From the NCBI GenBank assembly GCA_018798825.1, contig CP076354.1, positions 992,001 to 1,056,000 of the forward strand: a DNA stretch of 64,000 bases. The letters are read 5' to 3'. This DNA is from Ochrobactrum sp. BTU1. Its GTDB lineage: Bacteria > Pseudomonadota > Alphaproteobacteria > Rhizobiales > Rhizobiaceae. This document shows, one piece after another, positions 1-64,000 of this stretch. How positions within the stretch are numbered: the first letter of the stretch is position 1; each line of letters begins with the position of its first letter. The notes beneath the pieces are model-generated. The model worked only from the letters and a program-made list of their open reading frames with translations, did not search any database and had not been told where the DNA came from. The translations under genes and the position numbers were made by a program.

Positions 1-317
<317 letters not shown>

Positions 318-342
318 TCGGATCAAGCCACATCAATTCAAC

Positions 343-380
343 ACAGGGCGGAGGATTTATCCTCCGCCCTGTTGTGTTTC
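343..380 (+). terminator. Hairpin terminator after the DAHP synthase gene
   Basis: A perfect 13-bp stem, ACAGGGCGGAGGA (343-355) pairing with 360-372, encloses the 4-base loop TTTA. A weak T-rich stretch follows. It lies 26 bases after the stop codon at 317, so it probably ends the DAHP synthase transcript; the short T run makes its strength uncertain. Confidence 0.75.
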
Positions 381-428
381 GGCTGAATTCGCTTATTGAT
401 TTTGGCGAAAACTCACTTGGGGGCATCG

Positions 429-779
429 ATGAAGCGGATTATTCTGGCGTTTCTCAATTCAATGCGTGCTCTCCGGCATTTGGCCAAGCACGAGAAAGCG
501 GTTCAGCAGGAGCTTGTCCTGTTTCTGCTTTCGTTGCCAATCGCATTTTTCCTGGCTCCTAGTGCGCTGGCATTCTTGCTGATGACGGGATCGATCCTGT
601 TCCTCATTCTGGTTGAAGTGCTCAACACGGGTATTGAGGCCACTTGCGATGCAGTCTCGCGTGATTTTCATAAAGAAATTCAGATTGCCAAGGATTGCGG
701 GTCGCTCGCCGTCCTGATCGCGATTGTGTTTGTAGCTGCCACATGGGGCTATATTCTTATTACGACCTATATGATCTGA
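429..779 (+). CDS. dgkA: Diacylglycerol kinase (prokaryotic DgkA)
   Basis: A 116-residue membrane protein, the usual DgkA length. It phosphorylates diacylglycerol to phosphatidic acid, recycling lipid released during periplasmic glucan or lipid modification at the inner membrane. Three hydrophobic segments are visible (about residues 26-44, 46-65 and 92-114). The family hallmark lies between the second and third, LVEVLNTGIEATCDAVS, containing the E-x3-NT-x-IE and following Asp of the active site. The ATG at 429 is chosen because GGGG lies 6-9 bases upstream and it gives the typical N-terminus; the frame is open further upstream without better support. A small hairpin (AAGAAC-N4-GTTCTT, 782-797) follows the stop. 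Confidence 0.93.
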   Translation: MKRIILAFLNSMRALRHLAKHEKAVQQELVLFLLSLPIAFFLAPSALAFLLMTGSILFLILVEVLNTGIEATCDAVSRDFHKEIQIAKDCGSLAVLIAIVFVAATWGYILITTYMI

Positions 780-810
780 CAAAGAACAGCCGTTCTTGAA
801 CTCCATCCGT

Positions 811-824
811 TGCAATTAATTGCA
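811..824. repeat. 14-bp perfect palindrome upstream of nadE
   Basis: TGCAATTAATTGCA is a perfect palindrome in the short gap between dgkA and nadE. Its position about 50 bases before the likely nadE start would suit a dimeric regulator binding site, but no known operator was recognised and chance AT-rich symmetry is possible. Confidence 0.4.
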
Positions 825-872
825 CAAGCGCGCTAAAGCTTGGGCATGATCAGCACCAGCGAGAATCTCGAT

Positions 873-2525
873 ATGCTTCGTATTGCCGTTGCACAGCTCA
901 ATCCCGTTATGGGCGACATCGCCGGAAATCTTGCAAAGGCGCGTGCAGCCCGCGCAGAAGCAGCCAAAATGAACGCCGACCTTGTGATGTTCACCGAGTT
1001 GTTCATTGCAGGTTATCCGCCGGAAGATCTTGTGCTGAAGACTGCCTTTGTCGCGGCCTGTGAAAAGGCTGTTGGTGAGCTAGCCAAAGACACCGCTGAC
1101 GGCGGCCCGGGCGTTATTATCGGCACGCCTATGCAACGCAATAGCGGTTTGCATAATTCGATTGCTGTACTGGATGGCGGCGAGATCATTGCCGAGCGTT
1201 TTAAGGTCGATCTGCCGAACTACGGCGAATTTGACGAAAAGCGCGTATTCCAGCCGGGTCCAATGCCAGGTCCGGTGAATTTCCGCGGTGTGCGCATTGG
1301 TATTCCGATTTGCGAAGATATCTGGGGCGATCTCGGAGTAGCCGAAACGCTAGCTGAAAGCGGCGCTGAATTTCTCTTGGTGCCAAACGGTTCGCCTTAT
1401 CACCGCGCCAAGATCGAACGCCGCTATCAGGTCGTTTTGAAACAGGTTATCGAAACCGAACTTCCGATGCTCTACGCCAATCAGGTTGGCGGGCAGGATG
1501 AGCTGGTCTTCGATGGTGGTTCCTTTGTTTTTAATGCCGACAAGACCCTGAGCCTGCAGATGCCGCAATTTGCGGAAGCGATTACGCTGACTGTCTGGAA
1601 GCGGGACGGCGAGGGCTGGAATTGCGAAGCAGCTGAAAAGGCAAAGCTGCCAGAAGGTTTGGAAGCTGATTATGCGGCCTGTATGCTGGGTCTGCGTGAT
1701 TATGTGAACAAGAACGGCTTCAAGGATGTCGTGCTTGGTCTGTCAGGTGGTATCGACTCCGCAATCTGCGCGGCGTTAGGTGTCGATGCGCTTGGCAAGG
1801 ATCGCGTGCGCTGCGTGATGCTGCCATATCGCTACACCTCGGAAGAGTCGTTGAAAGACGCTGCCGATTGCGCGAAGGCGCTTGGCGTGCGTTACGATAT
1901 TGTGCCTATCGCAGAGCCTGTCGAAGGCTTTCTGTCTGCATTGAAGCCAATGTTTGAAGGTACTGAGAGCGGCGTTACTGAGGAAAATCTACAAAGCCGC
2001 GCACGCGGCACTATCCTTATGGCAATTTCCAACAAGTTCGGTTCGATGGTTGTGACCACGGGCAACAAGTCGGAAATGTCGGTGGGCTATGCAACGCTTT
2101 ATGGTGACATGAATGGTGGCTTCAACCCCATCAAGGACGTCTATAAGATGCAGGTTTTTGCTCTGTCCGAATGGCGCAACAACAATGTTCCGGTTGGCAG
2201 CCTTGGCCCTGCTGGCGAGGTTATCCCGACAAACATCATCACAAAAGCGCCATCCGCAGAATTGCGTGAAAACCAGACAGATCAGGACAGTCTTCCGCCT
2301 TATCCGGTGCTGGACGACATTCTCGAATGCCTCGTTGAAAACGAAATGAGCAATGCCGAGATCGTCGCGCGCGGCCATCAGCTTGAGACGGTGCAACGCA
2401 TCGAGCACCTGCTTAATCTGGCCGAATACAAGCGCCGCCAATCTGCGCCTGGTGTCAAAATTACCAAGAAGAATTTCGGACGTGATCGTCGTTATCCAAT
2501 AACGAACCGCTTCCGCGACCGCTGA
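873..2525 (+). CDS. nadE: Glutamine-dependent NAD+ synthetase
   Basis: A two-domain enzyme that amidates nicotinic acid adenine dinucleotide to NAD+, using ammonia released from glutamine. The N-terminal nitrilase-type glutaminase (about residues 1-260) shows its catalytic triad: Glu in [15 protein letters not shown], Lys in [13 protein letters not shown] and Cys in [10 protein letters not shown]. The C-terminal synthetase (about 270-550) has the pyrophosphate-binding loop GLSGGIDSA and the TGNKSE segment. The 550-residue length is normal for the glutamine-dependent form. The ATG at 873 gives the conserved start [11 protein letters not shown] and has GAGAA nearby; the in-frame ATG at 846 would add nine residues and cannot be excluded. 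The gltX gene follows after 11 bases, so the two are probably co-transcribed. Confidence 0.95.
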
Positions 2526-2536
2526 GAGATTTCATA

Positions 2537-3910
2537 ATGACCGTAACAGTTCGTTTTGCACCGTCGCCGACGGGGTATATTCATATTGGCAATACACGTA
2601 CCGCACTTTCAAACTGGCTTTACGCCAAGAAGAACGGCGGCAATTTTATTCTGCGTTACGATGATACAGACGTTGAACGCTCCAGGCAGGAATATGCCGA
2701 TGCTATTGCCGTCGATCTCGCATGGCTGGGTGTTACGCCTGACCGGGTCGAATATCAGTCAAAGCGTTTTGATGTGTATGCCAAGGCTGTCGAGAAGCTG
2801 AAGCAGGCTGGTCTTCTCTATGCCTGCTATGAAACAGCAGACGAACTCGAACGCCGTCGCAAGCTTCGTCTCGCGCGTCGTTTGCCGCCAGTCTATGGCC
2901 GCGAAGCTCTGAAGCTGACCGATGATGAAAAGGCAGCTTTCGAAGCTGAGGGCCGCAAGCCGCACTGGCGCTTCCTTCTACCAAACTTTGAAAGCGATCC
3001 TTTCGCAACCACACGCACTGAAGTCCATTGGGATGATCTGGTGCGTGGGCCACAGACTGTAGATCTGGCTTCCATGTCCGATCCGGTTCTGGTTCGCGAA
3101 GACGGCACTTATCTCTATACGCTGCCATCGGTTGTTGATGATATTGATCTTGGCATCACCCACATCATCCGTGGTGACGACCATGTCACTAATTCGGGCG
3201 TGCAGATTGCAATTTTCAAGGCGCTCGGTGCCGAACCGCCGGTCTTTGGCCACCACAACCTGCTCACCACGGTTTCTGGCGAAGGGCTTTCCAAGCGCTC
3301 TGGCGCTCTTTCGGTCGGTAGCTTACGTGAAAGCGGTTATGAACCTATGTCGGTCGCTTCGCTGGCCATTCTGATCGGAACATCCGAGTCCGTTTCGGCA
3401 GCGATCGATATGGATGCCTTGGCAGAACGTTTTGATCTTGCTGCGATTTCAAAATCATCGGCAAAGTTTGACCCAGCAGAACTTGATACGCTTAACCGCG
3501 CTTTGCTGCATGATATGCCTTTTGAGAAAGCGAAAGAGCGTCTCGAAGCACTCGGCATTTCAGGCGATCAGGCAGAGGCTTTTTGGGCAACTGTTCGTGG
3601 CAATCTTGAGCGTTTCAACGATGCGGCTCATTGGTGGCAGATCATCAATGGCGATCTGCCGGAAAAGCCGGAGCTAGCCGAAGAAGATCAGGTGTTTGTG
3701 CAGGAAGCCTTTAAACTGCTACCTGCTGCTCCTTGGGATAAGCAGACCTGGAAAACATGGACCGATACTGTGAAGATCGCGACGGGACGCAAGGGCAAGA
3801 CATTATTCATGCCCCTGCGTATCGCACTTACGGGGCAGGCGCATGGTCCGGAGCTTGCGGACCTACTGGTTTTGATTGGTCCGGATAGAACGAAGATCCG
3901 ACTACTCTAA
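2537..3910 (+). CDS. gltX: Glutamyl-tRNA synthetase (class I)
   Basis: Charges tRNA with glutamate in the cytoplasm. The class I signature motifs are clear: [14 protein letters not shown] (the HIGH motif as HIGN) near residue 8 and LSKRSG (the KMSKS counterpart) near 250. The 457-residue length is normal. Related alphaproteobacteria often carry two gltX paralogues, one of which also handles tRNA-Gln through the amidotransferase route; the sequence alone does not tell which one this is. The ATG at 2537 follows nadE by 11 bases with GAGAG upstream. Its 3' end overlaps the convergent lipoprotein gene by 83 bases. Confidence 0.95.
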
Positions 3911-4541
3911 CTTTCGAGCTTTCCGTATAGGTGCGCTCCGCTGGCGGTGTGGTTGCTGTCGGAGCGATATAGTCAGTTGGTTGAACTTTTGGTTGTGATG
4001 TCGGCGCGTAACTCGATTCCGATGCTTCGTATGGTGGAACAACGAAATCTTCGACCGGTTCACTTACGGTTTTCGCGACTTTAGTCTGGTCGTGTTTAGA
4101 TATTTTGTTTGAGGCTGTTTTTCTGGGAGCAGCCTTCTGCGCTTTTCGAGCGGGTGCCCAAGTCGCTGAACATGCCTGAACATATCGACCAGCGTGGGAT
4201 CTGCCAGCTATCGTCGCGTTTAGCTCAGAGAGCTGGTTTTCAAGAGTTTTAACGTCCGACTGCAGTTTATCGGCTCGCGTCTTAAGGCGCGTGCACGATG
4301 TGGATTTGCCCGCACTGAAACAGCTTTGCTTTGATAGTTCAGTACGAGTCCGTGCAAGCTGAGCTTTGCTTTGTTCAAGTTTTGCTTTCGTCGATGCAAC
4401 ATTGCTCGACAATCGCGCTTTCTCTTTTGGAGAGCATTGCTGCACCGGTTGGGTGGTTGTACAGCCGGCTATCAATAATGCGGTCGTTAACACCATCGCT
4501 GGCGATGCCAGGCGAAAAAAACGTCTACAAGCAATCTTCAT
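3828..4541 (-). CDS. Predicted secreted coiled-coil lipoprotein, function unknown
   Basis: A 237-residue protein of no family I recognise. The N-terminus is a lipoprotein signal peptide: [11 protein letters not shown], a hydrophobic stretch, then the lipobox LIAGC with the acylated Cys at about residue 27. Residues about 40-115 are rich in Lys, Gln, Ser and Leu with heptad-like spacing and probably form a coiled coil. Four further cysteines lie between about 36 and 125. The C-terminal half is Pro/Thr/Ser-rich and low in complexity, as in periplasmic linkers. The last 27 residues are encoded opposite the end of gltX. An envelope location is likely; the role is unknown. Confidence 0.7.
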
Positions 4542-4602
4542 AGAACAAGCCCGTCCTGTTTGTTCGTACGTATCGATTGTTATGTATTGTATTTAAGAAA
4601 GC

Positions 4603-4640
4603 ATAAACGCCAAGTACGATTATTCATACTTGGCGTTTAT
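4603..4640 (-). terminator. 14-bp inverted repeat between maeB and the lipoprotein gene
   Basis: ATAAACGCCAAGTA (4603-4616) pairs perfectly with 4627-4640 around a 10-base loop. It lies 43 bases beyond the maeB stop codon on the transcribed strand and upstream of the lipoprotein start, so it probably ends maeB transcription. The T-rich tail is modest. Confidence 0.55.
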
Positions 4641-4682
4641 TATAAATTGATAATATATATTATAGCAAGTTCTTATTCTATT

Positions 4683-7004
4683 TTACTTCTTCAATTCTCC
4701 CGAGCGCTGAAGTGCTTCAACAACTGCCAGAGCGGTCATATTCACAACGCCACGCGATGTAACTGACGGCGTAAGGATGTGGGCAGGGCGCGCTGTGCCG
4801 AGCAGAATTGGCCCAACATGCAGTGCATCAGTCACCGTCTTGACCACGTTTAGCGTGATGTTTGCCGCGTCAAGGTTCGGGAAAACCAGAAGGTTTGCTT
4901 CGCCCTTGAGGCGCGAGTTCGGGAATACGCGATCCCGCAAAGCTTGCGAAAGCGCAGAGTCGCCATGCATTTCACCATCAGATTCAAGCTCTGGAGCTTT
5001 TTCTGCCAGCAACGCTGCGGCCCGACGCATCTTCTCTGCACTTGCGGATTCTTTCGATCCGAAGTTGGAATGTGAAACGAGTGCAGCCTTTGGTTCAATT
5101 CCGAAACGGCTGATTTCCTTGGCAGCCAGAATTGCCATTTCAGCGATTTCTTCGGCTTCCGGTTCTACGCTGACATAAGTGTCGGTGAGGAACAGTGCGC
5201 CGCGCTGCGAAATAAGCAGGCTGAGGGCAGAATAATCGCTGATACCTGGAAGCTTGCCGATAATCTGCTTCACGACGCGCATATGGCGCTCAAAGCGTCC
5301 TTCCAGACCACAGATCATGGCATCTGCTTCATCGCGCATCACAGCCAGCGCTGCAATTGCCGTCGAGTTGGTACGTACGATTGTACGTGCCGCCTCAGGA
5401 GTCACACCCTGACGGCCCGTATAGGACAGATAAAGGTCGACATAATCACGGTAACGTGGATCATCTTCCGGATTGATAAGATCGAAATCAGTGCCTGGAC
5501 GAATCTTTAGACCGTAGCGCTGAAGGCGTGTTTCGATAACGTGTGGACGACCAACGAGGATTGGTGCAGCAATACGTTCTTCGATAACCACCTGAGCAGC
5601 ACGCAATACACGTTCATCTTCACCGTCAGCATAGATCACGCGCATCGGCTTGCTCTGCGCGCGGGCTGCCGCGAAGACTGGCTTCATGATGAGGCCGGAA
5701 CGGAAGACGAAGCGGTTCAGCCTGTCGGTATAAGCTTCCCAGTCTTCGATTGGACGCGTTGCAACGCCGCTTTCCATCGCAGCCTTGGCAACCGCAGGAG
5801 CGATACGCAGGATCAAACGCTGATCGAATGGCGACGGGATAATGTGATCTGGTCCGAAAGTCGGTGTATCACCAGAATAGGCCCGGGCAGCAACATCAGA
5901 AGGTTCTTCGCGAGCCAATGCCGCAATAGCACGAACCGCTGCGAGCTTCATTTCTTCATTGATTGCAGTCGCACCCACATCAAGTGCGCCACGGAAGATG
6001 TAAGGGAAGCAGAGGACGTTGTTGACCTGGTTCGGATAGTCTGAACGTCCGGTGCAGATCATAGCATCGGCGCGTGCTTCGCGCGCAGCTTCCGGCATGA
6101 TTTCTGGATTTGGATTAGCCAGTGCCATGATCAATGGCTTTTCAGCCATCTGCTTGAGAAGCTCAGGCTTTAGAACACCAGCCGCCGACAAGCCGAGGAA
6201 AACGTCTGCGCCGCCGATAACATCGGCCAGCACGCGTGCGTCGGTCTTCTGTGCGTACACTTCCTTCCAGCGATCCATAAGCGTATTGCGGCCTTCATAG
6301 ACCACGCCTTCAATATCGCAGACAAAGATGTTTTCGCGCTTGGCACCAAGATTAACCAGCAGGTTAAGACAGGCAAGTGCCGCAGCACCGGCGCCTGAAG
6401 TTACAATCTTGGCAGTGCCAATTTCTTTTCCAGCCAATTCCAATCCATTGAGCACTGCGGCAGCGACAATAATTGCCGTTCCGTGCTGATCGTCATGGAA
6501 GACCGGAATATTCATTTTGGCGCGCAGTTGCTCTTCAACTTCAAAGCATTCAGGTGCCTTGATGTCTTCGAGGTTGATACCGCCAAAGGTCGGTTCGAGC
6601 GCGGAAACAACATCAACGATACGGTTGATTTCATGTGCATCGACTTCAATGTCGAAAACATCGATATCCGCGAATTTCTTAAAGAGAACGGCCTTGCCTT
6701 CCATCACTGGCTTGGATGCAAGTGCGCCGATATTGCCAAGGCCAAGAACCGCGGTGCCGTTTGAAATAACTGCGACCAGATTGCCACGCGCCGTATATTC
6801 GGCAGCTGCAGCGGGATCTTCATGGATGGCGAGGCAGGGGGCGGCGACGCCTGGCGAATAAGCAAGCGCAAGGTCGCGCTGATTTCCGAGCGGCTTGGTG
6901 GCTTGAATTTCCAGCTTACCCGGCTTCGGGTAGCGGTGGAAGAACAGGGCCGCTTCGTCAAAATCCGAACGCGTGGAAGTGGAGGGGGTCTTTTTATTCG
7001 TCAT
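4683..7004 (-). CDS. maeB: NADP-dependent malic enzyme with C-terminal phosphotransacetylase-like domain
   Basis: A 773-residue fusion of the MaeB type. The N-terminal part (about 1-430) is the malic enzyme that decarboxylates malate to pyruvate: [23 protein letters not shown] (metal and substrate site) and the dinucleotide fold [12 protein letters not shown] are visible. The C-terminal part (about 440-773) resembles phosphate acetyltransferase; in this family it usually serves regulation by acetyl-CoA, not catalysis. The enzyme links the TCA cycle to pyruvate and NADPH supply. It stands alone on the minus strand. The ATG at 7004 gives [10 protein letters not shown], a short polar leader before the conserved [16 protein letters not shown]. 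Confidence 0.95.
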
Positions 7005-7460
7005 TATCGCATCGCTTTCCGGTTCATGCGCGCAGCTGGGGGAGGAAACCGCGCAGGGACGCTTATTTGCGTCTTTTGAGCCATTATCGTTCTTATCTCA
7101 AACTATCAAATCACTATAGGCCCGATTTCGAGAAGCAGTTATTCCGCAGTTGAATGGTATTTCGAGTGAAACAGCTTCTTTTATGGCAACAGACATGCCA
7201 CCAAGCCAATGTCGCAATCAACCGGATTTTGGTTGACGCGCGGAAATGTCCACCTGTTCCGCGCTTTTTTACCACTCAAATAATTGCGACCTTAATTTTA
7301 CCGGGAATATCGCTTCGATTTTGAAAATTCGTATCCCTCATTATCTGGGATAATTTATATAAGAAATTACTTTAATAGCTAACTATATAGCACTGTTTCG
7401 TTTAATTTTTGGAGGCTTATACTTAGTAAAATTCAGTAAACAAACTAGGATATATGTGTC
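7005..7460. other. Divergent intergenic region between maeB and the citrate-synthase-like gene
   Basis: A 456-base gap holding both divergent promoters. The right half (about 7280-7450) is AT-rich, as expected upstream of the plus-strand gene. A short inverted repeat, CAACC-N7-GGTTG, lies near 7217-7233. No gene, RNA or named operator was recognised. Confidence 0.5.
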
Positions 7461-8552
7461 ATGCGCAGTGGCCTTGAAAATATTGTCGTCACCGAAACCG
7501 TTTTGTCGGATGTCGATGGTCTTTCGGGAAAACTCATCATTCGTGGGCGATCGCTCGATAATCTTGTTCCTCATACCAGTTTTGAGGATTGTATTGAGCT
7601 TCTATGGGATGGCTTGTTTGATGACCTTCCCAAGGGAGAGGAACTTCAGCGTGCGCTCGGTGAGGCTCGTGCTCAGATTTTTCATCACACCGATGCAATA
7701 GACGATGTGTTGCTTGAACTGCCGCCGATAGAAGTCGTGCGTGCGCTGATGGCCAGAATCCCCGACGGAGATGACCTTACAGCCGCTCTTTATATGGTTG
7801 CAGCTCCGGCTGTTTTCACTCCTGCCATTATGCGTATGAAACGTGGACGACAGATGCTGTCTCCCGATCCTTCTCTTCCGCATAGCGTCGACTTTCTACG
7901 TATGATGAATGTCAGAATGCCGGAGGAAATTGATGTTCAGGCCCTCAATAGCTACCTCGTATCTGTTTCTGATCACGGTTTGAATGCATCGACCTTCGCT
8001 GCCCGTGTGGTTGCTTCGACACAGGCGGGGATGACGTCATCAATTCTGGCCGCAATCGGCGCTTTGAAAGGCCCACTTCACGGCGGAGCACCTGCTCCTG
8101 TGCTTGATATGTTGGACGCGATTGGAAATGCCAAGAATGCAGAAGTTTGGCTGGATAGGGCTGTTTCCAAAGGTGAGCGCATAATGGGTTTTGGTCATCG
8201 GATTTACCGCATTCGTGATCCCCGGGCCGATGTAATCAAAGCTGCGCTTCATCGCATTATAGAGAGCAAAAACGCTAACAAAGACAGGCTGCATTTGGCT
8301 GAAGCGGTGGAAACTGCAGCAATCGCTGTGCTGAATAAGCATAAGCCGGAACGAATGCTGTCAACCAATGTCGAATATTATACGGCTTTACTGCTTGAAC
8401 AGCTTGATATCCCTCGCGCAGCTTTCACCTCCGTATTTGCCATGGGGCGAACATTGGGTTGGGTTGCACACTGCCGTGAACAAATAAAAGAGAACAAACT
8501 TATTCGTCCACAGTCGATCTATGTTGGTCCCAAAATTGATACAGTCACTTAG
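7461..8552 (+). CDS. Citrate synthase / 2-methylcitrate synthase family protein
   Basis: A 363-residue member of the citrate synthase superfamily, shorter than the roughly 430-residue housekeeping GltA and closer to methylcitrate or minor citrate synthases. Conserved catalytic surroundings are visible: GPLHGGAPAPV (first His), MGFGHRIYRIRDPRA (second His) and the late FTSVFAMGRTLGWVAH segment. It would condense acetyl-CoA or propionyl-CoA with oxaloacetate. It has no prp-operon neighbours, so a propionate role is not supported by context. The ATG at 7461 is used; the overlapping ATG at 7456 is in another frame. A terminator follows. Confidence 0.85.
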   Translation: MRSGLENIVVTETVLSDVDGLSGKLIIRGRSLDNLVPHTSFEDCIELLWDGLFDDLPKGEELQRALGEARAQIFHHTDAIDDVLLELPPIEVVRALMARIPDGDDLTAALYMVAAPAVFTPAIMRMKRGRQMLSPDPSLPHSVDFLRMMNVRMPEEIDVQALNSYLVSVSDHGLNASTFAARVVASTQAGMTSSILAAIGALKGPLHGGAPAPVLDMLDAIGNAKNAEVWLDRAVSKGERIMGFGHRIYRIRDPRADVIKAALHRIIESKNANKDRLHLAEAVETAAIAVLNKHKPERMLSTNVEYYTALLLEQLDIPRAAFTSVFAMGRTLGWVAHCREQIKENKLIRPQSIYVGPKIDTVT

Positions 8553-8619
8553 TTTTACTTCGACATATTTGATCTCAGCCCCTGAGATAAACATTCAGAT
8601 ATATTGAAAATTCTATTTG

Positions 8620-8655
8620 AGAGACGCGAAGTTATTGGCTTTGCGTCTCTTTTTT
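8620..8655 (+). terminator. Rho-independent terminator after the citrate-synthase-like gene
   Basis: AGAGACGCGAAG (8620-8631) pairs with CTTTGCGTCTCT (8639-8650) with one wobble, followed by a run of six T. It is a well-formed intrinsic terminator for the upstream gene. Confidence 0.85.
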
Positions 8656-8728
8656 AACCGTCATATGTCTGTGACATGAATCGGGTTTTCTACGCTCAAA
8701 TCCGGGTTGCCATCGGAAGGACAACCAA

Positions 8729-9586
8729 ATGAGCGATGAACAGACTGAGTCAAAGAAATACCGCACTCTGTTTATTTCTGACGTGCATCTTGGCTCCAAA
8801 GCGGCTCAGGCCGAACTTTTGCTGGACTTCCTGCGTTGCCATGATGCTGAAACGATCTATCTGGTTGGTGATATCGTTGATGGCTGGCGTTTGCGACGCA
8901 ACTGGCATTGGCCACAGGAACACAACGATGTTGTGCAGAAGCTTCTGCGCAAAAGCCGCAAGGGCGCGACAATCATTTATATTGCCGGCAACCACGATGA
9001 GTTCCTGCGCAATTTTCAGGGTACGCATTTTGGCGGCATCGAAGTGATGAACCGCGCTATTCATGAAGCGGCGGACGGACGTAAATTCCTCGTCATTCAC
9101 GGCGATCAGTTCGACGTTGTGGTGCGCAATGCACGCTTTATCGCATATCTTGGTGACTGGGCTTACGATACGGCCATCTGGATCAACACGATCATGAGCC
9201 GCGTGCGTGCAATGTTTGGTCTGCGTTACTGGTCGTTTTCCGCTTGGGCTAAATTCCGCGTGAAGAAAGCGGTCAACTTCATCGGCAAGTTTGAAGACGT
9301 GGTTTCAGAAGAAGCACAACGCATCGGCGTCGATGGCGTTATCTGCGGTCACATCCATCATGCGACCATCGAGAAGATGAACGGCGTTGAATATATCAAC
9401 ACCGGCGATTGGGTAGAAAGCTGCACAGCGGTTGTCGAGCATTTCGATGGACGTATGGAGTTGCTGGAATGGACTGAGCGTCTGGGCCAGAAACCATCAC
9501 TCCCTGCCGTGCAAGACGCAAATGCAGGCGGAAGAATAATCAGGCTTCCGAGAGCAGCCCGCAAAGCGGTGAATGGCAGCAGATGA
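8729..9586 (+). CDS. LpxH-like metallophosphoesterase (UDP-2,3-diacylglucosamine diphosphatase family)
   Basis: A 285-residue calcineurin-type phosphoesterase. The metal-binding motifs appear in order: ISDVHLGS (D-x-H), LVGDIVDGW (GD), AGNHDEFL (GNHD), VIHGDQFD and CGHIHHA (GH-x-H). This arrangement matches the LpxH-like group, which cleaves the pyrophosphate of UDP-2,3-diacylglucosamine in lipid A synthesis. Many alphaproteobacteria use LpxI for that step, so this paralogue may act on another lipid-linked or nucleotide substrate. Its stop overlaps the start of the glycosyltransferase gene by four bases (ATGA), implying coupled translation and a shared pathway in envelope lipids or polysaccharides. 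Confidence 0.8.
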   Translation: MSDEQTESKKYRTLFISDVHLGSKAAQAELLLDFLRCHDAETIYLVGDIVDGWRLRRNWHWPQEHNDVVQKLLRKSRKGATIIYIAGNHDEFLRNFQGTHFGGIEVMNRAIHEAADGRKFLVIHGDQFDVVVRNARFIAYLGDWAYDTAIWINTIMSRVRAMFGLRYWSFSAWAKFRVKKAVNFIGKFEDVVSEEAQRIGVDGVICGHIHHATIEKMNGVEYINTGDWVESCTAVVEHFDGRMELLEWTERLGQKPSLPAVQDANAGGRIIRLPRAARKAVNGSR

Positions 9587-10644
9587 AGAAACTGGTCATC
9601 GTAACAGACGCCTGGCATCCACAAGTAAATGGCGTTGTGAGAACGCTGGCAAAATGCTGTGAACTGATGACCGAACGTGGCTATGAGGTGATTGTCATCT
9701 CTCCACAGGATTACCGTTCGGTACCTTGTCCGACATATCCCGAAATTCGTCTGGCCATGACGACCCCATCGGCCTTCCGCCGACGGCTCGTGAAAATGCA
9801 GCCGGACTATGTGCATATCGCTACCGAAGGTCCGCTGGGCTTCATGGCGCGGCGTGCATGTCTTAAAATGGGTTGGAACTTTACGACAAGCTTTCACACC
9901 CGCTTTCCTGAATATCTTCAGGACAGGTTTCCAATTCCGCCAAAGTGGACTTACGCGTTCTTGCGCCGCTTTCATAATGCGGCGTCCCATACACTTGTTC
10001 CAACCCAATCAATCCTCGACGATTTGCATGGACGTGGTTTTACAGGGCTGGAGCTTTGGACCCGCGGTGTTGATCGCACGCTTTTTCATCCACGCGACGA
10101 TGTTAAAAGGGACCTGCCGCAGCCGGTCTTTATCTGCGTCGGACGCGTCGCTACAGAAAAGAACCTGCCAGCATTTCTGGAGTTGAAACTGCCGGGAACG
10201 AAATTGATCGTCGGCGACGGTCCGGCACTCGACGATTTGAAAACCCGTTTTCCGGAAACCGTTTTCATTGGCAAGAAAGAGGGCAAGGACCTCGCGCGTG
10301 TCTATGCATCGGCGGATGTGTTTGTGTTTCCGAGCAGAACCGACACGTTTGGCCTCGTTCTGCTGGAAGCCATTTCGTCGGGCCTGCCTGTGGCGGCATT
10401 TCCCGTACCGGGATCATCCGATGTTGTGGGCGCAACAGGAGCGGGGGTTTTGTCCGAAGATTTGCATGAAGCATGCATTGCGGCACTTGAAATGCCAGCC
10501 TTTGATCCCGCTGAAGTGCTCAAGCCTTTCACATGGGAAGCCTGTGCGGACATCTTCGAAAACGTTCTGTCGTCAACGAAGAGTGTCGCACAACCTTTCA
10601 GCAGAACCGAGAATCAACCCCAGACAGTCGCCTCTGGCGGATAA
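9583..10644 (+). CDS. GT4-family glycosyltransferase
   Basis: A 353-residue GT-B fold transferase. The N-terminal domain begins MKKLVIVTDAWHPQVNG, typical of lipid-modifying GT4 enzymes. The C-terminal domain has the nucleotide-sugar site: FICVGRVATEKNLPAFL, VGDGPALDDLK and the E-x7-E region FPSRTDTFGLVLLEAISS. It is translationally coupled to the LpxH-like gene, so the two probably act on the same membrane-linked substrate; glycolipid synthesis is my inference. The 3' end overlaps the convergent epimerase gene by 31 bases. Confidence 0.85.
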   Translation: MKKLVIVTDAWHPQVNGVVRTLAKCCELMTERGYEVIVISPQDYRSVPCPTYPEIRLAMTTPSAFRRRLVKMQPDYVHIATEGPLGFMARRACLKMGWNFTTSFHTRFPEYLQDRFPIPPKWTYAFLRRFHNAASHTLVPTQSILDDLHGRGFTGLELWTRGVDRTLFHPRDDVKRDLPQPVFICVGRVATEKNLPAFLELKLPGTKLIVGDGPALDDLKTRFPETVFIGKKEGKDLARVYASADVFVFPSRTDTFGLVLLEAISSGLPVAAFPVPGSSDVVGATGAGVLSEDLHEACIAALEMPAFDPAEVLKPFTWEACADIFENVLSSTKSVAQPFSRTENQPQTVASGG

Positions 10645-11594
10645 ACCAATGCCCCGTCATAGCGCAGTCCTGGATCACGGTCGTGTGCCAATAACAGCGG
10701 ACCGTCCAGGTCAACGACATCGGCTTTCTGCGCAAGCAAAACGGCAGGCGCCATGCCAAGCGATGTACCAACCATACAGCCAACCATGATTTGCAGTCCG
10801 AGCGAAGTAGCCTTTTCGCGCATAATCAAACCTTCGGTCAGGCCACCAGCCTTATCGAGCTTGATATTCACGGCATCATAACGCTTGGCGAGATCTTCCA
10901 AACCGACAGACGTATGAACGCTTTCATCGGCGCATATAATCACCGGGCGTTCGATGCGGCTTAGAATATCATCTTTACCGGCGGGCAGGGGCTGTTCAAT
11001 CAGAACCACGCCTGCTTTGGCTGCGGCAGCCATATTTTCTTCGATATTATCTTCAGTCCAGCCTTCATTTGCATCGATAATGATGCGGCTGTTTGGAGCC
11101 GCATCGGCAACTGCGTGAATACGCTCGATATCGTTGTCGCCGCCCATTTTCACTTTGATTAGAGGGTAATGCGCGACCTTCGCAGTCGATTCCGCCATTT
11201 CTTCGGGCGTTCCGAGCGACACTGTAATGGCGGTTTCCAGCGCCCGCGTCGGTGTGCCAAGTGTATCGGCGACACTCTTGCCAGAGAGTTTGGCTTCCAA
11301 ATCCCACATTGCACAATCAACCGCATTGCGGGCTGCACCTGCTGGCATGAGCGTCTGAATATCCTGACGTGTGGCACCGCTTTCAATAGCTGAGCGCACG
11401 GCTTCAATTTGTTCGCTTACGCTCTCAATTGATTCGCTATAGCGTGCATATGGAACGCATTCGCCGCGCCCCAATAGGCCATTATGCCCGATCTCGCATA
11501 CGATCACTGCGGCTTCAGTCTTCGAGCCGCGGGAGATTGTGAATTTCCCGGCGATGGGATAGCGTTCATGAATGATTTTCAAGCTATTGTGCAT
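10614..11594 (-). CDS. Dipeptide epimerase / N-acyl amino acid racemase of the enolase superfamily
   Basis: A 326-residue member of the mandelate racemase/muconate lactonizing group. The K-x-K motif (PLIKVKMGGD), three metal ligands (IIDANEGW, IEQPLP, ICADESVH) and the opposite-face lysine (NIKLDKAGG) are all present, a pattern typical of L-Ala-D/L-Glu epimerases. Such enzymes take part in murein peptide recycling; some homologues are N-acetyl-D-glutamate racemases of catabolic pathways, and context does not decide between them. The ATG at 11594 has AAGGG at good spacing. It diverges from the Mla operon with 61 bases between starts. Confidence 0.85.
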   Translation of the reverse strand: MHNSLKIIHERYPIAGKFTISRGSKTEAAVIVCEIGHNGLLGRGECVPYARYSESIESVSEQIEAVRSAIESGATRQDIQTLMPAGAARNAVDCAMWDLEAKLSGKSVADTLGTPTRALETAITVSLGTPEEMAESTAKVAHYPLIKVKMGGDNDIERIHAVADAAPNSRIIIDANEGWTEDNIEENMAAAAKAGVVLIEQPLPAGKDDILSRIERPVIICADESVHTSVGLEDLAKRYDAVNIKLDKAGGLTEGLIMREKATSLGLQIMVGCMVGTSLGMAPAVLLAQKADVVDLDGPLLLAHDRDPGLRYDGALVYPPEATVWG

Positions 11595-11655
11595 GGATAT
11601 GCCCTTTAGGACGCAGTATTTCGGTCGTGCAACGACTCGTGTATGAGGTTAGGCC

Positions 11656-12831
11656 ATGTTGACCGACACTGCCGACAAAGCAAGTACTGCTGCCAATGTC
11701 GCGCCAAAGATTGATTTGGCCGAGCACGATGGCGCGCGTCTTGTTAGCCTGAGTGGACGCTGGGTTTCCCAAAGCGTCAACTTCGTGGACAAGAAAATGC
11801 GTGAGCTTGAAAAAGTTGGCGGTTCGCAGGCAGTCATCATAGATGCGACTGACGTGGCAGGCCTCGACACTGCTGGTGCATGGCTCATAGAGCGTCTGCG
11901 TCAGAGGCTGAAGTCGCAAAATATCGATGTTCGTCTTGAGGGTGTTAAGCCCGCCTGGCTTCCGCTTATGGAAGAGGTCGGTAATGCCGTCGAGCGTACA
12001 CTTGATGTGCCGCAAGTCAAAAAGCCATTCGTCATTATTCGTATGCTGGAATCGCTGGGCCGAGGCGTCGTCTCGATCTATGACGATTTCAAAATGGCCA
12101 TGCATATTCTTGGCGCTACCATCCGTGGAGCGCAGCTGAAAGCTGGTCGCGGCAGTGGTATTCCTATCCCGGCCATTGTCACACAGATGGATCGTATGGG
12201 CGTTGGTGCCATTCCGATCATTATACTTATGTCGACGATTGTTGGTGCGATTATCGCACAGCAGGGTGCCTTTCAGCTCCGCTATTTCGGCGCTGAAATC
12301 TTTGTTGTCGATCTGGTCGGTATTCTTGTACTGCGCGAACTGGGTGTCTTGTTGACCGCCATCATGATCGCGGGCCGTTCAGGAAGTGCGATTACCGCTG
12401 AAATTGGTTCGATGAAAATGCGCGAGGAAACAGACGCACTTACGGTTATCGGTCTTAATCCGGTCGGTGTTTTGGTGTTTCCGCGTCTTGTGGCACTCGT
12501 CGTCGTTCTGCCGCTGTTGACTATCATCGCCGATCTTGCGGCTTTGATTGGTGCTGCAGGCGTTGCCTGGTTTTACTCAAATATTTCACCGGAAGCTTTT
12601 ATCAGCCGTCTGCATGATGCAGTGGCGCTCAATACATATTTCGCTGGCCTCATTAAAGCGCCGTTTATGGCAATGATCATTGGCATTCTCGCCTCGGTTG
12701 AAGGCATGAAGGTCGGCGGCAGCGCAGAATCGCTTGGGCGTCGCGTTACTGCTTCTGTGGTCAAAGCGATCTTTGTCGTAATCGTAGTAGATGGCATGTT
12801 TGCCATGTTCTATGCCGCTATTGATTTTTAA
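11656..12831 (+). CDS. mlaE: MlaE-type lipid ABC transporter permease with N-terminal STAS domain
   Basis: A 391-residue inner-membrane protein and the first gene of a four-gene Mla operon. Residues about 1-110 form a STAS-like domain (VIIDATDVAGLDTAGAWL), a fusion common in alphaproteobacterial MlaE proteins. The MlaE permease follows, with five or six hydrophobic segments between about 170 and 390 and the conserved motif REtDALTVIGLNPVG. It forms the membrane channel for phospholipid traffic between inner and outer membranes. GAGGTTAGG stands just before the ATG. A 114-base gap separates it from the ATPase gene. Confidence 0.93.
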   Translation: MLTDTADKASTAANVAPKIDLAEHDGARLVSLSGRWVSQSVNFVDKKMRELEKVGGSQAVIIDATDVAGLDTAGAWLIERLRQRLKSQNIDVRLEGVKPAWLPLMEEVGNAVERTLDVPQVKKPFVIIRMLESLGRGVVSIYDDFKMAMHILGATIRGAQLKAGRGSGIPIPAIVTQMDRMGVGAIPIIILMSTIVGAIIAQQGAFQLRYFGAEIFVVDLVGILVLRELGVLLTAIMIAGRSGSAITAEIGSMKMREETDALTVIGLNPVGVLVFPRLVALVVVLPLLTIIADLAALIGAAGVAWFYSNISPEAFISRLHDAVALNTYFAGLIKAPFMAMIIGILASVEGMKVGGSAESLGRRVTASVVKAIFVVIVVDGMFAMFYAAIDF

Positions 12832-12945
12832 AAGTGTGACGATCCGTTGTTTTTATGGGCTATTTCGGACACAGTCAGAGATAAATCAGACTTGAGATTC
12901 TCGCTTGCGGTTCAGTCTCAGAGCAAGCTCGGATAAAGAATAGGT

Positions 12946-13806
12946 ATGGAGAGCAGTATCGATCAGCAGCCACAATCACACGACGAGGAAAGCAATCAGG
13001 CGCCCGTGCCGATCATATCGGTGCGTGATGTTACTGTTTCTTTCGGCGGTCGTGCGCCTGTTCTCGATAAGCTGTCGCTTGATATATACAAGGGCGAGGT
13101 GCTTGGCTTCATCGGACCGTCCGGTTCCGGTAAGTCGGTGCTTATGCGCACAATTCTCGGACTGAATAAAAAGCAGTCTGGAGATATCGAGATATTGGGC
13201 AAAAACATCGATCGTCTGGGCGACGTCGAGAAAATGGCCATCGATATGCGCATGGGTGTTCTGTTCCAGCATGGTGCGCTTTTCTCAGCGTTGAATGTAC
13301 TGGAAAACATTCAGGTGCCGATGCGTGAATATCTCGATCTTTCACCAAAGCTTATGGATGAGCTTGCGCGTTTGAAGATCGATCTGGTGGGACTGAAACC
13401 GGATACAGCTGAGAAATTCCCGTCGGAGCTTTCAGGCGGCATGATCAAGCGCGCAGCTCTAGCCCGCGCACTGGCTCTTGATCCCGATATCGTCTTCCTT
13501 GATGAGCCGACTTCGGGTCTTGATCCAATCGGTGCAGCAGACTTTGACGAGCTGATTGCGAACCTTCGCGATACTATGGGGCTGACTGTCTATATGGTCA
13601 CGCACGACCTCGACAGTCTGTTTGCGATTTGCGATCGCATTGCAGTTTTGGGCAACAAAAAAGTGTTGGTCAGCGGTTCCATTGAAGACATGCTGACTGT
13701 AGACGATCCATGGGTTAAATCCTATTTTCAAGGCAAGCGCGCGCGCCAGATTGACACTTCGGCGCCAAGCAGACGGCGGCCGGGTAGCCGCTTGCAGACT
13801 GGATAA
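12946..13806 (+). CDS. mlaF: MlaF-type lipid ABC transporter ATP-binding protein
   Basis: A 286-residue ABC ATPase that powers the lipid transporter. The Walker A loop GPSGSGKS, the signature LSGGMIKRAALARAL, Walker B IVFLDEPTSGLDP and the H-loop VTHDLDSL are complete. The signature form LSGGM-x-KR is typical of MlaF/Mkl proteins. A polar extension of about 25 residues precedes the domain. The mlaD gene starts three bases after the stop. Confidence 0.95.
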   Translation: MESSIDQQPQSHDEESNQAPVPIISVRDVTVSFGGRAPVLDKLSLDIYKGEVLGFIGPSGSGKSVLMRTILGLNKKQSGDIEILGKNIDRLGDVEKMAIDMRMGVLFQHGALFSALNVLENIQVPMREYLDLSPKLMDELARLKIDLVGLKPDTAEKFPSELSGGMIKRAALARALALDPDIVFLDEPTSGLDPIGAADFDELIANLRDTMGLTVYMVTHDLDSLFAICDRIAVLGNKKVLVSGSIEDMLTVDDPWVKSYFQGKRARQIDTSAPSRRRPGSRLQTG

Positions 13807-13809
13807 GGT

Positions 13810-14805
13810 ATGGAAACGAGAGCCAATTACGTACTGGTAGGAGTGTTCACGCTGATCGTCAGTCTACTGGCGTTCGGTTTCGTGTACTGGATCGCCCGCT
13901 TCGGTGAAGCGAGGGATTCGGTTGCTCTTGATGTGCGCATTCCGGGTTCGGTAACGGGCCTCAGCATCGGTAGTCAGGTGTTGTTTAACGGTATCAAGGT
14001 TGGTGATGTGCGCCGCCTGCATCTCGATGAGACCAATCCCGGCATGGTGATTGTGCAGACGCGCGTTAATGCTACAACGCCGATCACACGCTCAACTGCC
14101 GCTACGCTCGGTTTTCAGGGCCTCACAGGCCAGGCTTACATCGAATTGAAGGGCGGGCGTCTGGATGAACCCAATCTTCTGACCGAAGCTGCAAAGGAAG
14201 ACACGGTTGCGCGTATTGACGCCGATCCGTCCTCAATCAACAATCTACTCGCCACTGCACAGGACATCTTTGCCCGTGCGAACAGTGTTTTGGGCGAACT
14301 GGAAGGCTTTGCAAAAGATGCGCGCGGCCCTCTGACTGACACGATCAAGAACACCAAGACTTTCACAGACGCGCTGGCGAAGAATGCCGATGTGATTGAA
14401 GAACTTGGTTCCAATACTGGCAACATCAATCAGATCATCACAGATGCAAAAGATATGATGGCCCGCTTGAATGCAGCATCCGTTCGCGTTGAAGGTATCA
14501 TGGCCAAGGCTGATAAGCTTCTGTCTAGCGACGACAAGGATGGCGTTGTAGCGCAGGCAAAAGCCACGCTTGAATCAATCCGCCAGACCTCAACTAATCT
14601 CGACAAGCGTCTCGGACCGATTGCAGACAATCTGCAGCGTTTTTCAGGCCAAGGTCTGCGCGATGTTCAGTCGGTTGTGGTTGACAGCCGTCGTTCGATC
14701 CAGCGTATTGAACAGGCAATTACAGATCTCGAACGCAATCCGCAGCGTCTGATTTTCGGCGGACAAGGTAACGTACCGCAGTATAACGGGAGGGCGCGTC
14801 ATTGA
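13810..14805 (+). CDS. mlaD: MlaD-type MCE domain protein
   Basis: A 331-residue protein with one N-terminal membrane anchor (about residues 6-28, LVGVFTLIVSLLAFGFVYWI) followed by an MCE domain (about 38-120; SVTGLSIGSQVLFNGIKVG). MCE proteins form hexameric rings in the periplasm that carry phospholipids. The C-terminal 200 residues are helical and Ala/Asp/Asn-rich, much longer than the E. coli MlaD tail (about 183 residues in total), and may form a tube or stalk, as in longer MCE proteins. Its stop overlaps the next start. Confidence 0.92.
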   Translation: METRANYVLVGVFTLIVSLLAFGFVYWIARFGEARDSVALDVRIPGSVTGLSIGSQVLFNGIKVGDVRRLHLDETNPGMVIVQTRVNATTPITRSTAATLGFQGLTGQAYIELKGGRLDEPNLLTEAAKEDTVARIDADPSSINNLLATAQDIFARANSVLGELEGFAKDARGPLTDTIKNTKTFTDALAKNADVIEELGSNTGNINQIITDAKDMMARLNAASVRVEGIMAKADKLLSSDDKDGVVAQAKATLESIRQTSTNLDKRLGPIADNLQRFSGQGLRDVQSVVVDSRRSIQRIEQAITDLERNPQRLIFGGQGNVPQYNGRARH

Positions 14806-15431
14806 TTTCCAGAATCGGTTCCGTTGATATGAAATCACGCCGGTCGCTCATCAAAGCTTCTGCTGTGTCTGCACTCGTTGTGGGCCTTCTCGCAGGCTGT
14901 GGAACGACAACGCCCCTCGATACTTTCAACCTTTCGGCACCGCAGCCCAATGTTTCTTCCCCTAGCCGGAAGAGCATTCAGTTGCTGATACCAACTCCTA
15001 CGGCGTTGAAAGCCCTCGACAGCGAAAATATCGTTATCAGCTCTTCACCGGGCTCAATCGAATATCTGAAGGGCGCACAATGGGGCGACCGCCTGACGAA
15101 TATCGTTCAGTCGCGAATTGTGCAGGCCTATGAAAATACGGGTGTCTTTGGTGGTGTAGGCCGTCCTGGCGACGGCTTGGCAATCAATTATCAGATACTC
15201 ACCGATCTGCGCATGTTCGGCGTTCAGGTCTACGGTGGACAGCGTGTTGCAGTCGTAGAGCTTGCCGTGAAGCTGATGAATGACAAGAATGGTGAAGTAC
15301 GCTCAACGCGCGTGTTCCGCTCATCCGTTCCGGTCAGTGGCGCGACAAACAGCGCCTATGTCAAAGCACTGGACGCTGCGTTTGATCGGACTGTAAGCGA
15401 GGTTGTGGGCTGGACGATATCGTCGCTTTAA
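14802..15431 (+). CDS. ABC-type transport auxiliary lipoprotein (PqiC/DUF330-like)
   Basis: A 209-residue lipoprotein completing the Mla operon. The lipobox VVGLLAGC places the lipidated Cys at about residue 33. The rest resembles the auxiliary lipoproteins that accompany MCE transporters and are thought to sit in the outer membrane to receive or hand over lipid. Start choice: a TTG at 14802 overlaps the mlaD stop and has GGGAGGG 7 bases upstream; the ATG at 14829 gives a neater signal peptide (MKSRRSLIK) but has no ribosome site close by. The TTG is preferred for its Shine-Dalgarno sequence. Confidence 0.85.
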   Translation: MISRIGSVDMKSRRSLIKASAVSALVVGLLAGCGTTTPLDTFNLSAPQPNVSSPSRKSIQLLIPTPTALKALDSENIVISSSPGSIEYLKGAQWGDRLTNIVQSRIVQAYENTGVFGGVGRPGDGLAINYQILTDLRMFGVQVYGGQRVAVVELAVKLMNDKNGEVRSTRVFRSSVPVSGATNSAYVKALDAAFDRTVSEVVGWTISSL

Positions 15432-15456
15432 TCATTTCGGAGCGCATCTAAAGTCA

Positions 15457-15503
15457 AAGCATAATCCTATCGGGGTGAAACGAGGATCGATAAGATTATG
15501 CTT
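15457..15503. repeat. Imperfect 16-bp inverted repeat
   Basis: AAGCATAATCCTATCG (15457-15472) pairs with 15488-15503 with one mismatch around a 15-base loop. It lies 26 bases after the lipoprotein stop, so it may end the Mla operon, though a T run is missing. It may equally be part of an intergenic mosaic element. Confidence 0.6.
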
Positions 15504-15605
15504 CAAATAAAAAGGCTTAGGGCGTCGATCTGATCCAATCAAATCGAAACGCACTCCAAAGCAGGTCGGATAATCTCCGGCCTGCTTTTTTCGTGCCAGC
15601 CTAAA

Positions 15606-15645
15606 GCATGTTGCAGCTAAATGGATTCATTTAGCTGCAACATGC
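15606..15645. repeat. 18-bp perfect inverted repeat with 4-base loop
   Basis: GCATGTTGCAGCTAAATG (15606-15623), loop GATT, then the exact reverse complement (15628-15645). No poly-T follows on either side, so it is not a standard terminator. A palindromic intergenic repeat or a structured RNA element is more likely. Confidence 0.7.
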
Positions 15646-15864
15646 GACAACTAACAGAATCTGGAGCGAGAGCCATGGGTGCGATTAAGCGCGACACGCT
15701 CTAGTGCTTGACGCGGAAACGTCGGAGCCGGATTTGTGTGTAATCAGTCCAATGAATTGATTATTCACCCCGGGTTTGCTTCACCTTGAACTCGTTTCAC
15801 TCTACTGCTCTGTTTCGATAATTTGAGACATGCAGCTTCGATAATCCGTTTTCATTCCAAAACA

Positions 15865-15895
15865 AAAAACGCGGCCTGAGAGCCGCGTTTTTCTT
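15865..15895 (-). terminator. Terminator of the GPR-like gene
   Basis: AAAAACGCGGC (15865-15875), loop CTGAGA, GCCGCGTTTTT (15882-15892). Read on the minus strand the stem is followed by a T-rich run, 24 bases beyond the stop codon of the long minus-strand gene. The A/T runs on both sides could let it work in both directions. Confidence 0.85.
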
Positions 15896-15915
15896 TCATT
15901 CTATATGGTCCGCGA

Positions 15916-18900
15916 TTAGCGCAGACGTCCGCTTGCGTGAGCGAGCATGGTGTAAACCTTGCCGGTATCCGACGTGAGATAGGTCTGAGTGACCATGTTA
16001 TCGCGATCGTTGCGTGCAACGTCTTCAAGCAAGCGCTGGAAATCGTCCATGTAACGGTCTACGGCGCGGCGGAATTCACCATCGGTCTGATACTTGCGCT
16101 TGATATCATCAAAGGTCTGCTGACCCTTCAGCGTGTAAAGACGACGGGTGAAGACATTGCGTTCGCCACGGCGGTAGCGGTCCCAGAGTTCAACCGACGC
16201 TTCATGATCGATTGCACGCGCAATATCGACCGAAAGCGAGTTGAGCGATTCAACGACGTGGCTCGGTGAACGCGGAGCCTGTGTCGACTGCGGCTGGGAT
16301 GGCGCTGCAGCTTCATCGTCACGGGAGGCGCGAGCCAGAAGGTCCGAAACCCAACCGCGTGGCTTTTCAGCCGATTGTGCAGGCTGAGCGGCCTTTGGTG
16401 CCTCTACAGGGCGGCTACGGACTGCAATATCAGCCTGTGGTGCCTGAGCCTGTGGGCGTGGCGCGACAGGAGCTTGAACTGGTGTCGGAGCTGGAGCAGC
16501 GCGCTGGGTCTGAACCGGACGGGAAACCGAGCGGTCTGCACGGCTTTCGCCAACATCGACCAGACGTCCCGACTTGTTGACGATTTCAGCAAGCTCCTTG
16601 AGAGCATTGATCTGCTCGCCAACCGCCTTGCGCATGGCACTCGTCGTTTCTTTTGCTTCTGCAGGCATGTCGAGAACGCCACGCTTGAGCTCGCCACGGG
16701 TTGTGTCGAGTTCGCTGCGAATTTCCGAAGCTGTGCGACGGATATCGTCGGTGGCAGCCGAGAACTTCTGCGAAGCCTGTTCCACGATCTCGGAAACGCT
16801 TTCGCGCATCTTTTCAGCAGAAACGCGAGTCTGTCCTTCAGCACGCTGGAAGGCAGATGCAACAACCGTTTCAAACGACTGCATCAGCTTCTCGATGCCT
16901 TCCGACTTTTCGACCAGACCGGAAGCCAGCTTGTCGAGCGCCAGGTGACGATCTTCAAGAGTACCTGCAAGGCCATTCTGAGCCGAGTTGATCATGTCCG
17001 AAGCAGACGAGAGAACCTTGCCGTGTTCTTCAAAGCGTTCCGCAATATCAGCGATCTGCGACAGGGTACCATCCGAAAGCGCACGCAGCGTTCCGATGTT
17101 GTTGTCGATGAGACCGGTCGAAGCCTGGAACATCTGTGCTGCGCGGTTTGCATTTTCAACGAAGCTGCTGGTTGTTTCAACGAGACGACCATCAATGTCT
17201 GTCAGGTTGCGGGCTGCAGCATCGATCAGCTTGCCGAGTTCACCGTTTGAAGCGGCGAGGCGGTCGATCAGTTCGCTGACATTGTCCGAGAGGCCAGACT
17301 TCGCCTGCTGGACAGCAGCAATTGTTTCAGCCGTACGGCTGGCCAATGCGTTGACCAGTGCTGCATTTTCCGAACGAAGACGGTCAGTTGCTGCATGGGT
17401 CGCTTCTTCAAGCTGCTGAGCAAGGCCGCGACCGCTATCTGCAAGACGCTGTACGAGCGGTTCAGCAGTATCGTTGAGGATCTGCGTGATTTCCTGCGAA
17501 CGTGCAGCGAGGACAGCATTCAGCTCACGGGTACGTTCTTCAAGCGTAACGGCAGTCGTATCGGTAACTTGAGCGATACGGGCTTCAACCGAACCAAGTT
17601 CCATCGTGATGCGCGAACCAATGTCGCCGAGGCGCGTTGCAATGGCATCTGCGCGTTCAGCAAGGCGAGCTTCAGTGCCGGAAAGATTTTCCGTAACACT
17701 TGAAGAGAATGCTTCGCTATGACCGGCCAGTGTTTCACTGGTTTTGGTCGCAGTGTCTGCGATACGGGCTTCAATTGCTGAAAGCTCACCGGTGAGGCGG
17801 CTTTCAATGGCTTCGAGACCGCCGGCAATCGCGCTTGCACGTTCATTCAGGCGAGCTTCTGTGCCAGCCAGATTATCGGCAACGCTTGCGGCAAATGCTT
17901 CACTGTGACCAGCAAGCGTATCGCTTGTCTTGGTTGCGGTATCAGCAATGCTGCTTTCGATCTGCGACAGACGTTCTGCAATTGCATTTGCGCGTTCGCC
18001 GAGGCGTTCTTCAGTGCCGGAGAGGTTCGCAATGAGATCGGCACTGAAGCTCTGACCAAAGCCGTCGAGAGCCTGACCAGCTTTCGCTGCTTCAGCAGAA
18101 AGCGTGCTGGCTGCTTCCGTGATCTTCTCACGCAGCGAGCCTGCGACGACACCAGCACTCTGTTCGAGTGCGCGACGAACATTGTCGACGCCAATCGAAA
18201 GCGCCTTTTCCATGGTCTGTGTGCGTTCTTCGATAATGCCGGTCTGGCCTTCGAAAGCGCGGCTGATCGCATCGCTGCTGTTCTCAATCGCGTTGTGCAG
18301 ATTGGTCGTGCGCTGCGAAAGGATATCGCCATGATCCTGAAGGGTCTGGCTGAGCGACGCAGTGCTTTCAGTCAGAGTTTCGCGGATTGCAGCGGTGCGG
18401 CCTTCAATCGTCTGTTCATGCCCATCAAGGATATGGACGAGGGCGCTGTTGTGATCGTTGAGAACCGAGCGCAGTCCACTCGTGCGTTCTTCGACGTGCT
18501 GAACGTGATCATTGAACGTTGCTTCAAAGGCAGAACGGCTTGCACCGATTGTTTCGCTAAGCGTCTGCGAGCGTTCGTCGAATACGCGTGCCAGCTCCTG
18601 CTGATTGTCAGCAATTAGAGACTGCAGCGAATTGACCCGTTCATCAAAAGTACGAGCGATCAGTTCACGATTTTCGTTGAAATTATCGCGCAATACGCTT
18701 GTACGTTCATCCATCAGCTGAGCAAGCATTGCCTGATTGCCAGCGATGACACCCTGCAGAGAGGCTGCACGCTCTTCGAGCGAACGCGAGTGATCTGCGA
18801 AGGTCGCATCGAGGCGCGAAGCGCTGTTTGCCATTTCTTCCTGAAGAACACTTGTTCTGTCAGCAAGAATAGCCGCGTGCCGCTCAGCAGCCGAATCCAG

Positions 18901-20787
18901 AGCCGAAGCGCTGTTGTTAATTGCGTTTTCGATATCGCTTGTGCGTGCGGCAAGCGTATCAGCATGGCCACGGATAACCGCTGAAACGCGTTCAGTTTCA
19001 CCTTCAAGCGAAGACGCCAGAACATCGCGGCTTTCTGCAAGCTTGCCAGCAAAAGCCGAAGCTTTTTCGTTTAGAACGTTGCCAACGCTTTCGCTGATCG
19101 AAGTCAGATCATCGCTGATCTTGGTCTTCGTTTCATCGATCATTGCGCTCAGTGCATTGCGGCCACCAGAGAAGGTTTCTGCAATTTCACGAGTACGTGC
19201 AATGAGATTTTCGTTGATCTGACGCGAACGGGTTTCAAGAGCCGCGTTCAGCTTTTCAGTGCTGCTATCAAGTGCATGGGCGCGTGTTTCAAACTCGGAC
19301 AGGAGCGAGCGGCCACGTTCGTTCAGCGTTGTGTCGAGCTGGGTCAGGCGTGCGTCGAACTCGCTGACCATCGACTGCGTGGCGCCGCCGAGCAGAGTTG
19401 CGATACCGGCTGTACGCTCATCAAGCGCCGAGCTTACGCGTTCCGAAATTTCACGCGACTGCTGATCGAGCGTCGCAATACGTGTATCCAGTTCGCTTGC
19501 AAAAGCTTCGCCGGAAGTCGTGATGCGTGTTGCAATATCGCCGGTACGCTTTTCAATGGCGTCAGCAATTGCGCCGCCGCTTTCGTTGATGCTGCCGATC
19601 AGACGTTCGCCAGAATCGCCGAGAAGCGAGCTGAGCTGCTGAGATGCAGATACAACATTATCGCGTATGATATTGGCAGCGCTCGACAATTCTTCCTTGA
19701 GCTGCTCATGAGCGCCAGTAATGGAAGAGCGAACGCGTTCGGCATGGCTGACAACAGCTTCACGCTCATTGCCCAGATCGCTGACAAGCGAGCGAATGCG
19801 CACTTCGTTGTCGCTATAAGCGCGTTCAAGCTGATTAACTTCGGATTGAACGAGTGTTTCAAGTTCGACAGCGCGTGCAAGTGTGCGCTCGATGCCTTCG
19901 TTCATCGCTGCAACTTCGCGGCGAACAGCCTGGCTCAGCGTGGAAACGCGGTCGCCTGCAGCGGCTTCAGGCTGCAAAAGCTTGAGCGCTGCTTCCGACA
20001 TGCTGCGTGCTGCAACGTGCATTTCCTGCGCACGACGCACCAGATGCGCGAAGCCCCAGAACATGATGACGGGCAGCGCCACGCCAGCTGTTACGCCGAG
20101 ACCGGCAGGGGATGTGAAGAAGTCTTTTGTTGCCTGAAGGCTGGAGAACACATCAGGGCTGATTGCCTTGCTGATCGCAACGCCGCCGGCGGCCCAAAGG
20201 ACGCTCATGGCAGTCGTTGTCCAGAAAAGCTTGGACGAGCGTTCGGTAATGCGACGCGGTGCTGCAGCAACGGCTCTGCCATTGCGCGAATCGTCGTTGG
20301 CAGGCGTAAGAGCGGCGGCAGGCGTGGCGGCTACAACGGATGGCGCAGGAGAAACAGGAGCTGTTGCAGCTTTTGGTGCTGCGTCCTGAACTGGTGCCTT
20401 AGCTTTGTTGACTGGCTTCGATGCGTTGTTAGCGGCTTCCGGCGTGGCGGATGGAAGCACTGCACTGACGACTGGAGGCACAGGTGGCGCAGCAGGGCTC
20501 GCAATGACTGAAACGGTAGAAATCGTTTCCGCCTTCGCTGTTCCTTCGGTGGTAATGTTTACAGGAGAGACTTTCGCGGCTTCGACCACTTTCGTGTTCT
20601 GCTCTGCGACCAGTTCTTCGGCCGCACGCGAAATCTGCTCTTCAAGGTCATCGACGGAGAATTCTTCGTCAATTGCACTCAGGTCCATATCAATATCGAA
20701 ATCGTCACCGAAATCGATGTCGAGTGCCTGTTCAAGTGCCTGTTCAACCTCGTGGTCGAGCTTTTGCGCCTTGGATTTAGAAGCCAT
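15916..20787 (-). CDS. Giant coiled-coil membrane protein, GPR/RgsE-like (growth pole ring protein family)
   Basis: A 1623-residue protein. An acidic N-terminus (about 1-70) and a Pro/Ala-rich linker (to about 190) lead to two hydrophobic segments (about 197-215 and 235-257). Some 1100 residues of apolipoprotein-like amphipathic helix follow, built from related units such as ERTSVLRD, ADRTSVLQ and LAGHSEAF. The end is a compact domain of about 120 residues (LWDRYRRGERNVFTRRLY). This layout is that of the Agrobacterium GPR and Sinorhizobium RgsE proteins, which form a ring at the growing pole and are needed for polar growth; those are longer (GPR about 2100 residues). It probably sits in the inner membrane with the helices in the cytoplasm. 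Identity rests on architecture and recall. Confidence 0.75.
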   Translation of the reverse strand: MASKSKAQKLDHEVEQALEQALDIDFGDDFDIDMDLSAIDEEFSVDDLEEQISRAAEELVAEQNTKVVEAAKVSPVNITTEGTAKAETISTVSVIASPAAPPVPPVVSAVLPSATPEAANNASKPVNKAKAPVQDAAPKAATAPVSPAPSVVAATPAAALTPANDDSRNGRAVAAAPRRITERSSKLFWTTTAMSVLWAAGGVAISKAISPDVFSSLQATKDFFTSPAGLGVTAGVALPVIMFWGFAHLVRRAQEMHVAARSMSEAALKLLQPEAAAGDRVSTLSQAVRREVAAMNEGIERTLARAVELETLVQSEVNQLERAYSDNEVRIRSLVSDLGNEREAVVSHAERVRSSITGAHEQLKEELSSAANIIRDNVVSASQQLSSLLGDSGERLIGSINESGGAIADAIEKRTGDIATRITTSGEAFASELDTRIATLDQQSREISERVSSALDERTAGIATLLGGATQSMVSEFDARLTQLDTTLNERGRSLLSEFETRAHALDSSTEKLNAALETRSRQINENLIARTREIAETFSGGRNALSAMIDETKTKISDDLTSISESVGNVLNEKASAFAGKLAESRDVLASSLEGETERVSAVIRGHADTLAARTSDIENAINNSASALDSAAERHAAILADRTSVLQEEMANSASRLDATFADHSRSLEERAASLQGVIAGNQAMLAQLMDERTSVLRDNFNENRELIARTFDERVNSLQSLIADNQQELARVFDERSQTLSETIGASRSAFEATFNDHVQHVEERTSGLRSVLNDHNSALVHILDGHEQTIEGRTAAIRETLTESTASLSQTLQDHGDILSQRTTNLHNAIENSSDAISRAFEGQTGIIEERTQTMEKALSIGVDNVRRALEQSAGVVAGSLREKITEAASTLSAEAAKAGQALDGFGQSFSADLIANLSGTEERLGERANAIAERLSQIESSIADTATKTSDTLAGHSEAFAASVADNLAGTEARLNERASAIAGGLEAIESRLTGELSAIEARIADTATKTSETLAGHSEAFSSSVTENLSGTEARLAERADAIATRLGDIGSRITMELGSVEARIAQVTDTTAVTLEERTRELNAVLAARSQEITQILNDTAEPLVQRLADSGRGLAQQLEEATHAATDRLRSENAALVNALASRTAETIAAVQQAKSGLSDNVSELIDRLAASNGELGKLIDAAARNLTDIDGRLVETTSSFVENANRAAQMFQASTGLIDNNIGTLRALSDGTLSQIADIAERFEEHGKVLSSASDMINSAQNGLAGTLEDRHLALDKLASGLVEKSEGIEKLMQSFETVVASAFQRAEGQTRVSAEKMRESVSEIVEQASQKFSAATDDIRRTASEIRSELDTTRGELKRGVLDMPAEAKETTSAMRKAVGEQINALKELAEIVNKSGRLVDVGESRADRSVSRPVQTQRAAPAPTPVQAPVAPRPQAQAPQADIAVRSRPVEAPKAAQPAQSAEKPRGWVSDLLARASRDDEAAAPSQPQSTQAPRSPSHVVESLNSLSVDIARAIDHEASVELWDRYRRGERNVFTRRLYTLKGQQTFDDIKRKYQTDGEFRRAVDRYMDDFQRLLEDVARNDRDNMVTQTYLTSDTGKVYTMLAHASGRLR

Positions 20788-21400
20788 AGCCTTGCCTACC
20801 TCGTACTCATTACTGCGACGGCCGGATCAACATAGAGCCGTTACAAAACTTACTCCGCCATTTTTCATCGTATCGGCTCAGGCTTGTTAAGGAAATAGGC
20901 GCCCGCGCCGGATGTCTAAAACTTTAAATACAAGGTTAACAAAAAAGGGTTCAGTTTAAAAAAATCCCGGTTTTCCGGCGTTTTCAAGTTAACGATCATT
21001 CTGTGGAAATCAAACCGAAACGACAAACCACTATAATGCATCTGCTACAAATCGTTAACAAAAATGCACGTTAAAAGAGAGCTGTTATTTTTATTCTACC
21101 AATAGTTTGATTCATGCGGCAAAAAAATAACGCTACACGGACTGATAATTCCAACTTGATGATAATGCCTATATCACCCATGCAGCAAGAGCTCTCGTCC
21201 AAATAGGTGATCTAGGGCAGGAACGTTGAAAAGGAACGGCATTTTGGCGCAGTTTTCAGTCCAAAGCGCCGCAATGGTTGAACTTGAACCGATTACACCG
21301 TATCTGCCTCAGCAAGATATTCAAGAAGCCTGTTGTTTCCTTCAAGGAAGTCGGAACAAAAGCTATCAATAGCGCCGTGTAAGGTGCGCAGGAACTGACA
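20788..21400. other. Divergent intergenic region between the GPR-like gene and the ferredoxin gene
   Basis: A 613-base gap holding both promoters. The segment 20930-21080 is AT-rich and has several GTTAAC/GTTAAA boxes (near 20935, 20989, 21055 and 21070). These resemble single CtrA half sites, but no pair has the TTAA-N7-TTAA spacing. No RNA gene was recognised. Confidence 0.5.
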
Positions 21401-21724
21401 ATGACAAAAATTATCTTCGTGTCCGCTGACGGCGCTTCGCGAACTGAAGTCGAAGCCGATAATGGATCGAGCGTGATGGAAGCAGCCATTCGCAACGGCA
21501 TTCCCGGTATTGATGCTGAATGCGGCGGTGCCTGCGCCTGCGCCACATGCCATGTCTATGTGGATGAAGACTGGACTGAAACTGTTGGCGGTCCAGATGC
21601 GATGGAAGAAGACATGCTGGATTTCGCTTATGAAGTGCAGCCAAACTCACGTCTTTCGTGCCAGATCCGTGTAAGCGATGAGATCGACGGTTTGGTCGTA
21701 AAAGTGCCTGAGCGCCAGAACTAA
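21401..21724 (+). CDS. 2Fe-2S ferredoxin (adrenodoxin-type)
   Basis: A 107-residue electron carrier of the Isc/adrenodoxin class. The four cluster ligands are in the segments [11 protein letters not shown] (C-x5-C-x2-C) and RLSCQIRV. The following HVYVDEDW and the C-terminal KVPERQN are typical of alphaproteobacterial FdxB-type proteins. It may serve Fe-S cluster assembly, cytochromes P450 or a reductase. The ATG at 21401 gives [16 protein letters not shown] lies upstream. A ferredoxin-reductase-like gene follows after 38 bases, suggesting a partner, although that partner lacks an NADPH domain. Confidence 0.92.
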
Positions 21725-21762
21725 AATAAAAGGAAAGAGCGGCGAGACATTAGGGAGCGCAG

Positions 21763-22362
21763 ATGGAAGTCGAACGTCATTCAGACATCGCTATCATCGG
21801 CACCGGGCCTGTCGCTCTTTTTTCAGTTTTTCAGCTGGGCCTGTTTGGCCTTACGTGCCGTTTGTTTGATTCAGCGAGCCGAGCAGGCGGTCAGTGTACT
21901 GCGCTTTATGCTGATAAGCCCATTTTCGATGTTCCAGCTTTTGCAAAGATTATGGGGGAAGAGCTTATTGAGCGGCTATTGACCCAAATAGCGCCTTACA
22001 AGCCTGCCTTCGAATTCGATCAGCTTGTGACCGGCGTTTCAGCTAGTGAAAACGGTATTCAGCTCAAAACGGCCACCGGAACAATATTCAGTTCAAAATG
22101 CCTGGTGATTGCTTCGGGCCTTGGGGCATTTACCTCAGAAGGCCAGATCGTTCGCCCCGATCCGCTTGCCACATTGGACTTGCAGCGTTTCGGCAATTCA
22201 ATTGTCGTGAATACTGAAACGTTTCGCACATCACAGCCAAAAATCTATGCGATTGGCGATGTTTGCCACTACCCCGGAAAACTGAAACTCATTCTTTCAG
22301 GTTTCCACGAGGCTGCCCTGATGACACAAGCCATCAGGAAAAATTTGCAACAAGCTAAATAG
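21763..22362 (+). CDS. Short ferredoxin-NADP+ reductase-like flavoprotein lacking the NADPH-binding domain
   Basis: A 199-residue protein that matches both ends of type 2 (thioredoxin-reductase-like) ferredoxin-NADP+ reductases, which are about 340 residues long. The N-terminal FAD half (AIIGTGPVALFS, GGQCTALYADKPIFDVPAF) is joined almost directly, at about residue 125-145, to the C-terminal FAD segment (YAIGDVCHYPGKLKLIL). The central NADPH-binding domain of about 120 residues is absent, without a frameshift. The dinucleotide motif reads GTGPVA, so its last Gly is Ala. It could be a decayed gene or an FAD protein reduced in another way. It follows the ferredoxin gene. Confidence 0.75.
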   Translation: MEVERHSDIAIIGTGPVALFSVFQLGLFGLTCRLFDSASRAGGQCTALYADKPIFDVPAFAKIMGEELIERLLTQIAPYKPAFEFDQLVTGVSASENGIQLKTATGTIFSSKCLVIASGLGAFTSEGQIVRPDPLATLDLQRFGNSIVVNTETFRTSQPKIYAIGDVCHYPGKLKLILSGFHEAALMTQAIRKNLQQAK

Positions 22363-22371
22363 ACCCCGGCG

Positions 22372-22986
22372 TTACTGGGTCATTTTCTCAAGTCGATAAG
22401 TCAGAAGACGCTCAAAGCGTCGTTCAAAATTAATCGTCTCAACACGATCAAAACGCTCCTGCGCTTTATCATGCGCTGCCATAAGCCGTTCCGTCACCTT
22501 ATCAATGTCTGAACGCAAGGTAGCGCAGTCTGTTCGGCTCCGCAATGAGCGTATCTGACGTTCCATTTCACTCGCATGGCTGCGTGCGATAACGATATGG
22601 CTTTCCTCGTGACGACGAATATCCTGATACAAAGTATCCCAGATCAATGCGAGTTCAGGGCCAGCCTTGCGGCGCTGTTTCCAGCGCGGCAGCATGACCT
22701 TTGCATGAACATTCACATAAACGCCCTGAACCTTGCAGGCGCGATCACCTGTAGCACGCCCATAGCGTACCTTGGCATCGAAGCGGATTTCTGCAGCGCC
22801 AGGATGATGCTGACCGGTCTTCTTGAGAAACGGGCCACTGCGCGACAGTGCCTTGTCGAGATCTGCAGCTGTCTTCCCGTTGACATTATAATAGCTGAAC
22901 GTCCGGAAAATGGAGGCAGCTTCTGCCTGTGGAGCAACAACAGCGAGGGCTAAGCCCAAAGCCAGAACTCGTTTTTTAAAGGACAT
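22372..22986 (-). CDS. DUF922 family secreted Zn-dependent protease-like protein
   Basis: A 204-residue protein with a Sec signal peptide (MSFKKRVLALGLALAVVAPQ, cleaved near AEA). The DUF922 domain carries a zincin-type motif, HEESH (about residue 128), with a Glu in the following ASEME segment. Members are predicted periplasmic metalloproteases of unknown substrate. The ATG at 22986 is chosen because AGAGGTG lies 8 bases upstream; longer starts at 23004 or 23028 have no such site. It diverges from folP with 161 bases between starts. Confidence 0.8.
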   Translation of the reverse strand: MSFKKRVLALGLALAVVAPQAEAASIFRTFSYYNVNGKTAADLDKALSRSGPFLKKTGQHHPGAAEIRFDAKVRYGRATGDRACKVQGVYVNVHAKVMLPRWKQRRKAGPELALIWDTLYQDIRRHEESHIVIARSHASEMERQIRSLRSRTDCATLRSDIDKVTERLMAAHDKAQERFDRVETINFERRFERLLTYRLEKMTQ

Positions 22987-23147
22987 GTTCTGGCACCTCT
23001 TCATAAAACCAGAAAGAAACTCGTACATTCACTGATGTGCAACATGGCATGCAATCGTCAAGAGAACTATAACGACCATCAATAAACGCCATATCGCCCG
23101 TTTGGCTGCATAAAGTCCGACAGAAAAGACAATTGGAATATTCTTCA

Positions 23148-23987
23148 ATGATAAAACAATGGCAACTTGCCCACGGTCGTAACCTCCAATTGGGCGCAAA
23201 ATCTGTCATCATGGGCATTTTAAACGTCACACCGGATTCATTTTCCGATGGTGGACATCACAATGACCTGGATGATGCATTGATTGTTGCGAAAACCATG
23301 CTGGACGATGGCGCAACGATTATCGACGTCGGAGGGGAATCGACTCGCCCCGGTGCTGCTTTAGTTGACGCCGAAACAGAAGCCGCACGCGTTGTTCCAG
23401 TCATACGTGCGCTTGCAAAAGAGTTTGGCTGCATAATCTCGATCGATACCTATCGCGCATCAACAGCTAGGCTTGCGGTAGAGGCGGGCGCCCATATCGT
23501 CAATGATGTATGGGGGCTTCAGCGAGAACCGGAAATCGCTCAGGTTGCGAAAGATACCGGTGCCGGACTGGTCATCATGCATACGAGCCGCGATAGAAAT
23601 ACCAACCCCGATGTGATTGCTGATCAGTTCGCCTTTCTCGATGTATCTTTGGAAATTGCGAGCAGGGCAGGTATTGATGCTGGCAGTATCGTGCTTGATC
23701 CGGGCTTTGGCTTTGGCAAAAACAAGGATGAAGACATCGCTTTGATGGCACGCATGGAAGAATTGCAGCGTTTCAGCTATCCTCTATTGGTGGGAACGTC
23801 GCGCAAACGTTTCATTGGTGCCATCACAGAACAGGCTGATCCATTGATGCGGGATATCGGAACGGCTGCGACGTCGGTTGCAATGCGATTGGCAGGAGCC
23901 GACATCTTCCGTGTTCACAATGTCGCTTTTAATAGGGACGCACTTGCAGTTGCCGATGCTATCCTGCAAAGCAGATTAAAGAATTAA
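23148..23987 (+). CDS. folP: Dihydropteroate synthase
   Basis: A 279-residue TIM-barrel enzyme that joins 6-hydroxymethyl-dihydropterin pyrophosphate and p-aminobenzoate in folate synthesis, the step blocked by sulfonamides. Family motifs are complete: MGILNVTPDSFSDGG, IDVGGESTRPGA, LDPGFGFGK and GTSRKRF. The ATG at 23148 (MIKQWQLAHGR) is preferred over an upstream in-frame TTG at 23133. First gene of folP-folB-folK. Confidence 0.96.
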   Translation: MIKQWQLAHGRNLQLGAKSVIMGILNVTPDSFSDGGHHNDLDDALIVAKTMLDDGATIIDVGGESTRPGAALVDAETEAARVVPVIRALAKEFGCIISIDTYRASTARLAVEAGAHIVNDVWGLQREPEIAQVAKDTGAGLVIMHTSRDRNTNPDVIADQFAFLDVSLEIASRAGIDAGSIVLDPGFGFGKNKDEDIALMARMEELQRFSYPLLVGTSRKRFIGAITEQADPLMRDIGTAATSVAMRLAGADIFRVHNVAFNRDALAVADAILQSRLKN

Positions 23988-24001
23988 TAGGAAACAGAGC
24001 C

Positions 24002-24361
24002 GTGTACACCATCCGCATCATGAACTGCGCATTTTTCGCGCATCACGGCGTCTTTGACGAAGAACATAAACTTGGTCAGCGTTTCTACGTTGATGCGATC
24101 CTGGATGTCGATCCGGGTGACTCGCTTGAAAATGACGACATTGAAGGCACGGTCCACTACGGCATCGCCTTCACTGTCATTCAGGACATCATCACAGGCA
24201 GCCAGCGCTATCTCATTGAAACATTGGCACTTGATGTCGGCAAGGCACTGACTGCGCGTTTCCCGCAGATCAAACGTGCTGAAATCACCATTCGCAAGCC
24301 TAACGCACCAGTTCCAGGCGTGCTTGATCATGTTGAAGTAACGGTGGTTTATCCACGCTGA
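24002..24361 (+). CDS. folB: Dihydroneopterin aldolase
   Basis: A 119-residue enzyme converting dihydroneopterin to 6-hydroxymethyl-dihydropterin and glycolaldehyde. The N-terminal CAFFAHHGVFDEEHKLGQRF and the later YLIETLALDVG are the usual active-site and octamer-interface segments. It starts at GTG (24002) with AGGAAA upstream, 14 bases after folP. Its stop TGA shares one base with the folK ATG. Confidence 0.95.
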   Translation: MYTIRIMNCAFFAHHGVFDEEHKLGQRFYVDAILDVDPGDSLENDDIEGTVHYGIAFTVIQDIITGSQRYLIETLALDVGKALTARFPQIKRAEITIRKPNAPVPGVLDHVEVTVVYPR

Positions 24362-24891
24362 TGAGCATTGCTTTGCCTTATCGCGCCTGGCTTGGGCTTG
24401 GCGGCAATATCGATGATCCTGTCGCTTCGATGGCCAAGGCGCTGAAACTCCTTGATGCGCGCACCGATACGAAAGTTATCGCGGTTTCTCAGGTCTATCG
24501 CACACCGCCATGGGGAAAGACCGATCAGGCCTGGTTTCACAATGCCTGTGCGCAGATCGAAACCGCACTTGCGCCGCTTCAGCTCATCGATACCTGTCTT
24601 GATGTAGAGCGTTCACTCAAACGCGTTCGACTGGAGCGATGGGGGCCGCGCATCATCGATATTGATATTCTCGCGATGCAGGATGAAGCAGGCGAGGCGA
24701 TTATCACGAACGAACCTACACTGGAGCTTCCACACCCGCGCATTCAGGAGCGCGCATTTGTGCTCGTGCCGCTCAATGATATTGCGCCGTCACTTCAGAT
24801 TGCGGGTAAAACTGTTTCGGATTGGGAAAAGGCCTGTGCCACTTCTGAAATAGAAAAAGCCCGCACTGATACGGGCTGGTGGCTGGATTAG
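24361..24891 (+). CDS. folK: 2-amino-4-hydroxy-6-hydroxymethyldihydropteridine pyrophosphokinase (HPPK)
   Basis: A 176-residue kinase that transfers pyrophosphate from ATP to 6-hydroxymethyl-dihydropterin, supplying FolP. Visible motifs are LGLGGNIDDP (N-terminal glycine loop), RWGPRIIDIDIL (the two metal-binding aspartates) and LPHPRIQERAFVLVPL (ATP and pterin contact). Start and stop share TGATG with folB, so the two are translationally coupled. This completes the pterin branch of folate synthesis in one operon. Confidence 0.95.
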   Translation: MSIALPYRAWLGLGGNIDDPVASMAKALKLLDARTDTKVIAVSQVYRTPPWGKTDQAWFHNACAQIETALAPLQLIDTCLDVERSLKRVRLERWGPRIIDIDILAMQDEAGEAIITNEPTLELPHPRIQERAFVLVPLNDIAPSLQIAGKTVSDWEKACATSEIEKARTDTGWWLD

Positions 24892-24930
24892 ATTGTAACC
24901 GCTCTAATTCCTATTTTTACACAGAGCCGC

Positions 24931-25464
24931 TTAATTTTTGGCGATGCTGCCAACAGCGATATTATCTATACGCTTGAGGCTCATACCGATTACCGGAACA
25001 AGTTCCTTCTCTACGCGGACCGAAACAGTCACATTCATGGTGTTCTTGTCGGCAACGCGAGCAAGCATCGCGCCATTGAGCTCTTTACGGTTAAGACCGA
25101 GAACCACCTTGTTGCCGGTTACGGAGCCAGAGGTAACGTTGAGGCCTTTACCTTCAGCGCCGTCATTAAACTTGCCCGAATAGTTGGAGCCGACGCGCGT
25201 CACGGTTGCCTTCATAGGCTGCGAGAAAACACCAACGCGGCAAGAACCATCAAGCGTCATGCCAACTGCATTGTCAGGAGTAGTGCCTGCGAGCGTGCAG
25301 ACAAATTTTGTGCCCTTGTATTTTCCGGCAACAATTTCGCCCGGACCGGACCATTGGCCTTCAATCGTCTGAAAAAACTGTTCATCCTTGTCTGCAGCCA
25401 GAGCTGGCGCAGCAAAAAGCGATGCGGGCAGTAGCGTAAGGCATGCAGCGATGTAGTTTTTCAT
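24931..25464 (-). CDS. Predicted exported protein, function unknown
   Basis: A 177-residue protein with a clear signal peptide (MKNYIAACLTLLPASLFA, cleavage near ALA-AD). The mature part is small, Gly/Thr/Val-rich and predicted beta-rich, with two cysteines (FVCTLAG and GSCRVG) that could form a disulfide in the periplasm. WSGPGEIVAGKYKGTKF and the tail suggest a compact beta barrel, but I do not recognise the family. The ATG at 25464 is chosen because it gives the signal peptide and has AGAGC upstream. Confidence 0.75.
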   Translation of the reverse strand: MKNYIAACLTLLPASLFAAPALAADKDEQFFQTIEGQWSGPGEIVAGKYKGTKFVCTLAGTTPDNAVGMTLDGSCRVGVFSQPMKATVTRVGSNYSGKFNDGAEGKGLNVTSGSVTGNKVVLGLNRKELNGAMLARVADKNTMNVTVSVRVEKELVPVIGMSLKRIDNIAVGSIAKN

Positions 25465-25668
25465 ATTCAGCTCTGTCCCGGAATCTCGACCGCTAGGCAC
25501 CATTCCAATAGATGATCTACAAACACTCCGCAACCGAACGTCAGGGTGTTTTGTTGGCGCAAGGATCACAGATTCGAGCACCTGATAGTGAAGCTTATAA
25601 TCGTTTCGAATGGTTAACGCTTCGTTTTCATGGCGGCTGAAGTCACAGAGATTATTGGGAAGAGCTCA

Positions 25669-26760
25669 TTATTTTCGGTCAGTCGGCTTGTTGACCTTTT
25701 CACCATTGATGCGGGCAATATCACCAATAAAGTCGCCTACGCCGGGACGTTTTTCAGCATTGAACGGGAAGGGGCGTACAACATCCATCGCTGCAATCCC
25801 GATACGCGCAGTCATTAGGCCATTGACCACGCCTTCACCCAGTTTTGCCGAAAGACGCGATGCCAGACCATGACCTATCAGCTGCTGGATAACGCTATCT
25901 CCCATAGCAATCGTTCCGGTAACGGCCAAATGCGCTACGACACGTCGCGCAAGCTTGAGAAAGCCCAATGTGCCGGGACGGCCACCATAGAGCTGTGACA
26001 AGCGGCGTATAAGGCGCGCAGATTCAAAGATCACATAGCCAATATCGACAAGAGCCCGCGGGCTGATAGCTGTTACGATGGAAACACGCTTGGAAGCATT
26101 GAGAATGAGTGCGCGTGCCTCGCGATCAAGTGGTTTCAGAATTTCCGTTTCGGCAAGACGAATAAGATTACGGCCATCGATGATTTCATCGGTCAGTCCA
26201 TCAAGCATCTGACGGCCGCGAGCGGTTTCCGGCAAGCCGGCCGCTATTGTCCGTAATTCATCGACCGCCTTTCGCGCAGCGGCCATATCATCACGTTCCG
26301 CTGCATCGGCTGCGTCTTTGCGCAAATGTTGAACAGAGGCGAGCCGTCTTAATGCGATCAGCTCGCGCACGATGATGGCGATGAAAGAAGCAAGCGCAAT
26401 CATTGCAACGCCAAGCGCCGTCCAGCCGAGCCAGTCTGCGCGCGTAAAAAGCGCCTGAATGAGATCTTCGGTCCAGATGCCGATCGCAAATGAAACAAGG
26501 ATGCCCAACGCACCAAACAATATTTTGCTCAACGACCATCGCCGGCGAGGCGGAGCTTCAAATGAAGGGTCCAGAACTTCCAGCTCAGCAGCCTCTTCAT
26601 CCGTCAGTGCGAAGACATCGACCTCGGGAATGACCTTCTCAAGATCGGTAACCGCACGCGGGCGGCGTGGCGCATCATTCGGTGCTCCAGAGGGCGAAAT
26701 CGTATCCGTCGGCTTTTGAACGGTAAATGCTGCGGGTTTGCGTGGAGGCTGTTCACTCAT
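25669..26760 (-). CDS. DUF697/TIGR01620-family membrane protein (YcjF-like)
   Basis: A 363-residue inner-membrane protein. After a polar N-terminal region (about 1-75) there are two hydrophobic hairpin segments (about 82-105 and 113-135), then a helical DUF697 domain. Its start overlaps the stop of the P-loop gene ycjX by four bases (ATGA). The ycjX-ycjF pair is conserved in many proteobacteria and is linked in E. coli to the phage shock and stress regulon; the molecular role is not established. Confidence 0.88.
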   Translation of the reverse strand: MSEQPPRKPAAFTVQKPTDTISPSGAPNDAPRRPRAVTDLEKVIPEVDVFALTDEEAAELEVLDPSFEAPPRRRWSLSKILFGALGILVSFAIGIWTEDLIQALFTRADWLGWTALGVAMIALASFIAIIVRELIALRRLASVQHLRKDAADAAERDDMAAARKAVDELRTIAAGLPETARGRQMLDGLTDEIIDGRNLIRLAETEILKPLDREARALILNASKRVSIVTAISPRALVDIGYVIFESARLIRRLSQLYGGRPGTLGFLKLARRVVAHLAVTGTIAMGDSVIQQLIGHGLASRLSAKLGEGVVNGLMTARIGIAAMDVVRPFPFNAEKRPGVGDFIGDIARINGEKVNKPTDRK

Positions 26761-28217
26761 GCCAGACGATCCCCGATTAGAAACTGCAATGCACGATCAA
26801 GCCGAATATGCGGCAACGAAAGCGTTATGCCTTCCGCCGTGCGCTCTAGCCGCGGAGGCCGGAAACGAACAAATCGAATGGCTGGTTCATCACTCGAAAT
26901 CGATGGTTCGAATATTACATTAGGATTTTTTGGTAAATCACCGGGGAATATAGCTGTTTCTGTTTCACCGTCGAATATTTCAGCGTCGATGCGCTCGCCT
27001 TTTAGCGGTGTCCCGATAATGACAGGCAAGGTATCCTTGCCTTCCTTTACTGTCGCCTCACGCGTGGCGCGGACAGCCGCCATAGCCAATACGTCGATAT
27101 CGGCACCCGAAAAATCAGCGCGTTCAATCGCCCGCTCAACAAGACGGCGAACGATTGCCTGCAACCGGTCATGGCTTTCATGGTGAAGATGATCGGCCTT
27201 TGTAGCAGCAACCAGAATGCGTCCTATGCGCCGCTGAATGAGCCCGGTCAGCAGATTTGCCCGCCCCGGACGGAAACAGGAGAGAATATCGGTCAGCGCC
27301 CGCTCAAGATCAGCAACCACAGCGCCACCGGCATTCATGGCCTGCATGGCATCGATGAGGATAATCTGTCGATCAAGCCGCGCGATATGTTCCCGAAAAA
27401 ATGGTTTGATCACATGCGTCTTATAGGCCTCATAGCGGCGCTCCATCATTGCGGCCAGACTGCCGGTTTTAAAATCGTCAGGTTTTAGGTCGGGCAGAGG
27501 GGCAAAAGTAAGCGCTGGCGAACCTTCAAGATCGCCAGGCATCAAAAAGCGCCCCGGAGGTAGGGTGGAGAGCGCACGCTCATCAGCTTTGCCTGCACGC
27601 AGATAGGCAGTGAAGCTTTTGGCCAGCCGTTGCGCTGTCAGCTCATCTGCGTTTTCAGAGGGAACAATTGCTTTTGCTTCATTAATCCAAGCTTGAGCAA
27701 GATCGATATGCGTCGGCTCATGAGCCAGAGCGAAGGAGTCTGCACTGAACTCACTATAGGTTTTGCCCAACAAGGGCAGATCAAGCAGCCATTCGCCGGG
27801 ATAGTCGACAATATCCACCGAAAGTCGCCCCGGTGACAGCCAGCGCCCCCAGGCAGAAGCTGTTTCATATTCGATTGTCAGACGGAGCTGTGAAATGGCG
27901 CGCGTAGAATCTGGCCAGATACGTTCATCAAGCAGTGCCGAAAGATGCTCTTCATATTGAAAACGCGGAACTGCATCATCGGGCTGCGGCTCAAGCATGG
28001 AACGCGAGATGCGTCCCGATTTGTAAGCTTCAAACAGGGGCAGGCGACCGCCATGCACCATATTATGCACCAGAGCCGTGATGAAAACCGTTTTACCAGC
28101 GCGAGAAAGCCCTGTTACCCCCAATCTCAGCGACGGAGACATCAAGCCTGTGGCTCGGTCTGTCAGCGTGTCGAGCGCGATCCTTGCTTCATCGCCGAAA
28201 CTGGTCAGTTTTGCCAA
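26757..28217 (-). CDS. ycjX: YcjX-family P-loop GTPase/ATPase
   Basis: A 486-residue cytoplasmic protein with the P-loop GLSRAGKTVF near residue 37 and a DxxG-like segment, VDIVDYPGEWLLDLPLL, typical of YcjX (DUF463). YcjX proteins are P-loop NTPases; the nucleotide preferred and the function remain poorly defined. It is the first gene of the pair with the DUF697 gene and is translationally coupled to it. Confidence 0.9.
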   Translation of the reverse strand: MAKLTSFGDEARIALDTLTDRATGLMSPSLRLGVTGLSRAGKTVFITALVHNMVHGGRLPLFEAYKSGRISRSMLEPQPDDAVPRFQYEEHLSALLDERIWPDSTRAISQLRLTIEYETASAWGRWLSPGRLSVDIVDYPGEWLLDLPLLGKTYSEFSADSFALAHEPTHIDLAQAWINEAKAIVPSENADELTAQRLAKSFTAYLRAGKADERALSTLPPGRFLMPGDLEGSPALTFAPLPDLKPDDFKTGSLAAMMERRYEAYKTHVIKPFFREHIARLDRQIILIDAMQAMNAGGAVVADLERALTDILSCFRPGRANLLTGLIQRRIGRILVAATKADHLHHESHDRLQAIVRRLVERAIERADFSGADIDVLAMAAVRATREATVKEGKDTLPVIIGTPLKGERIDAEIFDGETETAIFPGDLPKNPNVIFEPSISSDEPAIRFVRFRPPRLERTAEGITLSLPHIRLDRALQFLIGDRLA

Positions 28218-28312
28218 TTGTTTCCTCGTGAGAATTACGTCCTGTCACAGCCATAGATAGGAATTCATGAGCCGTATCAACAAGGAGACTGCAGATAGAA
28301 TGATGAAGCGTC

Positions 28313-28813
28313 TTAACGCGGCAAAGGAAAACTTTCCAGAAAACCACGATCACGCGCGATTTCCGATAGCGGCCCATCGAAGGTTATTGTCGCAAGAGCA
28401 GCGGTAGGAAAGCCAGCTTCAAGACGCGAAAGGCTCGAAGGTTCACCGTCGCCACATAGCGCCAAAGCCAAATCTTCTATGCTGGGATTATGTCCAACAA
28501 GCATGAGTTGATCGGAGGCGGCATTGTTCTTGATGGCCTTCATGTATTCACCTGCACCACCGCTATAGATTGTTTCATCGATAACGGTTTCAACATCAAT
28601 ACCAAGCCGCTCAATAAGCCCAAATGCCGTTTCGCGTGTCCGACAGGAGGCGGAGAGCACAACCCTGTCAGGCAAAATACCAGACATCTTCATAGCTTGT
28701 GCCAACTGGTCCAGTGAGGAAATACCTTCCTCATCCAGCGGCCTGTCGAAGTCTTTCATCGCGGGCTTGGCCCAAATTGCCTTGGCATGACGGAGTAGAA
28801 AAAGGCGACTCAT
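28313..28813 (-). CDS. SixA-like histidine phosphatase
   Basis: A 166-residue member of the phosphoglycerate-mutase-like (histidine phosphatase) superfamily. The catalytic LLRHAKA (R-H-x) is at residue 6-12 and the second His appears in VGHNPSIEDLA. E. coli SixA removes phosphate from histidine phosphotransfer proteins; alphaproteobacterial homologues are named on similarity only. The ATG at 28813 (MSRLFLLRHAK) has GGAG upstream; longer in-frame starts only add a tail without similarity. Confidence 0.85.
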   Translation of the reverse strand: MSRLFLLRHAKAIWAKPAMKDFDRPLDEEGISSLDQLAQAMKMSGILPDRVVLSASCRTRETAFGLIERLGIDVETVIDETIYSGGAGEYMKAIKNNAASDQLMLVGHNPSIEDLALALCGDGEPSSLSRLEAGFPTAALATITFDGPLSEIARDRGFLESFPLPR

Positions 28814-29210
28814 GAAAGGCTCCAAACAACATTTTGAGGCTTCTGAAGCGTAATCCATGCCACAATTTCTGCAAGATTGCTCCCACCACCTGCAGTTTCA
28901 GACGATTTTTCGACGAACACTCACAATATACACAGGTAGTTTTGCTGCAATAATGGGCAAAAACGAGAGCATAGGCTATGCTAATTCGGCAATTATATTT
29001 CTTAAGCAGCAACCGATCTAAAATATTGAAGTTTTTTACGAAAACAAAATTGAATTAATTATCTGTGTTTTAAAAAATGCTTATTTTTTCATCAAAATCA
29101 CACAATTTTGATGAATTAAAAAGTAGTGAGACGCGTGTGTTTGATGTTGTGTCCTTGTTGCGATCGACTTATATAACCGCTCGCGTCTCCTAGATGTGGG
29201 GTGATTCAGA
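28814..29210. other. AT-rich intergenic region upstream of dksA
   Basis: A 397-base gap between the divergent phosphatase and dksA genes. Positions 28980-29130 are very AT-rich and probably hold the dksA promoter. No confident -35/-10 pair, RNA or repeat was found. Confidence 0.45.
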
Positions 29211-29627
29211 ATGAGTGAATTGATCGACCTTGACTATAGGCCCACTGAAGACGAGCCGTTCATGAATGAACGGCAGAAGTCTTACTTCCGTGCAAAACTT
29301 GTTGCATGGAAGAATGATATTCTGCGCGAAGCGCGCGAAACATTAGAAGCGCTGCAGCAGGAAAATGCAAATCACCCGGACCTGGCGGATAGGGCATCCT
29401 CCGAAACGGATCGGGCAATTGAACTTCGCGCTCGCGACAGACAGCGCAAACTGATTTCCAAAATCGATGCAGCTCTCGGCCGTATTGACGAGGGGACCTA
29501 TGGTTTTTGTGAGGAGACCGGCGATCCTATCAGTTTAAAACGACTTGATGCACGACCAATCGCAACGCTTTCTATTGAAGCACAAGAGCGCCACGAGCGC
29601 CGCGAAAAGGTCTATCGCGACGATTGA
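29211..29627 (+). CDS. dksA: RNA polymerase-binding transcription factor DksA
   Basis: A 138-residue regulator that enters the secondary channel of RNA polymerase and with ppGpp controls rRNA and amino acid genes. The coiled-coil hairpin (about 30-100) and the conserved end RLDARPIATLSIEAQERHER are clear. The zinc-finger region reads YGFCEETGDPI, keeping one of the four cysteines seen in E. coli DksA, as in other rhizobial DksA proteins; it probably folds without zinc. The ATG at 29211 follows GGGGTGA. A strong terminator follows. Confidence 0.93.
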   Translation: MSELIDLDYRPTEDEPFMNERQKSYFRAKLVAWKNDILREARETLEALQQENANHPDLADRASSETDRAIELRARDRQRKLISKIDAALGRIDEGTYGFCEETGDPISLKRLDARPIATLSIEAQERHERREKVYRDD

Positions 29628-29654
29628 TCTTCATCCAGTCGAATAAGAAATTTC

Positions 29655-29683
29655 AAGGCTGCGGTTTACCGCAGCCTTTTTTA
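29655..29683 (+). terminator. Rho-independent terminator after dksA
   Basis: AAGGCTGCGG (29655-29664), loop TTTA, CCGCAGCCTT (29669-29678), then a run of T. A textbook intrinsic terminator 28 bases after the dksA stop. Confidence 0.9.
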
Positions 29684-30221
29684 TTGGTTGGTTCTACTGC
29701 TGAAAAGAAAACTCACCAGTTTATTCGACGGAATGTCGTCATTCTTGAACCTAGCTCGGATGCCATCAATTAAGGCGCCAGCAGTGCTAACTGCTTTCCG
29801 ATTTTACTTTTCATCATCGCTCACTTGTCAGCCCTTATCCGTTCAATCTCTTCGGGAGAAAATACGGATTAATCCGCCAACTGCGCTTCGATTACTGAAT
29901 AATGCACGTCCCCGGCCAATCTCGGCATGATCGATTAGCGCAGCCAGTAACGACAGCCGTAAATGCGATTAGGCAAATAACAATTGTTATTCTTTTCATA
30001 TATGTTGCCCCGCAAAATTCTCGTCGCTCCAACACAGATTTATATCAGGGATACGTGTAGATCGCCGGTGCTGAAAGCCGCATACGTTTTGAATAATACC
30101 AAGAGACCGAAGACGGACCATCACAAAGCCTAAAACGACAAGCGTTCCCGCTAAGCCAGTTCTACCTTGCAAACTCTCAACATAGATACCACTCGCGATC
30201 AAAGTCGCCACTCGTGCTTAA
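29684..30221. other. Intergenic region between dksA and the FliO-like gene, no supported gene
   Basis: About 540 bases between convergent genes. Short open frames exist on both strands, but none has a convincing ribosome site, a recognised motif or a length above about 80 codons. It may hold decayed sequence; nothing specific could be supported. Confidence 0.4.
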
Positions 30222-30254
30222 CCAAAAACTCCTGAGTCGTGCTCAGGAGTTTGG
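30222..30254 (-). terminator. Terminator of the FliO-like gene
   Basis: AACTCCTGAG (about 30227-30236), loop TCGT, and its complement CTCAGGAGTT lie 14 bases beyond the minus-strand stop; a further CCAAA/TTTGG pairing extends the stem. The T-rich tail on the minus strand is short. Confidence 0.65.
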
Positions 30255-30267
30255 TATTATCCGCAAA

Positions 30268-31515
30268 TCAGAATTTGCGTGTTTCGTCCTTGGTCAGTTC
30301 ACCAAGCAGCTTTTCCATTTCATCCTCGATATCGTCACTTGGCTTGCCGCCGTTCGGCGAAATATCGAGAGATCCTAGAAGTTCTTCTTCAAAAATATCG
30401 ACTTCCAGCATTTCCGGCTCTTTGTTGCCAGATGCGGCAGACGTATCGGTTTCGAGATCTGCCATGATCGCGTCATGCAGTGCTCCGCCCAGATCTTCGA
30501 GACCGTCATCTGTTTCTGGTTCTTGATCAGAAACAACAGCTACAGGTTCCAATTTCGGGGCCGCGGGCGTGAAATCAGGCGCTGATGAGGTTGTGACTGC
30601 AGGGCTCTGGAGAATGTCGCCAATCTCTGGTGCCGGGGTTTTCACGCTTGGCGCCACTTCACGCTCAGGCGTCACGCTACCAAGATCAGCTGCAGCAACC
30701 GTTGCTGCTGCGGCCGCACTGGCACCAAGACCTGATGTCGAACTCAAAACACCGCGCGAAACCTGGCTAAGCGGATAGGCAGGATGCAAACGCGGTGCCT
30801 GCGGCTGCTCTGCCGGGCGTGCAGCAGGAAGAACGGTGCGTGGCTGTGGAGGATAGTTCGGGGCCGGGCGGGGCGGCTGCTGAGGACGGGCTGGAGCAAC
30901 CGGCGTTTCAGCAACCTTTGGCGCCTGAGGCGTTACTGGAGGCACAGGAGGGCGCGGAGGCGCACGGAATTGCGGCGCTTCGGGTGCAGCCTGTTGCACA
31001 GGCGTTTCACGGACTGGCTCGGGCTTGCGTTGAACAGACGTATCAATTGGAGAATTGAGCTGAATGGCTTCGTCTTTTTGAATCGTCTGCTGGCTCTGCT
31101 GGGAAAGGGCCGGGCGCTCGCTTACCTCAGTTGTGATGCTGGCTTCGTGCTGGCGAAAACGTTCGATATGTTCCGGTTCGATACGTGACGCTTGCGACCG
31201 TGCGTTGGCGCGCGATTCCATAACGATGTTCTGTTCAACAACGACATCTGTCGGACCCCCGATGAGTAGGAGGTGTTCAACATCGTCGCGACGAATAAGA
31301 ACGAGTTTACGACGGCTGTCGACCGCCGCTGCATCCATCACTGAAAGTCTTGGCTGGCGTCCTGTTCGACCGTTCGTGGCAAAAGTCCCGCCGCCAAAGC
31401 GACGGATAATACTAAGAACAACGAAAATTCCGCCAAGAATGATCGCAAAAATAAGGATAAAGCCGACAATATTTGCGGCACTTTCTCCAACAAGACCGCT
31501 GAGCCATTCCTTCAT
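30268..31515 (-). CDS. FliO/MopB-like membrane protein with long proline-rich tail
   Basis: A 415-residue protein. One N-terminal membrane helix (about 15-38, IVGFILIFAIILGGIFVVLS) precedes a short FliO-like domain (about 55-100): RLSVMDAAAVDSRRKLVLIR and EHLLLIGGPTDVVVEQNI. In flagellar export FliO helps assemble the FliPQR gate. The remaining 300 residues are Pro/Gln/Ala-rich and then acidic. No flagellar genes are nearby, and such orphan FliO-domain proteins are common in Rhizobiales, so a non-flagellar envelope role is possible. It diverges from cckA. Confidence 0.7.
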   Translation of the reverse strand: MKEWLSGLVGESAANIVGFILIFAIILGGIFVVLSIIRRFGGGTFATNGRTGRQPRLSVMDAAAVDSRRKLVLIRRDDVEHLLLIGGPTDVVVEQNIVMESRANARSQASRIEPEHIERFRQHEASITTEVSERPALSQQSQQTIQKDEAIQLNSPIDTSVQRKPEPVRETPVQQAAPEAPQFRAPPRPPVPPVTPQAPKVAETPVAPARPQQPPRPAPNYPPQPRTVLPAARPAEQPQAPRLHPAYPLSQVSRGVLSSTSGLGASAAAAATVAAADLGSVTPEREVAPSVKTPAPEIGDILQSPAVTTSSAPDFTPAAPKLEPVAVVSDQEPETDDGLEDLGGALHDAIMADLETDTSAASGNKEPEMLEVDIFEEELLGSLDISPNGGKPSDDIEDEMEKLLGELTKDETRKF

Positions 31516-31832
31516 GCGGGTAACCCTCTCATACTAAAAACGAATAATGTCCAGTCGATGAAGCCACACTTCCCCGCGCTCCATCTACCGCGACAACACA
31601 TATCTCGCAGAACACTAGTTCAATTTGCCTGACTTGGGAATGTTCCATCAATTTACGAGAAACATATGATCCCCAGCCAAAACAGTGCAAAACACATTGG
31701 TTCATGCTGTTTTGAGGTCGGGATGCTTGTGCTGTCAGGCAATTAACGCATTCTGCGAATCGGATATACCCTGCAATATGCGTCAAAATCTGGCACAAGA
31801 CATAAAGCAGGGAACGTGATTGGTTTTGCTTG
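31516..31832. other. Divergent intergenic region upstream of the FliO-like and cckA genes
   Basis: About 317 bases with the two divergent promoters. No tandem TTAA-N7-TTAA CtrA box was found. A very short ORF coupled to cckA begins at 31833 and is listed separately. Confidence 0.4.
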
Positions 31833-31928
31833 ATGAATAAGATAGCGCTTGAGCTGGAAGAAACGGCGAACGGACGGTTTATCGTCCATGCAGTTCAGCC
31901 AAATAGCATGAAAGGGCAGTGGGCCTGA
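31833..31928 (+). CDS. Possible 31-codon leader ORF coupled to cckA
   Basis: ATG at 31833 opens a 31-residue frame (MNKIALELEETANGRF..., ending GQWA) whose TGA stop shares a base with the cckA ATG at 31928. Such TGATG joints usually mean translational coupling. The peptide has no recognised motif, and its own ribosome site is weak (only GGGA about 19 bases upstream). It may be a real small protein, a regulatory leader or chance. Conservation in related genomes would decide. Confidence 0.35.
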   Translation: MNKIALELEETANGRFIVHAVQPNSMKGQWA

Positions 31929-34498
31929 TGTCGCGACAGACGGACAATAATTATCCGAAACCGCTCGTCATGCCGAAGCGTGGCTCAAGTGCAGCTCTGC
32001 GGCTTTTGATTATCGGCGTCGTGTTGACGGTCGCAGCGCTCGTCTATTTTGTATTCCGCGACCAGCTTGGTGATGGCTTCGCCATCATACTCATGGGCAT
32101 TTTGTCCATGATCGGCGTTTTCTATCTCTTTGGCGCAGCAACTGGGCTCATCCATTTCAGCCAGCGGCATGGTGAGCAGGATCTCGCACACACTTTCATG
32201 GATACGTTGCCTGAAGGCACCGTTATTTCGGATGCTCGCGGCCAGATCGTTTATGCAAACCACGCCTATGCGGGCATGACTGGTATTGCGAGCGCTGATG
32301 GTATCCGGTCACTTGATAATATTCTGACCAGTGAGCCAGCCGCCTCAGACGCTATTTATCGCCTCACAAATGCAGTTCGCGACGGTCATTCGGCGCAGGA
32401 AGAAGTACGCATTTCCGGCGGCCTCTCGCGTGAAGGTCAAAGTTCGGCGGCGCCCGTCTGGTATCGGATCAAGGCGCGCCCGGTCGATGGCGGACAGGAC
32501 TTTAAGGGACAACTCGTCGCCTGGCAGATTGCAGATATTTCCGATGAACGCGCCGAACAGGAGCGCTTTTTTCAGGAACTGCAGGAAGCGATCAACCACC
32601 TTGATCATGCACCAGCAGGCTTTTTCTCGGCTGATCCTTCAGGCCGGATCATCTATCTCAATGCAACGCTCGCCGAATGGCTTGGCGTTGACCTGACACA
32701 GTTCTCGCCCGGCTCGCTTACGCTCAATGACATTGTTGCGGGCAGTGGCATGGCATTGATTAAAGCCGTCAAAGCAGAGCCAGGCACCAGCCGTAACACA
32801 GTCATCGATCTTGATCTTATCAAGCGCAATGGCCAGAGCCTCGCTGTTCGCTTTTATCACCGCGTTCAGGCCGCTCGTGATGGCACACGAGGCACAAGCC
32901 GTACAATCGTGCTGGATCGCGCCGAGGGCGAGGATTCATCGGCAGCATTGCGTTCCGCTGAAGTGCGCTTCACCCGCTTCTTCAATTCGGCTCCAATGGC
33001 CATTGCGGCAGTGGATGCTGAAGGTCATACGCTGCGGACCAATGCGCGGTTCCTCGATATTTTCGCCCCTGTGGTTGATCGCGATGCGGTCGATAATCGC
33101 GTGAAGCTTGAAAATGTCGTTCATGAACGCGACCGCGAAACCTTCAACAAGGCACTGGCTGCAGCCTTTGCAGGGCAGGCCAGTATCTCGCCTGTCGACA
33201 CGGTTCTGCCGGGTAATGAAGACCGTCACATTCGCTTCTATATGAGTGCTGTCACCGATCTTGGTGAAACAAGCGAAGAAGCGGCGATCATTTCTGCTGT
33301 CGAAACCACCGAGCAGAAAGCGCTAGAAAATCAGATGGCGCAGAGCCAGAAGATGCAAGCTGTCGGTCAGCTTGCTGGCGGTATCGCGCACGACTTCAAC
33401 AATGTGCTGACCGCGATCATCATGTCTTCGGATTTGCTACTGAGCAACTACCGCGCATCCGATCCGTCCTTCCCCGACATCATGAACATCAAACAGAATG
33501 CCAATCGTGCGGCCTCGCTCGTGCGGCAGTTGCTTGCGTTCTCGCGCCGTCAGACGCTCCGCCCGGAGGTTCTCGATCTTACAGACGTTCTGGCCGATCT
33601 GCGTATGCTTCTGGCGCGTCTTGTCGGCAAGGATATTGGCCTCAAGATCGAACACGGACGCGATGTATGGCCTGTTAAGGCCGATCTTGGCCAGTTCGAA
33701 CAGGTTGCCGTCAATCTCGCTGTAAACGCCCGTGACGCAATGCCGGAGGGCGGCGAGATCACACTGCGCACACGCAATGTCAAAGCAAACGAAGCAGCAA
33801 AGCTCAACTATCGTGATCTGCCTGAAGCCGACTATGTAGTCTTTGAAGTTGAAGACACCGGCACGGGTATCCCAGCCGATGTGCTCGAAAAAATCTTCGA
33901 GCCATTCTTCACGACAAAGGAAGTCGGCAAGGGCACCGGTCTTGGCCTCTCGATGGTCTATGGCATCATCAAGCAGACCGGCGGTTTCATCTATTGCGAT
34001 TCCGAGGTTGGAAAAGGCACGACGTTCAAAATCTTCCTGCCACGCCATATTGAAGAGAAGGGCGCAGATAATGCACCCGTGGCCGTCAAGGAAAAGAAGG
34101 TCGAAAAGGCTGCCGATCTTTCCGGTTCCGCAACGGTGCTTCTCGTTGAAGACGAGGATGCTGTGCGCATGGGCGGCGTGCGTGCGCTGCAATCGCGCGG
34201 CTATACCGTACACGAAGCAGCATCCGGTGTCGAAGCGCTCGAGGTGCTTGAAGAGCTGAACGGTCAGGTCGACATCGTCGTCTCCGACGTTGTGATGCCG
34301 GAAATGGACGGACCGACTCTGTTGCGCGAATTGCGCAAGACTCATCCAGACATCAAGTTCATCTTTGTTTCGGGTTATGCAGAAGACGCTTTTGCACGCA
34401 ATCTGCCAGCAGATGCCAAGTTTGGTTTCCTGCCAAAACCATTCTCTCTCAAACAGTTAGCAACTGCTGTTAAAGAAATGCTGGAGAAAGAAGATTGA
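31928..34498 (+). CDS. cckA: CckA hybrid sensor histidine kinase
   Basis: An 856-residue hybrid kinase that controls the cell cycle: through ChpT it phosphorylates or dephosphorylates CtrA and CpdR. Two membrane helices (about 25-45 and 52-75) are followed by three PAS-like regions (about 90-440). The dimerisation/phosphotransfer segment GGIAHDFNN has His488, then come the ATPase boxes ([27 protein letters not shown]) and a C-terminal receiver with phospho-accepting Asp787 in [11 protein letters not shown]. The ATG at 31928 is used; a GTG three codons upstream is the alternative. It is followed by an apparently unrelated flavoprotein gene. Confidence 0.95.
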
Positions 34499-34501
34499 TG
34501 C

Positions 34502-35728
34502 GTGAGTGCGGTGCAGACAGCGATGCGTGAGCGCGTGATTGCGATTTTCGGTGGCGGACCAGCAGGACTGTTCGCCGCCGAGCATTTGTCTGCGCTTGGA
34601 TATTCGGTCACAATTTACGAGCAGATGCCGACGGTTGGACGCAAGTTTCTTCTGGCGGGAAAATCCGGTCTCAACATCACCCATTCAGAAGATTTTGCGC
34701 AATTTGCCCAGCGCTATGGTGCGAGCAATGATCGCCTCTGGCCTGCATTGCAGCAATTCACACCGCAGAATTTGCGCGACTGGGCGGATGCGCTCGGCGC
34801 TGAAACCTTTGTGGGTTCTTCAGGACGCGTGTTCCCCAAGGTCATGAAAGCATCACCACTTCTTCGCGCATGGGTGCGAAAACTGGAAGCGCAGGATGTC
34901 AAAATACTGACCCGTCATAAATGGATCGGATTCCAATCCGGAAAGCCACTCATTGAATCTCCGGCGGGTATCGAGCCCATATCCTGCGATGCAGCATTGT
35001 TCGCGTTTGGTGGCGCAAGCTGGCCCAAGTTAGGCTCCAATAGTGCATGGCTTGAACCTTTCACCGAGCAGGGTATTCAGATTGCTCCTATGCGTCCGGC
35101 CAATTGCGGCTTTGATGTCAGCTGGAGCGAACTCTTTGCAGAACGTTTTGCGGGAGAACCGCTCAAGTCGGTAACGATCTCCAGCAAGGCTGGTGTAACG
35201 CAGGGCGAATTCGTCATCACGCGTGGCGGCGTGGAAGGCAGTCTTGTCTATGCACATTCAGCTGCTTTGCGTGATGACCTTGAACGCGATGGCCATGCCA
35301 ACCTTATTCTCGATCTGGCACCGGGCCGTACGCTTGAACGATTGACACTTGATCTTTCGCGTCAGGATAAGAAGCTAAGTATTAGTAATCTCTTGCGAAA
35401 GGGTGCGGGCCTTACCGGTGTAAAGGCCGCACTTGTGCTCGAGTTTCAGCGCGAAAAAGACCCCGCCAAACTGGCGCAAACCATCAAGGCACTGGAAGTT
35501 CCGCTCCTTCGTCCACGCCCCATTCAGGAAGCTATATCTTCCGCAGGCGGCATAGAATGGAGCGAAATCGATGAGCATTATATGCTCACAAAGCTACCCG
35601 GCGTGTTTGTCGCTGGTGAAATGATTGACTGGGAAGCACCTACAGGCGGCTATCTTCTCACCGCATGTTTTGCGATTGCGAAGGCCGCAGCAGAAGGCAT
35701 GGATTACTGGCTCTCGAGAGGCAGTTAG
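34502..35728 (+). CDS. TIGR03862/BaiN-like NAD(P)/FAD-dependent oxidoreductase
   Basis: A 408-residue flavoprotein of the HI0933/BaiN family. The FAD-binding motif FGGGPAGLFAAEHL is at about residue 15 and the family signature GRKFLLAGKSGLNITHSE follows at about 45. The second FAD contact, GVFVAGEMIDWEAPTGGYLL, lies near the C-terminus. Substrates are unknown for most members. It starts at GTG 34502, three bases after the cckA stop, with GGAGAAAGAA upstream; an ATG at 34523 is the alternative. Confidence 0.85.
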   Translation: MSAVQTAMRERVIAIFGGGPAGLFAAEHLSALGYSVTIYEQMPTVGRKFLLAGKSGLNITHSEDFAQFAQRYGASNDRLWPALQQFTPQNLRDWADALGAETFVGSSGRVFPKVMKASPLLRAWVRKLEAQDVKILTRHKWIGFQSGKPLIESPAGIEPISCDAALFAFGGASWPKLGSNSAWLEPFTEQGIQIAPMRPANCGFDVSWSELFAERFAGEPLKSVTISSKAGVTQGEFVITRGGVEGSLVYAHSAALRDDLERDGHANLILDLAPGRTLERLTLDLSRQDKKLSISNLLRKGAGLTGVKAALVLEFQREKDPAKLAQTIKALEVPLLRPRPIQEAISSAGGIEWSEIDEHYMLTKLPGVFVAGEMIDWEAPTGGYLLTACFAIAKAAAEGMDYWLSRGS

Positions 35729-35760
35729 ACGCCTCACTATTCAGGCTCATGGGAGGGAAT

Positions 35761-37083
35761 ATGATACGCTTTTTGAAAATTGCCGGTTCCATTGTCCTCT
35801 TAATCCTGTTGGGTGTCGTTTTGTGGCTCGGCTTTCGGCCACCGGAGCTTCTCAAAGTCGGCACCGGCTATGCCGCAAAGATCGTCTGCTCCAATGTATT
35901 TCTGGCAAACCGCAACCCGCAGGAGGTTCTGGCGCTTGATGTGCAGGCGCCGGGCCACCCGCTTTTAAAATTTGTCGATGTGTCAGTCGATAACGGAAGT
36001 GAAACAGTCACTGCGCATATCTTTGGCTTTTTCGCGCCAAGCAAAGCTGTCTATCGTCCGGGCCTTGGCTGCGCCAACGTACATGATGAAGATCTGCGTC
36101 CTCAACTGACGATGCCCATGGATGCAGCCGCTCTCATAGCAGACATCAATATCAACCCGGCCGTTCAAAACATCATCGAAACCCCAGCATTGGCAGGCCC
36201 CGGTATGCGAGCCGTGGCTGTGCTGAAAGACGGCCAGATCATAGCCGAAACCTATGCGCAGGGCTTTGATGCCGATACGCCTCTCTTGGGCTGGTCCATG
36301 ACGAAATCCGTTATGGCAACGCTGATTGGTATGCGCATTTCGGAAGCCAAAATGGACCTGCAGCGCGACCATCTTCTGCCAGAGTGGGAAGGTGACGACC
36401 GCTCGAAGATCAAGCTTGCCGATCTTCTTGGGATGCAAAGCGGCCTTAAATTCGATGAAGACTATGGCAATGTCACAGACGTTACCCGTATGCTTTTCCT
36501 CGAAAACAACATGACCGAATTTACAGCTTCCCTGCCACTGGAAGCGCAGCCCGGCACCAAATTCAACTATTCGAGCGGCACGGCCAATATCCTGTCAAAG
36601 CTCTATATGGAAAGCTTCGACACGCCTGAAGAAGCATTTACCTACGCACAGAAAGTGCTCTTTGAACCATTGGGCATTGCAAGCGCCAAGCTGGAAGCAG
36701 ATGCGAGCGGCATATTCGTCGGCTCATCTTATCTTTATGCCAATGCGCGCGACTGGCTCTCCATCGCCCGCCTTCTGCTCGATAAGGGTAAGGTCGGCGA
36801 CAAGCAGCTCTTGAGCGAGGATTTTGTACGTCTGATGCAGACGCCAGCCACAGCATCGCAGGGGCGTTACGGATCAGCTCAGACATGGCTGCAAAGTGCT
36901 GGCATTCAAGCGGGTACAGAAGGCATCCCGGCGGACGCCTTCTGGATGTCGGGCCATGATGGTCAGAGCCTGATCATTGTACCTTCGATGAACCTGGCCA
37001 TTATTCGCCTTGGTCTTACACCGTCGCGCACGGGTTACAAGGTTCCCGAACTTCAGACCGCTATCATCAAGGCTTTGCAGTGA
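35761..37083 (+). CDS. Membrane-anchored serine hydrolase of the beta-lactamase class C family
   Basis: A 440-residue protein with an N-terminal membrane anchor (MIRFLKIAGSIVLLILLGVV) and a periplasmic serine hydrolase domain. The catalytic S-x-x-K is in LGWSMTKSVMATL and the Y-x-S/N motif is in NYSSGTAN; the later SGHDGQSL fits the H/K-T-G position. Members include esterases and peptide hydrolases acting on cell-wall or small substrates, and this is not a recognised resistance enzyme. The ATG at 35761 has GGGAGGGA directly upstream. The end overlaps the convergent channel gene by 17 bases. Confidence 0.88.
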   Translation: MIRFLKIAGSIVLLILLGVVLWLGFRPPELLKVGTGYAAKIVCSNVFLANRNPQEVLALDVQAPGHPLLKFVDVSVDNGSETVTAHIFGFFAPSKAVYRPGLGCANVHDEDLRPQLTMPMDAAALIADININPAVQNIIETPALAGPGMRAVAVLKDGQIIAETYAQGFDADTPLLGWSMTKSVMATLIGMRISEAKMDLQRDHLLPEWEGDDRSKIKLADLLGMQSGLKFDEDYGNVTDVTRMLFLENNMTEFTASLPLEAQPGTKFNYSSGTANILSKLYMESFDTPEEAFTYAQKVLFEPLGIASAKLEADASGIFVGSSYLYANARDWLSIARLLLDKGKVGDKQLLSEDFVRLMQTPATASQGRYGSAQTWLQSAGIQAGTEGIPADAFWMSGHDGQSLIIVPSMNLAIIRLGLTPSRTGYKVPELQTAIIKALQ

Positions 37084-38308
37084 CGGCAGGCAAATCCGCA
37101 AGGCTGAGCTTGCGGAAATCACCGCCGCTTGGATTCTGGAACGGATAGAGGCCGAATTCCGGCATCACTGCATAGAGATGGTCGAAAATATCGGACTGGA
37201 TCTGTTCATAAGACGCCCAGACGGTCGTATTGGTAAAGCAGTAGATTTCGAGCGGCAAACCATCCGGTGTCGGGTCCATCTGGCGCACAAGAAGCGTCAT
37301 GCCCTTGTGAACGCCAGGATGGTTTCGCAAATAGGTTTCCACATAGGCGCGGAACGTTCCTATATTGGTGAAGCGGCGCGTATTGACCGGGTTCTTTGCC
37401 TTGTCGCCAAGCTTTGCATTCCAGTCGGCGATTTCCTTTTCCTTCTTTGAAAGATAGCCTGTGAGCTGATCGATTGAAGCAAGGCTCTGGAGTTCATTTT
37501 CGTTCAGAAAGCGGATTGTCGCCTGATCGATAAACAGCGCACGTTTAATGCGTCGGCCACCGGATTGCTGCATTCCGCGATAATTTTTCATTGGCTCGGT
37601 GATGAGCTTGCGGATCGGAATCGTGGTGATTGTCTTATCGAAATTCTGCACCTTGACCGTATAAAGCGCGATCTCGACCACATCGCCATTCGCGTCGAGA
37701 TTTTTCATCTCGATCCAGTCGCCAACGCGAACCATGTTCGATGAAGCAATCTGCATACTGGCAACGAGCGAGAGCAGTGTATCCTGAAACACCAGAATAA
37801 GAACCGCGGCCATGGCACCCACACCAGACAGCAGGATCACAGGTGATCGATCAAGAAGCGTCGCGATGATCAACACGATCGCGATAATGTAGATTACGAG
37901 CTTGCTGACCTGAATATAACCTTTGATCGGGCGATCTTTGGACTCTTCGCGGCGGCTGTAAAGCGTATCAACCACGCTCAGAACAGCGCTTACCGTGAAA
38001 GCCAGTGTCAGAATAATGAATGCCGTCGCTACATTGCTGATTACGGTCAGTGCCGTCTGTGGCAGTTCAGGTACAGCTGCGATGCCCGACGAAATAATCA
38101 ACGCCGGAACGATATTAGCCAGATGGCCAATCACGCCATTTTGCTTGAGTTCTTCATCCTGACCAAATGCCGTCCGTTGAACGATCCTGTCGAGAACCTT
38201 CAGTAGTATCGCTTTGATAAGGAAGTTTGCGACAAACGCCGCAAGAAAAAGACCGCCAAGGGATGCAACCGTTTGCGCCCAGGGATGGGCAATAAAGAAT
38301 TCCGACAA
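37067..38308 (-). CDS. MscS-family mechanosensitive ion channel (YbdG-like)
   Basis: A 413-residue inner-membrane protein with about five hydrophobic segments (to about residue 190) followed by an MscS beta domain and a cytoplasmic cage. The pore-lining region corresponds to LLSGVGAMAAVLILVFQDTL, then VRVGDWIEMKNLDANGDV marks the beta domain. Length and form resemble E. coli YbdG (415 residues), which eases mild osmotic downshock. It stands alone, ending inside the 3' end of the hydrolase gene. Confidence 0.9.
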   Translation of the reverse strand: MSEFFIAHPWAQTVASLGGLFLAAFVANFLIKAILLKVLDRIVQRTAFGQDEELKQNGVIGHLANIVPALIISSGIAAVPELPQTALTVISNVATAFIILTLAFTVSAVLSVVDTLYSRREESKDRPIKGYIQVSKLVIYIIAIVLIIATLLDRSPVILLSGVGAMAAVLILVFQDTLLSLVASMQIASSNMVRVGDWIEMKNLDANGDVVEIALYTVKVQNFDKTITTIPIRKLITEPMKNYRGMQQSGGRRIKRALFIDQATIRFLNENELQSLASIDQLTGYLSKKEKEIADWNAKLGDKAKNPVNTRRFTNIGTFRAYVETYLRNHPGVHKGMTLLVRQMDPTPDGLPLEIYCFTNTTVWASYEQIQSDIFDHLYAVMPEFGLYPFQNPSGGDFRKLSLADLPAVTAKP

Positions 38309-38407
38309 TAGACTTTCCCGAATAAACTAAGCCAAATGATCTGGTGATTGTGAAACACTGGTACGTGGATGAGTTTCTGAAATCAACCTTCGAGCCTCAT
38401 TTCAAAT

Positions 38408-38436
38408 AAAAGCCCCGGCCAAAGGCCAGGACTTTT
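38408..38436 (-). terminator. Terminator of the PRC-barrel gene
   Basis: AAAAGCCCCGGCC (38408-38420) pairs with GGCCAGGACTTTT (38424-38436) with two mismatches around a 3-base loop. On the minus strand it ends in TTTT, 28 bases after the stop codon. Confidence 0.75.
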
Positions 38437-38463
38437 ACCATACAGGACACAAGGATTTCAGAG

Positions 38464-39054
38464 TTACTGCGCGGGGGCAGGTGTGGCTGGTGCGGGTGCT
38501 GGGTCAGCTGCTGGCGTATCTGCGGCCGGCGCATTGGTTTCGCCAGTCGCTGTTTTATCAGCAACACCGTCCGCAAAGAGGGCGGATCGATCAAAAGCCG
38601 GAGCTTCTGTCAGCTGTTCCTTTGAAGCCTTGATGACAAGCCACTTTTTACCATCACTACGCGTTGCAAGCTGAAGCTGATCCGGGCTTACCGCGACATC
38701 CTTTTCACCGACGCCAAGGAAACCACCGACGCCGATCACGGCTGCTTCAATCTCACCTTCCGGACTTGCAATCAGATCGTTCAACTTACCGACTGAGGCT
38801 GCGTCAGGTGCATCACTCTCATAAACACTCTGTCCGATGAAGCTCGAAACGAGCATCTGGCCATCCTTGGCTTCCATAAAGCCAACCTGATCGGCATTTT
38901 CCGCTGGCGGGCTGCCAAACATATTCTGGGACGAAACCGGCATTTCCGGTGCTGCGGCGGGCGCATCTGTGGGGGCGGGTGTCGCAGTCTGCGCGAAGGC
39001 TGTGCCACCAATAAACAATGCACACGTCGTTGTCAGAAGTGCTGTTCTAAGCAT
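38464..39054 (-). CDS. Exported PRC-barrel domain protein
   Basis: A 196-residue protein with a signal peptide (MLRTALLTTTCALFIGGTA, cleaved after AFA). A Pro/Ala-rich stretch leads to a PRC-barrel-like domain (about 70-150: LVSSFIGQSVYESD, VIGVGGFLGVGEKDVAV), and the end is a Pro/Ala-rich tail. Periplasmic PRC-barrel proteins are common in Rhizobiales; their role is mostly unknown. AAGGAGAT stands just upstream of the ATG at 39054. Confidence 0.82.
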   Translation of the reverse strand: MLRTALLTTTCALFIGGTAFAQTATPAPTDAPAAAPEMPVSSQNMFGSPPAENADQVGFMEAKDGQMLVSSFIGQSVYESDAPDAASVGKLNDLIASPEGEIEAAVIGVGGFLGVGEKDVAVSPDQLQLATRSDGKKWLVIKASKEQLTEAPAFDRSALFADGVADKTATGETNAPAADTPAADPAPAPATPAPAQ

Positions 39055-39190
39055 AATTATCTCCTTTATACGCTCGGTTGCATTAGTTGAACGTAGAGAA
39101 GACAATTGAGTTCCAATATTTTTAATTTTCTTCTTAGAAAGAACGCTGACTAATTTAACCAATATCCGGCTAATAATCTCTAATATAAAA

Positions 39191-39224
39191 TAAGACAGGC
39201 CGGAAAAATCCGGCCTGTCTTTTA
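39191..39224 (-). terminator. 13-bp stem terminator, probably for nrdJ
   Basis: AAGACAGGCCGGA (39192-39204), loop AAAA, TCCGGCCTGTCTT (39209-39221). T-rich sequence follows on both strands, so it may work both ways. It lies about 125 bases beyond the nrdJ stop, separated from it by a RIME-like repeat. Confidence 0.8.
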
Positions 39225-39239
39225 TATCATCTCTAATCT

Positions 39240-39348
39240 TTAAAGTATTTCCAGCAAATGTTCGTATCGGTTTTGCGTAGAATAATAAGAATAGACGAAT
39301 AATTAGAGCGTTACCTATGATTCAATCAAAACAGGTAGCGCTCTAAAG
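39240..39348. repeat. Diverged RIME-like intergenic repeat copy
   Basis: The segment shares the order of blocks with the repeats at 45367 and 45453: a TTTCCAGCAAA block, a CGGTTTTGCGTAGAATAAT block, then a GATTCA box flanked by an inverted repeat (TTAGAGCGTTACCT, 39303-39316, against 39333-39346 with one mismatch). It sits immediately after the nrdJ stop codon. Confidence 0.6.
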
Positions 39349-39349
39349 A

Positions 39350-42300
39350 TCAGCTGCAGCCGCTTGTCGCGCCGCAGGTGTCGCACTTAAGGCAGGTGCC
39401 ATTGCGAACCATCGTGAAGTTCTGACACTCCGTGCAGCTGTCGCCGGTATAGCCCTGCATCATCGACTTGATGCGACGGTCAGCTTCAAGCTTCTTCGCA
39501 GCATTAGCAGTTTCTGCACGGGCAGATGCCGCATCAGACGCCGCCTTATCCGAGAACAGTTCAGTCGCAGCAACATTGTCCTGCTGTGGCGCTGCTGCTG
39601 GCTGCTCTTCAAACTCGCGCTTGAATGCAGTTGCACCATCCGTCACGAGACCGACAGTCGCCGGGCGAGGAGACGAAGACTTGAGTGTCGTTACATTCGA
39701 AACCGATGGAGACGTTTGTGCCGACCCCTTGGATTCGTTACCCGAAGGGCTGTTTGAAACCAGCGTTGGCTTGTAGCCACGGGTCCAGCCAGTGGAAACG
39801 AGGTTGGTCTTGCCTTCCTTGATGCCCTTACCGAGTGCCGTGTTGGAGAAATCGCTCGTATCAACATGAGCGAGATCGTTGCGGCCAAGGTAAGACACTG
39901 CCAGTTCGCGGAATACATAGTCGATGATCGACGTTGCCGTCTTGATGGCATCGTTGCCGATAACCATGCCTGCAGGCTCGAACTTCGTGAAGGTGAAAGC
40001 CTCGACATATTCTTCGAGCGGCACACCATATTGCAGGCCGAGCGACACAGCGATGGCGAAGTTGTTCATCATCGCACGGAAAGCAGCGCCTTCCTTGTGC
40101 ATATCGATGAAGATTTCGCCGAGACGACCATCACCAAATTCACCAGTGCGCAGGTAAACCTTGTGGCCACCAACGACTGCCTTCTGCGTGTAACCCTGAC
40201 GACGGTTCGGCAGTTTTTCGCGCTCGTGAACGATCTTTTCAATGACCTTCTCGACAACGCGTTCAGTAATCTGAACGGCGCGCGCTGCAGCAGGTGCTTC
40301 GATCAGCGCTTCGACTGCATCATCTTCGTCTTCATCGTCAGAGATGAGCGACGCATTGAGCGGCTGCGAAAGCTTGGAACCATCGCGATAAAGTGCATTC
40401 GCCTTGAGGGCCAGCTTCCAGGAAAGGAGGTAAGCGCTCTTGCAATCTTCAACCGTTGCTTCGTTCGGCATGTTGATCGTCTTGGAGATCGCACCCGAAA
40501 TAAACGGCTGGGCAGCGGCCATCATGCGGATGTGGCTGTCGACCGAGAGGTAACGCTTGCCGATCTTGCCGCAAGGATTGGCGCAATCGAACACTGCGTA
40601 ATGCTCTTCCTTCAGGAAAGGCGCACCTTCAAGGGTCATTGCACCGCAAACGTGAACGTTGGCTGCTTCGATGTCCTTCTTGGCAAAGCCAAGTGCTGGC
40701 AGCATTTCAAACGAGAAGTCGTTGAGCTGCTCATCGGTAAGCTTCAACACGTCCTTGCAGAAATCTTCGCCCAGCGTCCACTTGTTGAAAGCAAACTTGA
40801 TGTCGAATGCGCTCTTCAGAGCAGCATTCAGCGCTTCAATCTTCTCATCGGTAAAGCCCTTCGACTTCAGCGATGATGGATTGACGCCTGGAGCCTGATT
40901 GATGTTGCCGTGACCGACTGCATAAGCTTCGATCTCAGCGATCTGGCTTTCAGCGTAACCAAGTGTGCGAAGCGCTTCAGGAACTGCGCGGTTGATGATC
41001 TTGAAGTAACCACCGCCGGCAAGCTTCTTGAACTTTACCAGCGCGAAATCTGGTTCGATACCGGTTGTGTCGCAATCCATGACAAGGCCGATCGTGCCGG
41101 TTGGCGCGATAACGGTTGCCTGCGCATTGCGGTAGCCGTGCTTTTCACCAAGCTCCAGTGCCTTGTCCCATGCAGCGCGTGCGTGGGTAATCATGTCCTG
41201 ATCTGGGCAATCCTCAGCAATCAGTGCAACCGGATTGACGGCAAGGCCTTCGTAACCTTCGGTTTCGCCATGAGCGGCGCGACGATGGTTGCGGATAACG
41301 CGCAGCATATGCTCAGCGTTTGGCTCATAGCTTGGGAACGCGCCAAGTTCATGCGCCATTTCAGCTGACGTGGCATAGGCAACACCGGTCATGATCGCGG
41401 TGAGGGCGCCGCCGATGGCGCGACCTTCATCGGAGTCATAAGGAATACCATTGGTCATCAGCAGGCCGCCAATATTGGCATAGCCGAGGCCGAGCGTACG
41501 GTATTCGTAGGAGAGACGAGCAATTTCCTTCGAAGGGAACTGCGCCATCATCACCGAGATTTCGAGAACCATCGTCCACAGACGAGCAGTATGCTCATAT
41601 GCGTTAATGTCGAACGAGCCGTCCTTATTGCGATAGGTCAGCAGGTTGATCGATGCCAAATTACAAGCCGTGTCATCAAGGAACATGTATTCCGAGCACG
41701 GATTGGACGCACGGATTGGGCCTGCGGTCGGGCAGGTGTGCCAATCATTCATCGTGGTGTTGAAGTGCAGGCCCGGATCGGCCGAAGCCCAGGCAGCATA
41801 ACCAATCTTTTCCCAAAGATCGCGCGCCTTGAGCGTCTTCATGACGCGACCATCGCGGCGTGCAGTCAGGTTCCATTCGCCATCTTCTTCAACGGCGCGC
41901 AGGAATTCATCCTTGAGCGATACCGAATTGTTCGAATTCTGACCTGCGACTGTCAGATAGGCTTCCGAATCCCAGTCGGTGTCATAGGTCTTGAACTGAA
42001 TGTCCGTGTAGCCCTGACGTGCGAACTGGATAACACGCTTGATGTAGTTTTCAGGAACCTGATTCTTCTTGGCAGCACGAACTTCGCGCTTGAGGGCAGG
42101 GTTCTTTGATGGATCGAAGCAATCATCCCGGGTTTCTGCCGAGCCGGCTTCGCAATTGACGCAAGCCTTCATGATGGCAGCCAGATGCTGCTTGACGATC
42201 TTGGAACCGGTTACGAGAGCAGCAACCTTCTGCTCTTCCTTTACCTTCCAGTCGATATATTCTTCGATATCCGGATGATCGACGTCGACGACAACCATCT

Positions 42301-43135
42301 TGGCCGCGCGACGGGTCGTGCCGCCGGACTTGATCGCACCCGCTGCACGGTCGCCGATCTTGAGGAAGCTCATCAGACCTGACGACTTGCCGCCGCCCGA
42401 AAGCTTTTCACCTTCGCCACGCAGATAGGAGAAATTCGAGCCGGTGCCCGAGCCGTATTTAAAAAGTCGTGCTTCACGAACCCAGAGATCCATGATGCCG
42501 CCTTCATTGACGAGATCATCGCCAACGGACTGAATGAAGCAGGCATGTGGCTGCGGATGTTCGTAAGCGGACTTTGATTTCGTCAGCTTGCCGGTCTGCC
42601 AGTCAACATAGAAGTGGCCCTGACCAGGACCGTCGATACCATAGGCCCAATGCAGGCCGGTGTTGAACCATTGCGGGCTGTTTGGCGCCACGCGCTGCGT
42701 CGCCAGCATGTAAGCGAGTTCATCGCGGAAAGCACTCGCATCTTCTTCCGTATCGAAGTAGCCACCCTTCCAGCCCCAATAGGTCCAGGTGCCGGCGAGA
42801 CGATCAAAAACCTGACGCGCATCCATTTCGGAGCCGAAGCGCTCACCTTCAGGGAGCTTCGCAAGCTTGTCTTCGTCCGCTACCGAACGCCAAAGCCAGG
42901 AAGGAACGTCGTTTTCCTCAACCTTCTTGAGATTGGCGGGAACGCCAGCCTTGCGGAAATACTTCTGCGCGAGAATATCAGCAGCAACCTGGCTGAACTG
43001 CGCAGGAACATGGATGTTCTCAAGGCGGAACACCACAGAGCCATCGGGATTCTTGATCTCGCTGGTCGCTGTGCGGAACTCAATATCGGCATAGGCCGAC
43101 TGATTCTCTTTCGTGAAACGGCGTTCGATCTTCAT
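39350..43135 (-). CDS. nrdJ: Vitamin B12-dependent (class II) ribonucleotide reductase
   Basis: A 1261-residue enzyme reducing ribonucleotides with adenosylcobalamin, independent of oxygen. The barrel has the expected cysteine and radical-site surroundings ([39 protein letters not shown]). The end carries a zinc-type cysteine cluster ([23 protein letters not shown]) typical of long alphaproteobacterial NrdJ. A linker rich in Ala/Glu precedes it. The ATG at 43135 gives [11 protein letters not shown] with GGATGG upstream; ATG 43144 adds three residues. An NrdR-box-like sequence lies just upstream. Confidence 0.95.
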
Positions 43136-43151
43136 CTGTCCCATCCAAACG

Positions 43152-43167
43152 TTCTATATATAGTGGC
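43152..43167 (-). promoter_or_regulatory. NrdR-box-like palindrome upstream of nrdJ
   Basis: The core CTATATATAGTG (43154-43165), read on the minus strand as CACTATATATAG, matches the centre and one arm of the NrdR consensus ACACWATATATWGTGT. NrdR represses ribonucleotide reductase genes in response to dATP/ATP. Most targets have two boxes about 31 bp apart; only one is seen here, very close to the start codon. Confidence 0.5.
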
Positions 43168-43836
43168 CAGACCGATAAATTTCAGCCTCGGCCTGCCAGC
43201 CACGGTACGCATCGCGTCGATTTGTTTCGAACGTCCTCCCAACAGGTGAGAGGGCAATCGTATTGAGAAGCGAACTCCTCGGAAATTCATCTGGCCAAAC
43301 ATCCTCATGAGAGGCGTATCAGCGCTCCGGCCAGTGGCCGAACTTATTCGAAGTCGAGCAAGCTTTCAGATCAGGATTTCCCCATCTGGTATGTTACCAT
43401 GATTGAAAATACTAAATCTAGTATTAATGCGACGCCGCCATCAATGAATCCAGCTTTCCGTCACACCTAGTCGGCCTGAGTTTCAGACGCAAAAAACCCC
43501 GCGCGATACACGTCTTTTCGACGCAACGCCCGCTAGGAATTCAACTAGTTTGAAGAAAAGACCGACTAAATTGACTACGCTCGGCCACGCCACTCACGCA
43601 ACGACAGGCTCATAAAAAACGACTCGGACATGAGCGTCAAGCATTGGTTTACCATAAGGCCGCAGACGCTAGATATTGTGGGAAAGCTCTGGGGGCAAAT
43701 GTGGATAACGGGGAGAATGACGGTTATGTGAAAGACAAAAAATTTAGCCGGAAAAACAAAATACAGAACACCGGACACCGCAAAAGCCATTCACGACTGA
43801 TGCATGACGGTTCAAAAATCGTTTATAAGCAGAAGG
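43168..43836. other. Intergenic region upstream of nrdJ
   Basis: About 670 bases with no supported gene. It should hold the nrdJ promoter and perhaps a long leader. A GCCACTG segment on the minus strand near 43356 recalls a cobalamin riboswitch motif, but the B12 box was not found. A plus-strand frame at 43644-43859 has no ribosome site or motif. Confidence 0.4.
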
Positions 43837-44335
43837 TTACTCGGCAGCAATCGCGATAGGCGAGTCGCCAAAGTCGAGAAGAATGCGTTTCAGGTCGACT
43901 TCATCCACACGCGCAGCAGCTTCACGGGGTGAGACCCATTCACAAACGCGCTGTTCGCGTTCCGGCCAATCTTTCGCGCGTTCGACAAAGTGCAACGCAT
44001 AGACTGCAACCGTAAACTGGTTGATGCACTCAGGTGGCAGGTCATTTTTGCAGTAATCAAAGCTGCCGATTGGCTGAGACGATATCTCACCGCGAACGCC
44101 AGCTTCTTCATAAGCTTCACGAGCGGCAGTATCTGCAAGCGTGCGACCGACCTGCGGCCATCCCTTTGGGATAATCCAGCGACCCGTTCCACGACTGGTG
44201 ATCACAAGTATCTGCAATTCATGAGCTTCATAGCGGTACACCAGTGCCGCAACTTGTTGCAAACGACCAGAAGGCGTCAAAATACGCTTCTCTGTCGCAA
44301 CAAATTTTTTGGCCTGTGTTTTCACCGCGAAAGTC
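43837..44335 (-). CDS. NUDIX hydrolase of the diadenosine/diphosphoinositol polyphosphate phosphohydrolase type
   Basis: A 165-residue hydrolase. The NUDIX box is visible as GRTLADTAAREAYEEAGV after RWIIPKGWPQ; the first Glu of G-x5-E is replaced by Arg, while the catalytic REAYEE is intact. The same change is, as I recall it, common in related rhizobial proteins. The substrate is not certain: a nucleoside polyphosphate or similar. Start: GTG 44335 has GGTGGGA 8 bases upstream; a longer TTG start at 44379 has no ribosome site. Confidence 0.85.
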
Positions 44336-44570
44336 CCACCATTTTCCAAACAGAATGGATTGATTCGCCAAAATGACAATGGATTTGTTTAACAGGGCCT
44401 CAGAATAAGAAGCTGAAAATGCTTTTATTTTTAAGGTTTTGCTGAAATTAGCAGCCACATCGCTTTAACTCAAAAGCTTGGTGACATGCCTCCATCTCAT
44501 TTCGGCTGACTTTCAATATAGTGCGATTGCGGCGAATTTACCACCGCAATCGTCTTTCATTTATTTTCGT

Positions 44571-45068
44571 TTATCCGCGTTTTCCGCCAGCGATCGGTTC
44601 CTGATATGTGAAGCCCATATCCCATGGGAAGTAGATCCAGGTGTCCTGAGAGACTTCCGTTACGAATGTATCGACCAGCGGACGGCCTTTTGGCTTTGCA
44701 TAAACAGTTGCAAAATGTGCCTTTGGCATCATTTCACGAACGATGGCTGCAGTTTTGCCAGTATCGGTCAGATCATCGACCACGATTACGCCTTCGCCGC
44801 CATTTTCGAGAAGCGGAGCGCTAATTCCTTTCAGAATTTCCATTTCGCCCTGCGATGTATAATCGTGATAGGACGCAACGCAGACCGTTTCGATGAGGCG
44901 GATGCCGAGTTCACGGCAAACAATGGCCGCAGGAACCAGACCACCACGGGTGATTGCAACGATGGCACGCCATTCGCGGTCCATATCTGCAATACGCCAG
45001 GCAAGCGCGCGGGCATCACGGTGGAACTGATCCCAGGAAACGGGAAAGGCTTTATCGGGCAACGACAT
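44571..45068 (-). CDS. gpt: Xanthine(-guanine) phosphoribosyltransferase
   Basis: A 165-residue purine salvage enzyme that joins phosphoribosyl pyrophosphate with xanthine or guanine. The PRPP-binding signature is [15 protein letters not shown], preceded by the early [10 protein letters not shown] loop; YFPWDMG near the end fits E. coli Gpt. The ATG at 45068 has TGGAGC upstream; a longer frame upstream has no support. Confidence 0.92.
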
Positions 45069-45366
45069 CGAAACGCTCCATGGAGGGTCCGGTCGAGATA
45101 TGCCGGACCTATCAAACCAAAAATGCGCTATGACGGGTGCCATTCGCGCTGAACTGTTTAGGCTTTCTTTATTCGCGCACAGTGAAGTTTTCACATGCAG
45201 CACAATGCAGAAAGGCTTTATCCCGGCACAGTCAGCGCCGGGTGATGCTGATAACCGCAAAAATGCCTATTGTGCAAGAGCAGCGTGAGATCGCACGCCT
45301 ATAGATCGCTAAATTAGAAGCAAAAAAATGATACGCCGATCAAAATCGGCGTATCAAGCAACTGTT

Positions 45367-45452
45367 CAGAGCATTTCCAGCAAAAGTGCGAGGCGGTCTT
45401 GCGTGGGATAATGCGATAAAACAAAAAAGACCGTTCCAATGATTCAGTATTA
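45367..45452. repeat. RIME-like intergenic repeat, first tandem copy
   Basis: Contains AGCATTTCCAGCAAAAGTG, then CGGTCTTGCGTGGGATAATG and a GTTCCAATGATTCA box. It is about 80% identical by eye to the next copy, which follows directly. The block order matches the repeated intergenic elements known as RIME in Rhizobiales. Confidence 0.7.
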
Positions 45453-45560
45453 CAGCATTTCCAGCAAAAGTGTGAAGCGGTTTTGCGTCGGATAATGCGT
45501 AAAAACAAACAGTTACAGCGGTTCTAACGATTCATTCTTAACTGGAACCGCTGTAACTGG
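45453..45560. repeat. RIME-like intergenic repeat, second tandem copy with terminal inverted repeat
   Basis: Begins CAGCATTTCCAGCAAAAGTG, with CGGTTTTGCGTCGGATAATG and a GTTCTAACGATTCA box. TTACAGCGGTTC (45513-45524) forms a 12-bp inverted repeat with 45545-45556. A further CTGGAACCGCTCTAA repeats the last arm. It may also serve as the 3' end structure of the universal stress protein gene. Confidence 0.7.
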
Positions 45561-45567
45561 AACCGCT

Positions 45568-46413
45568 CTAACGCGAGAAAAGCGTGAGGATAGGGAGGTC
45601 ATTGAGCATGGCGCGGGTAACACCGCCGAAAACCAGCTCACGGAGCCTTGAGTGGCTATAGGCGCCCATGACCAACAGGTCGGCACGCTGCGCTATGATG
45701 TGTTCTCGCAAGACATCCTGCGCATAACGATTATGAGATGCCAGTGGCGTTACGCTTACGGCAAGTCCATGACGAGAAATGGATTCAGCAAGATCGCTAC
45801 CTGCAAGTGCTTCATCCTCACCTTCGCGCTCAGGCGGATCAATCCAGACAATTTCAGTTCGGCTTGCATTCCTCATCAAAGGAAGCGCGTCGAAAGTGGC
45901 GCGTGCCGCCTCGCGTTTGCCATTAAATGCCACAACAATGCGGTCCAACGCTTCCATTGCAATAACGGGTGTGTGCGGAACGAGAAGAACCGGGCAGCTG
46001 GAATTAAACACCAGCGTATCCGCCGTTTCGTCATTAGTTGCCGCATCTTCAGGATCTGGCTGCCCAGCCACAAGAAGTTCCGCACCAAGACAGGATGTGA
46101 GAACACCATCAGCTGCCGTTCCGGTTTCCGAACGGGTTATGCGGAACTCATGATTTGCACCCTGACGGCGCATTTCCTCCTCAAAGCGTTCTTGTAGCCT
46201 CTCGGAGATTTCCTTGTGCTGCTTGTCGTGCAGCTCAAACATGCCCGGATCGATAAATCCGTTCGGGTCCGCATACACAATAGGAGAGGGAATAGAGTAA
46301 AGTCCGATGACGTGAATGTCGGGAAACTTTCGCATCAAAAGCCCAACTGCAGACAGAACCCGCTTCAACTCGGCTTCACTGCGGGAATAGGCTACCACCG
46401 TCTTGTAGGACAT
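45568..46413 (-). CDS. Universal stress protein, two UspA domains
   Basis: A 281-residue tandem Usp protein. The second domain keeps the ATP-binding pattern G-x2-G-x9-G-S/T as MGAYSHSRLRELVFGGVTRA; the first domain (about 1-150) lacks a full match (AGQPDPEDAA). Such proteins support survival under starvation or oxidative stress; their client is usually unknown. AAGGAGAT precedes the ATG at 46413. Confidence 0.9.
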   Translation of the reverse strand: MSYKTVVAYSRSEAELKRVLSAVGLLMRKFPDIHVIGLYSIPSPIVYADPNGFIDPGMFELHDKQHKEISERLQERFEEEMRRQGANHEFRITRSETGTAADGVLTSCLGAELLVAGQPDPEDAATNDETADTLVFNSSCPVLLVPHTPVIAMEALDRIVVAFNGKREAARATFDALPLMRNASRTEIVWIDPPEREGEDEALAGSDLAESISRHGLAVSVTPLASHNRYAQDVLREHIIAQRADLLVMGAYSHSRLRELVFGGVTRAMLNDLPILTLFSR

Positions 46414-46487
46414 ATCAGATCTCCTTCCGGCTATACTTCTATTTTAGCATATAATGCGATTGCGCGAGCAGGCAAAACCACCCGATT

Positions 46488-47246
46488 TCAAGCGGCTCCC
46501 TGATTTTGCAACGTTGTAATCATCGCTTCGATTGCAGCAACAGCAATATCGATCTTGGCGACATCACTGCCGCGCACCACCAGTTCCGTACTGAACCGGC
46601 CATTTTCAAACTTCGGATAAGACCCGATGATCGTTTCAGGATTCTCTTTCTGGATCGCGGTGAGCGGTGCTCCAATGACGCCTTCACCAAACGGGCAGCG
46701 CACGGCCTTCGACAAAAGCTTGCGGCCAGTTTTCAAGGTTGGGAGAACATTGTCGAGCATCGCCTGAAACACAGACGGCACGCCAGCCATCACATAGACA
46801 TTGCCGATATGAAAGCCGGGCGCAGCGGATACCGGATTGTCGATATGTTCCGAGCCCTGCGGCATACGCGCCATGCGCTTGCGTGAGTCCGTAAACTCCA
46901 GATCACGCTTGGCGTAATTGTCGCCCAGCAGCTTCATCGCCTTTTCATCATAAATGCATGGCACTTCAAAAGCGCGTGATACGGCGTCTGCAGTGATGTC
47001 ATCATGGGTTGGACCGATGCCGCCGGAGGTGAATACATAGTCATAGCCCGGCCGCAACGCATTGAGTGCAGAAACGATCGAATCTTCGTCGTCAGGCACA
47101 ATCCGGACCTCTTTGAGATCAATGCCGGCAGTTGTCAAAACATCAGCTAAATGGCCGATATTCTTGTCTTTCGTTCGTCCTGAGAGAAGTTCATCGCCGA
47201 TGGCAAGCATTGCAGCCGTAACGGCCTGCTGCGGGGTATTCGTCAT
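46488..47246 (-). CDS. CinA N-terminal-like / MoaB-Mog domain protein
   Basis: A 252-residue protein with the molybdopterin-binding-like (COG1058) domain: AMLAIGDELLSGRTKDKN at the start and FTSGGIGPTHDDITADAV in the middle. It lacks the C-terminal amidohydrolase of full CinA. Related proteins include pyrophosphatases acting on ADP-ribose or coenzyme by-products; the substrate here is unknown. It is the last host gene before the prophage junction. Confidence 0.85.
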   Translation of the reverse strand: MTNTPQQAVTAAMLAIGDELLSGRTKDKNIGHLADVLTTAGIDLKEVRIVPDDEDSIVSALNALRPGYDYVFTSGGIGPTHDDITADAVSRAFEVPCIYDEKAMKLLGDNYAKRDLEFTDSRKRMARMPQGSEHIDNPVSAAPGFHIGNVYVMAGVPSVFQAMLDNVLPTLKTGRKLLSKAVRCPFGEGVIGAPLTAIQKENPETIIGSYPKFENGRFSTELVVRGSDVAKIDIAVAAIEAMITTLQNQGAA

Positions 47247-47510
47247 GCCCAGACTCCATTCTGTGTATGCACAGTTAATCCCCGGCAGAAGAATGCTGCA
47301 ACTGGTTTTCTGTGTTTTTCAAACTGGAGACCCCGCATGCGACTGATTGTTTTCACTATAACTTTCATTCTCCGAAATCGTTGCGGGTAATTTGTTGAAT
47401 ATTTTCGGCGGCACTCTCGCGACAATTTCCACTGTCATTAAATCCAGTTGTTAAAACGCTGGAAACAGCTTGAATTTGCTTCACAAATCATGACATAGAA
47501 TTCCTCAGCT

Positions 47511-47552
47511 GCGGTCGTGGCGAAATTGGTATACGCAACGGACTTAAAATCC
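47511..47552 (+). pseudogene. 5' half of tRNA-Leu(UAA), interrupted in the anticodon arm
   Basis: The acceptor strand GCGGTCG, a D arm (GCG...CGC with AATTGGTA in the loop) and an anticodon loop CTTAAAA (anticodon UAA) are present in the right order. The anticodon stem then fails: ACGGA should be answered by TCCGT but TCCTG is found. No variable arm, GGTTCGA loop or 3' acceptor strand follows. The break falls at about 47553, where phage sequence appears to begin, so this is best read as the left attachment junction. The other half should lie at the right end of the prophage, outside the window. Confidence 0.75.
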
Positions 47553-47575
47553 TGTCCGGGGCTTTTTTAATACCC
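47541..47575 (+). other. Candidate attL junction
   Basis: GGACTTAAAATCC (about 47540-47552) is the tRNA anticodon-arm core where host and phage sequence meet. Directly after, CGGAC (47539-47543) can pair with GTCCG (47554-47558) and is followed by GGGC and six T, so transcription entering from the half tRNA would meet a terminator-like structure. The exact crossover cannot be fixed without the right end or an uninterrupted relative. Confidence 0.55.
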
Positions 47576-47581
47576 TCACTC

Positions 47582-47595
47582 TTACGCTAGCGTAA
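47582..47595. repeat. Palindrome TTACGCTAGCGTAA, copy 1
   Basis: A perfect 14-bp palindrome 30 bases inside the prophage, upstream of all its genes. The same 14 bases recur at 52521, and a variant with a different centre lies at 47644. A dimeric repressor or activator site is a reasonable guess. Confidence 0.6.
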
Positions 47596-47643
47596 TGATA
47601 TCGCTTGATAATCCTTCATTTTTCACCTTGCTCGTAACAAGCG

Positions 47644-47657
47644 TTACGCAAGCGTAA
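47644..47657. repeat. Palindromic variant TTACGC-AA-GCGTAA, copy 2
   Basis: Same 6-bp arms as copies 1 and 3 with AA in place of TA at the centre. Next to it on the left CGTAAC-AAGC-GTTACG adds a second symmetrical site sharing bases. It lies about 60 bases before the first phage gene, where the early promoter should be. Confidence 0.6.
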
Positions 47658-47716
47658 GGATTATGTGACCAAAACCCTGTGACCTCGTGTCCAAACCCAC
47701 AATTCGGAGACCTCAA

Positions 47717-47827
47717 ATGCTCGCCTTTATCGGGGCCGTGACGGTCGCTCTCGTCCTCATTTTGGGTGCCTACACAGCAGCCAAACACATCTTCAAAACA
47801 GCAAAAGGAAATACCAATGAACGCTAA
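47717..47827 (+). CDS. Small single-span membrane protein
   Basis: A 36-residue frame (MLAFIGAVTVALVLILGAYT...) with one hydrophobic helix and a basic C-terminus (KHIFKTAKG). GGAGA lies 6 bases before the ATG. Its end overlaps the SPFH gene start by 11 bases, so the two are probably co-translated and may act together in the inner membrane. No family is recognised; it is the first gene of the prophage. Confidence 0.6.
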   Translation: MLAFIGAVTVALVLILGAYTAAKHIFKTAKGNTNER

Positions 47828-48662
47828 GCTTATCGCACTCGGTGCTGCCGCTCTCGTCGCCGCTTCGGCCTCTTTCGGTTCGTTCTATGTCGTTGATCAG
47901 GGTGAACGTGGCGTGGTCGTTCGCAACGGCTCGATCACAGCTGTGAAGGAAAGTGGCCTCGGCTTTAAGATGCCATTTGTTGACAGCGTTTCGATCATCG
48001 ACATCCGCTCGAAGGCCAAGACGTACACTGACGTGACCGCGATCAGTTCTGACCAGCAGGTCGCCACCTTGGCGCTCTCCTTCAATTACTCGATCCCGGG
48101 CGATAAGGCCGCTCTGGTCTACTCCGAGTACGGCAGCGAGGAGAACCTCTTGAGCCGTCTGGTTGAACGTCAGCTGATGGCACAGGTTCGCAATGTCTTT
48201 GGTCGGTACAACGCTCATCGCTCGGTGACCGAACGCGCTCAGCTCAACGCTGACATCCAGCTGGCCCTTCAGCAGTCCGTCGATGGTCCTGTCACGATTG
48301 AAACCGTGCAGATTGAGAACGTGGCTTTCTCGGAAGCATACAACGACAAGATCGAAGAGCGCATGAGCGCCGAGATTGAAGTCCAGAAGCTGAAGCAGAA
48401 CGCTGAGCGTGAGAAGGTTCAAGCGCAGATCACAGTCACGAAGGCAGAAGCTCAAGCTGGAGCAATCCGCGCAACAGCTCAGGCTCAGGCAGACGCTGTG
48501 CGACTTCAGGGTGAAGCCGAAGCTGCCGCTATCAAGGCCAAGGGTGCCGCCTTGCGGGACAACCCTACGCTCATCGACCTGACCGCAGCTGAGAAATGGA
48601 ATGGTTCGCTCCCGACGACCATGGTTCCCGGCTCAGCAACACCTTTCGTCAACGTGAAGTGA
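47817..48662 (+). CDS. SPFH/Band 7 (prohibitin-like) membrane protein encoded by the prophage
   Basis: A 281-residue protein with an N-terminal anchor (MNAKLIALGAAALVAASASF) and an SPFH domain (about 25-190: VVDQGERGVVVRNGS, LGFKMPFVDSV, IETVQIENVAFSEAY). A long Ala/Glu/Gln-rich helix (about 190-250; AQAQADAVRLQGEAEAAAIK) follows, as in prohibitins and HflK/HflC. These proteins form membrane-bound rings and often restrain proteases such as FtsH. In a phage it may alter the host membrane or block other phages; that is inference. The ATG at 47817 has AAGGAAA upstream; the longer frame upstream overlaps the small membrane gene. Confidence 0.85.
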   Translation: MNAKLIALGAAALVAASASFGSFYVVDQGERGVVVRNGSITAVKESGLGFKMPFVDSVSIIDIRSKAKTYTDVTAISSDQQVATLALSFNYSIPGDKAALVYSEYGSEENLLSRLVERQLMAQVRNVFGRYNAHRSVTERAQLNADIQLALQQSVDGPVTIETVQIENVAFSEAYNDKIEERMSAEIEVQKLKQNAEREKVQAQITVTKAEAQAGAIRATAQAQADAVRLQGEAEAAAIKAKGAALRDNPTLIDLTAAEKWNGSLPTTMVPGSATPFVNVK

Positions 48663-48669
48663 GGCACCC

Positions 48670-49365
48670 ATGCGCAACCACGGTAAAGTCATCGGCCCTT
48701 CAATAGCCGACAATAAGAGCCTCCTGACGAAGCTCATCCAGCAGGAGCCGATGCTGTTCGGCGCTGAGGCGAAGTTTGCTGAAAAGCAAGGGGGTCCTTT
48801 AACGGACCTCGCTTTGTTGGCTCTGGAGAACATCGGAGTAGACCGAACAGACCTTCTGGTTGACACACGGTCACACATGCTGAAGCCCGGATGGTTCCCT
48901 GCGATCCCCGGCTGGCACTGCGATGAGATGCCTAGAGGAGACGATGGACAGCCCGACATCGACCTCCTTCCAGAAAATGATTTGCGCCCACGTCATTATC
49001 TAATCGTTTTGGACGCCGGGACCGAGGCTATGACGCATTTCCTGTCCGGCAAATGCCGAAATTACATGGCGCTCGATGACGGTCTTATTGAACATGATAA
49101 GGCGCTACAGCGAGGTGAAGAAAGCACAGTCTGGGGACAATGTGACAGCATAATCCGCAAGTCTGTTGATCCTGAGTTTATCGAGAGGTCGCTTTCCGGT
49201 CACCTTTACGAGTTCGGTCAGTTCGACTTTCACACGGCGACTTCAGCCAAGCTTGACGGATGGCGTTGGTTCTTCCGGGCAACGACGAAATCGAAACGTC
49301 CGGTTGCAAACGAAATCCGAAGGCAAGTTCAGGTTTACCTCGGCAACGAGAACGGAGGCTGGTGA
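48670..49365 (+). CDS. Candidate 2-oxoglutarate/Fe(II)-dependent oxygenase-like protein
   Basis: A 231-residue protein with residues in the order expected for a double-stranded beta-helix oxygenase: H83-x-D85 in PGWHCDEMPR, a distal His188 in FDFHTATS and an Arg199 exactly eleven positions later (H-x10-R) in GWRWFFRAT. Flanking PRHYLIVLDAG and THFLSG suit core strands. The whole-protein family is not recognised, so the fold is an inference from motif spacing. Phage oxygenases of this type may modify DNA bases, proteins or small molecules. It lies in the early block between SPFH and NUDIX genes. Confidence 0.5.
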   Translation: MRNHGKVIGPSIADNKSLLTKLIQQEPMLFGAEAKFAEKQGGPLTDLALLALENIGVDRTDLLVDTRSHMLKPGWFPAIPGWHCDEMPRGDDGQPDIDLLPENDLRPRHYLIVLDAGTEAMTHFLSGKCRNYMALDDGLIEHDKALQRGEESTVWGQCDSIIRKSVDPEFIERSLSGHLYEFGQFDFHTATSAKLDGWRWFFRATTKSKRPVANEIRRQVQVYLGNENGGW

Positions 49366-49366
49366 A

Positions 49367-49822
49367 ATGGATCAACCAATCGCTTACACTAAGGAAGGGC
49401 GTCCGCTCTTCGATAACACACCTACGGTTGTCTGCATGTTGGTGCCTGATCGACGATACCTAAAGCTTCTCGCTGTACGTCGAGCCAATATGCCCGGAAG
49501 GGGACTGCTTGGTCTGCCCGGAGGTTACCATATGCGTGACGAGACGTGGCAGGAAGGTGGCGCAAGGGAAGTCAAAGAGGAGACAGGTTACAGTGTCGAT
49601 CCTCAGACAGCAGCTCTGCAAAGCCTCGTGACCGATGAATACGGGAACAATCTGGTCATTGCCTATGCAAATGCGCCGGAAGCTTTCCAACTTTCAATCC
49701 AAGACGCATCAGAGGTGCAGGAAGTTCTCTGGCTTGAGAGCGCCCTTACGGCTGAAGATTGGGCGTTCCCTCGGCATTACGAGGCAGCGAAGCGTTATTT
49801 CGAAACAGGCAGGCGCAAATGA
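49367..49822 (+). CDS. NUDIX hydrolase encoded by the prophage
   Basis: A 151-residue protein with a complete NUDIX box: GGYHMRDETWQEGGAREVKE followed by ETGY, fitting G-x5-E-x7-RE-V-x-EE-x-G. It may clean up damaged or excess nucleotides, or act on NAD- or RNA-cap-like substrates; ADP-ribose-type hydrolases are close in form. The ATG at 49367 has GGAGG 8 bases upstream; an upstream frame starting 49166 lies inside the preceding gene. The stop overlaps the next ATG (ATGA). Confidence 0.9.
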   Translation: MDQPIAYTKEGRPLFDNTPTVVCMLVPDRRYLKLLAVRRANMPGRGLLGLPGGYHMRDETWQEGGAREVKEETGYSVDPQTAALQSLVTDEYGNNLVIAYANAPEAFQLSIQDASEVQEVLWLESALTAEDWAFPRHYEAAKRYFETGRRK

Positions 49823-50001
49823 AGCGCGTCCGTATCGTGACCGACAGACACGGGCAGTATCTCCTTGAACGTCAGCTCAGCGAAACGTGGTGGGCGACAG
49901 TCAAGGACCCGCGAGGCCACGTCATTCGTGAAGACAACCTAGAGGTCATCCGTGAAATCGCCGGGGAGTTCTACCCGGACCACGAGCTAAGCGTCCTCTA
50001 A
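49819..50001 (+). CDS. Hypothetical phage protein, 60 residues
   Basis: Translationally coupled to the NUDIX gene by an ATGA overlap. The small protein has a central WWATVKDPRGHVI segment and an acidic end (FYPDHELSVL); it is probably soluble. No family is recognised. It lies 20 bases before the RNA polymerase gene. Confidence 0.7.
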   Translation: MKRVRIVTDRHGQYLLERQLSETWWATVKDPRGHVIREDNLEVIREIAGEFYPDHELSVL

Positions 50002-50021
50002 ACCACACCGGAAAATCAGCA

Positions 50022-52517
50022 ATGAATGCACTCACGCCTATCCAAGGGGCGGTTGAGCTTGACCCCGCTTATCTCCGTCAGATTGACCTTGAGATTGAAA
50101 TGGTTGGGCTGGGCAAGGACCGCTACTGGGCCAGAACCAAGAAAGACATTGAGAAGGACCGGGGCGCAGGCACCCAGACTGGACGCTACTTAGTTCAGCA
50201 GGTGATTGGCCCACTCGCTGGAGGCATCAAGCTATTCGTTGACGATGCCTATTCAGGACGCCCCGGTCCAAGGGCGGTTGCCGCCAAGTTGATCAAGGAT
50301 ATGGACTTTGAAGTCGTCGCTTACCTTGCCGTGAGGGCATTGATCAGTCGTCTTCTGTTCAAACCTAACGTGCCGATGCTTGGACTTGCACGGTTGATCG
50401 GCAATTCCATCGAAGCAGAAGCTCGTTTCGCCTCCTTCGAAGCCACTGCACCGGCTCTTTATAATACCATTGACCGGAACCTTACCAAGACAGGCGCGAC
50501 ACCCAGCCATAAGGCGCTCGTGTTGAAATACGCGATGGGCAAGAACGATCTGCCTTGGGACAGCTGGACAAGGACCGATTGCATCCACCTTGGGATGAAG
50601 CTCATTGAGTTGTGTCAGGAATACTCAGGGATCATTGAGTTCGCTGAGCAGCAAGTGACATTCAGCGGAGCGTACAAATCTCAGTACCTCGTGAACTTCA
50701 CACCCAAGGTGGACGAGTGGGTAAAGCAATCGCTCGTCAAAGGTGCAGACTTCCATCCGCTCTACTTGCCGACGATTATCCGGCCCAAACCTTGGACCTC
50801 GTTGGAAGGTGGCGGTTACTACAGCAACGCTGTGAAGCCCCTTAGGCTCGTCAGAGGGATGCGTAAGGCTCACCGAAAGCTTCTCGAAGAGGCGGACCTG
50901 AGCACGGTCTTTGCGGGTGTCAATGCAATCCAAGAGACGCCTTGGCAGATCAACACAAGCGTCCTCGACGTTATGCAACAGCTTGCCAAGACGAACTCAA
51001 GCATTGCCGGAATGGTTCCCGAGGATGACCTGAAGCTTCCCGATAAGCCTCACGATATCGAAACCAATGAAGAAGCCCTGCGGACATGGAAGTGGGCAGC
51101 TCGTGACGTACATGTCGCGAACATCCGGCTTCGCAATGATCGCCTGAAACAGGAACAGCTCCTCGACCTCGCTGAGCGGTTCCGCAATGAGAACGCTGTG
51201 TATTTCCCTCACACCCTGGACTTCAGGGGCAGGGCGTATCCAGTTCCTCAGGCGCTCAATCCGCAGGGCAGCGATCCAGTCAAAGCTCTGCTCAGGTTCA
51301 CTGAAGGGAAACCTTTGGGCGAACACGGCAAGCGCTGGCTAGCAATTCACGGGGCAAACTGCTTCGGTGTGGATAAGGTTCCTTTTGAGGACCGAGTTGC
51401 GTGGGTACACGAGAACTCATACGAAATCTGGAAATGCGCAATGGAGCCGCTGGACAGCCTTTGGTGGACCGAAGCTGACAGCCCTTGGTGTTTCCTAGCG
51501 TTCTGTTTCGAGTGGGCCGGGGTGCATCACGCAGGAGAAGCCTTTGTCTCTCATCTGCCTGTTGCTCTGGACGGTTCGTGTAACGGTCTTCAGCATTTCA
51601 GCGCCATGCTTCGTGATCCTGTCGGAGGTGCCGCAGTCAATCTGATACCTTCAGATCGACCTCAGGACATTTACAAGCAGGTCGCTGACGTGGTGCTGGG
51701 CAAGCTCAAGGTCTTCGCTAACGGGGAAGACGAAGACAGCGAGGAAGCCGCGCAGAAGTCCAGATGGGCCTACGCATGGCGACACTTCGGGATCGACAGG
51801 AAGGTTACCAAGCGTCCTGTTATGGTCCTACCTTACGGCGGAACCGCTCGGTCCTGCTTGAAGTATGTGGATGAAGCCGTTCGCGAAAAGATTGCAGGAG
51901 GTAAAGAACACAACCTAGGGGAGGAGCTTGGGCAAGCGGTTGCTTGGCTTTCAAGTCTCGTCTGGTCCAGCATCGGTGACGTTGTGGTTGCCGCTAGGGA
52001 AGCCATGGACTGGCTCCAAGGGGCGGCGAGGGTGGCTGCTAAGGAGAACAAACCGCTGTCTTGGGTGACACCGAGCGGCTTCATTGTTTATCAGGCTATC
52101 TTCAACACTCGCCTCCATAGGGTCAAAACGAAGGTTGCAGGAGATTTGCTTTACTTTGGCGATCTTCAAGAGACCTCCAAGATCAACCCGAACAAACAGG
52201 CGACAAGCCTTAGTCCAAACTACGTCCACTCAATGGATGCATCAGCGATGATGCTCACTGTCGCTCACATGTGGAAAGCGGGTTTCCGTTCTTTCGCAAT
52301 GATCCACGACAGCTACGCAGTACATGCGTGTGACACTCAAATGCTTTCAGACGTTCTTCGACAGGAGTTCGTGAGGATGTATCGAGTGAACCCTCTTGTC
52401 GCTTTCAAACATAGAATAGCGGTGACTTTAGAAGACCCAGACAAACTTAAAGACCTCCCAGCCTCAGGCACTCTTCAAATAGAAGAGGTGCTTAAGTCTG
52501 CCTTTTTTTTCGCATAA
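50022..52517 (+). CDS. T7-like single-subunit DNA-directed RNA polymerase
   Basis: An 831-residue phage RNA polymerase (T7 gp1 is 883). Catalytic elements are in place: DFRGRAYPVP, motif A ALDGSCNGLQHF with Asp517, motif B TKRPVMVLPYGG with Lys597 and Tyr605, and motif C MIHDSYAVHA with Asp763. The end SAFFFA corresponds to the FAFA end of T7 polymerase, which reaches the active site. It should transcribe the middle and late phage genes from its own promoters, candidates for which are at 52545 and 61856. Early transcription must come from the host polymerase. The last codons lie in a run of eight T. Confidence 0.97.
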   Translation: MNALTPIQGAVELDPAYLRQIDLEIEMVGLGKDRYWARTKKDIEKDRGAGTQTGRYLVQQVIGPLAGGIKLFVDDAYSGRPGPRAVAAKLIKDMDFEVVAYLAVRALISRLLFKPNVPMLGLARLIGNSIEAEARFASFEATAPALYNTIDRNLTKTGATPSHKALVLKYAMGKNDLPWDSWTRTDCIHLGMKLIELCQEYSGIIEFAEQQVTFSGAYKSQYLVNFTPKVDEWVKQSLVKGADFHPLYLPTIIRPKPWTSLEGGGYYSNAVKPLRLVRGMRKAHRKLLEEADLSTVFAGVNAIQETPWQINTSVLDVMQQLAKTNSSIAGMVPEDDLKLPDKPHDIETNEEALRTWKWAARDVHVANIRLRNDRLKQEQLLDLAERFRNENAVYFPHTLDFRGRAYPVPQALNPQGSDPVKALLRFTEGKPLGEHGKRWLAIHGANCFGVDKVPFEDRVAWVHENSYEIWKCAMEPLDSLWWTEADSPWCFLAFCFEWAGVHHAGEAFVSHLPVALDGSCNGLQHFSAMLRDPVGGAAVNLIPSDRPQDIYKQVADVVLGKLKVFANGEDEDSEEAAQKSRWAYAWRHFGIDRKVTKRPVMVLPYGGTARSCLKYVDEAVREKIAGGKEHNLGEELGQAVAWLSSLVWSSIGDVVVAAREAMDWLQGAARVAAKENKPLSWVTPSGFIVYQAIFNTRLHRVKTKVAGDLLYFGDLQETSKINPNKQATSLSPNYVHSMDASAMMLTVAHMWKAGFRSFAMIHDSYAVHACDTQMLSDVLRQEFVRMYRVNPLVAFKHRIAVTLEDPDKLKDLPASGTLQIEEVLKSAFFFA
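52471..52512 (+). terminator. Possible terminator overlapping the end of the RNA polymerase gene
   Basis: GCACTCTTC (about 52470-52478) and GAAGAGGTGC (about 52483-52492) form a short imperfect stem, followed after 10 bases by eight T. T7 also ends early transcription shortly after its polymerase gene. The distance between stem and T run makes this uncertain. Confidence 0.35.
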
Positions 52518-52520
52518 TCG

Positions 52521-52534
52521 TTACGCTAGCGTAA
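52521..52534. repeat. Palindrome TTACGCTAGCGTAA, copy 3
   Basis: Identical to the palindrome at 47582. Directly after it TTACGGTAA (52538-52546) forms another small symmetrical site that runs into the candidate phage promoter at 52545. The location suggests control of the switch from early to middle transcription. Confidence 0.6.
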
Positions 52535-52544
52535 GTGTTACGGT

Positions 52545-52562
52545 AATAGGTTGCACAGTAGC
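52545..52562 (+). promoter_or_regulatory. Candidate phage RNA polymerase promoter, middle genes
   Basis: AATAGGTTGCACAGTAGC occurs in the window only here and at 61856. It lies 28 bases after the RNA polymerase stop and before the replication genes, the place of T7 class II promoters. The TAGG...GCACA...TAG pattern recalls the SP6 and K11 polymerase promoters. Length, spacing and position support a promoter; transcription start and exact limits are unknown. Confidence 0.7.
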
Positions 52563-52609
52563 CTTTCAGGTTTCTGTCTCCCTCAAACAACACATGAGGT
52601 TCACCTTAC

Positions 52610-52837
52610 ATGAACAATAAGATCACCATTCGTTACGGCGCAGCTCACCACTCGGTTTCTGTCGGGGATGTGACAATCGACTTCTGCAAAGCGCATCGTG
52701 ACGTTCGTTACCAGACACGTAAGACCGTTATCGAAGGTCTCCGTGAGCTGGGCTATTTCGGGGAGCAGGGTAAGCGCCGCAAGGTCACCCGCTTCAAGGG
52801 CAAGAAGGGCCACGGGACCCTCGTCCGTCATGGCTGA
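52610..52837 (+). CDS. Hypothetical phage protein, 75 residues
   Basis: First gene after the candidate middle promoter. It is basic and Gly/Lys-rich, with KVTRFKGKKGHGTLVRHG at the end, suggesting nucleic-acid contact. GAGGTT lies upstream of the ATG. Its last eight bases overlap the next gene. The position matches the small T7 class II genes that alter host functions, but no family is recognised. Confidence 0.7.
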   Translation: MNNKITIRYGAAHHSVSVGDVTIDFCKAHRDVRYQTRKTVIEGLRELGYFGEQGKRRKVTRFKGKKGHGTLVRHG

Positions 52838-52925
52838 CTTGGGCATTATCTTCACAGGATTGGTTCTGGCAGCAGCCATGATCTACCTCGCCATGAGCGA
52901 TGGAGGGCCAACTCTCCATGCCTAG
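52830..52925 (+). CDS. Small single-span membrane protein, 31 residues
   Basis: MADLGIIFTGLVLAAAMIYL is followed by a short polar end (AMSDGGPTLHA). One membrane helix and little else. It overlaps both neighbours by eight bases, as is usual in this block. It could be a small membrane effector; it is too short for a classic holin. Confidence 0.5.
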   Translation: MADLGIIFTGLVLAAAMIYLAMSDGGPTLHA

Positions 52926-53184
52926 GTTCAACCGTGACGTGATGCATATGGCGCAGCCTAAGGCTGTATCCGATGCCTCCCTTACAATCCTTAACGTGCT
53001 CCAAGACAGCCGACCTGAGGTCCAGATTATGGGCGCTGCTGCTGTCTTCCTAGCGTTGTCTGAACACCTGAAGGTCCCCGCACAGGACGTGTTCACCGCA
53101 ACCAAGAACCTCATCAACGATCAGGACGGAAAGCGTGTCGAGTTCCGCGCCGTCCAAGCTTATCTCGAAGGAGAATTGAATTGA
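52918..53184 (+). CDS. Hypothetical phage protein, 88 residues
   Basis: Predicted mostly helical, with TILNVLQDSRPEVQIMGAAA in the middle and an end reading QAYLEGELN. No family is recognised. ATG 52918 is chosen for GGAGGG 10 bases upstream; ATG 52900 would add six residues. The stop shares TTGA with the next start. Confidence 0.7.
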   Translation: MPRFNRDVMHMAQPKAVSDASLTILNVLQDSRPEVQIMGAAAVFLALSEHLKVPAQDVFTATKNLINDQDGKRVEFRAVQAYLEGELN

Positions 53185-53531
53185 CCAAGACCATTTTTAA
53201 AGCCGGTGACCGCGTTCGACGCCTCCGCTGCAATAACACACACCAAATGCCCGTAGGTAGTGAATGGACCATCTCCGATTTCCGACCTGATGGATATTTC
53301 CTTGTTGAAGGAAGTTTCCCCTATGGCTGCGATCCAAAATATTTCGAGCTAGTCGTCCCCGCCAAGAAGCCTCAGCCGAACCTCAAGGCCAACTTCAGCA
53401 TCCCTCGGGACATCCTCACACAAGCTGCCGAAGCTTACGTCAAGGAAGTCTACGGCGTCACGCTTGCATCAGCCAAGCTTCCTTACGGTACGGCACTGGT
53501 TCCACTTCATGCGGAGGTGGCTGCACGATGA
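53181..53531 (+). CDS. Hypothetical phage protein with small beta-domain, tandem paralogue 1
   Basis: A 116-residue protein starting at TTG (53181), with GGAG 8 bases upstream. The N-terminal FKAGDRVRRLR and MPVGSEWTI look like a small SH3-like beta domain. A linker, FELVVPAKKPQPNLKANF, leads to a short helical tail. The next gene has the same plan and linker, so the pair arose by duplication. Function unknown. Confidence 0.7.
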   Translation: MTKTIFKAGDRVRRLRCNNTHQMPVGSEWTISDFRPDGYFLVEGSFPYGCDPKYFELVVPAKKPQPNLKANFSIPRDILTQAAEAYVKEVYGVTLASAKLPYGTALVPLHAEVAAR

Positions 53532-53911
53532 GCACTGTTTTTAATGTTGGTGACCGCTTCCGTTTCATCCGCGACAACTCCAATGGTGGCGCTCGGTTCG
53601 GTACGATAGGTGAAAATTTCGAAGTGAAGGGGGTAAGTCATTCCCCATCTCGATACGGCGATCAAATCACTTACCATCGTCCGGGCGTAACCTTCGATGT
53701 CAATGTTCCCGTCAAAGACATCGAGCTGGTCGTCCCTGCCAAGACGCCCCAGTCTCCCATTAAGGCGACCTTCGAGTTCTCTCGTGTCGAGATTGAAGAA
53801 GCGATGCGGGACTACGTGAGCAAGAAGCTTGGGCTCCGTCTCAGGCATACCACAGGAAGCCTCACGAGTGCTGAAGTGGTGACCGTCACAGCCGAGGTCA
53901 TTCCCGCATGA
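53528..53911 (+). CDS. Hypothetical phage protein with small beta-domain, tandem paralogue 2
   Basis: A 127-residue protein similar to the preceding one: FNVGDRFRFIR at the start, IELVVPAKTPQSPIKATF as linker, and an AMRDYVSKKLGL helix. ATGA overlaps the previous stop. Sequence between the matched blocks has diverged, which suggests an old duplication. Function unknown. Confidence 0.7.
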   Translation: MSTVFNVGDRFRFIRDNSNGGARFGTIGENFEVKGVSHSPSRYGDQITYHRPGVTFDVNVPVKDIELVVPAKTPQSPIKATFEFSRVEIEEAMRDYVSKKLGLRLRHTTGSLTSAEVVTVTAEVIPA

Positions 53912-54033
53912 GCCTCCTCCGCAAAGCAATCCTCACCCTCAAGATGGGCAATCCAATCCCGGCTGATGTCTGGATGAAGCTCTCCGCTCGTGGCTACGAC
54001 ATGCCACGTCTCGAAGCCAAGTACGCAATCTAA
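53908..54033 (+). CDS. Hypothetical phage protein, 41 residues
   Basis: MSLLRKAILTLKMGNPIPAD, then VWMKLSARGYDMPRLEAKYAI. It is basic and probably a helix pair. ATGA overlap with the previous stop. The short length leaves doubt, but the coupling and lack of any gap favour a real gene. Confidence 0.55.
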   Translation: MSLLRKAILTLKMGNPIPADVWMKLSARGYDMPRLEAKYAI

Positions 54034-54054
54034 TCAAAAGGAATACCCGAACAC

Positions 54055-54807
54055 ATGGCAAATGAAACATACAAGAAGAACCCGAAGTTTATGTCACCAA
54101 AGGGTACAGCTGTTTACCCTAAGCTGACCGAACCTGACTACGGCACCGCTGAATACCCTAAGCCAGACGGCGAATACTCGGTCAAGCTTCGCATGTCGAA
54201 AGACGAAGCTGAGGCATTCCTTGATACTAAGGGCAGCGATGGTCGCACTTTGCGTCAGGTCCATGAGGAAGCCGTTGAGGCAGCTCAGGTCGAGTTCGAT
54301 AAGCTGGACATGGCGAAGAAGAAGAAGCTGGAGAAGCAGGACATTAAGGGTCCTAAGGCTCACCCAATTTATTCTGAAGTGCTCGATAAGGAAACCGGCG
54401 AGGAAACCGGCGATGTCGAGTTCAAGTTCAAGAAGAAGGCTTCAGGTGTCCGAAAGAAGGACAACAAGAAGTGGACCGCTAAGCCTGACCTCTTCGACGC
54501 TAAAGGCAACAAGCTGGGCAAAGGTGTCAGTATCTGGGGTGGTTCTACGCTCAAGGTTAATTTCGAAGCGTCGAACTTCCTAGTGAACGGCTCTTGGCTG
54601 GTCGGCCTCACGCTATTCCTCAACGCTGCTCAGGTCATTGATCTTGTGTCTAACGGCCAGCGTGACGCTTCGGGCTACGGCTTCGAAGCTGAAGAAGGTT
54701 ACGAGTATGATCCTGAGGATTACCGTGAAGAGGACAATAGCTCCTCCGAAGGTGGTTCTGAAGGCAACGACGACAACGGCCCAGCGGACGGCGACGAAGA
54801 CTTCTAA
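54055..54807 (+). CDS. Single-stranded DNA-binding protein, T7 gp2.5-like
   Basis: A 250-residue protein with the gp2.5 plan: an OB-fold core (about 20-200; FMSPKGTAVYPKLTEPDYGT, SIWGGSTLKVNF) and an acidic tail ending GDEDF. In T7 the acidic tail and its final Phe contact DNA polymerase and primase-helicase. It coats single strands during replication and recombination. Confidence 0.9.
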   Translation: MANETYKKNPKFMSPKGTAVYPKLTEPDYGTAEYPKPDGEYSVKLRMSKDEAEAFLDTKGSDGRTLRQVHEEAVEAAQVEFDKLDMAKKKKLEKQDIKGPKAHPIYSEVLDKETGEETGDVEFKFKKKASGVRKKDNKKWTAKPDLFDAKGNKLGKGVSIWGGSTLKVNFEASNFLVNGSWLVGLTLFLNAAQVIDLVSNGQRDASGYGFEAEEGYEYDPEDYREEDNSSSEGGSEGNDDNGPADGDEDF

Positions 54808-54809
54808 GC

Positions 54810-55283
54810 TTGCCACGTAAAGTGAAAGCCTCTGCTCAGATCGGTTATGCCAATGGCTTCCGCTCTGGGCTGGAGGGCAAGGTATCCGTAGCGCTCGATA
54901 ATGCCGGATACACCTACGCCTACGAAGGCTACCGCGTTGAATACGTCTGGCCTGCTCGAAAGTCGAAATACACGCCGGACTTCCCGCTCCTTCATAACGG
55001 CATCATTGTCGAAACCAAGGGGCGCTTCCTCACCGAGGACCGTCAGAAACACCTTCTGATCAAGGAACAGCACCCGGACTTAGACATACGGTTCGTGTTC
55101 TCCAATTCCAAAACCCGCATCTCCAAGGCTTCGCAAACCACTTACGCAAAGTGGTGTGAAACCCACGGCTTCCTATACGCAGACAAGAGCATCCCTCAGG
55201 ACTGGCTCGATGAAGCGCCTAACGCAAAGCGTATGGAAGCGATGCTCAATCTCATACCAGCAACCAAGAAAGCTTCGAAATGA
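54810..55283 (+). CDS. Endonuclease I (Holliday junction resolvase), T7 gp3-like
   Basis: A 157-residue nuclease. The active-site pattern matches T7 endonuclease I: FRSGLEGKV (Glu), KYTPDFPL (Asp) and VETKG (Glu and Lys). It cuts branched DNA and in T7 helps degrade host DNA. It starts at TTG 54810, three bases after the previous stop, and overlaps the next gene by ATGA. Confidence 0.92.
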   Translation: MPRKVKASAQIGYANGFRSGLEGKVSVALDNAGYTYAYEGYRVEYVWPARKSKYTPDFPLLHNGIIVETKGRFLTEDRQKHLLIKEQHPDLDIRFVFSNSKTRISKASQTTYAKWCETHGFLYADKSIPQDWLDEAPNAKRMEAMLNLIPATKKASK

Positions 55284-55522
55284 TCAAGAAGATCATCGCA
55301 TTTGTCAGCGGCAGCATTCGCCGCAAGCCGACCACAGAGAACGCCCTTCGTGGGATGTCCAAGGCTCTCGACCAGCTTCAGGAAGTCGTCACCCATGAGA
55401 ACACTGAAATTGATCGTCTGGATGACGTTATCGAGACTGCGGCCAGTGACCGCCTTGATGCCTTCAAGCGCCGTGATCGTGCGTCGAAGGTAGCTGAACG
55501 TTTCGCAGACCTGTTGGCATAA
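55280..55522 (+). CDS. Hypothetical phage protein, 80 residues, helical
   Basis: MIKKIIAFVSGSIRRKPTTE is followed by a charged helix with heptad-like pattern (ALDQLQEVVTHENTEIDRLD). Possibly a coiled-coil dimer. Coupled to endonuclease I by ATGA. No family recognised. Confidence 0.65.
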   Translation: MIKKIIAFVSGSIRRKPTTENALRGMSKALDQLQEVVTHENTEIDRLDDVIETAASDRLDAFKRRDRASKVAERFADLLA

Positions 55523-55534
55523 GGAGAGAGATTA

Positions 55535-55729
55535 ATGAGAACCCTAGGTGTAACTATTTATCTGCTCCTTCTCGTTGCAATTCTGGCAGCTCTCGGCGGC
55601 TGGATCGCTAATCTTTTCAAGGTCTTCGGCCTGCTTGTTACACAAGGAGTTGACCTTACGGGTGAGCTGGTCGTCCGTGTAATTGGTATTGTGATCCCGA
55701 TCATCGGGGCAATCGCAGGTTACCTTTGA
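55535..55729 (+). CDS. Small membrane protein with two predicted helices
   Basis: A 64-residue, strongly hydrophobic protein: helix about 7-30 (LLLLVAILAALGGWIANLF) and helix about 45-62 (VVRVIGIVIPIIGAIAGYL). AAGGAGAG lies just upstream of the ATG. It could be a holin-like or other membrane effector; position in the replication block argues against a late holin. Confidence 0.65.
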   Translation: MRTLGVTIYLLLLVAILAALGGWIANLFKVFGLLVTQGVDLTGELVVRVIGIVIPIIGAIAGYL

Positions 55730-55953
55730 TGGACCCTGAAGGAATTGAGAAAGCTGCCCGATACCTCGCCGAAACACTCTTCGTTGCGTTCGATGACCTG
55801 AACCCCTTGAGCTTGGAAGAAGTCAGGCAGCAACTGGGTAACGAAGGAGGGTGGGTTAAGGAAGATGCGGAAGGTCTTATCGCATCGTTAGACCTGATCG
55901 TGAATCGAGCGTTCCTTATGAGCATGAAAGTCAAACAGGCATTTGGGCTGTAA
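55729..55953 (+). CDS. Hypothetical phage protein, 74 residues
   Basis: An acidic helical protein (MDPEGIEKAARYLAETLFVA at the start). TGATG couples it to the previous stop. The next gene starts immediately after its stop. No family is recognised. Confidence 0.65.
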   Translation: MDPEGIEKAARYLAETLFVAFDDLNPLSLEEVRQQLGNEGGWVKEDAEGLIASLDLIVNRAFLMSMKVKQAFGL

Positions 55954-56430
55954 TTGGATAAACAAAAACATCGATCTTACTTAGACAAAGACGAGGCTCT
56001 AGCCCTCATCGACAAGTTCATCGGAAGTGATCTTCGCGAAGAAGTTCATCGCATGTTTATTCGTGACGAGGCAGTGGTAGCAAAGCTGCTGTTTATGCTT
56101 CGTGACTTCCACGATCGGAATGTGCTTCTCACCGAAAGAATGCAGCAAGCCGAGAAGGAATACTTCCAGACGTTAGCCCCCAAGGTTAGCTCAGGTTTCC
56201 TTTCGGCTGAAACAAGCCTCAACATCAACTACAGCGCTAAAAATTATCACGTTCGCTGGGACCCGGGTTCATACTCGATGAACCACATGATGAGCCATCT
56301 GCTCCAAGAGGACAAAAATCCCGTCATACTTGAGATGATCGAGAAGCAGTTCCAGCGGCAGCTTGAGGCTGATCTGATCCCGCAGTTGCGGGTGGCATTC
56401 AGAAAGATGATCACAGCGTCTCATTTATGA
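55954..56430 (+). CDS. Hypothetical phage protein, 158 residues
   Basis: Starts at TTG directly after the previous TAA. Mostly helical, with LDKDEALALIDKFIGSDLRE near the start and a distinct YHVRWDPGSYSMNHMM segment in the middle. It overlaps the primase-helicase start by four bases. Function unknown. Confidence 0.65.
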   Translation: MDKQKHRSYLDKDEALALIDKFIGSDLREEVHRMFIRDEAVVAKLLFMLRDFHDRNVLLTERMQQAEKEYFQTLAPKVSSGFLSAETSLNINYSAKNYHVRWDPGSYSMNHMMSHLLQEDKNPVILEMIEKQFQRQLEADLIPQLRVAFRKMITASHL

Positions 56431-58103
56431 GAGACGAACACGAGGAGAGCTTTCTCCTCCAGAAGGAGCCATGCCCAGCGTGTGGCTCCAGAGACAACCT
56501 AGCCCGGTATTCAGATGGCCACGGCTATTGCTTTGGCTGCGGACATTACGAGCCGGGGGACAAGGATCACCACAATATGGAGAATGAGCCGACAGGGGTA
56601 CGCCCCGCTCGGGCGGATTTGCTCGACCTTGGGGAACCTTCAGGCTGGCCTAGTCGAGGCATTTCAGAAGATAGCGCTCAGAAATGGGGCTTCACCAAGT
56701 CTACGTATAAGGGCGAACCCGTCCGACTTTTCAACTACAGAAATACGAGCAATCAGGTCGTCGCCCAGAAGGTACGCTTTAAGGGCAAAGACTTCCGTTT
56801 CCTTGGAGAGACGAAGGAAGCTGGCCTGTTCGGGATGCACCTCTGGCGTGACCGAGGAAAGCGTGTCGTCATCGTTGAAGGCGAGATGGATGCAATTTCC
56901 CTATCACAGATGCAGGGCCATAAGTGGCCTGTCGTGTCTATCCCGAATGGGGCGCAAGGTGCAGCTAAGGCGCTCTCAAAGAACATCGACTGGCTTGAAC
57001 AGTTTGATGAAGTTGTCCTGCTCTTCGACAACGATGAGGCAGGTCAAGTCGCACTAGACGACTGCAAGAAGGTAGCCTTCACGCCCGGAAAGCTCCGCAT
57101 TGCCCGACTTCCTGAGGACCTCAAGGATGCCAATGAGGCACTCGTAGCGGGACGTATCAAGGAAACACTCGATTGCCTTTGGGACGCCAAGGTTTACCGA
57201 CCTGACGGCATCCTAAGCGTCGATGACATCATGGATGACATTCTCACTCCTACCGAGATGGGTATCCCATGGTGGCTTCCGGGTCTCACAGCCGCAACCT
57301 ACGGTAGACGATATACGGAAGTCTATGGGGTGGGGGCAGGGACCGGGGCAGGGAAGACAGACTTCCTCATGCAGCAGATAGCGTTTGATGTCAACGACTT
57401 AGGGTTAACGGTTGGAGCAATCTTTCTAGAGCAACGTCCTCGGGAAACTGCTCAGCGTGTCGCAGGTAAACTGGCTGGCAAAATGTTCCATATCCCGAAC
57501 GGAGACTGGAATGCTGAGGAACTCCGAAGGGCTGCTTCTGAGCTGCAAGGAAAGGTCTTCTTCTACGACAACTTCGGTCAAACCGACTGGGACGTTGTGA
57601 AGGGACACATTCGGTACATGGCTGTGAGCCTTGGTGTCCGCGTGTTCTACCTCGATCACCTTACGGCTATGGCCGACACGAGCGACGAGAAGGGTTCCAT
57701 TGAGCAGATCATGAAAGAGATGGCTGGGATCGCCCAAGAGCTGGACATCATGATCACCTTCGTATCGCACCTATCGACACCCGATGGAAAGCCTCATGAA
57801 GAAGGTGGCCGTGTCATGATCCGGCATTTCAAGGGTTCCCGTGCAATCGGCTTCTGGTCTTACTTCATGTTTGGCCTAGAGCGCGATCAACAGTCTGACG
57901 ATCCTGAAATCAAAACCACCACCATCTTCCGTATTCTGAAGGACCGCTACACAGGCAGAGGTACGGGCCAGACGTTCTTGCTTGGTTTCGACCAACAAAC
58001 AGGACGTTTGTACGAACGCGAAGATGATCCTTTCAAGAAACAGGACAGCGCCTCTCACGGCTTCCGAGACGAAACACGGGAGACTGAGCCAGAGGACTTC
58101 TAA
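56427..58103 (+). CDS. DNA primase-helicase, T7 gp4-like
   Basis: A 558-residue bifunctional replication protein. An N-terminal zinc motif (CPACGSRDNL ... YCFGCGHYE), a TOPRIM primase segment (VVIVEGEMDAISL, later LLFDNDEAG) and a RecA-like helicase with Walker A GAGTGAGKTDF near residue 305 are visible. Motif H2-type VFYLDHLTAM and FVSHLSTP follow. The acidic C-terminus (ETEPEDF) ends in Phe, as in T7 gp4, where the tail binds the polymerase. Length agrees with T7 gp4 (566). Confidence 0.95.
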   Translation: MRDEHEESFLLQKEPCPACGSRDNLARYSDGHGYCFGCGHYEPGDKDHHNMENEPTGVRPARADLLDLGEPSGWPSRGISEDSAQKWGFTKSTYKGEPVRLFNYRNTSNQVVAQKVRFKGKDFRFLGETKEAGLFGMHLWRDRGKRVVIVEGEMDAISLSQMQGHKWPVVSIPNGAQGAAKALSKNIDWLEQFDEVVLLFDNDEAGQVALDDCKKVAFTPGKLRIARLPEDLKDANEALVAGRIKETLDCLWDAKVYRPDGILSVDDIMDDILTPTEMGIPWWLPGLTAATYGRRYTEVYGVGAGTGAGKTDFLMQQIAFDVNDLGLTVGAIFLEQRPRETAQRVAGKLAGKMFHIPNGDWNAEELRRAASELQGKVFFYDNFGQTDWDVVKGHIRYMAVSLGVRVFYLDHLTAMADTSDEKGSIEQIMKEMAGIAQELDIMITFVSHLSTPDGKPHEEGGRVMIRHFKGSRAIGFWSYFMFGLERDQQSDDPEIKTTTIFRILKDRYTGRGTGQTFLLGFDQQTGRLYEREDDPFKKQDSASHGFRDETRETEPEDF

Positions 58104-58111
58104 GAGGTGAA

Positions 58112-60109
58112 TTGAGCCGAACATTAATATTCGACCTTGAGAGCAATGGGCTTCTTGAGGAAACGACCACGATCCACTCCTTGGTTATCAAGGAAAGAGA
58201 GACTGGAGAAATCTGGTCTCTTCATAATCAACACGATACTGGCGCAGGCCCGAACGTTGCAGACGGCCTGAGGCTGCTAGAAGACGCTGATTTCATAGTC
58301 GGCCACAACATCCAATCCTTCGACATCCCTGTAATCCAGAAGCTTTACCCTTGGTTCAAACCTAAGGGCATCGTTCGCGACACCTTGATCATGTCTCGGT
58401 TCATCTACGCCGAGATGCTCCGCAGCGACATCGAGTTCCACGAAAGCCGAACCAAGAAAGGCAAGAAGTGGATCGAGAAGCGCATGTGGGGACGCCACAG
58501 CCTTGAGGCTTGGGGCCAACGTCTCGGTGTCTGGAAAGGCGACTACGGCCAGAAGCGGGAAGAAGAAGGAAAGGCGCTCGGCCTTAAGGGGCCGCAGCTT
58601 ACTGCATACGTCTGGGGAACATGGTCTCAGGAGATGCAGGACTATTGCGTTCAGGACGTTGAGGTAACTGAAAAGATACTCGACAAGCTTGAAGGCAAGG
58701 GCAACTCCGAAGAGAGCATCAACCTTGAACATGACGTTCGCAGGATCGTCACCCGTCAGGAGAACTACGGCTTCGGCTTTAACGAGCGCAAAGCTGCTGA
58801 ACTCTACGGCACCTTAAGCCAACGTAAGGCTGAACTTGAGCGGGACCTTCAGAAGGCATTCAAGCCTTGGTACCGCAAGGGTGATCGCATGTGTCCAACA
58901 ACGGACCGGCAGATCAAGCGTCCTGACCTCGGCATTGAGGTTGTCGTTAAGAAATACTCCAAGGTGACGGGAAGGGAAGTCAAGCCGTACATCGGTCCGA
59001 TCTTCGACCAGTACATCAAGGACAGCCCCTATACCAAAGTAACTCTTCAACCTTTCAATGCGACCAGTCGTTTCGACATCGCAGATCGGCTTAAGGTCAT
59101 CTACGGATGGAAGCCTAAGGAGTTCACCAAAGACGGTCATCCAAAGATCGATGAAGAGGTGCTCTCTAAGCTGAAATATCCGGTGATCCCTCAGCTTCTC
59201 GAATACCTCATGATCCAGAAGCGGATCGGACAGGTGGCCGAGGGGAAGGAAAGCTGGCTTAAGCACTGCAAGAATGGTCGCATCCACGGCAGGGTAAACA
59301 CGGCAGGCGCTGTCACAGGTCGAATGACCCACAGCACTCCGAACATTGCTCAGGCTCCCTCAGGACGAGCACCTTATGGTCACGAATGCCGTGAACTGTT
59401 TGTTGCTGGTCCGGGCAAGAAGCTGGTCGGCTGCGATGCCGATGCTTTGGAACTTCGAGACCTCGCTGGATATATGGCTGCTTATGATGGCGGCGCATAC
59501 ATCAAGACGGTTCTTGAAGGGAAGAAAGAAGACGGCACCGACATGCACACGCTCAATGCTGCGGCTTTGGGCTGTTCACGTGATGACGCAAAGACTTGGT
59601 TCTATGCCTTCATTTACGGTGCTGGTGACTTCAAGCTCGGTATGATCCTTGCGGCGAAAGGTTCAGCTGCGGCAATTAAACGGGCAGGTGCGGAAAGCCG
59701 TGCCAAGTTCCTCAACAGCCTTCCAGCTTTGAAGAAGTTGACCGAACGGGTGAAGACGAAAGCTGCCGCCACAGGGACACTCAAGGGTCTCGATGGGCGT
59801 ATCCTAAAAGTTCGCTCAGGTCACGCGGCGTTGAACACCTTGCTTCAGTCGGCAGGTGCAATCCAGATGAAGAGAGCTTTGGTCATCCTAGACAACGACC
59901 TACAGGCAGCGGGGCTGGTTCCCGGTGTCCAATATGAGTTCGTCGCGAATGTTCATGACGAATGGCAGATCGAGGTAGATGAAGACAAAGCAGAGTTCGT
60001 CGGCAAAACGGCAGCAGCAGCTATCGCCAAGGCCGGGGAATATTACAGCTTCCGTTGCAAACTTGCTGGCAACTACGACATCGGCAGCAACTGGGCGGAA
60101 ACACACTAA
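58112..60109 (+). CDS. Family A DNA polymerase, T7 gp5-like
   Basis: A 665-residue replicative polymerase. The 3'-5' exonuclease begins at once (LIFDLESNGLLEE with D-x-E), with FIVGHNIQSFDIPV as the second exo motif. Polymerase motif A is VGCDADALELRDLAGYM, motif B AKTWFYAFIYGAGDFKLG and motif C NVHDEWQIEV (Asp616). It starts at TTG 58112 with AGAGGTGA upstream. In T7 this enzyme uses host thioredoxin as a clamp. A GIY-YIG-like frame follows in the +1 frame without its own good start. Confidence 0.96.
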   Translation: MSRTLIFDLESNGLLEETTTIHSLVIKERETGEIWSLHNQHDTGAGPNVADGLRLLEDADFIVGHNIQSFDIPVIQKLYPWFKPKGIVRDTLIMSRFIYAEMLRSDIEFHESRTKKGKKWIEKRMWGRHSLEAWGQRLGVWKGDYGQKREEEGKALGLKGPQLTAYVWGTWSQEMQDYCVQDVEVTEKILDKLEGKGNSEESINLEHDVRRIVTRQENYGFGFNERKAAELYGTLSQRKAELERDLQKAFKPWYRKGDRMCPTTDRQIKRPDLGIEVVVKKYSKVTGREVKPYIGPIFDQYIKDSPYTKVTLQPFNATSRFDIADRLKVIYGWKPKEFTKDGHPKIDEEVLSKLKYPVIPQLLEYLMIQKRIGQVAEGKESWLKHCKNGRIHGRVNTAGAVTGRMTHSTPNIAQAPSGRAPYGHECRELFVAGPGKKLVGCDADALELRDLAGYMAAYDGGAYIKTVLEGKKEDGTDMHTLNAAALGCSRDDAKTWFYAFIYGAGDFKLGMILAAKGSAAAIKRAGAESRAKFLNSLPALKKLTERVKTKAAATGTLKGLDGRILKVRSGHAALNTLLQSAGAIQMKRALVILDNDLQAAGLVPGVQYEFVANVHDEWQIEVDEDKAEFVGKTAAAAIAKAGEYYSFRCKLAGNYDIGSNWAETH

Positions 60110-60395
60110 GGCTGACCCTCACGGTCCCGGCTACGTTTACGTTGTGACAAACCAAGCGTGGCCGGGAAAGTGCAAGATCGGGTTCGCCAAAAGTCTGACC
60201 AACAGGATCAGACAGATGAACACCAACGACCCATTTAGGTCATACCAATATCACGACACTCGGAGGTTTGATGACCGCTCTCTGGCTGAGAAGCGCGTTC
60301 ACGGGCTGGTGGCTGGGTTTCGCATCCCCGGCACCGAATGGTTCGATTTACATCCCGACGATGCAGTCAAGTTTCTACGAAAGGTAAAGGCATGA
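60063..60395 (+). CDS. T5orf172/GIY-YIG-like nuclease domain protein
   Basis: The core, GYVYVVTNQAWPGKCKIGFA, then RIRQMNT and the later GTEWFDL, fits the T5orf172 group of GIY-YIG-like domains, often found in phage and mobile DNA. The start is uncertain: no ATG, GTG or TTG with a ribosome site lies between the polymerase stop and the domain. The nearest in-frame start is TTG 60063, inside the polymerase gene; ATG 59979 lies further up. A +1 frameshift at the polymerase end would also fuse the two. The stop overlaps the next ATG. Confidence 0.65.
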   Translation: MLATTTSAATGRKHTKADPHGPGYVYVVTNQAWPGKCKIGFAKSLTNRIRQMNTNDPFRSYQYHDTRRFDDRSLAEKRVHGLVAGFRIPGTEWFDLHPDDAVKFLRKVKA

Positions 60396-60580
60396 ACGGT
60401 GACAAGGAGACAGTGACAATCTCCAAGAAGGAATACGATAGCCTCTTAGATAGCAGCAATAAGCTGAACTGCCTTGAGAATGGCGGTGTCGATAACTGGG
60501 AATGGTATTACGAAAGTCTCAAGCAAGGCGGCTACTTCGAAGATGAAGAAGATGAGGACGAGGACGAGGACGAGGATTGA
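60392..60580 (+). CDS. Small acidic phage protein, 62 residues
   Basis: MNGDKETVTISKKEYDSLLD is followed by a polar middle and an Asp/Glu run at the C-terminus (EDEEDEDEDEDED), coded by a GAGGAC repeat. Such DNA-mimic-like acidic tails occur in phage inhibitors of host nucleases, but here that is only a guess. ATGA overlap before; TTGA overlap after. Confidence 0.65.
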   Translation: MNGDKETVTISKKEYDSLLDSSNKLNCLENGGVDNWEWYYESLKQGGYFEDEEDEDEDEDED

Positions 60581-61311
60581 GAACCCTCCTCATTGACGGC
60601 GATATCCTCGTTGTCAGCACATGTGCCGCAGCTGAAAAGGAAGTAGACTGGGGCGACGACCAGTGGACCGTGACGTCAGACATCAAGTCGGTTAAGGCCA
60701 CAATACTCGACGCAATCGAGAACATTAAGAAGGACCTTGAGGCCCAAGAGGCGATCATTACGCTTTCTATGGGTTTGACCTTCCGTCACGAAATCTTCGA
60801 ACCTTATAAGAAAGGCCGAGGGCGAAAGCCTGTCGGTACTGGCGAGGTGAAACGCTGGCTCATCGAAGAGCAGGGCGCAAAGCTGAAGCCGGGGATCGAA
60901 GCTGACGACACCATGGGCATCCTTTCGACCCACCCTAGGCTGATCAAAGGTGAGAAGGTGATTGTGTCTGCTGACAAAGACATGATGACAATACCTGGAC
61001 TACTTTATCGTGACGGTGAAATCATCACTGTGACCGAAGAAGAGGCTGACCGGAACTGGCTCACTCAGACACTTACGGGCGACGTGACGGACAACTATCC
61101 GGGCCTCAAAGGATACGGCGCAAAGAAAGCTGAGAAGTTCCTAGACGGTATCCCTGAGGGTGAAGACCCTTGGCCGCATATTGTCCAGCTCTTTGTCGAT
61201 AATGGTTTCGATGAGGAATATGCGCTCACTCAAGCTCGAATGGCTCGTATCCTTCGCTGGACAGATTACGATTACAAGAAGAAGGAGGTTAAGCTCTGGC
61301 GTCCAAGCTGA
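60577..61311 (+). CDS. 5'-3' exonuclease (flap endonuclease-like), T7 gp6-like
   Basis: A 244-residue nuclease of the FEN/5'-3' exonuclease superfamily. The metal-site segments are LLIDGDILV at the start, EADDTMGIL and VSADKDMMTIPGL in the middle, and LTGDVTDNYPGLKGYGAKKA with the helix-hairpin-helix. It removes RNA primers and resects DNA ends. It starts at TTG, sharing TTGA with the previous stop. Confidence 0.9.
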   Translation: MRTLLIDGDILVVSTCAAAEKEVDWGDDQWTVTSDIKSVKATILDAIENIKKDLEAQEAIITLSMGLTFRHEIFEPYKKGRGRKPVGTGEVKRWLIEEQGAKLKPGIEADDTMGILSTHPRLIKGEKVIVSADKDMMTIPGLLYRDGEIITVTEEEADRNWLTQTLTGDVTDNYPGLKGYGAKKAEKFLDGIPEGEDPWPHIVQLFVDNGFDEEYALTQARMARILRWTDYDYKKKEVKLWRPS

Positions 61312-61856
61312 TCGCCCTCACAGGCAAGGCAGGGAGTGGGAAGTCGGAAGTGGCTTCCTACCTCGTAGACGGCCACGGGTTCCAGCTCGTGAAATTCGCA
61401 GGGCCACTTAAGGCGATGCTTAGAGGTTACTATCGTGAGCTTGGGCTGACCGAAGAGGAAATCGACAGGCGACTGGAGGGCGACCTCAAGGAAACCCCTG
61501 ATCCTCATCTTTCGGGCCGAACCCCGCGCCACGCTATGGAGACCTTAGGAACAGAATGGGGCAGGGATCAGATGGCTCCTGAGTTCTGGACGAATGCAGC
61601 CGAAGCAAAGATCAAAGGCTCACGGGCAGATTTGATCGTTGTGGATGATTGCAGGTTTCCAAACGAAGCCCATGTGGTTCGACGCTTGGGTGGCTCTGTG
61701 GTGCAGGTTAAGTCAGCCCGAGGTCGTCGTAAGGTCTCCAAACACAAGGCCGAGAAGGGACTTGCACCCGCTCTGGTCGATCACTCGCTGGATAATAATG
61801 AAGGCATCGGCGCTCTACGGAAGGGCATCGATACGTTTCTCTTCGGTCTCAAATGA
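61296..61856 (+). CDS. Deoxynucleoside monophosphate kinase-like P-loop protein
   Basis: A 186-residue P-loop kinase like phage dNMP kinases (T4 gp1 group), supplying dNTP precursors. The P-loop is GKAGSGKSEV at about residue 9-18; FAGPLKAML, ETLGTEWGRD and IVVDDCRFPNEA follow the known pattern. The first canonical start in frame (GTG 61350) would remove the P-loop, and a stop codon lies at 61290. The only sensible start is CTG 61296, which has AGGAGG ending 7 bases upstream. A non-canonical CTG start is therefore proposed. Confidence 0.8.
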   Translation: MASKLIALTGKAGSGKSEVASYLVDGHGFQLVKFAGPLKAMLRGYYRELGLTEEEIDRRLEGDLKETPDPHLSGRTPRHAMETLGTEWGRDQMAPEFWTNAAEAKIKGSRADLIVVDDCRFPNEAHVVRRLGGSVVQVKSARGRRKVSKHKAEKGLAPALVDHSLDNNEGIGALRKGIDTFLFGLK

Positions 61857-62071
61857 ATAGGTTGCACAGTAGCAGTTTTGAACAGCACGACCTCGAATGT
61901 CCCGCTGTCTCAAAAGCGTTGGTGGAATATCTACGAAAGGTATTCCCCGACCGACTGCCCACAGATCGCACCATTAACGAACGCAAACTGGGAGAGCTGT
62001 TCGGCCAACAGGACGTAATTGTCCATTTGCTGTGCCGCCTCCAAGAGCAGGAAGAGACCGTCCTTGTGTAA
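61853..62071 (+). CDS. Hypothetical phage protein, 72 residues
   Basis: ATG 61853 overlaps the dNMP kinase stop. The candidate promoter at 61856 lies inside its first codons, so a transcript from that promoter could not make the full protein; an in-frame TTG at 61862 does not avoid this. Helical, with a C-terminal LFGQQDVIVHLLCRLQEQEE. Function unknown. Confidence 0.55.
   Translation: MNRLHSSSFEQHDLECPAVSKALVEYLRKVFPDRLPTDRTINERKLGELFGQQDVIVHLLCRLQEQEETVLV
61856..61873 (+). promoter_or_regulatory. Candidate phage RNA polymerase promoter, structural genes
   Basis: Second exact copy of AATAGGTTGCACAGTAGC. It lies at the joint between the last replication gene and the structural block, where T7 class III promoters lie. 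Only this 18-base core is shared with the copy at 52545; both flanks differ, as expected for a conserved promoter and not a larger duplication. Confidence 0.7.
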
Positions 62072-62276
62072 ACCAAAGACGCCGAAGATTGAGAAGGCGG
62101 ACCCTGTTCAGGCACCTCCTCCAGTCGCTTCGGCACCCGTGGCTCCGGTGCTTAATGAAAGCTCTAGCTCTGCCGATTCCAACGGCAATAGCGCAGCTCT
62201 CAAGCGCCGGGGCCGTGCGTCCCTGACGATCCCGCTCCTTCAGTCAACAGGCTCAGGTATCAACATCCCGACCTGA
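62064..62276 (+). CDS. Small proline/alanine-rich protein upstream of the portal
   Basis: A 70-residue protein starting at TTG 62064, with AGGAAGAGA 7 bases upstream; it reads MCKPKTPKIEKADPVQAPPP. Similar short Pro-rich proteins beginning C-x-P-K-x-P precede portal genes in many podoviruses. The end GRASLTIPLLQSTGSGINIP resembles the same group. Role unknown, perhaps virion assembly. The frame continues upstream but without a better start. Confidence 0.75.
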   Translation: MCKPKTPKIEKADPVQAPPPVASAPVAPVLNESSSSADSNGNSAALKRRGRASLTIPLLQSTGSGINIPT

Positions 62277-62279
62277 TGA

Positions 62280-63881
62280 ATGGCTGAAGAGCAGGATAAA
62301 GTATCCGCGAAAGCTCTTTATGAACAGCTTGTCACCGACCGAGACCCATATCTCCGTCGTGCTAGACGCGCTGCTGAACTGACGGTCCCCTCGCTATTCC
62401 CTAAGGATGGCGTAGGGGCATCGACAGATTTCGAAGAGCCTTCGCAAAGTCTCGGAGCCAGAGGTATTCGCAACCTCGCATCAAAGCTCCAAATGGCATT
62501 GTTCCCAGTGAACGCGCCTTTCTTCAAGTACACAGTCGATGACCTTGCACTCCAGCAGCTTACCCAAGCTGAAGGCCAGCGAGGAGCTGTCGAGAAAGCA
62601 CTCAACTCCAGAGAACGCGCTGTTCTTGACGAGATGAACGGTTCGCTATTCCGTCCCGTTTCTTTCGAAGCATGTCGTCAGCTGCTGATCGCAGGGAATT
62701 ATCTTCTCTTCATTCCGAAGAAGGGTAAGCCTCGTGGTTTCCGTCTGAGTTCTTACGTGGTCAAGCGCGATGCTGCCGGTAACGTAATCGACATCGTAAT
62801 CAAAGAAAGCATGGCTCGGACAGCGTTGCCGCCTGATGTGGTCGCTCATCTGAATGCTGTGGACACCCTTGAGGACGCGGAACGTGACAGCAAGGTCGAT
62901 GTTTATACGCACGTTGCGAAAGACATTGACGGCGAAACATACACAGTCACTCAGGAAGTCGATGGCGTAGAACTCCCGACCGATTACGCAGGAACGTACA
63001 CCAAGGACAATCTACCTTGGATTGCGCTTCGCTTCACGTACATCGAAGGCGAGAACTATGGCCGCTCATTCTGTGATGAGTACATTGGCGACCTAGCGAC
63101 ACTCAACGGCCTGACCAAAGCTCTCCGCGATGGCACCATTCAGGGCGCTAAGGTTGTCTGGATGGTTCACCCAAACAGCACTGTGAGCGTTCGTAAGCTT
63201 GCCGCTGCTGAGAATGGTGAGTTCGTCCAAGGCGATCATCAAAGTGTAATCCCGCTTCAGCTCAATAAAGCTTCCGACTTCTCGGTTGCTGAACGTTTCA
63301 TTGCCCAGCTCACCGAACGGCTTCAGTTTGCCTTCCTCCTCAACACCGCGATCCAGCGGAACGGGGAACGGGTTACTGCTGCTGAAATTCGGTACATGGC
63401 TGGTGAACTTGATCAGGGCTTAGGTGGCGTCTACTCGCTGCTGTCTGAAGAGTTCCAGCTGCCTGTCGCCAAGCTTTATGAAATCCGCATGATGTTCGTC
63501 CGTAAGGTGCCTCCGCTTCCAAAGGAAATCACCAACACGGCCATTGTGACGGGGCTTGATGCACTCGGCAGAGGCAATGACCTGAACAACCTCGACGCTC
63601 TCGTTGCAGGTGCTGCTCAGGTTGTCGGTGCAGATCAGGTCGCTCGTTATCTCAACGCTGGGGAATACTTCAAGCGCCGTGGTGCTGCCCTCGGCATCGA
63701 CATGTCAGGTCTCATCAAGACTGAAGAAGAGCTGGCTCAGGCTGACCAACAGGCTCAGCTCATGGCAATGGCTCAGAACCTTGGACCTCAAGCAATCTCC
63801 CAGATGGGCGGATTAGCCAAACAGGAAATGGTCGGTGCTCAGAACGGCACTCCGACACCCGAACCCGCAGAGGAAGAATAA
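62280..63881 (+). CDS. Head-tail connector (portal) protein, T7 gp8-like
   Basis: A 533-residue portal protein; T7 gp8 has 536. Typical segments are LYEQLVTDRDPYLRRARRAA, then GARGIRNLASKLQMALFPVN near the start and IQRNGERVTAAEIRYMAGEL toward the end. Twelve copies form the ring through which DNA enters the head and to which the tail attaches. The ATG at 62280 has only a weak ribosome site. The stop shares one base with the next ATG. Confidence 0.95.
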   Translation: MAEEQDKVSAKALYEQLVTDRDPYLRRARRAAELTVPSLFPKDGVGASTDFEEPSQSLGARGIRNLASKLQMALFPVNAPFFKYTVDDLALQQLTQAEGQRGAVEKALNSRERAVLDEMNGSLFRPVSFEACRQLLIAGNYLLFIPKKGKPRGFRLSSYVVKRDAAGNVIDIVIKESMARTALPPDVVAHLNAVDTLEDAERDSKVDVYTHVAKDIDGETYTVTQEVDGVELPTDYAGTYTKDNLPWIALRFTYIEGENYGRSFCDEYIGDLATLNGLTKALRDGTIQGAKVVWMVHPNSTVSVRKLAAAENGEFVQGDHQSVIPLQLNKASDFSVAERFIAQLTERLQFAFLLNTAIQRNGERVTAAEIRYMAGELDQGLGGVYSLLSEEFQLPVAKLYEIRMMFVRKVPPLPKEITNTAIVTGLDALGRGNDLNNLDALVAGAAQVVGADQVARYLNAGEYFKRRGAALGIDMSGLIKTEEELAQADQQAQLMAMAQNLGPQAISQMGGLAKQEMVGAQNGTPTPEPAEEE

Positions 63882-64000
63882 TGGCTGAAGAAGCTAAGAC
63901 ACCCGAAACTCCAGTTGTCGCACCTGAAACAACCCCTGAGGTGAAGACTAAAGCTGCACCTAAGGCCAAAGCTCCAGAGCCGGTTAAGGGACAGATTACG
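63881..64000 (+). CDS. Probable capsid assembly (scaffolding) protein, N-terminal part
   Basis: Forty residues are seen before the window ends (MAEEAKTPETPVVAPETTPE at the start): low complexity, rich in Glu, Pro, Lys and Ala. In T7-like phages the scaffolding gene directly follows the portal and often begins with such an acidic disordered region. Identity rests mainly on position. Confidence 0.6.
   Translation, partial: MAEEAKTPETPVVAPETTPEVKTKAAPKAKAPEPVKGQIT

What the first reader, a model, noticed from the sequence alone, without database searches (positions are those of the whole stretch)
52545..61873. Two exact 18-bp repeats placed like promoters of the phage's own RNA polymerase
AATAGGTTGCACAGTAGC was found at 52545-52562 and 61856-61873 and nowhere else by eye. 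The first lies between the RNA polymerase gene and the replication genes, the second between the replication and structural genes, exactly where T7 class II and III promoters lie. The TAGG / GCACA / TAG pattern is reminiscent of SP6 and K11 promoters. This would be a new promoter specificity.
Basis: partly seen in the sequence, partly recalled or inferred. Interest (0 to 1): 0.85.

Follow-up and report, generated by a model that had tools for sequence, protein, structure and literature searches.

The report
A temperate T7-like phage's private promoters
An 18-letter sequence that occurs three times in a T7-like virus integrated in a bacterial chromosome, and nowhere else in that genome, is likely the start signal for the virus's own RNA polymerase, and in dozens of related viruses the matching sequence and the polymerase's predicted DNA-reading loop vary together.

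Summary
AATAGGTTGCACAGTAGC lies exactly at 52545 and 61856, and a third time right of the window at 82709, just after the terminase gene. All three are on the + strand at module junctions of a 42-kb prophage; nothing else in the 5.88-Mb genome comes within 3 mismatches. Mesorhizobium phage Lo5R7ANS and phage Pasto carry other motifs at the same three junctions. In LUZ100 a motif of this kind marks 7 of 8 promoters mapped by ONT-cappable-seq. Across 48 polymerase/motif pairs, the polymerase columns that best predict the motif are T7 residue 748 (for -12 to -10) and 758 (for -8), both reported base contacts. Acidic 748 goes with C at -11 in 16 of 16 rows; Tyr758 with G at -8 in 12 of 12. A 93%-identical relative has a replaced specificity loop, and both its visible motif copies carry the same two base changes. 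Not shown: transcription, start site, or lack of cross-recognition. It is a new promoter specificity of a known kind; the added value is a natural record of polymerase and promoters changing together.

The parts
52545..52562 (+). Predicted phage promoter, copy 1, between the RNA polymerase gene and the replication genes; predicted start at G 52561
   Evidence: Exact 18-mer; 27 nt lie between it and the polymerase stop codon
61856..61873 (+). Predicted phage promoter, copy 2, between the replication genes and the portal gene; predicted start at G 61872
   Evidence: Exact 18-mer; overlaps the stop codon of the gene before it. Copy 3 (82709-82726, + strand) lies right of the window, 3 nt after the terminase large gene
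50022..52517 (+). T7-like single-subunit RNA polymerase, predicted reader of the repeat
   Evidence: PF00940 E 4.3e-111; phrog_414 E 6.3e-268; T7 RNA polymerase chains by sequence and by fold
52101..52184 (+). Specificity-loop hairpin, residues 694-721; K702 (T7 748) and Y711 (T7 758)
   Evidence: Alignment with T7 and SP6; two-stranded hairpin in the AlphaFold2 model, tip 703-708 poorly predicted
61350..61856 (+). Deoxynucleotide monophosphate kinase-like gene ending at copy 2
   Evidence: PF21448 E 7.7e-13
62280..63881 (+). Portal (head-to-tail connector), first recognised structural gene after copy 2
   Evidence: PF12236 E 4.4e-69
52521..52534 (.). Palindrome TTACGCTAGCGTAA 10 bp before copy 1, possible regulator site
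   Evidence: Four such palindromes in the prophage, at 47582, 47644, 52521, 84071; function inferred
47540..47552 (.). Left 13-bp repeat of the prophage (GGACTTAAAATCC), inside tRNA-Leu sequence
   Evidence: Matches 89969-89981 right of the window

Best explanation
The 18-bp repeat is likely the promoter recognised by the prophage's own T7-like RNA polymerase, and its three identical copies, which lie after the polymerase gene, before the structural genes and after the terminase gene, are predicted to drive replication, virion and right-end transcription of this temperate phage. Predicted steps: host RNA polymerase transcribes the early region until the phage polymerase is made; that enzyme binds about -16 to -5 through its specificity loop (K702 reading the GG at -12/-11, Y711 reading the G at -8), melts the DNA near -4 to -1 and starts at the G of TAGC. 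With few sites to change, such phages could replace the loop and rewrite their promoters together; a 93%-identical relative appears to have done so. Shown here: the copies, their places, the conserved places in relatives, the covariation and the relative's double change. Inferred: binding, start site, transcription and exclusivity.
For: Three exact + strand copies at module junctions, none elsewhere. Other motifs at the same three junctions in Lo5R7ANS and Pasto. In LUZ100 the motif finds 7 of 8 mapped phage promoters, none at 16/18 or better on the other strand. Same-strand recurrence of the post-polymerase segment (score 14 or more) in 72 of 181 loci against 10 on the opposite strand. Of 598 variable polymerase columns, T7 748 ranks first for -12, -11, -10 and 758 first for -8, with 0 of 100 shuffles reaching the observed best; PMC5937735 (passage) reports N748 at -10/-11 and Q758 at -8. 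Tree-independent pairs for 748 charge and C at -11: 8-9 of 9 same way, 0 opposite, median p 0.0078. Held-out phages: -11 as expected in 6 of 6. L019: loop replaced and both visible copies changed at -8 and -6.
Against: No transcript or binding data for this phage. The tree-controlled test for 758 and -8 does not reach 0.05. Residues 756 and 746 did not rank high (ranks 47 and 23 for 756 at -9 and -8, 27 for 746 at -7), and position -9 has no clear winner. Four of 24 K748 rows and the one R748 row lack G at -11. HMMER aligns Y711 with T7 757, not 758. Klebsiella phage KP34 polymerase is reported to read two unrelated promoters (PMC6834552, start of abstract in the listing), so one enzyme, one motif is not a law.
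Confidence: 0.92

Rival explanations
1. The repeat is an operator bound by a phage repressor or regulator rather than a promoter.
For: It sits at module boundaries, and a predicted transcription regulator is encoded beside the integrase.
Against: It is not a palindrome and all copies face the direction of the genes. A separate palindrome, TTACGCWAGCGTAA, is the better operator candidate. Motifs of this class covary with polymerase residues 748 and 758.
Confidence: 0.03
2. The repeat is an RNA-level signal such as an RNase III site or terminator at gene junctions.
For: T7 has RNase III sites at junctions (recalled), and many relatives show hairpins after the polymerase stop codon.
Against: In own, L018 and L019 the folded stretch puts the 18-mer in no stem of its own that is shared (single folds without shuffles). 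The covariation with the specificity loop would be unexplained.
Confidence: 0.02
3. The repeat is a replication-origin, packaging or recombination site.
For: Copy 3 lies near the right end of the phage gene order.
Against: The prophage's end repeat is another sequence. Copies stand ahead of gene modules in several phages, and LUZ100's coincide with mapped transcription starts. A promoter at the right end could serve replication or packaging as well, so this is not exclusive.
Confidence: 0.02
4. The repeat is a chance or duplicated sequence without function.
For: It is short.
Against: 0 of 100 shuffles of the window hold two matches at up to 3 mismatches; a third exact copy exists; flanks differ between copies; relatives have motifs at the same junctions.
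Confidence: 0.01

Closest known systems
Pseudomonas phage LUZ100 phage-specific promoters phi1-phi8 (PMC10134795, passages; record OP329100.1)
   Same: T7-like phage with integrase; repeated motif of similar shape after the polymerase gene, before structural genes and after the terminase; starts mapped by ONT-cappable-seq
   Different: Eight promoters, one of them before the polymerase gene; CC not GG at -12/-11; D at 748, L at 758
Mesorhizobium phage vB_MloP_Lo5R7ANS (genus Pairvirus)
   Same: Closest named phage by polymerase (56%); same module order; three motif copies at the same junctions
   Different: Motif differs at -10 to -3 (GCCTCTAC against TTGCACAG) and copies are near-identical rather than identical; its motif is not annotated in the record
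Rhizobium phage Pasto
   Same: Temperate T7-like; strong copies at the same three junctions
   Different: CCCC at -12 to -9; E at 748; two weaker extra sites
T7 and SP6 promoters
   Same: Same register of TA at -14/-13, G at -11, CAC at -7 to -5, TA at -2/-1 and G at +1; in T7 forced onto an altered polymerase the promoters that changed were phiOL, phi1.5, phi2.5, phi6.5 and phiOR (PMC6171733, passages), hubs that resemble the sites kept here (inference)
   Different: T7 has 17 phage promoters (PMC6171733) against three here; other bases at -10 to -8

Membership tests
T7-family single-subunit RNA polymerase | Family domain and fold over most of the protein | tested here: met
T7-family phage promoter set | Repeated 17-23 bp motif, one strand, ahead of gene modules | tested here: met
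   Three exact + strand copies at junctions
T7-family phage promoter set | Common shape: TA at -14/-13, purine/pyrimidine core, G at +1 | tested here: met
   Gibbs alignment of 48 motifs and comparison with T7 and SP6 copies
T7-family phage promoter set | Specificity bases match the polymerase loop | tested here: met
   By covariation only
T7-family phage promoter set | Transcription starts at the motif and needs the cognate polymerase | not testable with these tools
   No expression data at hand
Temperate T7-like phages (LUZ100, Pasto, Lo5R7ANS type) | Integrase and regulator with T7 gene order, integrated in a genome | tested here: met
   Integrase phrog_1, regulator phrog_9665, end repeat in tRNA-Leu; order as in Lo5R7ANS. 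That the regulator is of MarR type was not tested
Pairvirus (genus of Lo5R7ANS) | Genus-level genome identity | not tested
   Only the polymerase was compared (56%)

The most novel reading that the evidence does not exclude
Temperate T7-like phages keep few phage promoters and so rewire them fast: a recombined specificity-loop cassette changes what the polymerase reads, and all promoters of that phage are rewritten in step, producing many mutually blind transcription systems among near relatives, perhaps so that an incoming cousin's polymerase does not wake a resident prophage's late genes. Residues 748 and 758 act as a readable natural code for -12 to -10 and -8 that lets promoters be predicted from polymerase sequence alone.
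Probability: 0.45. Interest if true: 0.82.

Novelty: new variant of a known kind. Interest (0 to 1): 0.68.

Why it matters
A polymerase and the promoters it reads must change together, and when T7 was forced onto an altered polymerase, substitutions arose in only 5 of its 16 remaining promoters (PMC6171733, passages). Here is a natural group in which promoters are few, close relatives differ in specificity, and both partners are visible in sequence. It gives testable rules for predicting promoters from polymerase sequence, a practical need when new phage polymerases are mined (PMC13029058, passages).

Tried and rejected
Operator, RNA-signal, origin/packaging and chance readings were weighed and set aside (see rivals). 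A search of 100 genomes near the host with the 18-mer at up to 2 mismatches found single inexact sites in 6 besides the window's own; the backwards control matched in 17 of 100, so there is no sign of a host element. In the viral collection the exact 18-mer is in one contig only, three times, and the L019 variant in one contig, twice. The loop is more variable than the polymerase average (1.97 against 1.56 bits over 42 sequences), but several other 20-residue windows vary more, so no general hotspot is claimed. Among 122 polymerases whose loop could be read, the loop nearest to L019's is the window's own (27 of 40 positions; next 17), so no donor was found. A fourth promoter ahead of the polymerase, like LUZ100 phi1, was not found in the prophage. 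Papers: no hit for Lo5R7ANS; in the listings I saw no title or abstract start reporting loop/promoter covariation over natural T7-like phages, but I read only passages of five papers and subscription papers are not held. Chen and Schneider's information-theory work on T7-like promoters and polymerases is known to me by recall, and phrases of its title occur in papers listed; I did not read it, and it may overlap.

Data handling: 207 loci, some of them overlapping stretches of one contig, gave 193 polymerase ORFs, of which 181 could be scored. 65 passed score F>=14 and F>=R+3; the window's prophage fails the second rule (F 18, R 17, which I put down to palindromes of the kind beside copy 1) and was added by hand, making 66, which fell into 48 clusters at 90% identity. 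L052's register was set by hand. The column scan used 42 rows after dropping L051, L096, L099, L052, L087 and L198 for low motif score; with all 48 rows, 748 stayed first for -12, -11, -10 and 758 for -8. L096, L134, L192 and L217 look doubtful as promoters; of these only L096 was dropped. Of 16 rows in the held-out listing 8 were 90% or more identical to a row in the set and 3 are one phage, leaving six; two of them offered two TAG cores and I took the one with TA at -14/-13. At -8 these six gave C for K (3 of 3), G for F (1; F is split G 1, A 1 in the table), G for Q, and A for R where C is commoner.
Full report
Observation. The two 18-mers are exact and are the only matches within 3 mismatches in the window. 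The whole genome has three exact copies, all on the + strand, and no other site within 3 mismatches. Inside the prophage no site scores between 13 and 17 of 18 on either strand. Copy 1 lies 27 nt after the polymerase stop codon, copy 2 overlaps the stop codon of a dNMP kinase-like gene ahead of the portal gene, and copy 3 lies 3 nt after the terminase large gene.

Setting. The element is a T7-like prophage of 42.4 kb between a 13-bp direct repeat (47540-47552 and 89969-89981) set in tRNA-Leu sequence. It carries a T7-like RNA polymerase, T7-type replication genes, portal, tail and internal virion proteins, terminase, a predicted transcription regulator and an integrase. The gene order resembles Mesorhizobium phage Lo5R7ANS, phage Pasto and LUZ100.

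Same places, other letters. Lo5R7ANS has TAGGGCCTCTACTAG at 12988, 22933 and 45003; with a 17-mer the scores are 17, 16 and 15, with one weaker + site (13, at 32827) and nothing at 13 or more on -. Pasto has + sites scoring 17, 16 and 18 of 18 at 11882, 21998 and 42180, two weaker + sites (15 at 25073, 14 at 32517) and none at 13 or more on -. In own, Lo5R7ANS and Pasto the middle copy overlaps the stop codon of the gene before it. In LUZ100, whose phage promoters were mapped by ONT-cappable-seq (PMC10134795, passages), one 18-mer finds 7 + sites at 16/18 or better, each inside an annotated phage promoter; phi5 is missed. The annotated features phi3 and phi6 end at the G that I call +1, phi8 one base later, and phi1, phi2, phi4 and phi7 two bases later.

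A wider test. Related polymerase loci came from IMG/VR and genome collections. Of 181 loci scored, 72 have a segment in the 160 nt after the polymerase stop that recurs downstream on the same strand with score 14 or more, against 10 on the opposite strand. These led to 48 polymerase/motif pairs less than 90% identical to each other (selection, hand additions and drops are under Tried and rejected). A Gibbs alignment gave a common shape, strongest at TTA (-15 to -13), C/A/C at -7 to -5 and around +1.

Covariation. For each motif position, 598 variable polymerase columns were ranked by mutual information above shuffled expectation, on 42 rows. T7 residue 748 ranked first for -12, -11 and -10; T7 residue 758 ranked first for -8. 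Position -9 has no clear winner: 758 and 333 tie, 758 and 748 tie, and with 48 rows 758 is not among the top three. T7 232 ranked first for -4 and T7 240 for -5, in the intercalating hairpin (hairpin named by recall). In 100 shuffles the best column never reached the observed best at -12, -11, -10, -9, -8 or -4, with 42 or 48 rows. PMC5937735 (passage) states that N748 contacts -10/-11, R756 contacts -9 and Q758 contacts -8. Residues 756 and 746 did not rank high.

Rules seen, over all 48 rows. D or E at 748 goes with C at -11 in 16 of 16; K with G in 20 of 24; the single R has T. At 758, Y goes with G at -8 in 12 of 12 and with T at -9 in 12 of 12; K with C at -8 in 10 of 12; R with C in 5 of 6; L with A in 3 of 4; the one V has A. 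On a tree built without the loop columns, pairs that differ in 748 charge show -11 going the same way in 8 or 9 of 9 and the opposite way in none (median p 0.0078). For Y758 and G at -8 it is 4 or 5 of 6 and none opposite (p 0.0625-0.125); for K758 and C at -8, 3 to 5 of 6 with at most one opposite (median p 0.125). In six distinct phages outside the set, -11 follows the rule in 6 of 6. The window's polymerase has K702 and Y711 at these places and a motif with G at -11 and TG at -9/-8, as the rules say; the window's pair is one row of the set.

A switch among relatives. L018 (polymerase 99% identical) has the same 18-mer at all three junctions. L019 (93%) has AATAGGTTACGCAGTAGC at both junctions its contig covers; the contig ends before the third (inferred from its length). 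The two changes fall at the same motif positions in both copies, -8 and -6 (window 52553, 52555 and 61864, 61866), while the 100 bp either side of copy 2 hold 6 and 8 differences. In the polymerase gene 39 of 90 bases differ at 52092-52181, in the loop, against 4 of the 150 before and 6 of the 60 after; L018 has 2 of those 90. Y711 becomes V; the one V row and 3 of 4 L rows in the set have A at -8, as L019 does. The sharp edges suggest a recombined segment. A second diverged block covers residues of about 421-520, so the loop is not the only difference. No donor was found. Among the four proteins next nearest to the window's polymerase (75-78% identical) the 748/758 letters are E/K, K/R, K/K and K/Y, against K/Y in own.

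Mechanism (inferred). Host polymerase reads the early region; the phage polymerase, once made, reads copy 1 (replication), copy 2 (virion genes) and copy 3 (right end, perhaps linked to replication or packaging, as recalled for T7 phiOR). Palindromes TTACGCWAGCGTAA at 47582, 47644, 52521 and 84071 stand near the left end of the prophage, 10 bp before copy 1 and in the region right of the terminase; they may be operators of the phage regulator, as others propose that a MarR-type regulator represses the polymerase in such phages (PMC10134795, passages).

Verdict. The pair is a new specificity of a known kind of system. The surprising part is the breadth and regularity of loop/promoter covariation among temperate and other T7-like phages, and a near-identical pair of phages that differs in both partners at once.

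Noticed in passing
window 47540-47552; window coordinates 89861-89948 and 89969-89981 (L006:7861-7948, L006:7969-7981): The prophage ends lie inside tRNA-Leu sequence at the anticodon region (core GGACTTAAAATCC), splitting the host gene, and an intact tRNA-Leu(taa) lies just inside the right end, as if the phage brings a replacement (another 13-bp match in the same comparison is outside tRNA sequence).
   Followed up: partly
47582, 47644, 52521 in the window; 84071 right of it: Palindrome TTACGCWAGCGTAA four times in the prophage, once 10 bp before promoter copy 1; possible regulator sites.
   Followed up: partly
Just after the RNA polymerase stop codon in own and relatives, e.g. L014, L051, L098, L107: Predicted hairpins between the polymerase stop and the motif in many of 15 loci folded (no shuffles); may be processing sites or operators.
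   Followed up: no
window 61853-62071: Small ORF (weak hit phrog_25618, E 2.6e-4) begins 3 bases before copy 2; a transcript starting at 61872 would lack its ATG.
   Followed up: no
L019, RNA polymerase residues of about 421-520: A second mosaic block besides the specificity loop relative to the window's polymerase.
   Followed up: no
window coordinates about 82727-83100 (L003:1519-1900): Non-coding stretch after copy 3 full of CCTAAGG-like repeats, seen by eye.
   Followed up: no
window 60338-60580: Small protein similar to host RecBCD nuclease inhibitor families (phrog_6234 E 4.8e-18).
   Followed up: no
L107, L077, L138, L144, L149, L153, L147, L157, L158: Distant phages (polymerase 35-40% identical) whose motif contains GGTTGCAC, or AGGTTGCAC, like the window's, also have K at 748 and Y at 758, so this specificity class recurs.
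   Followed up: yes
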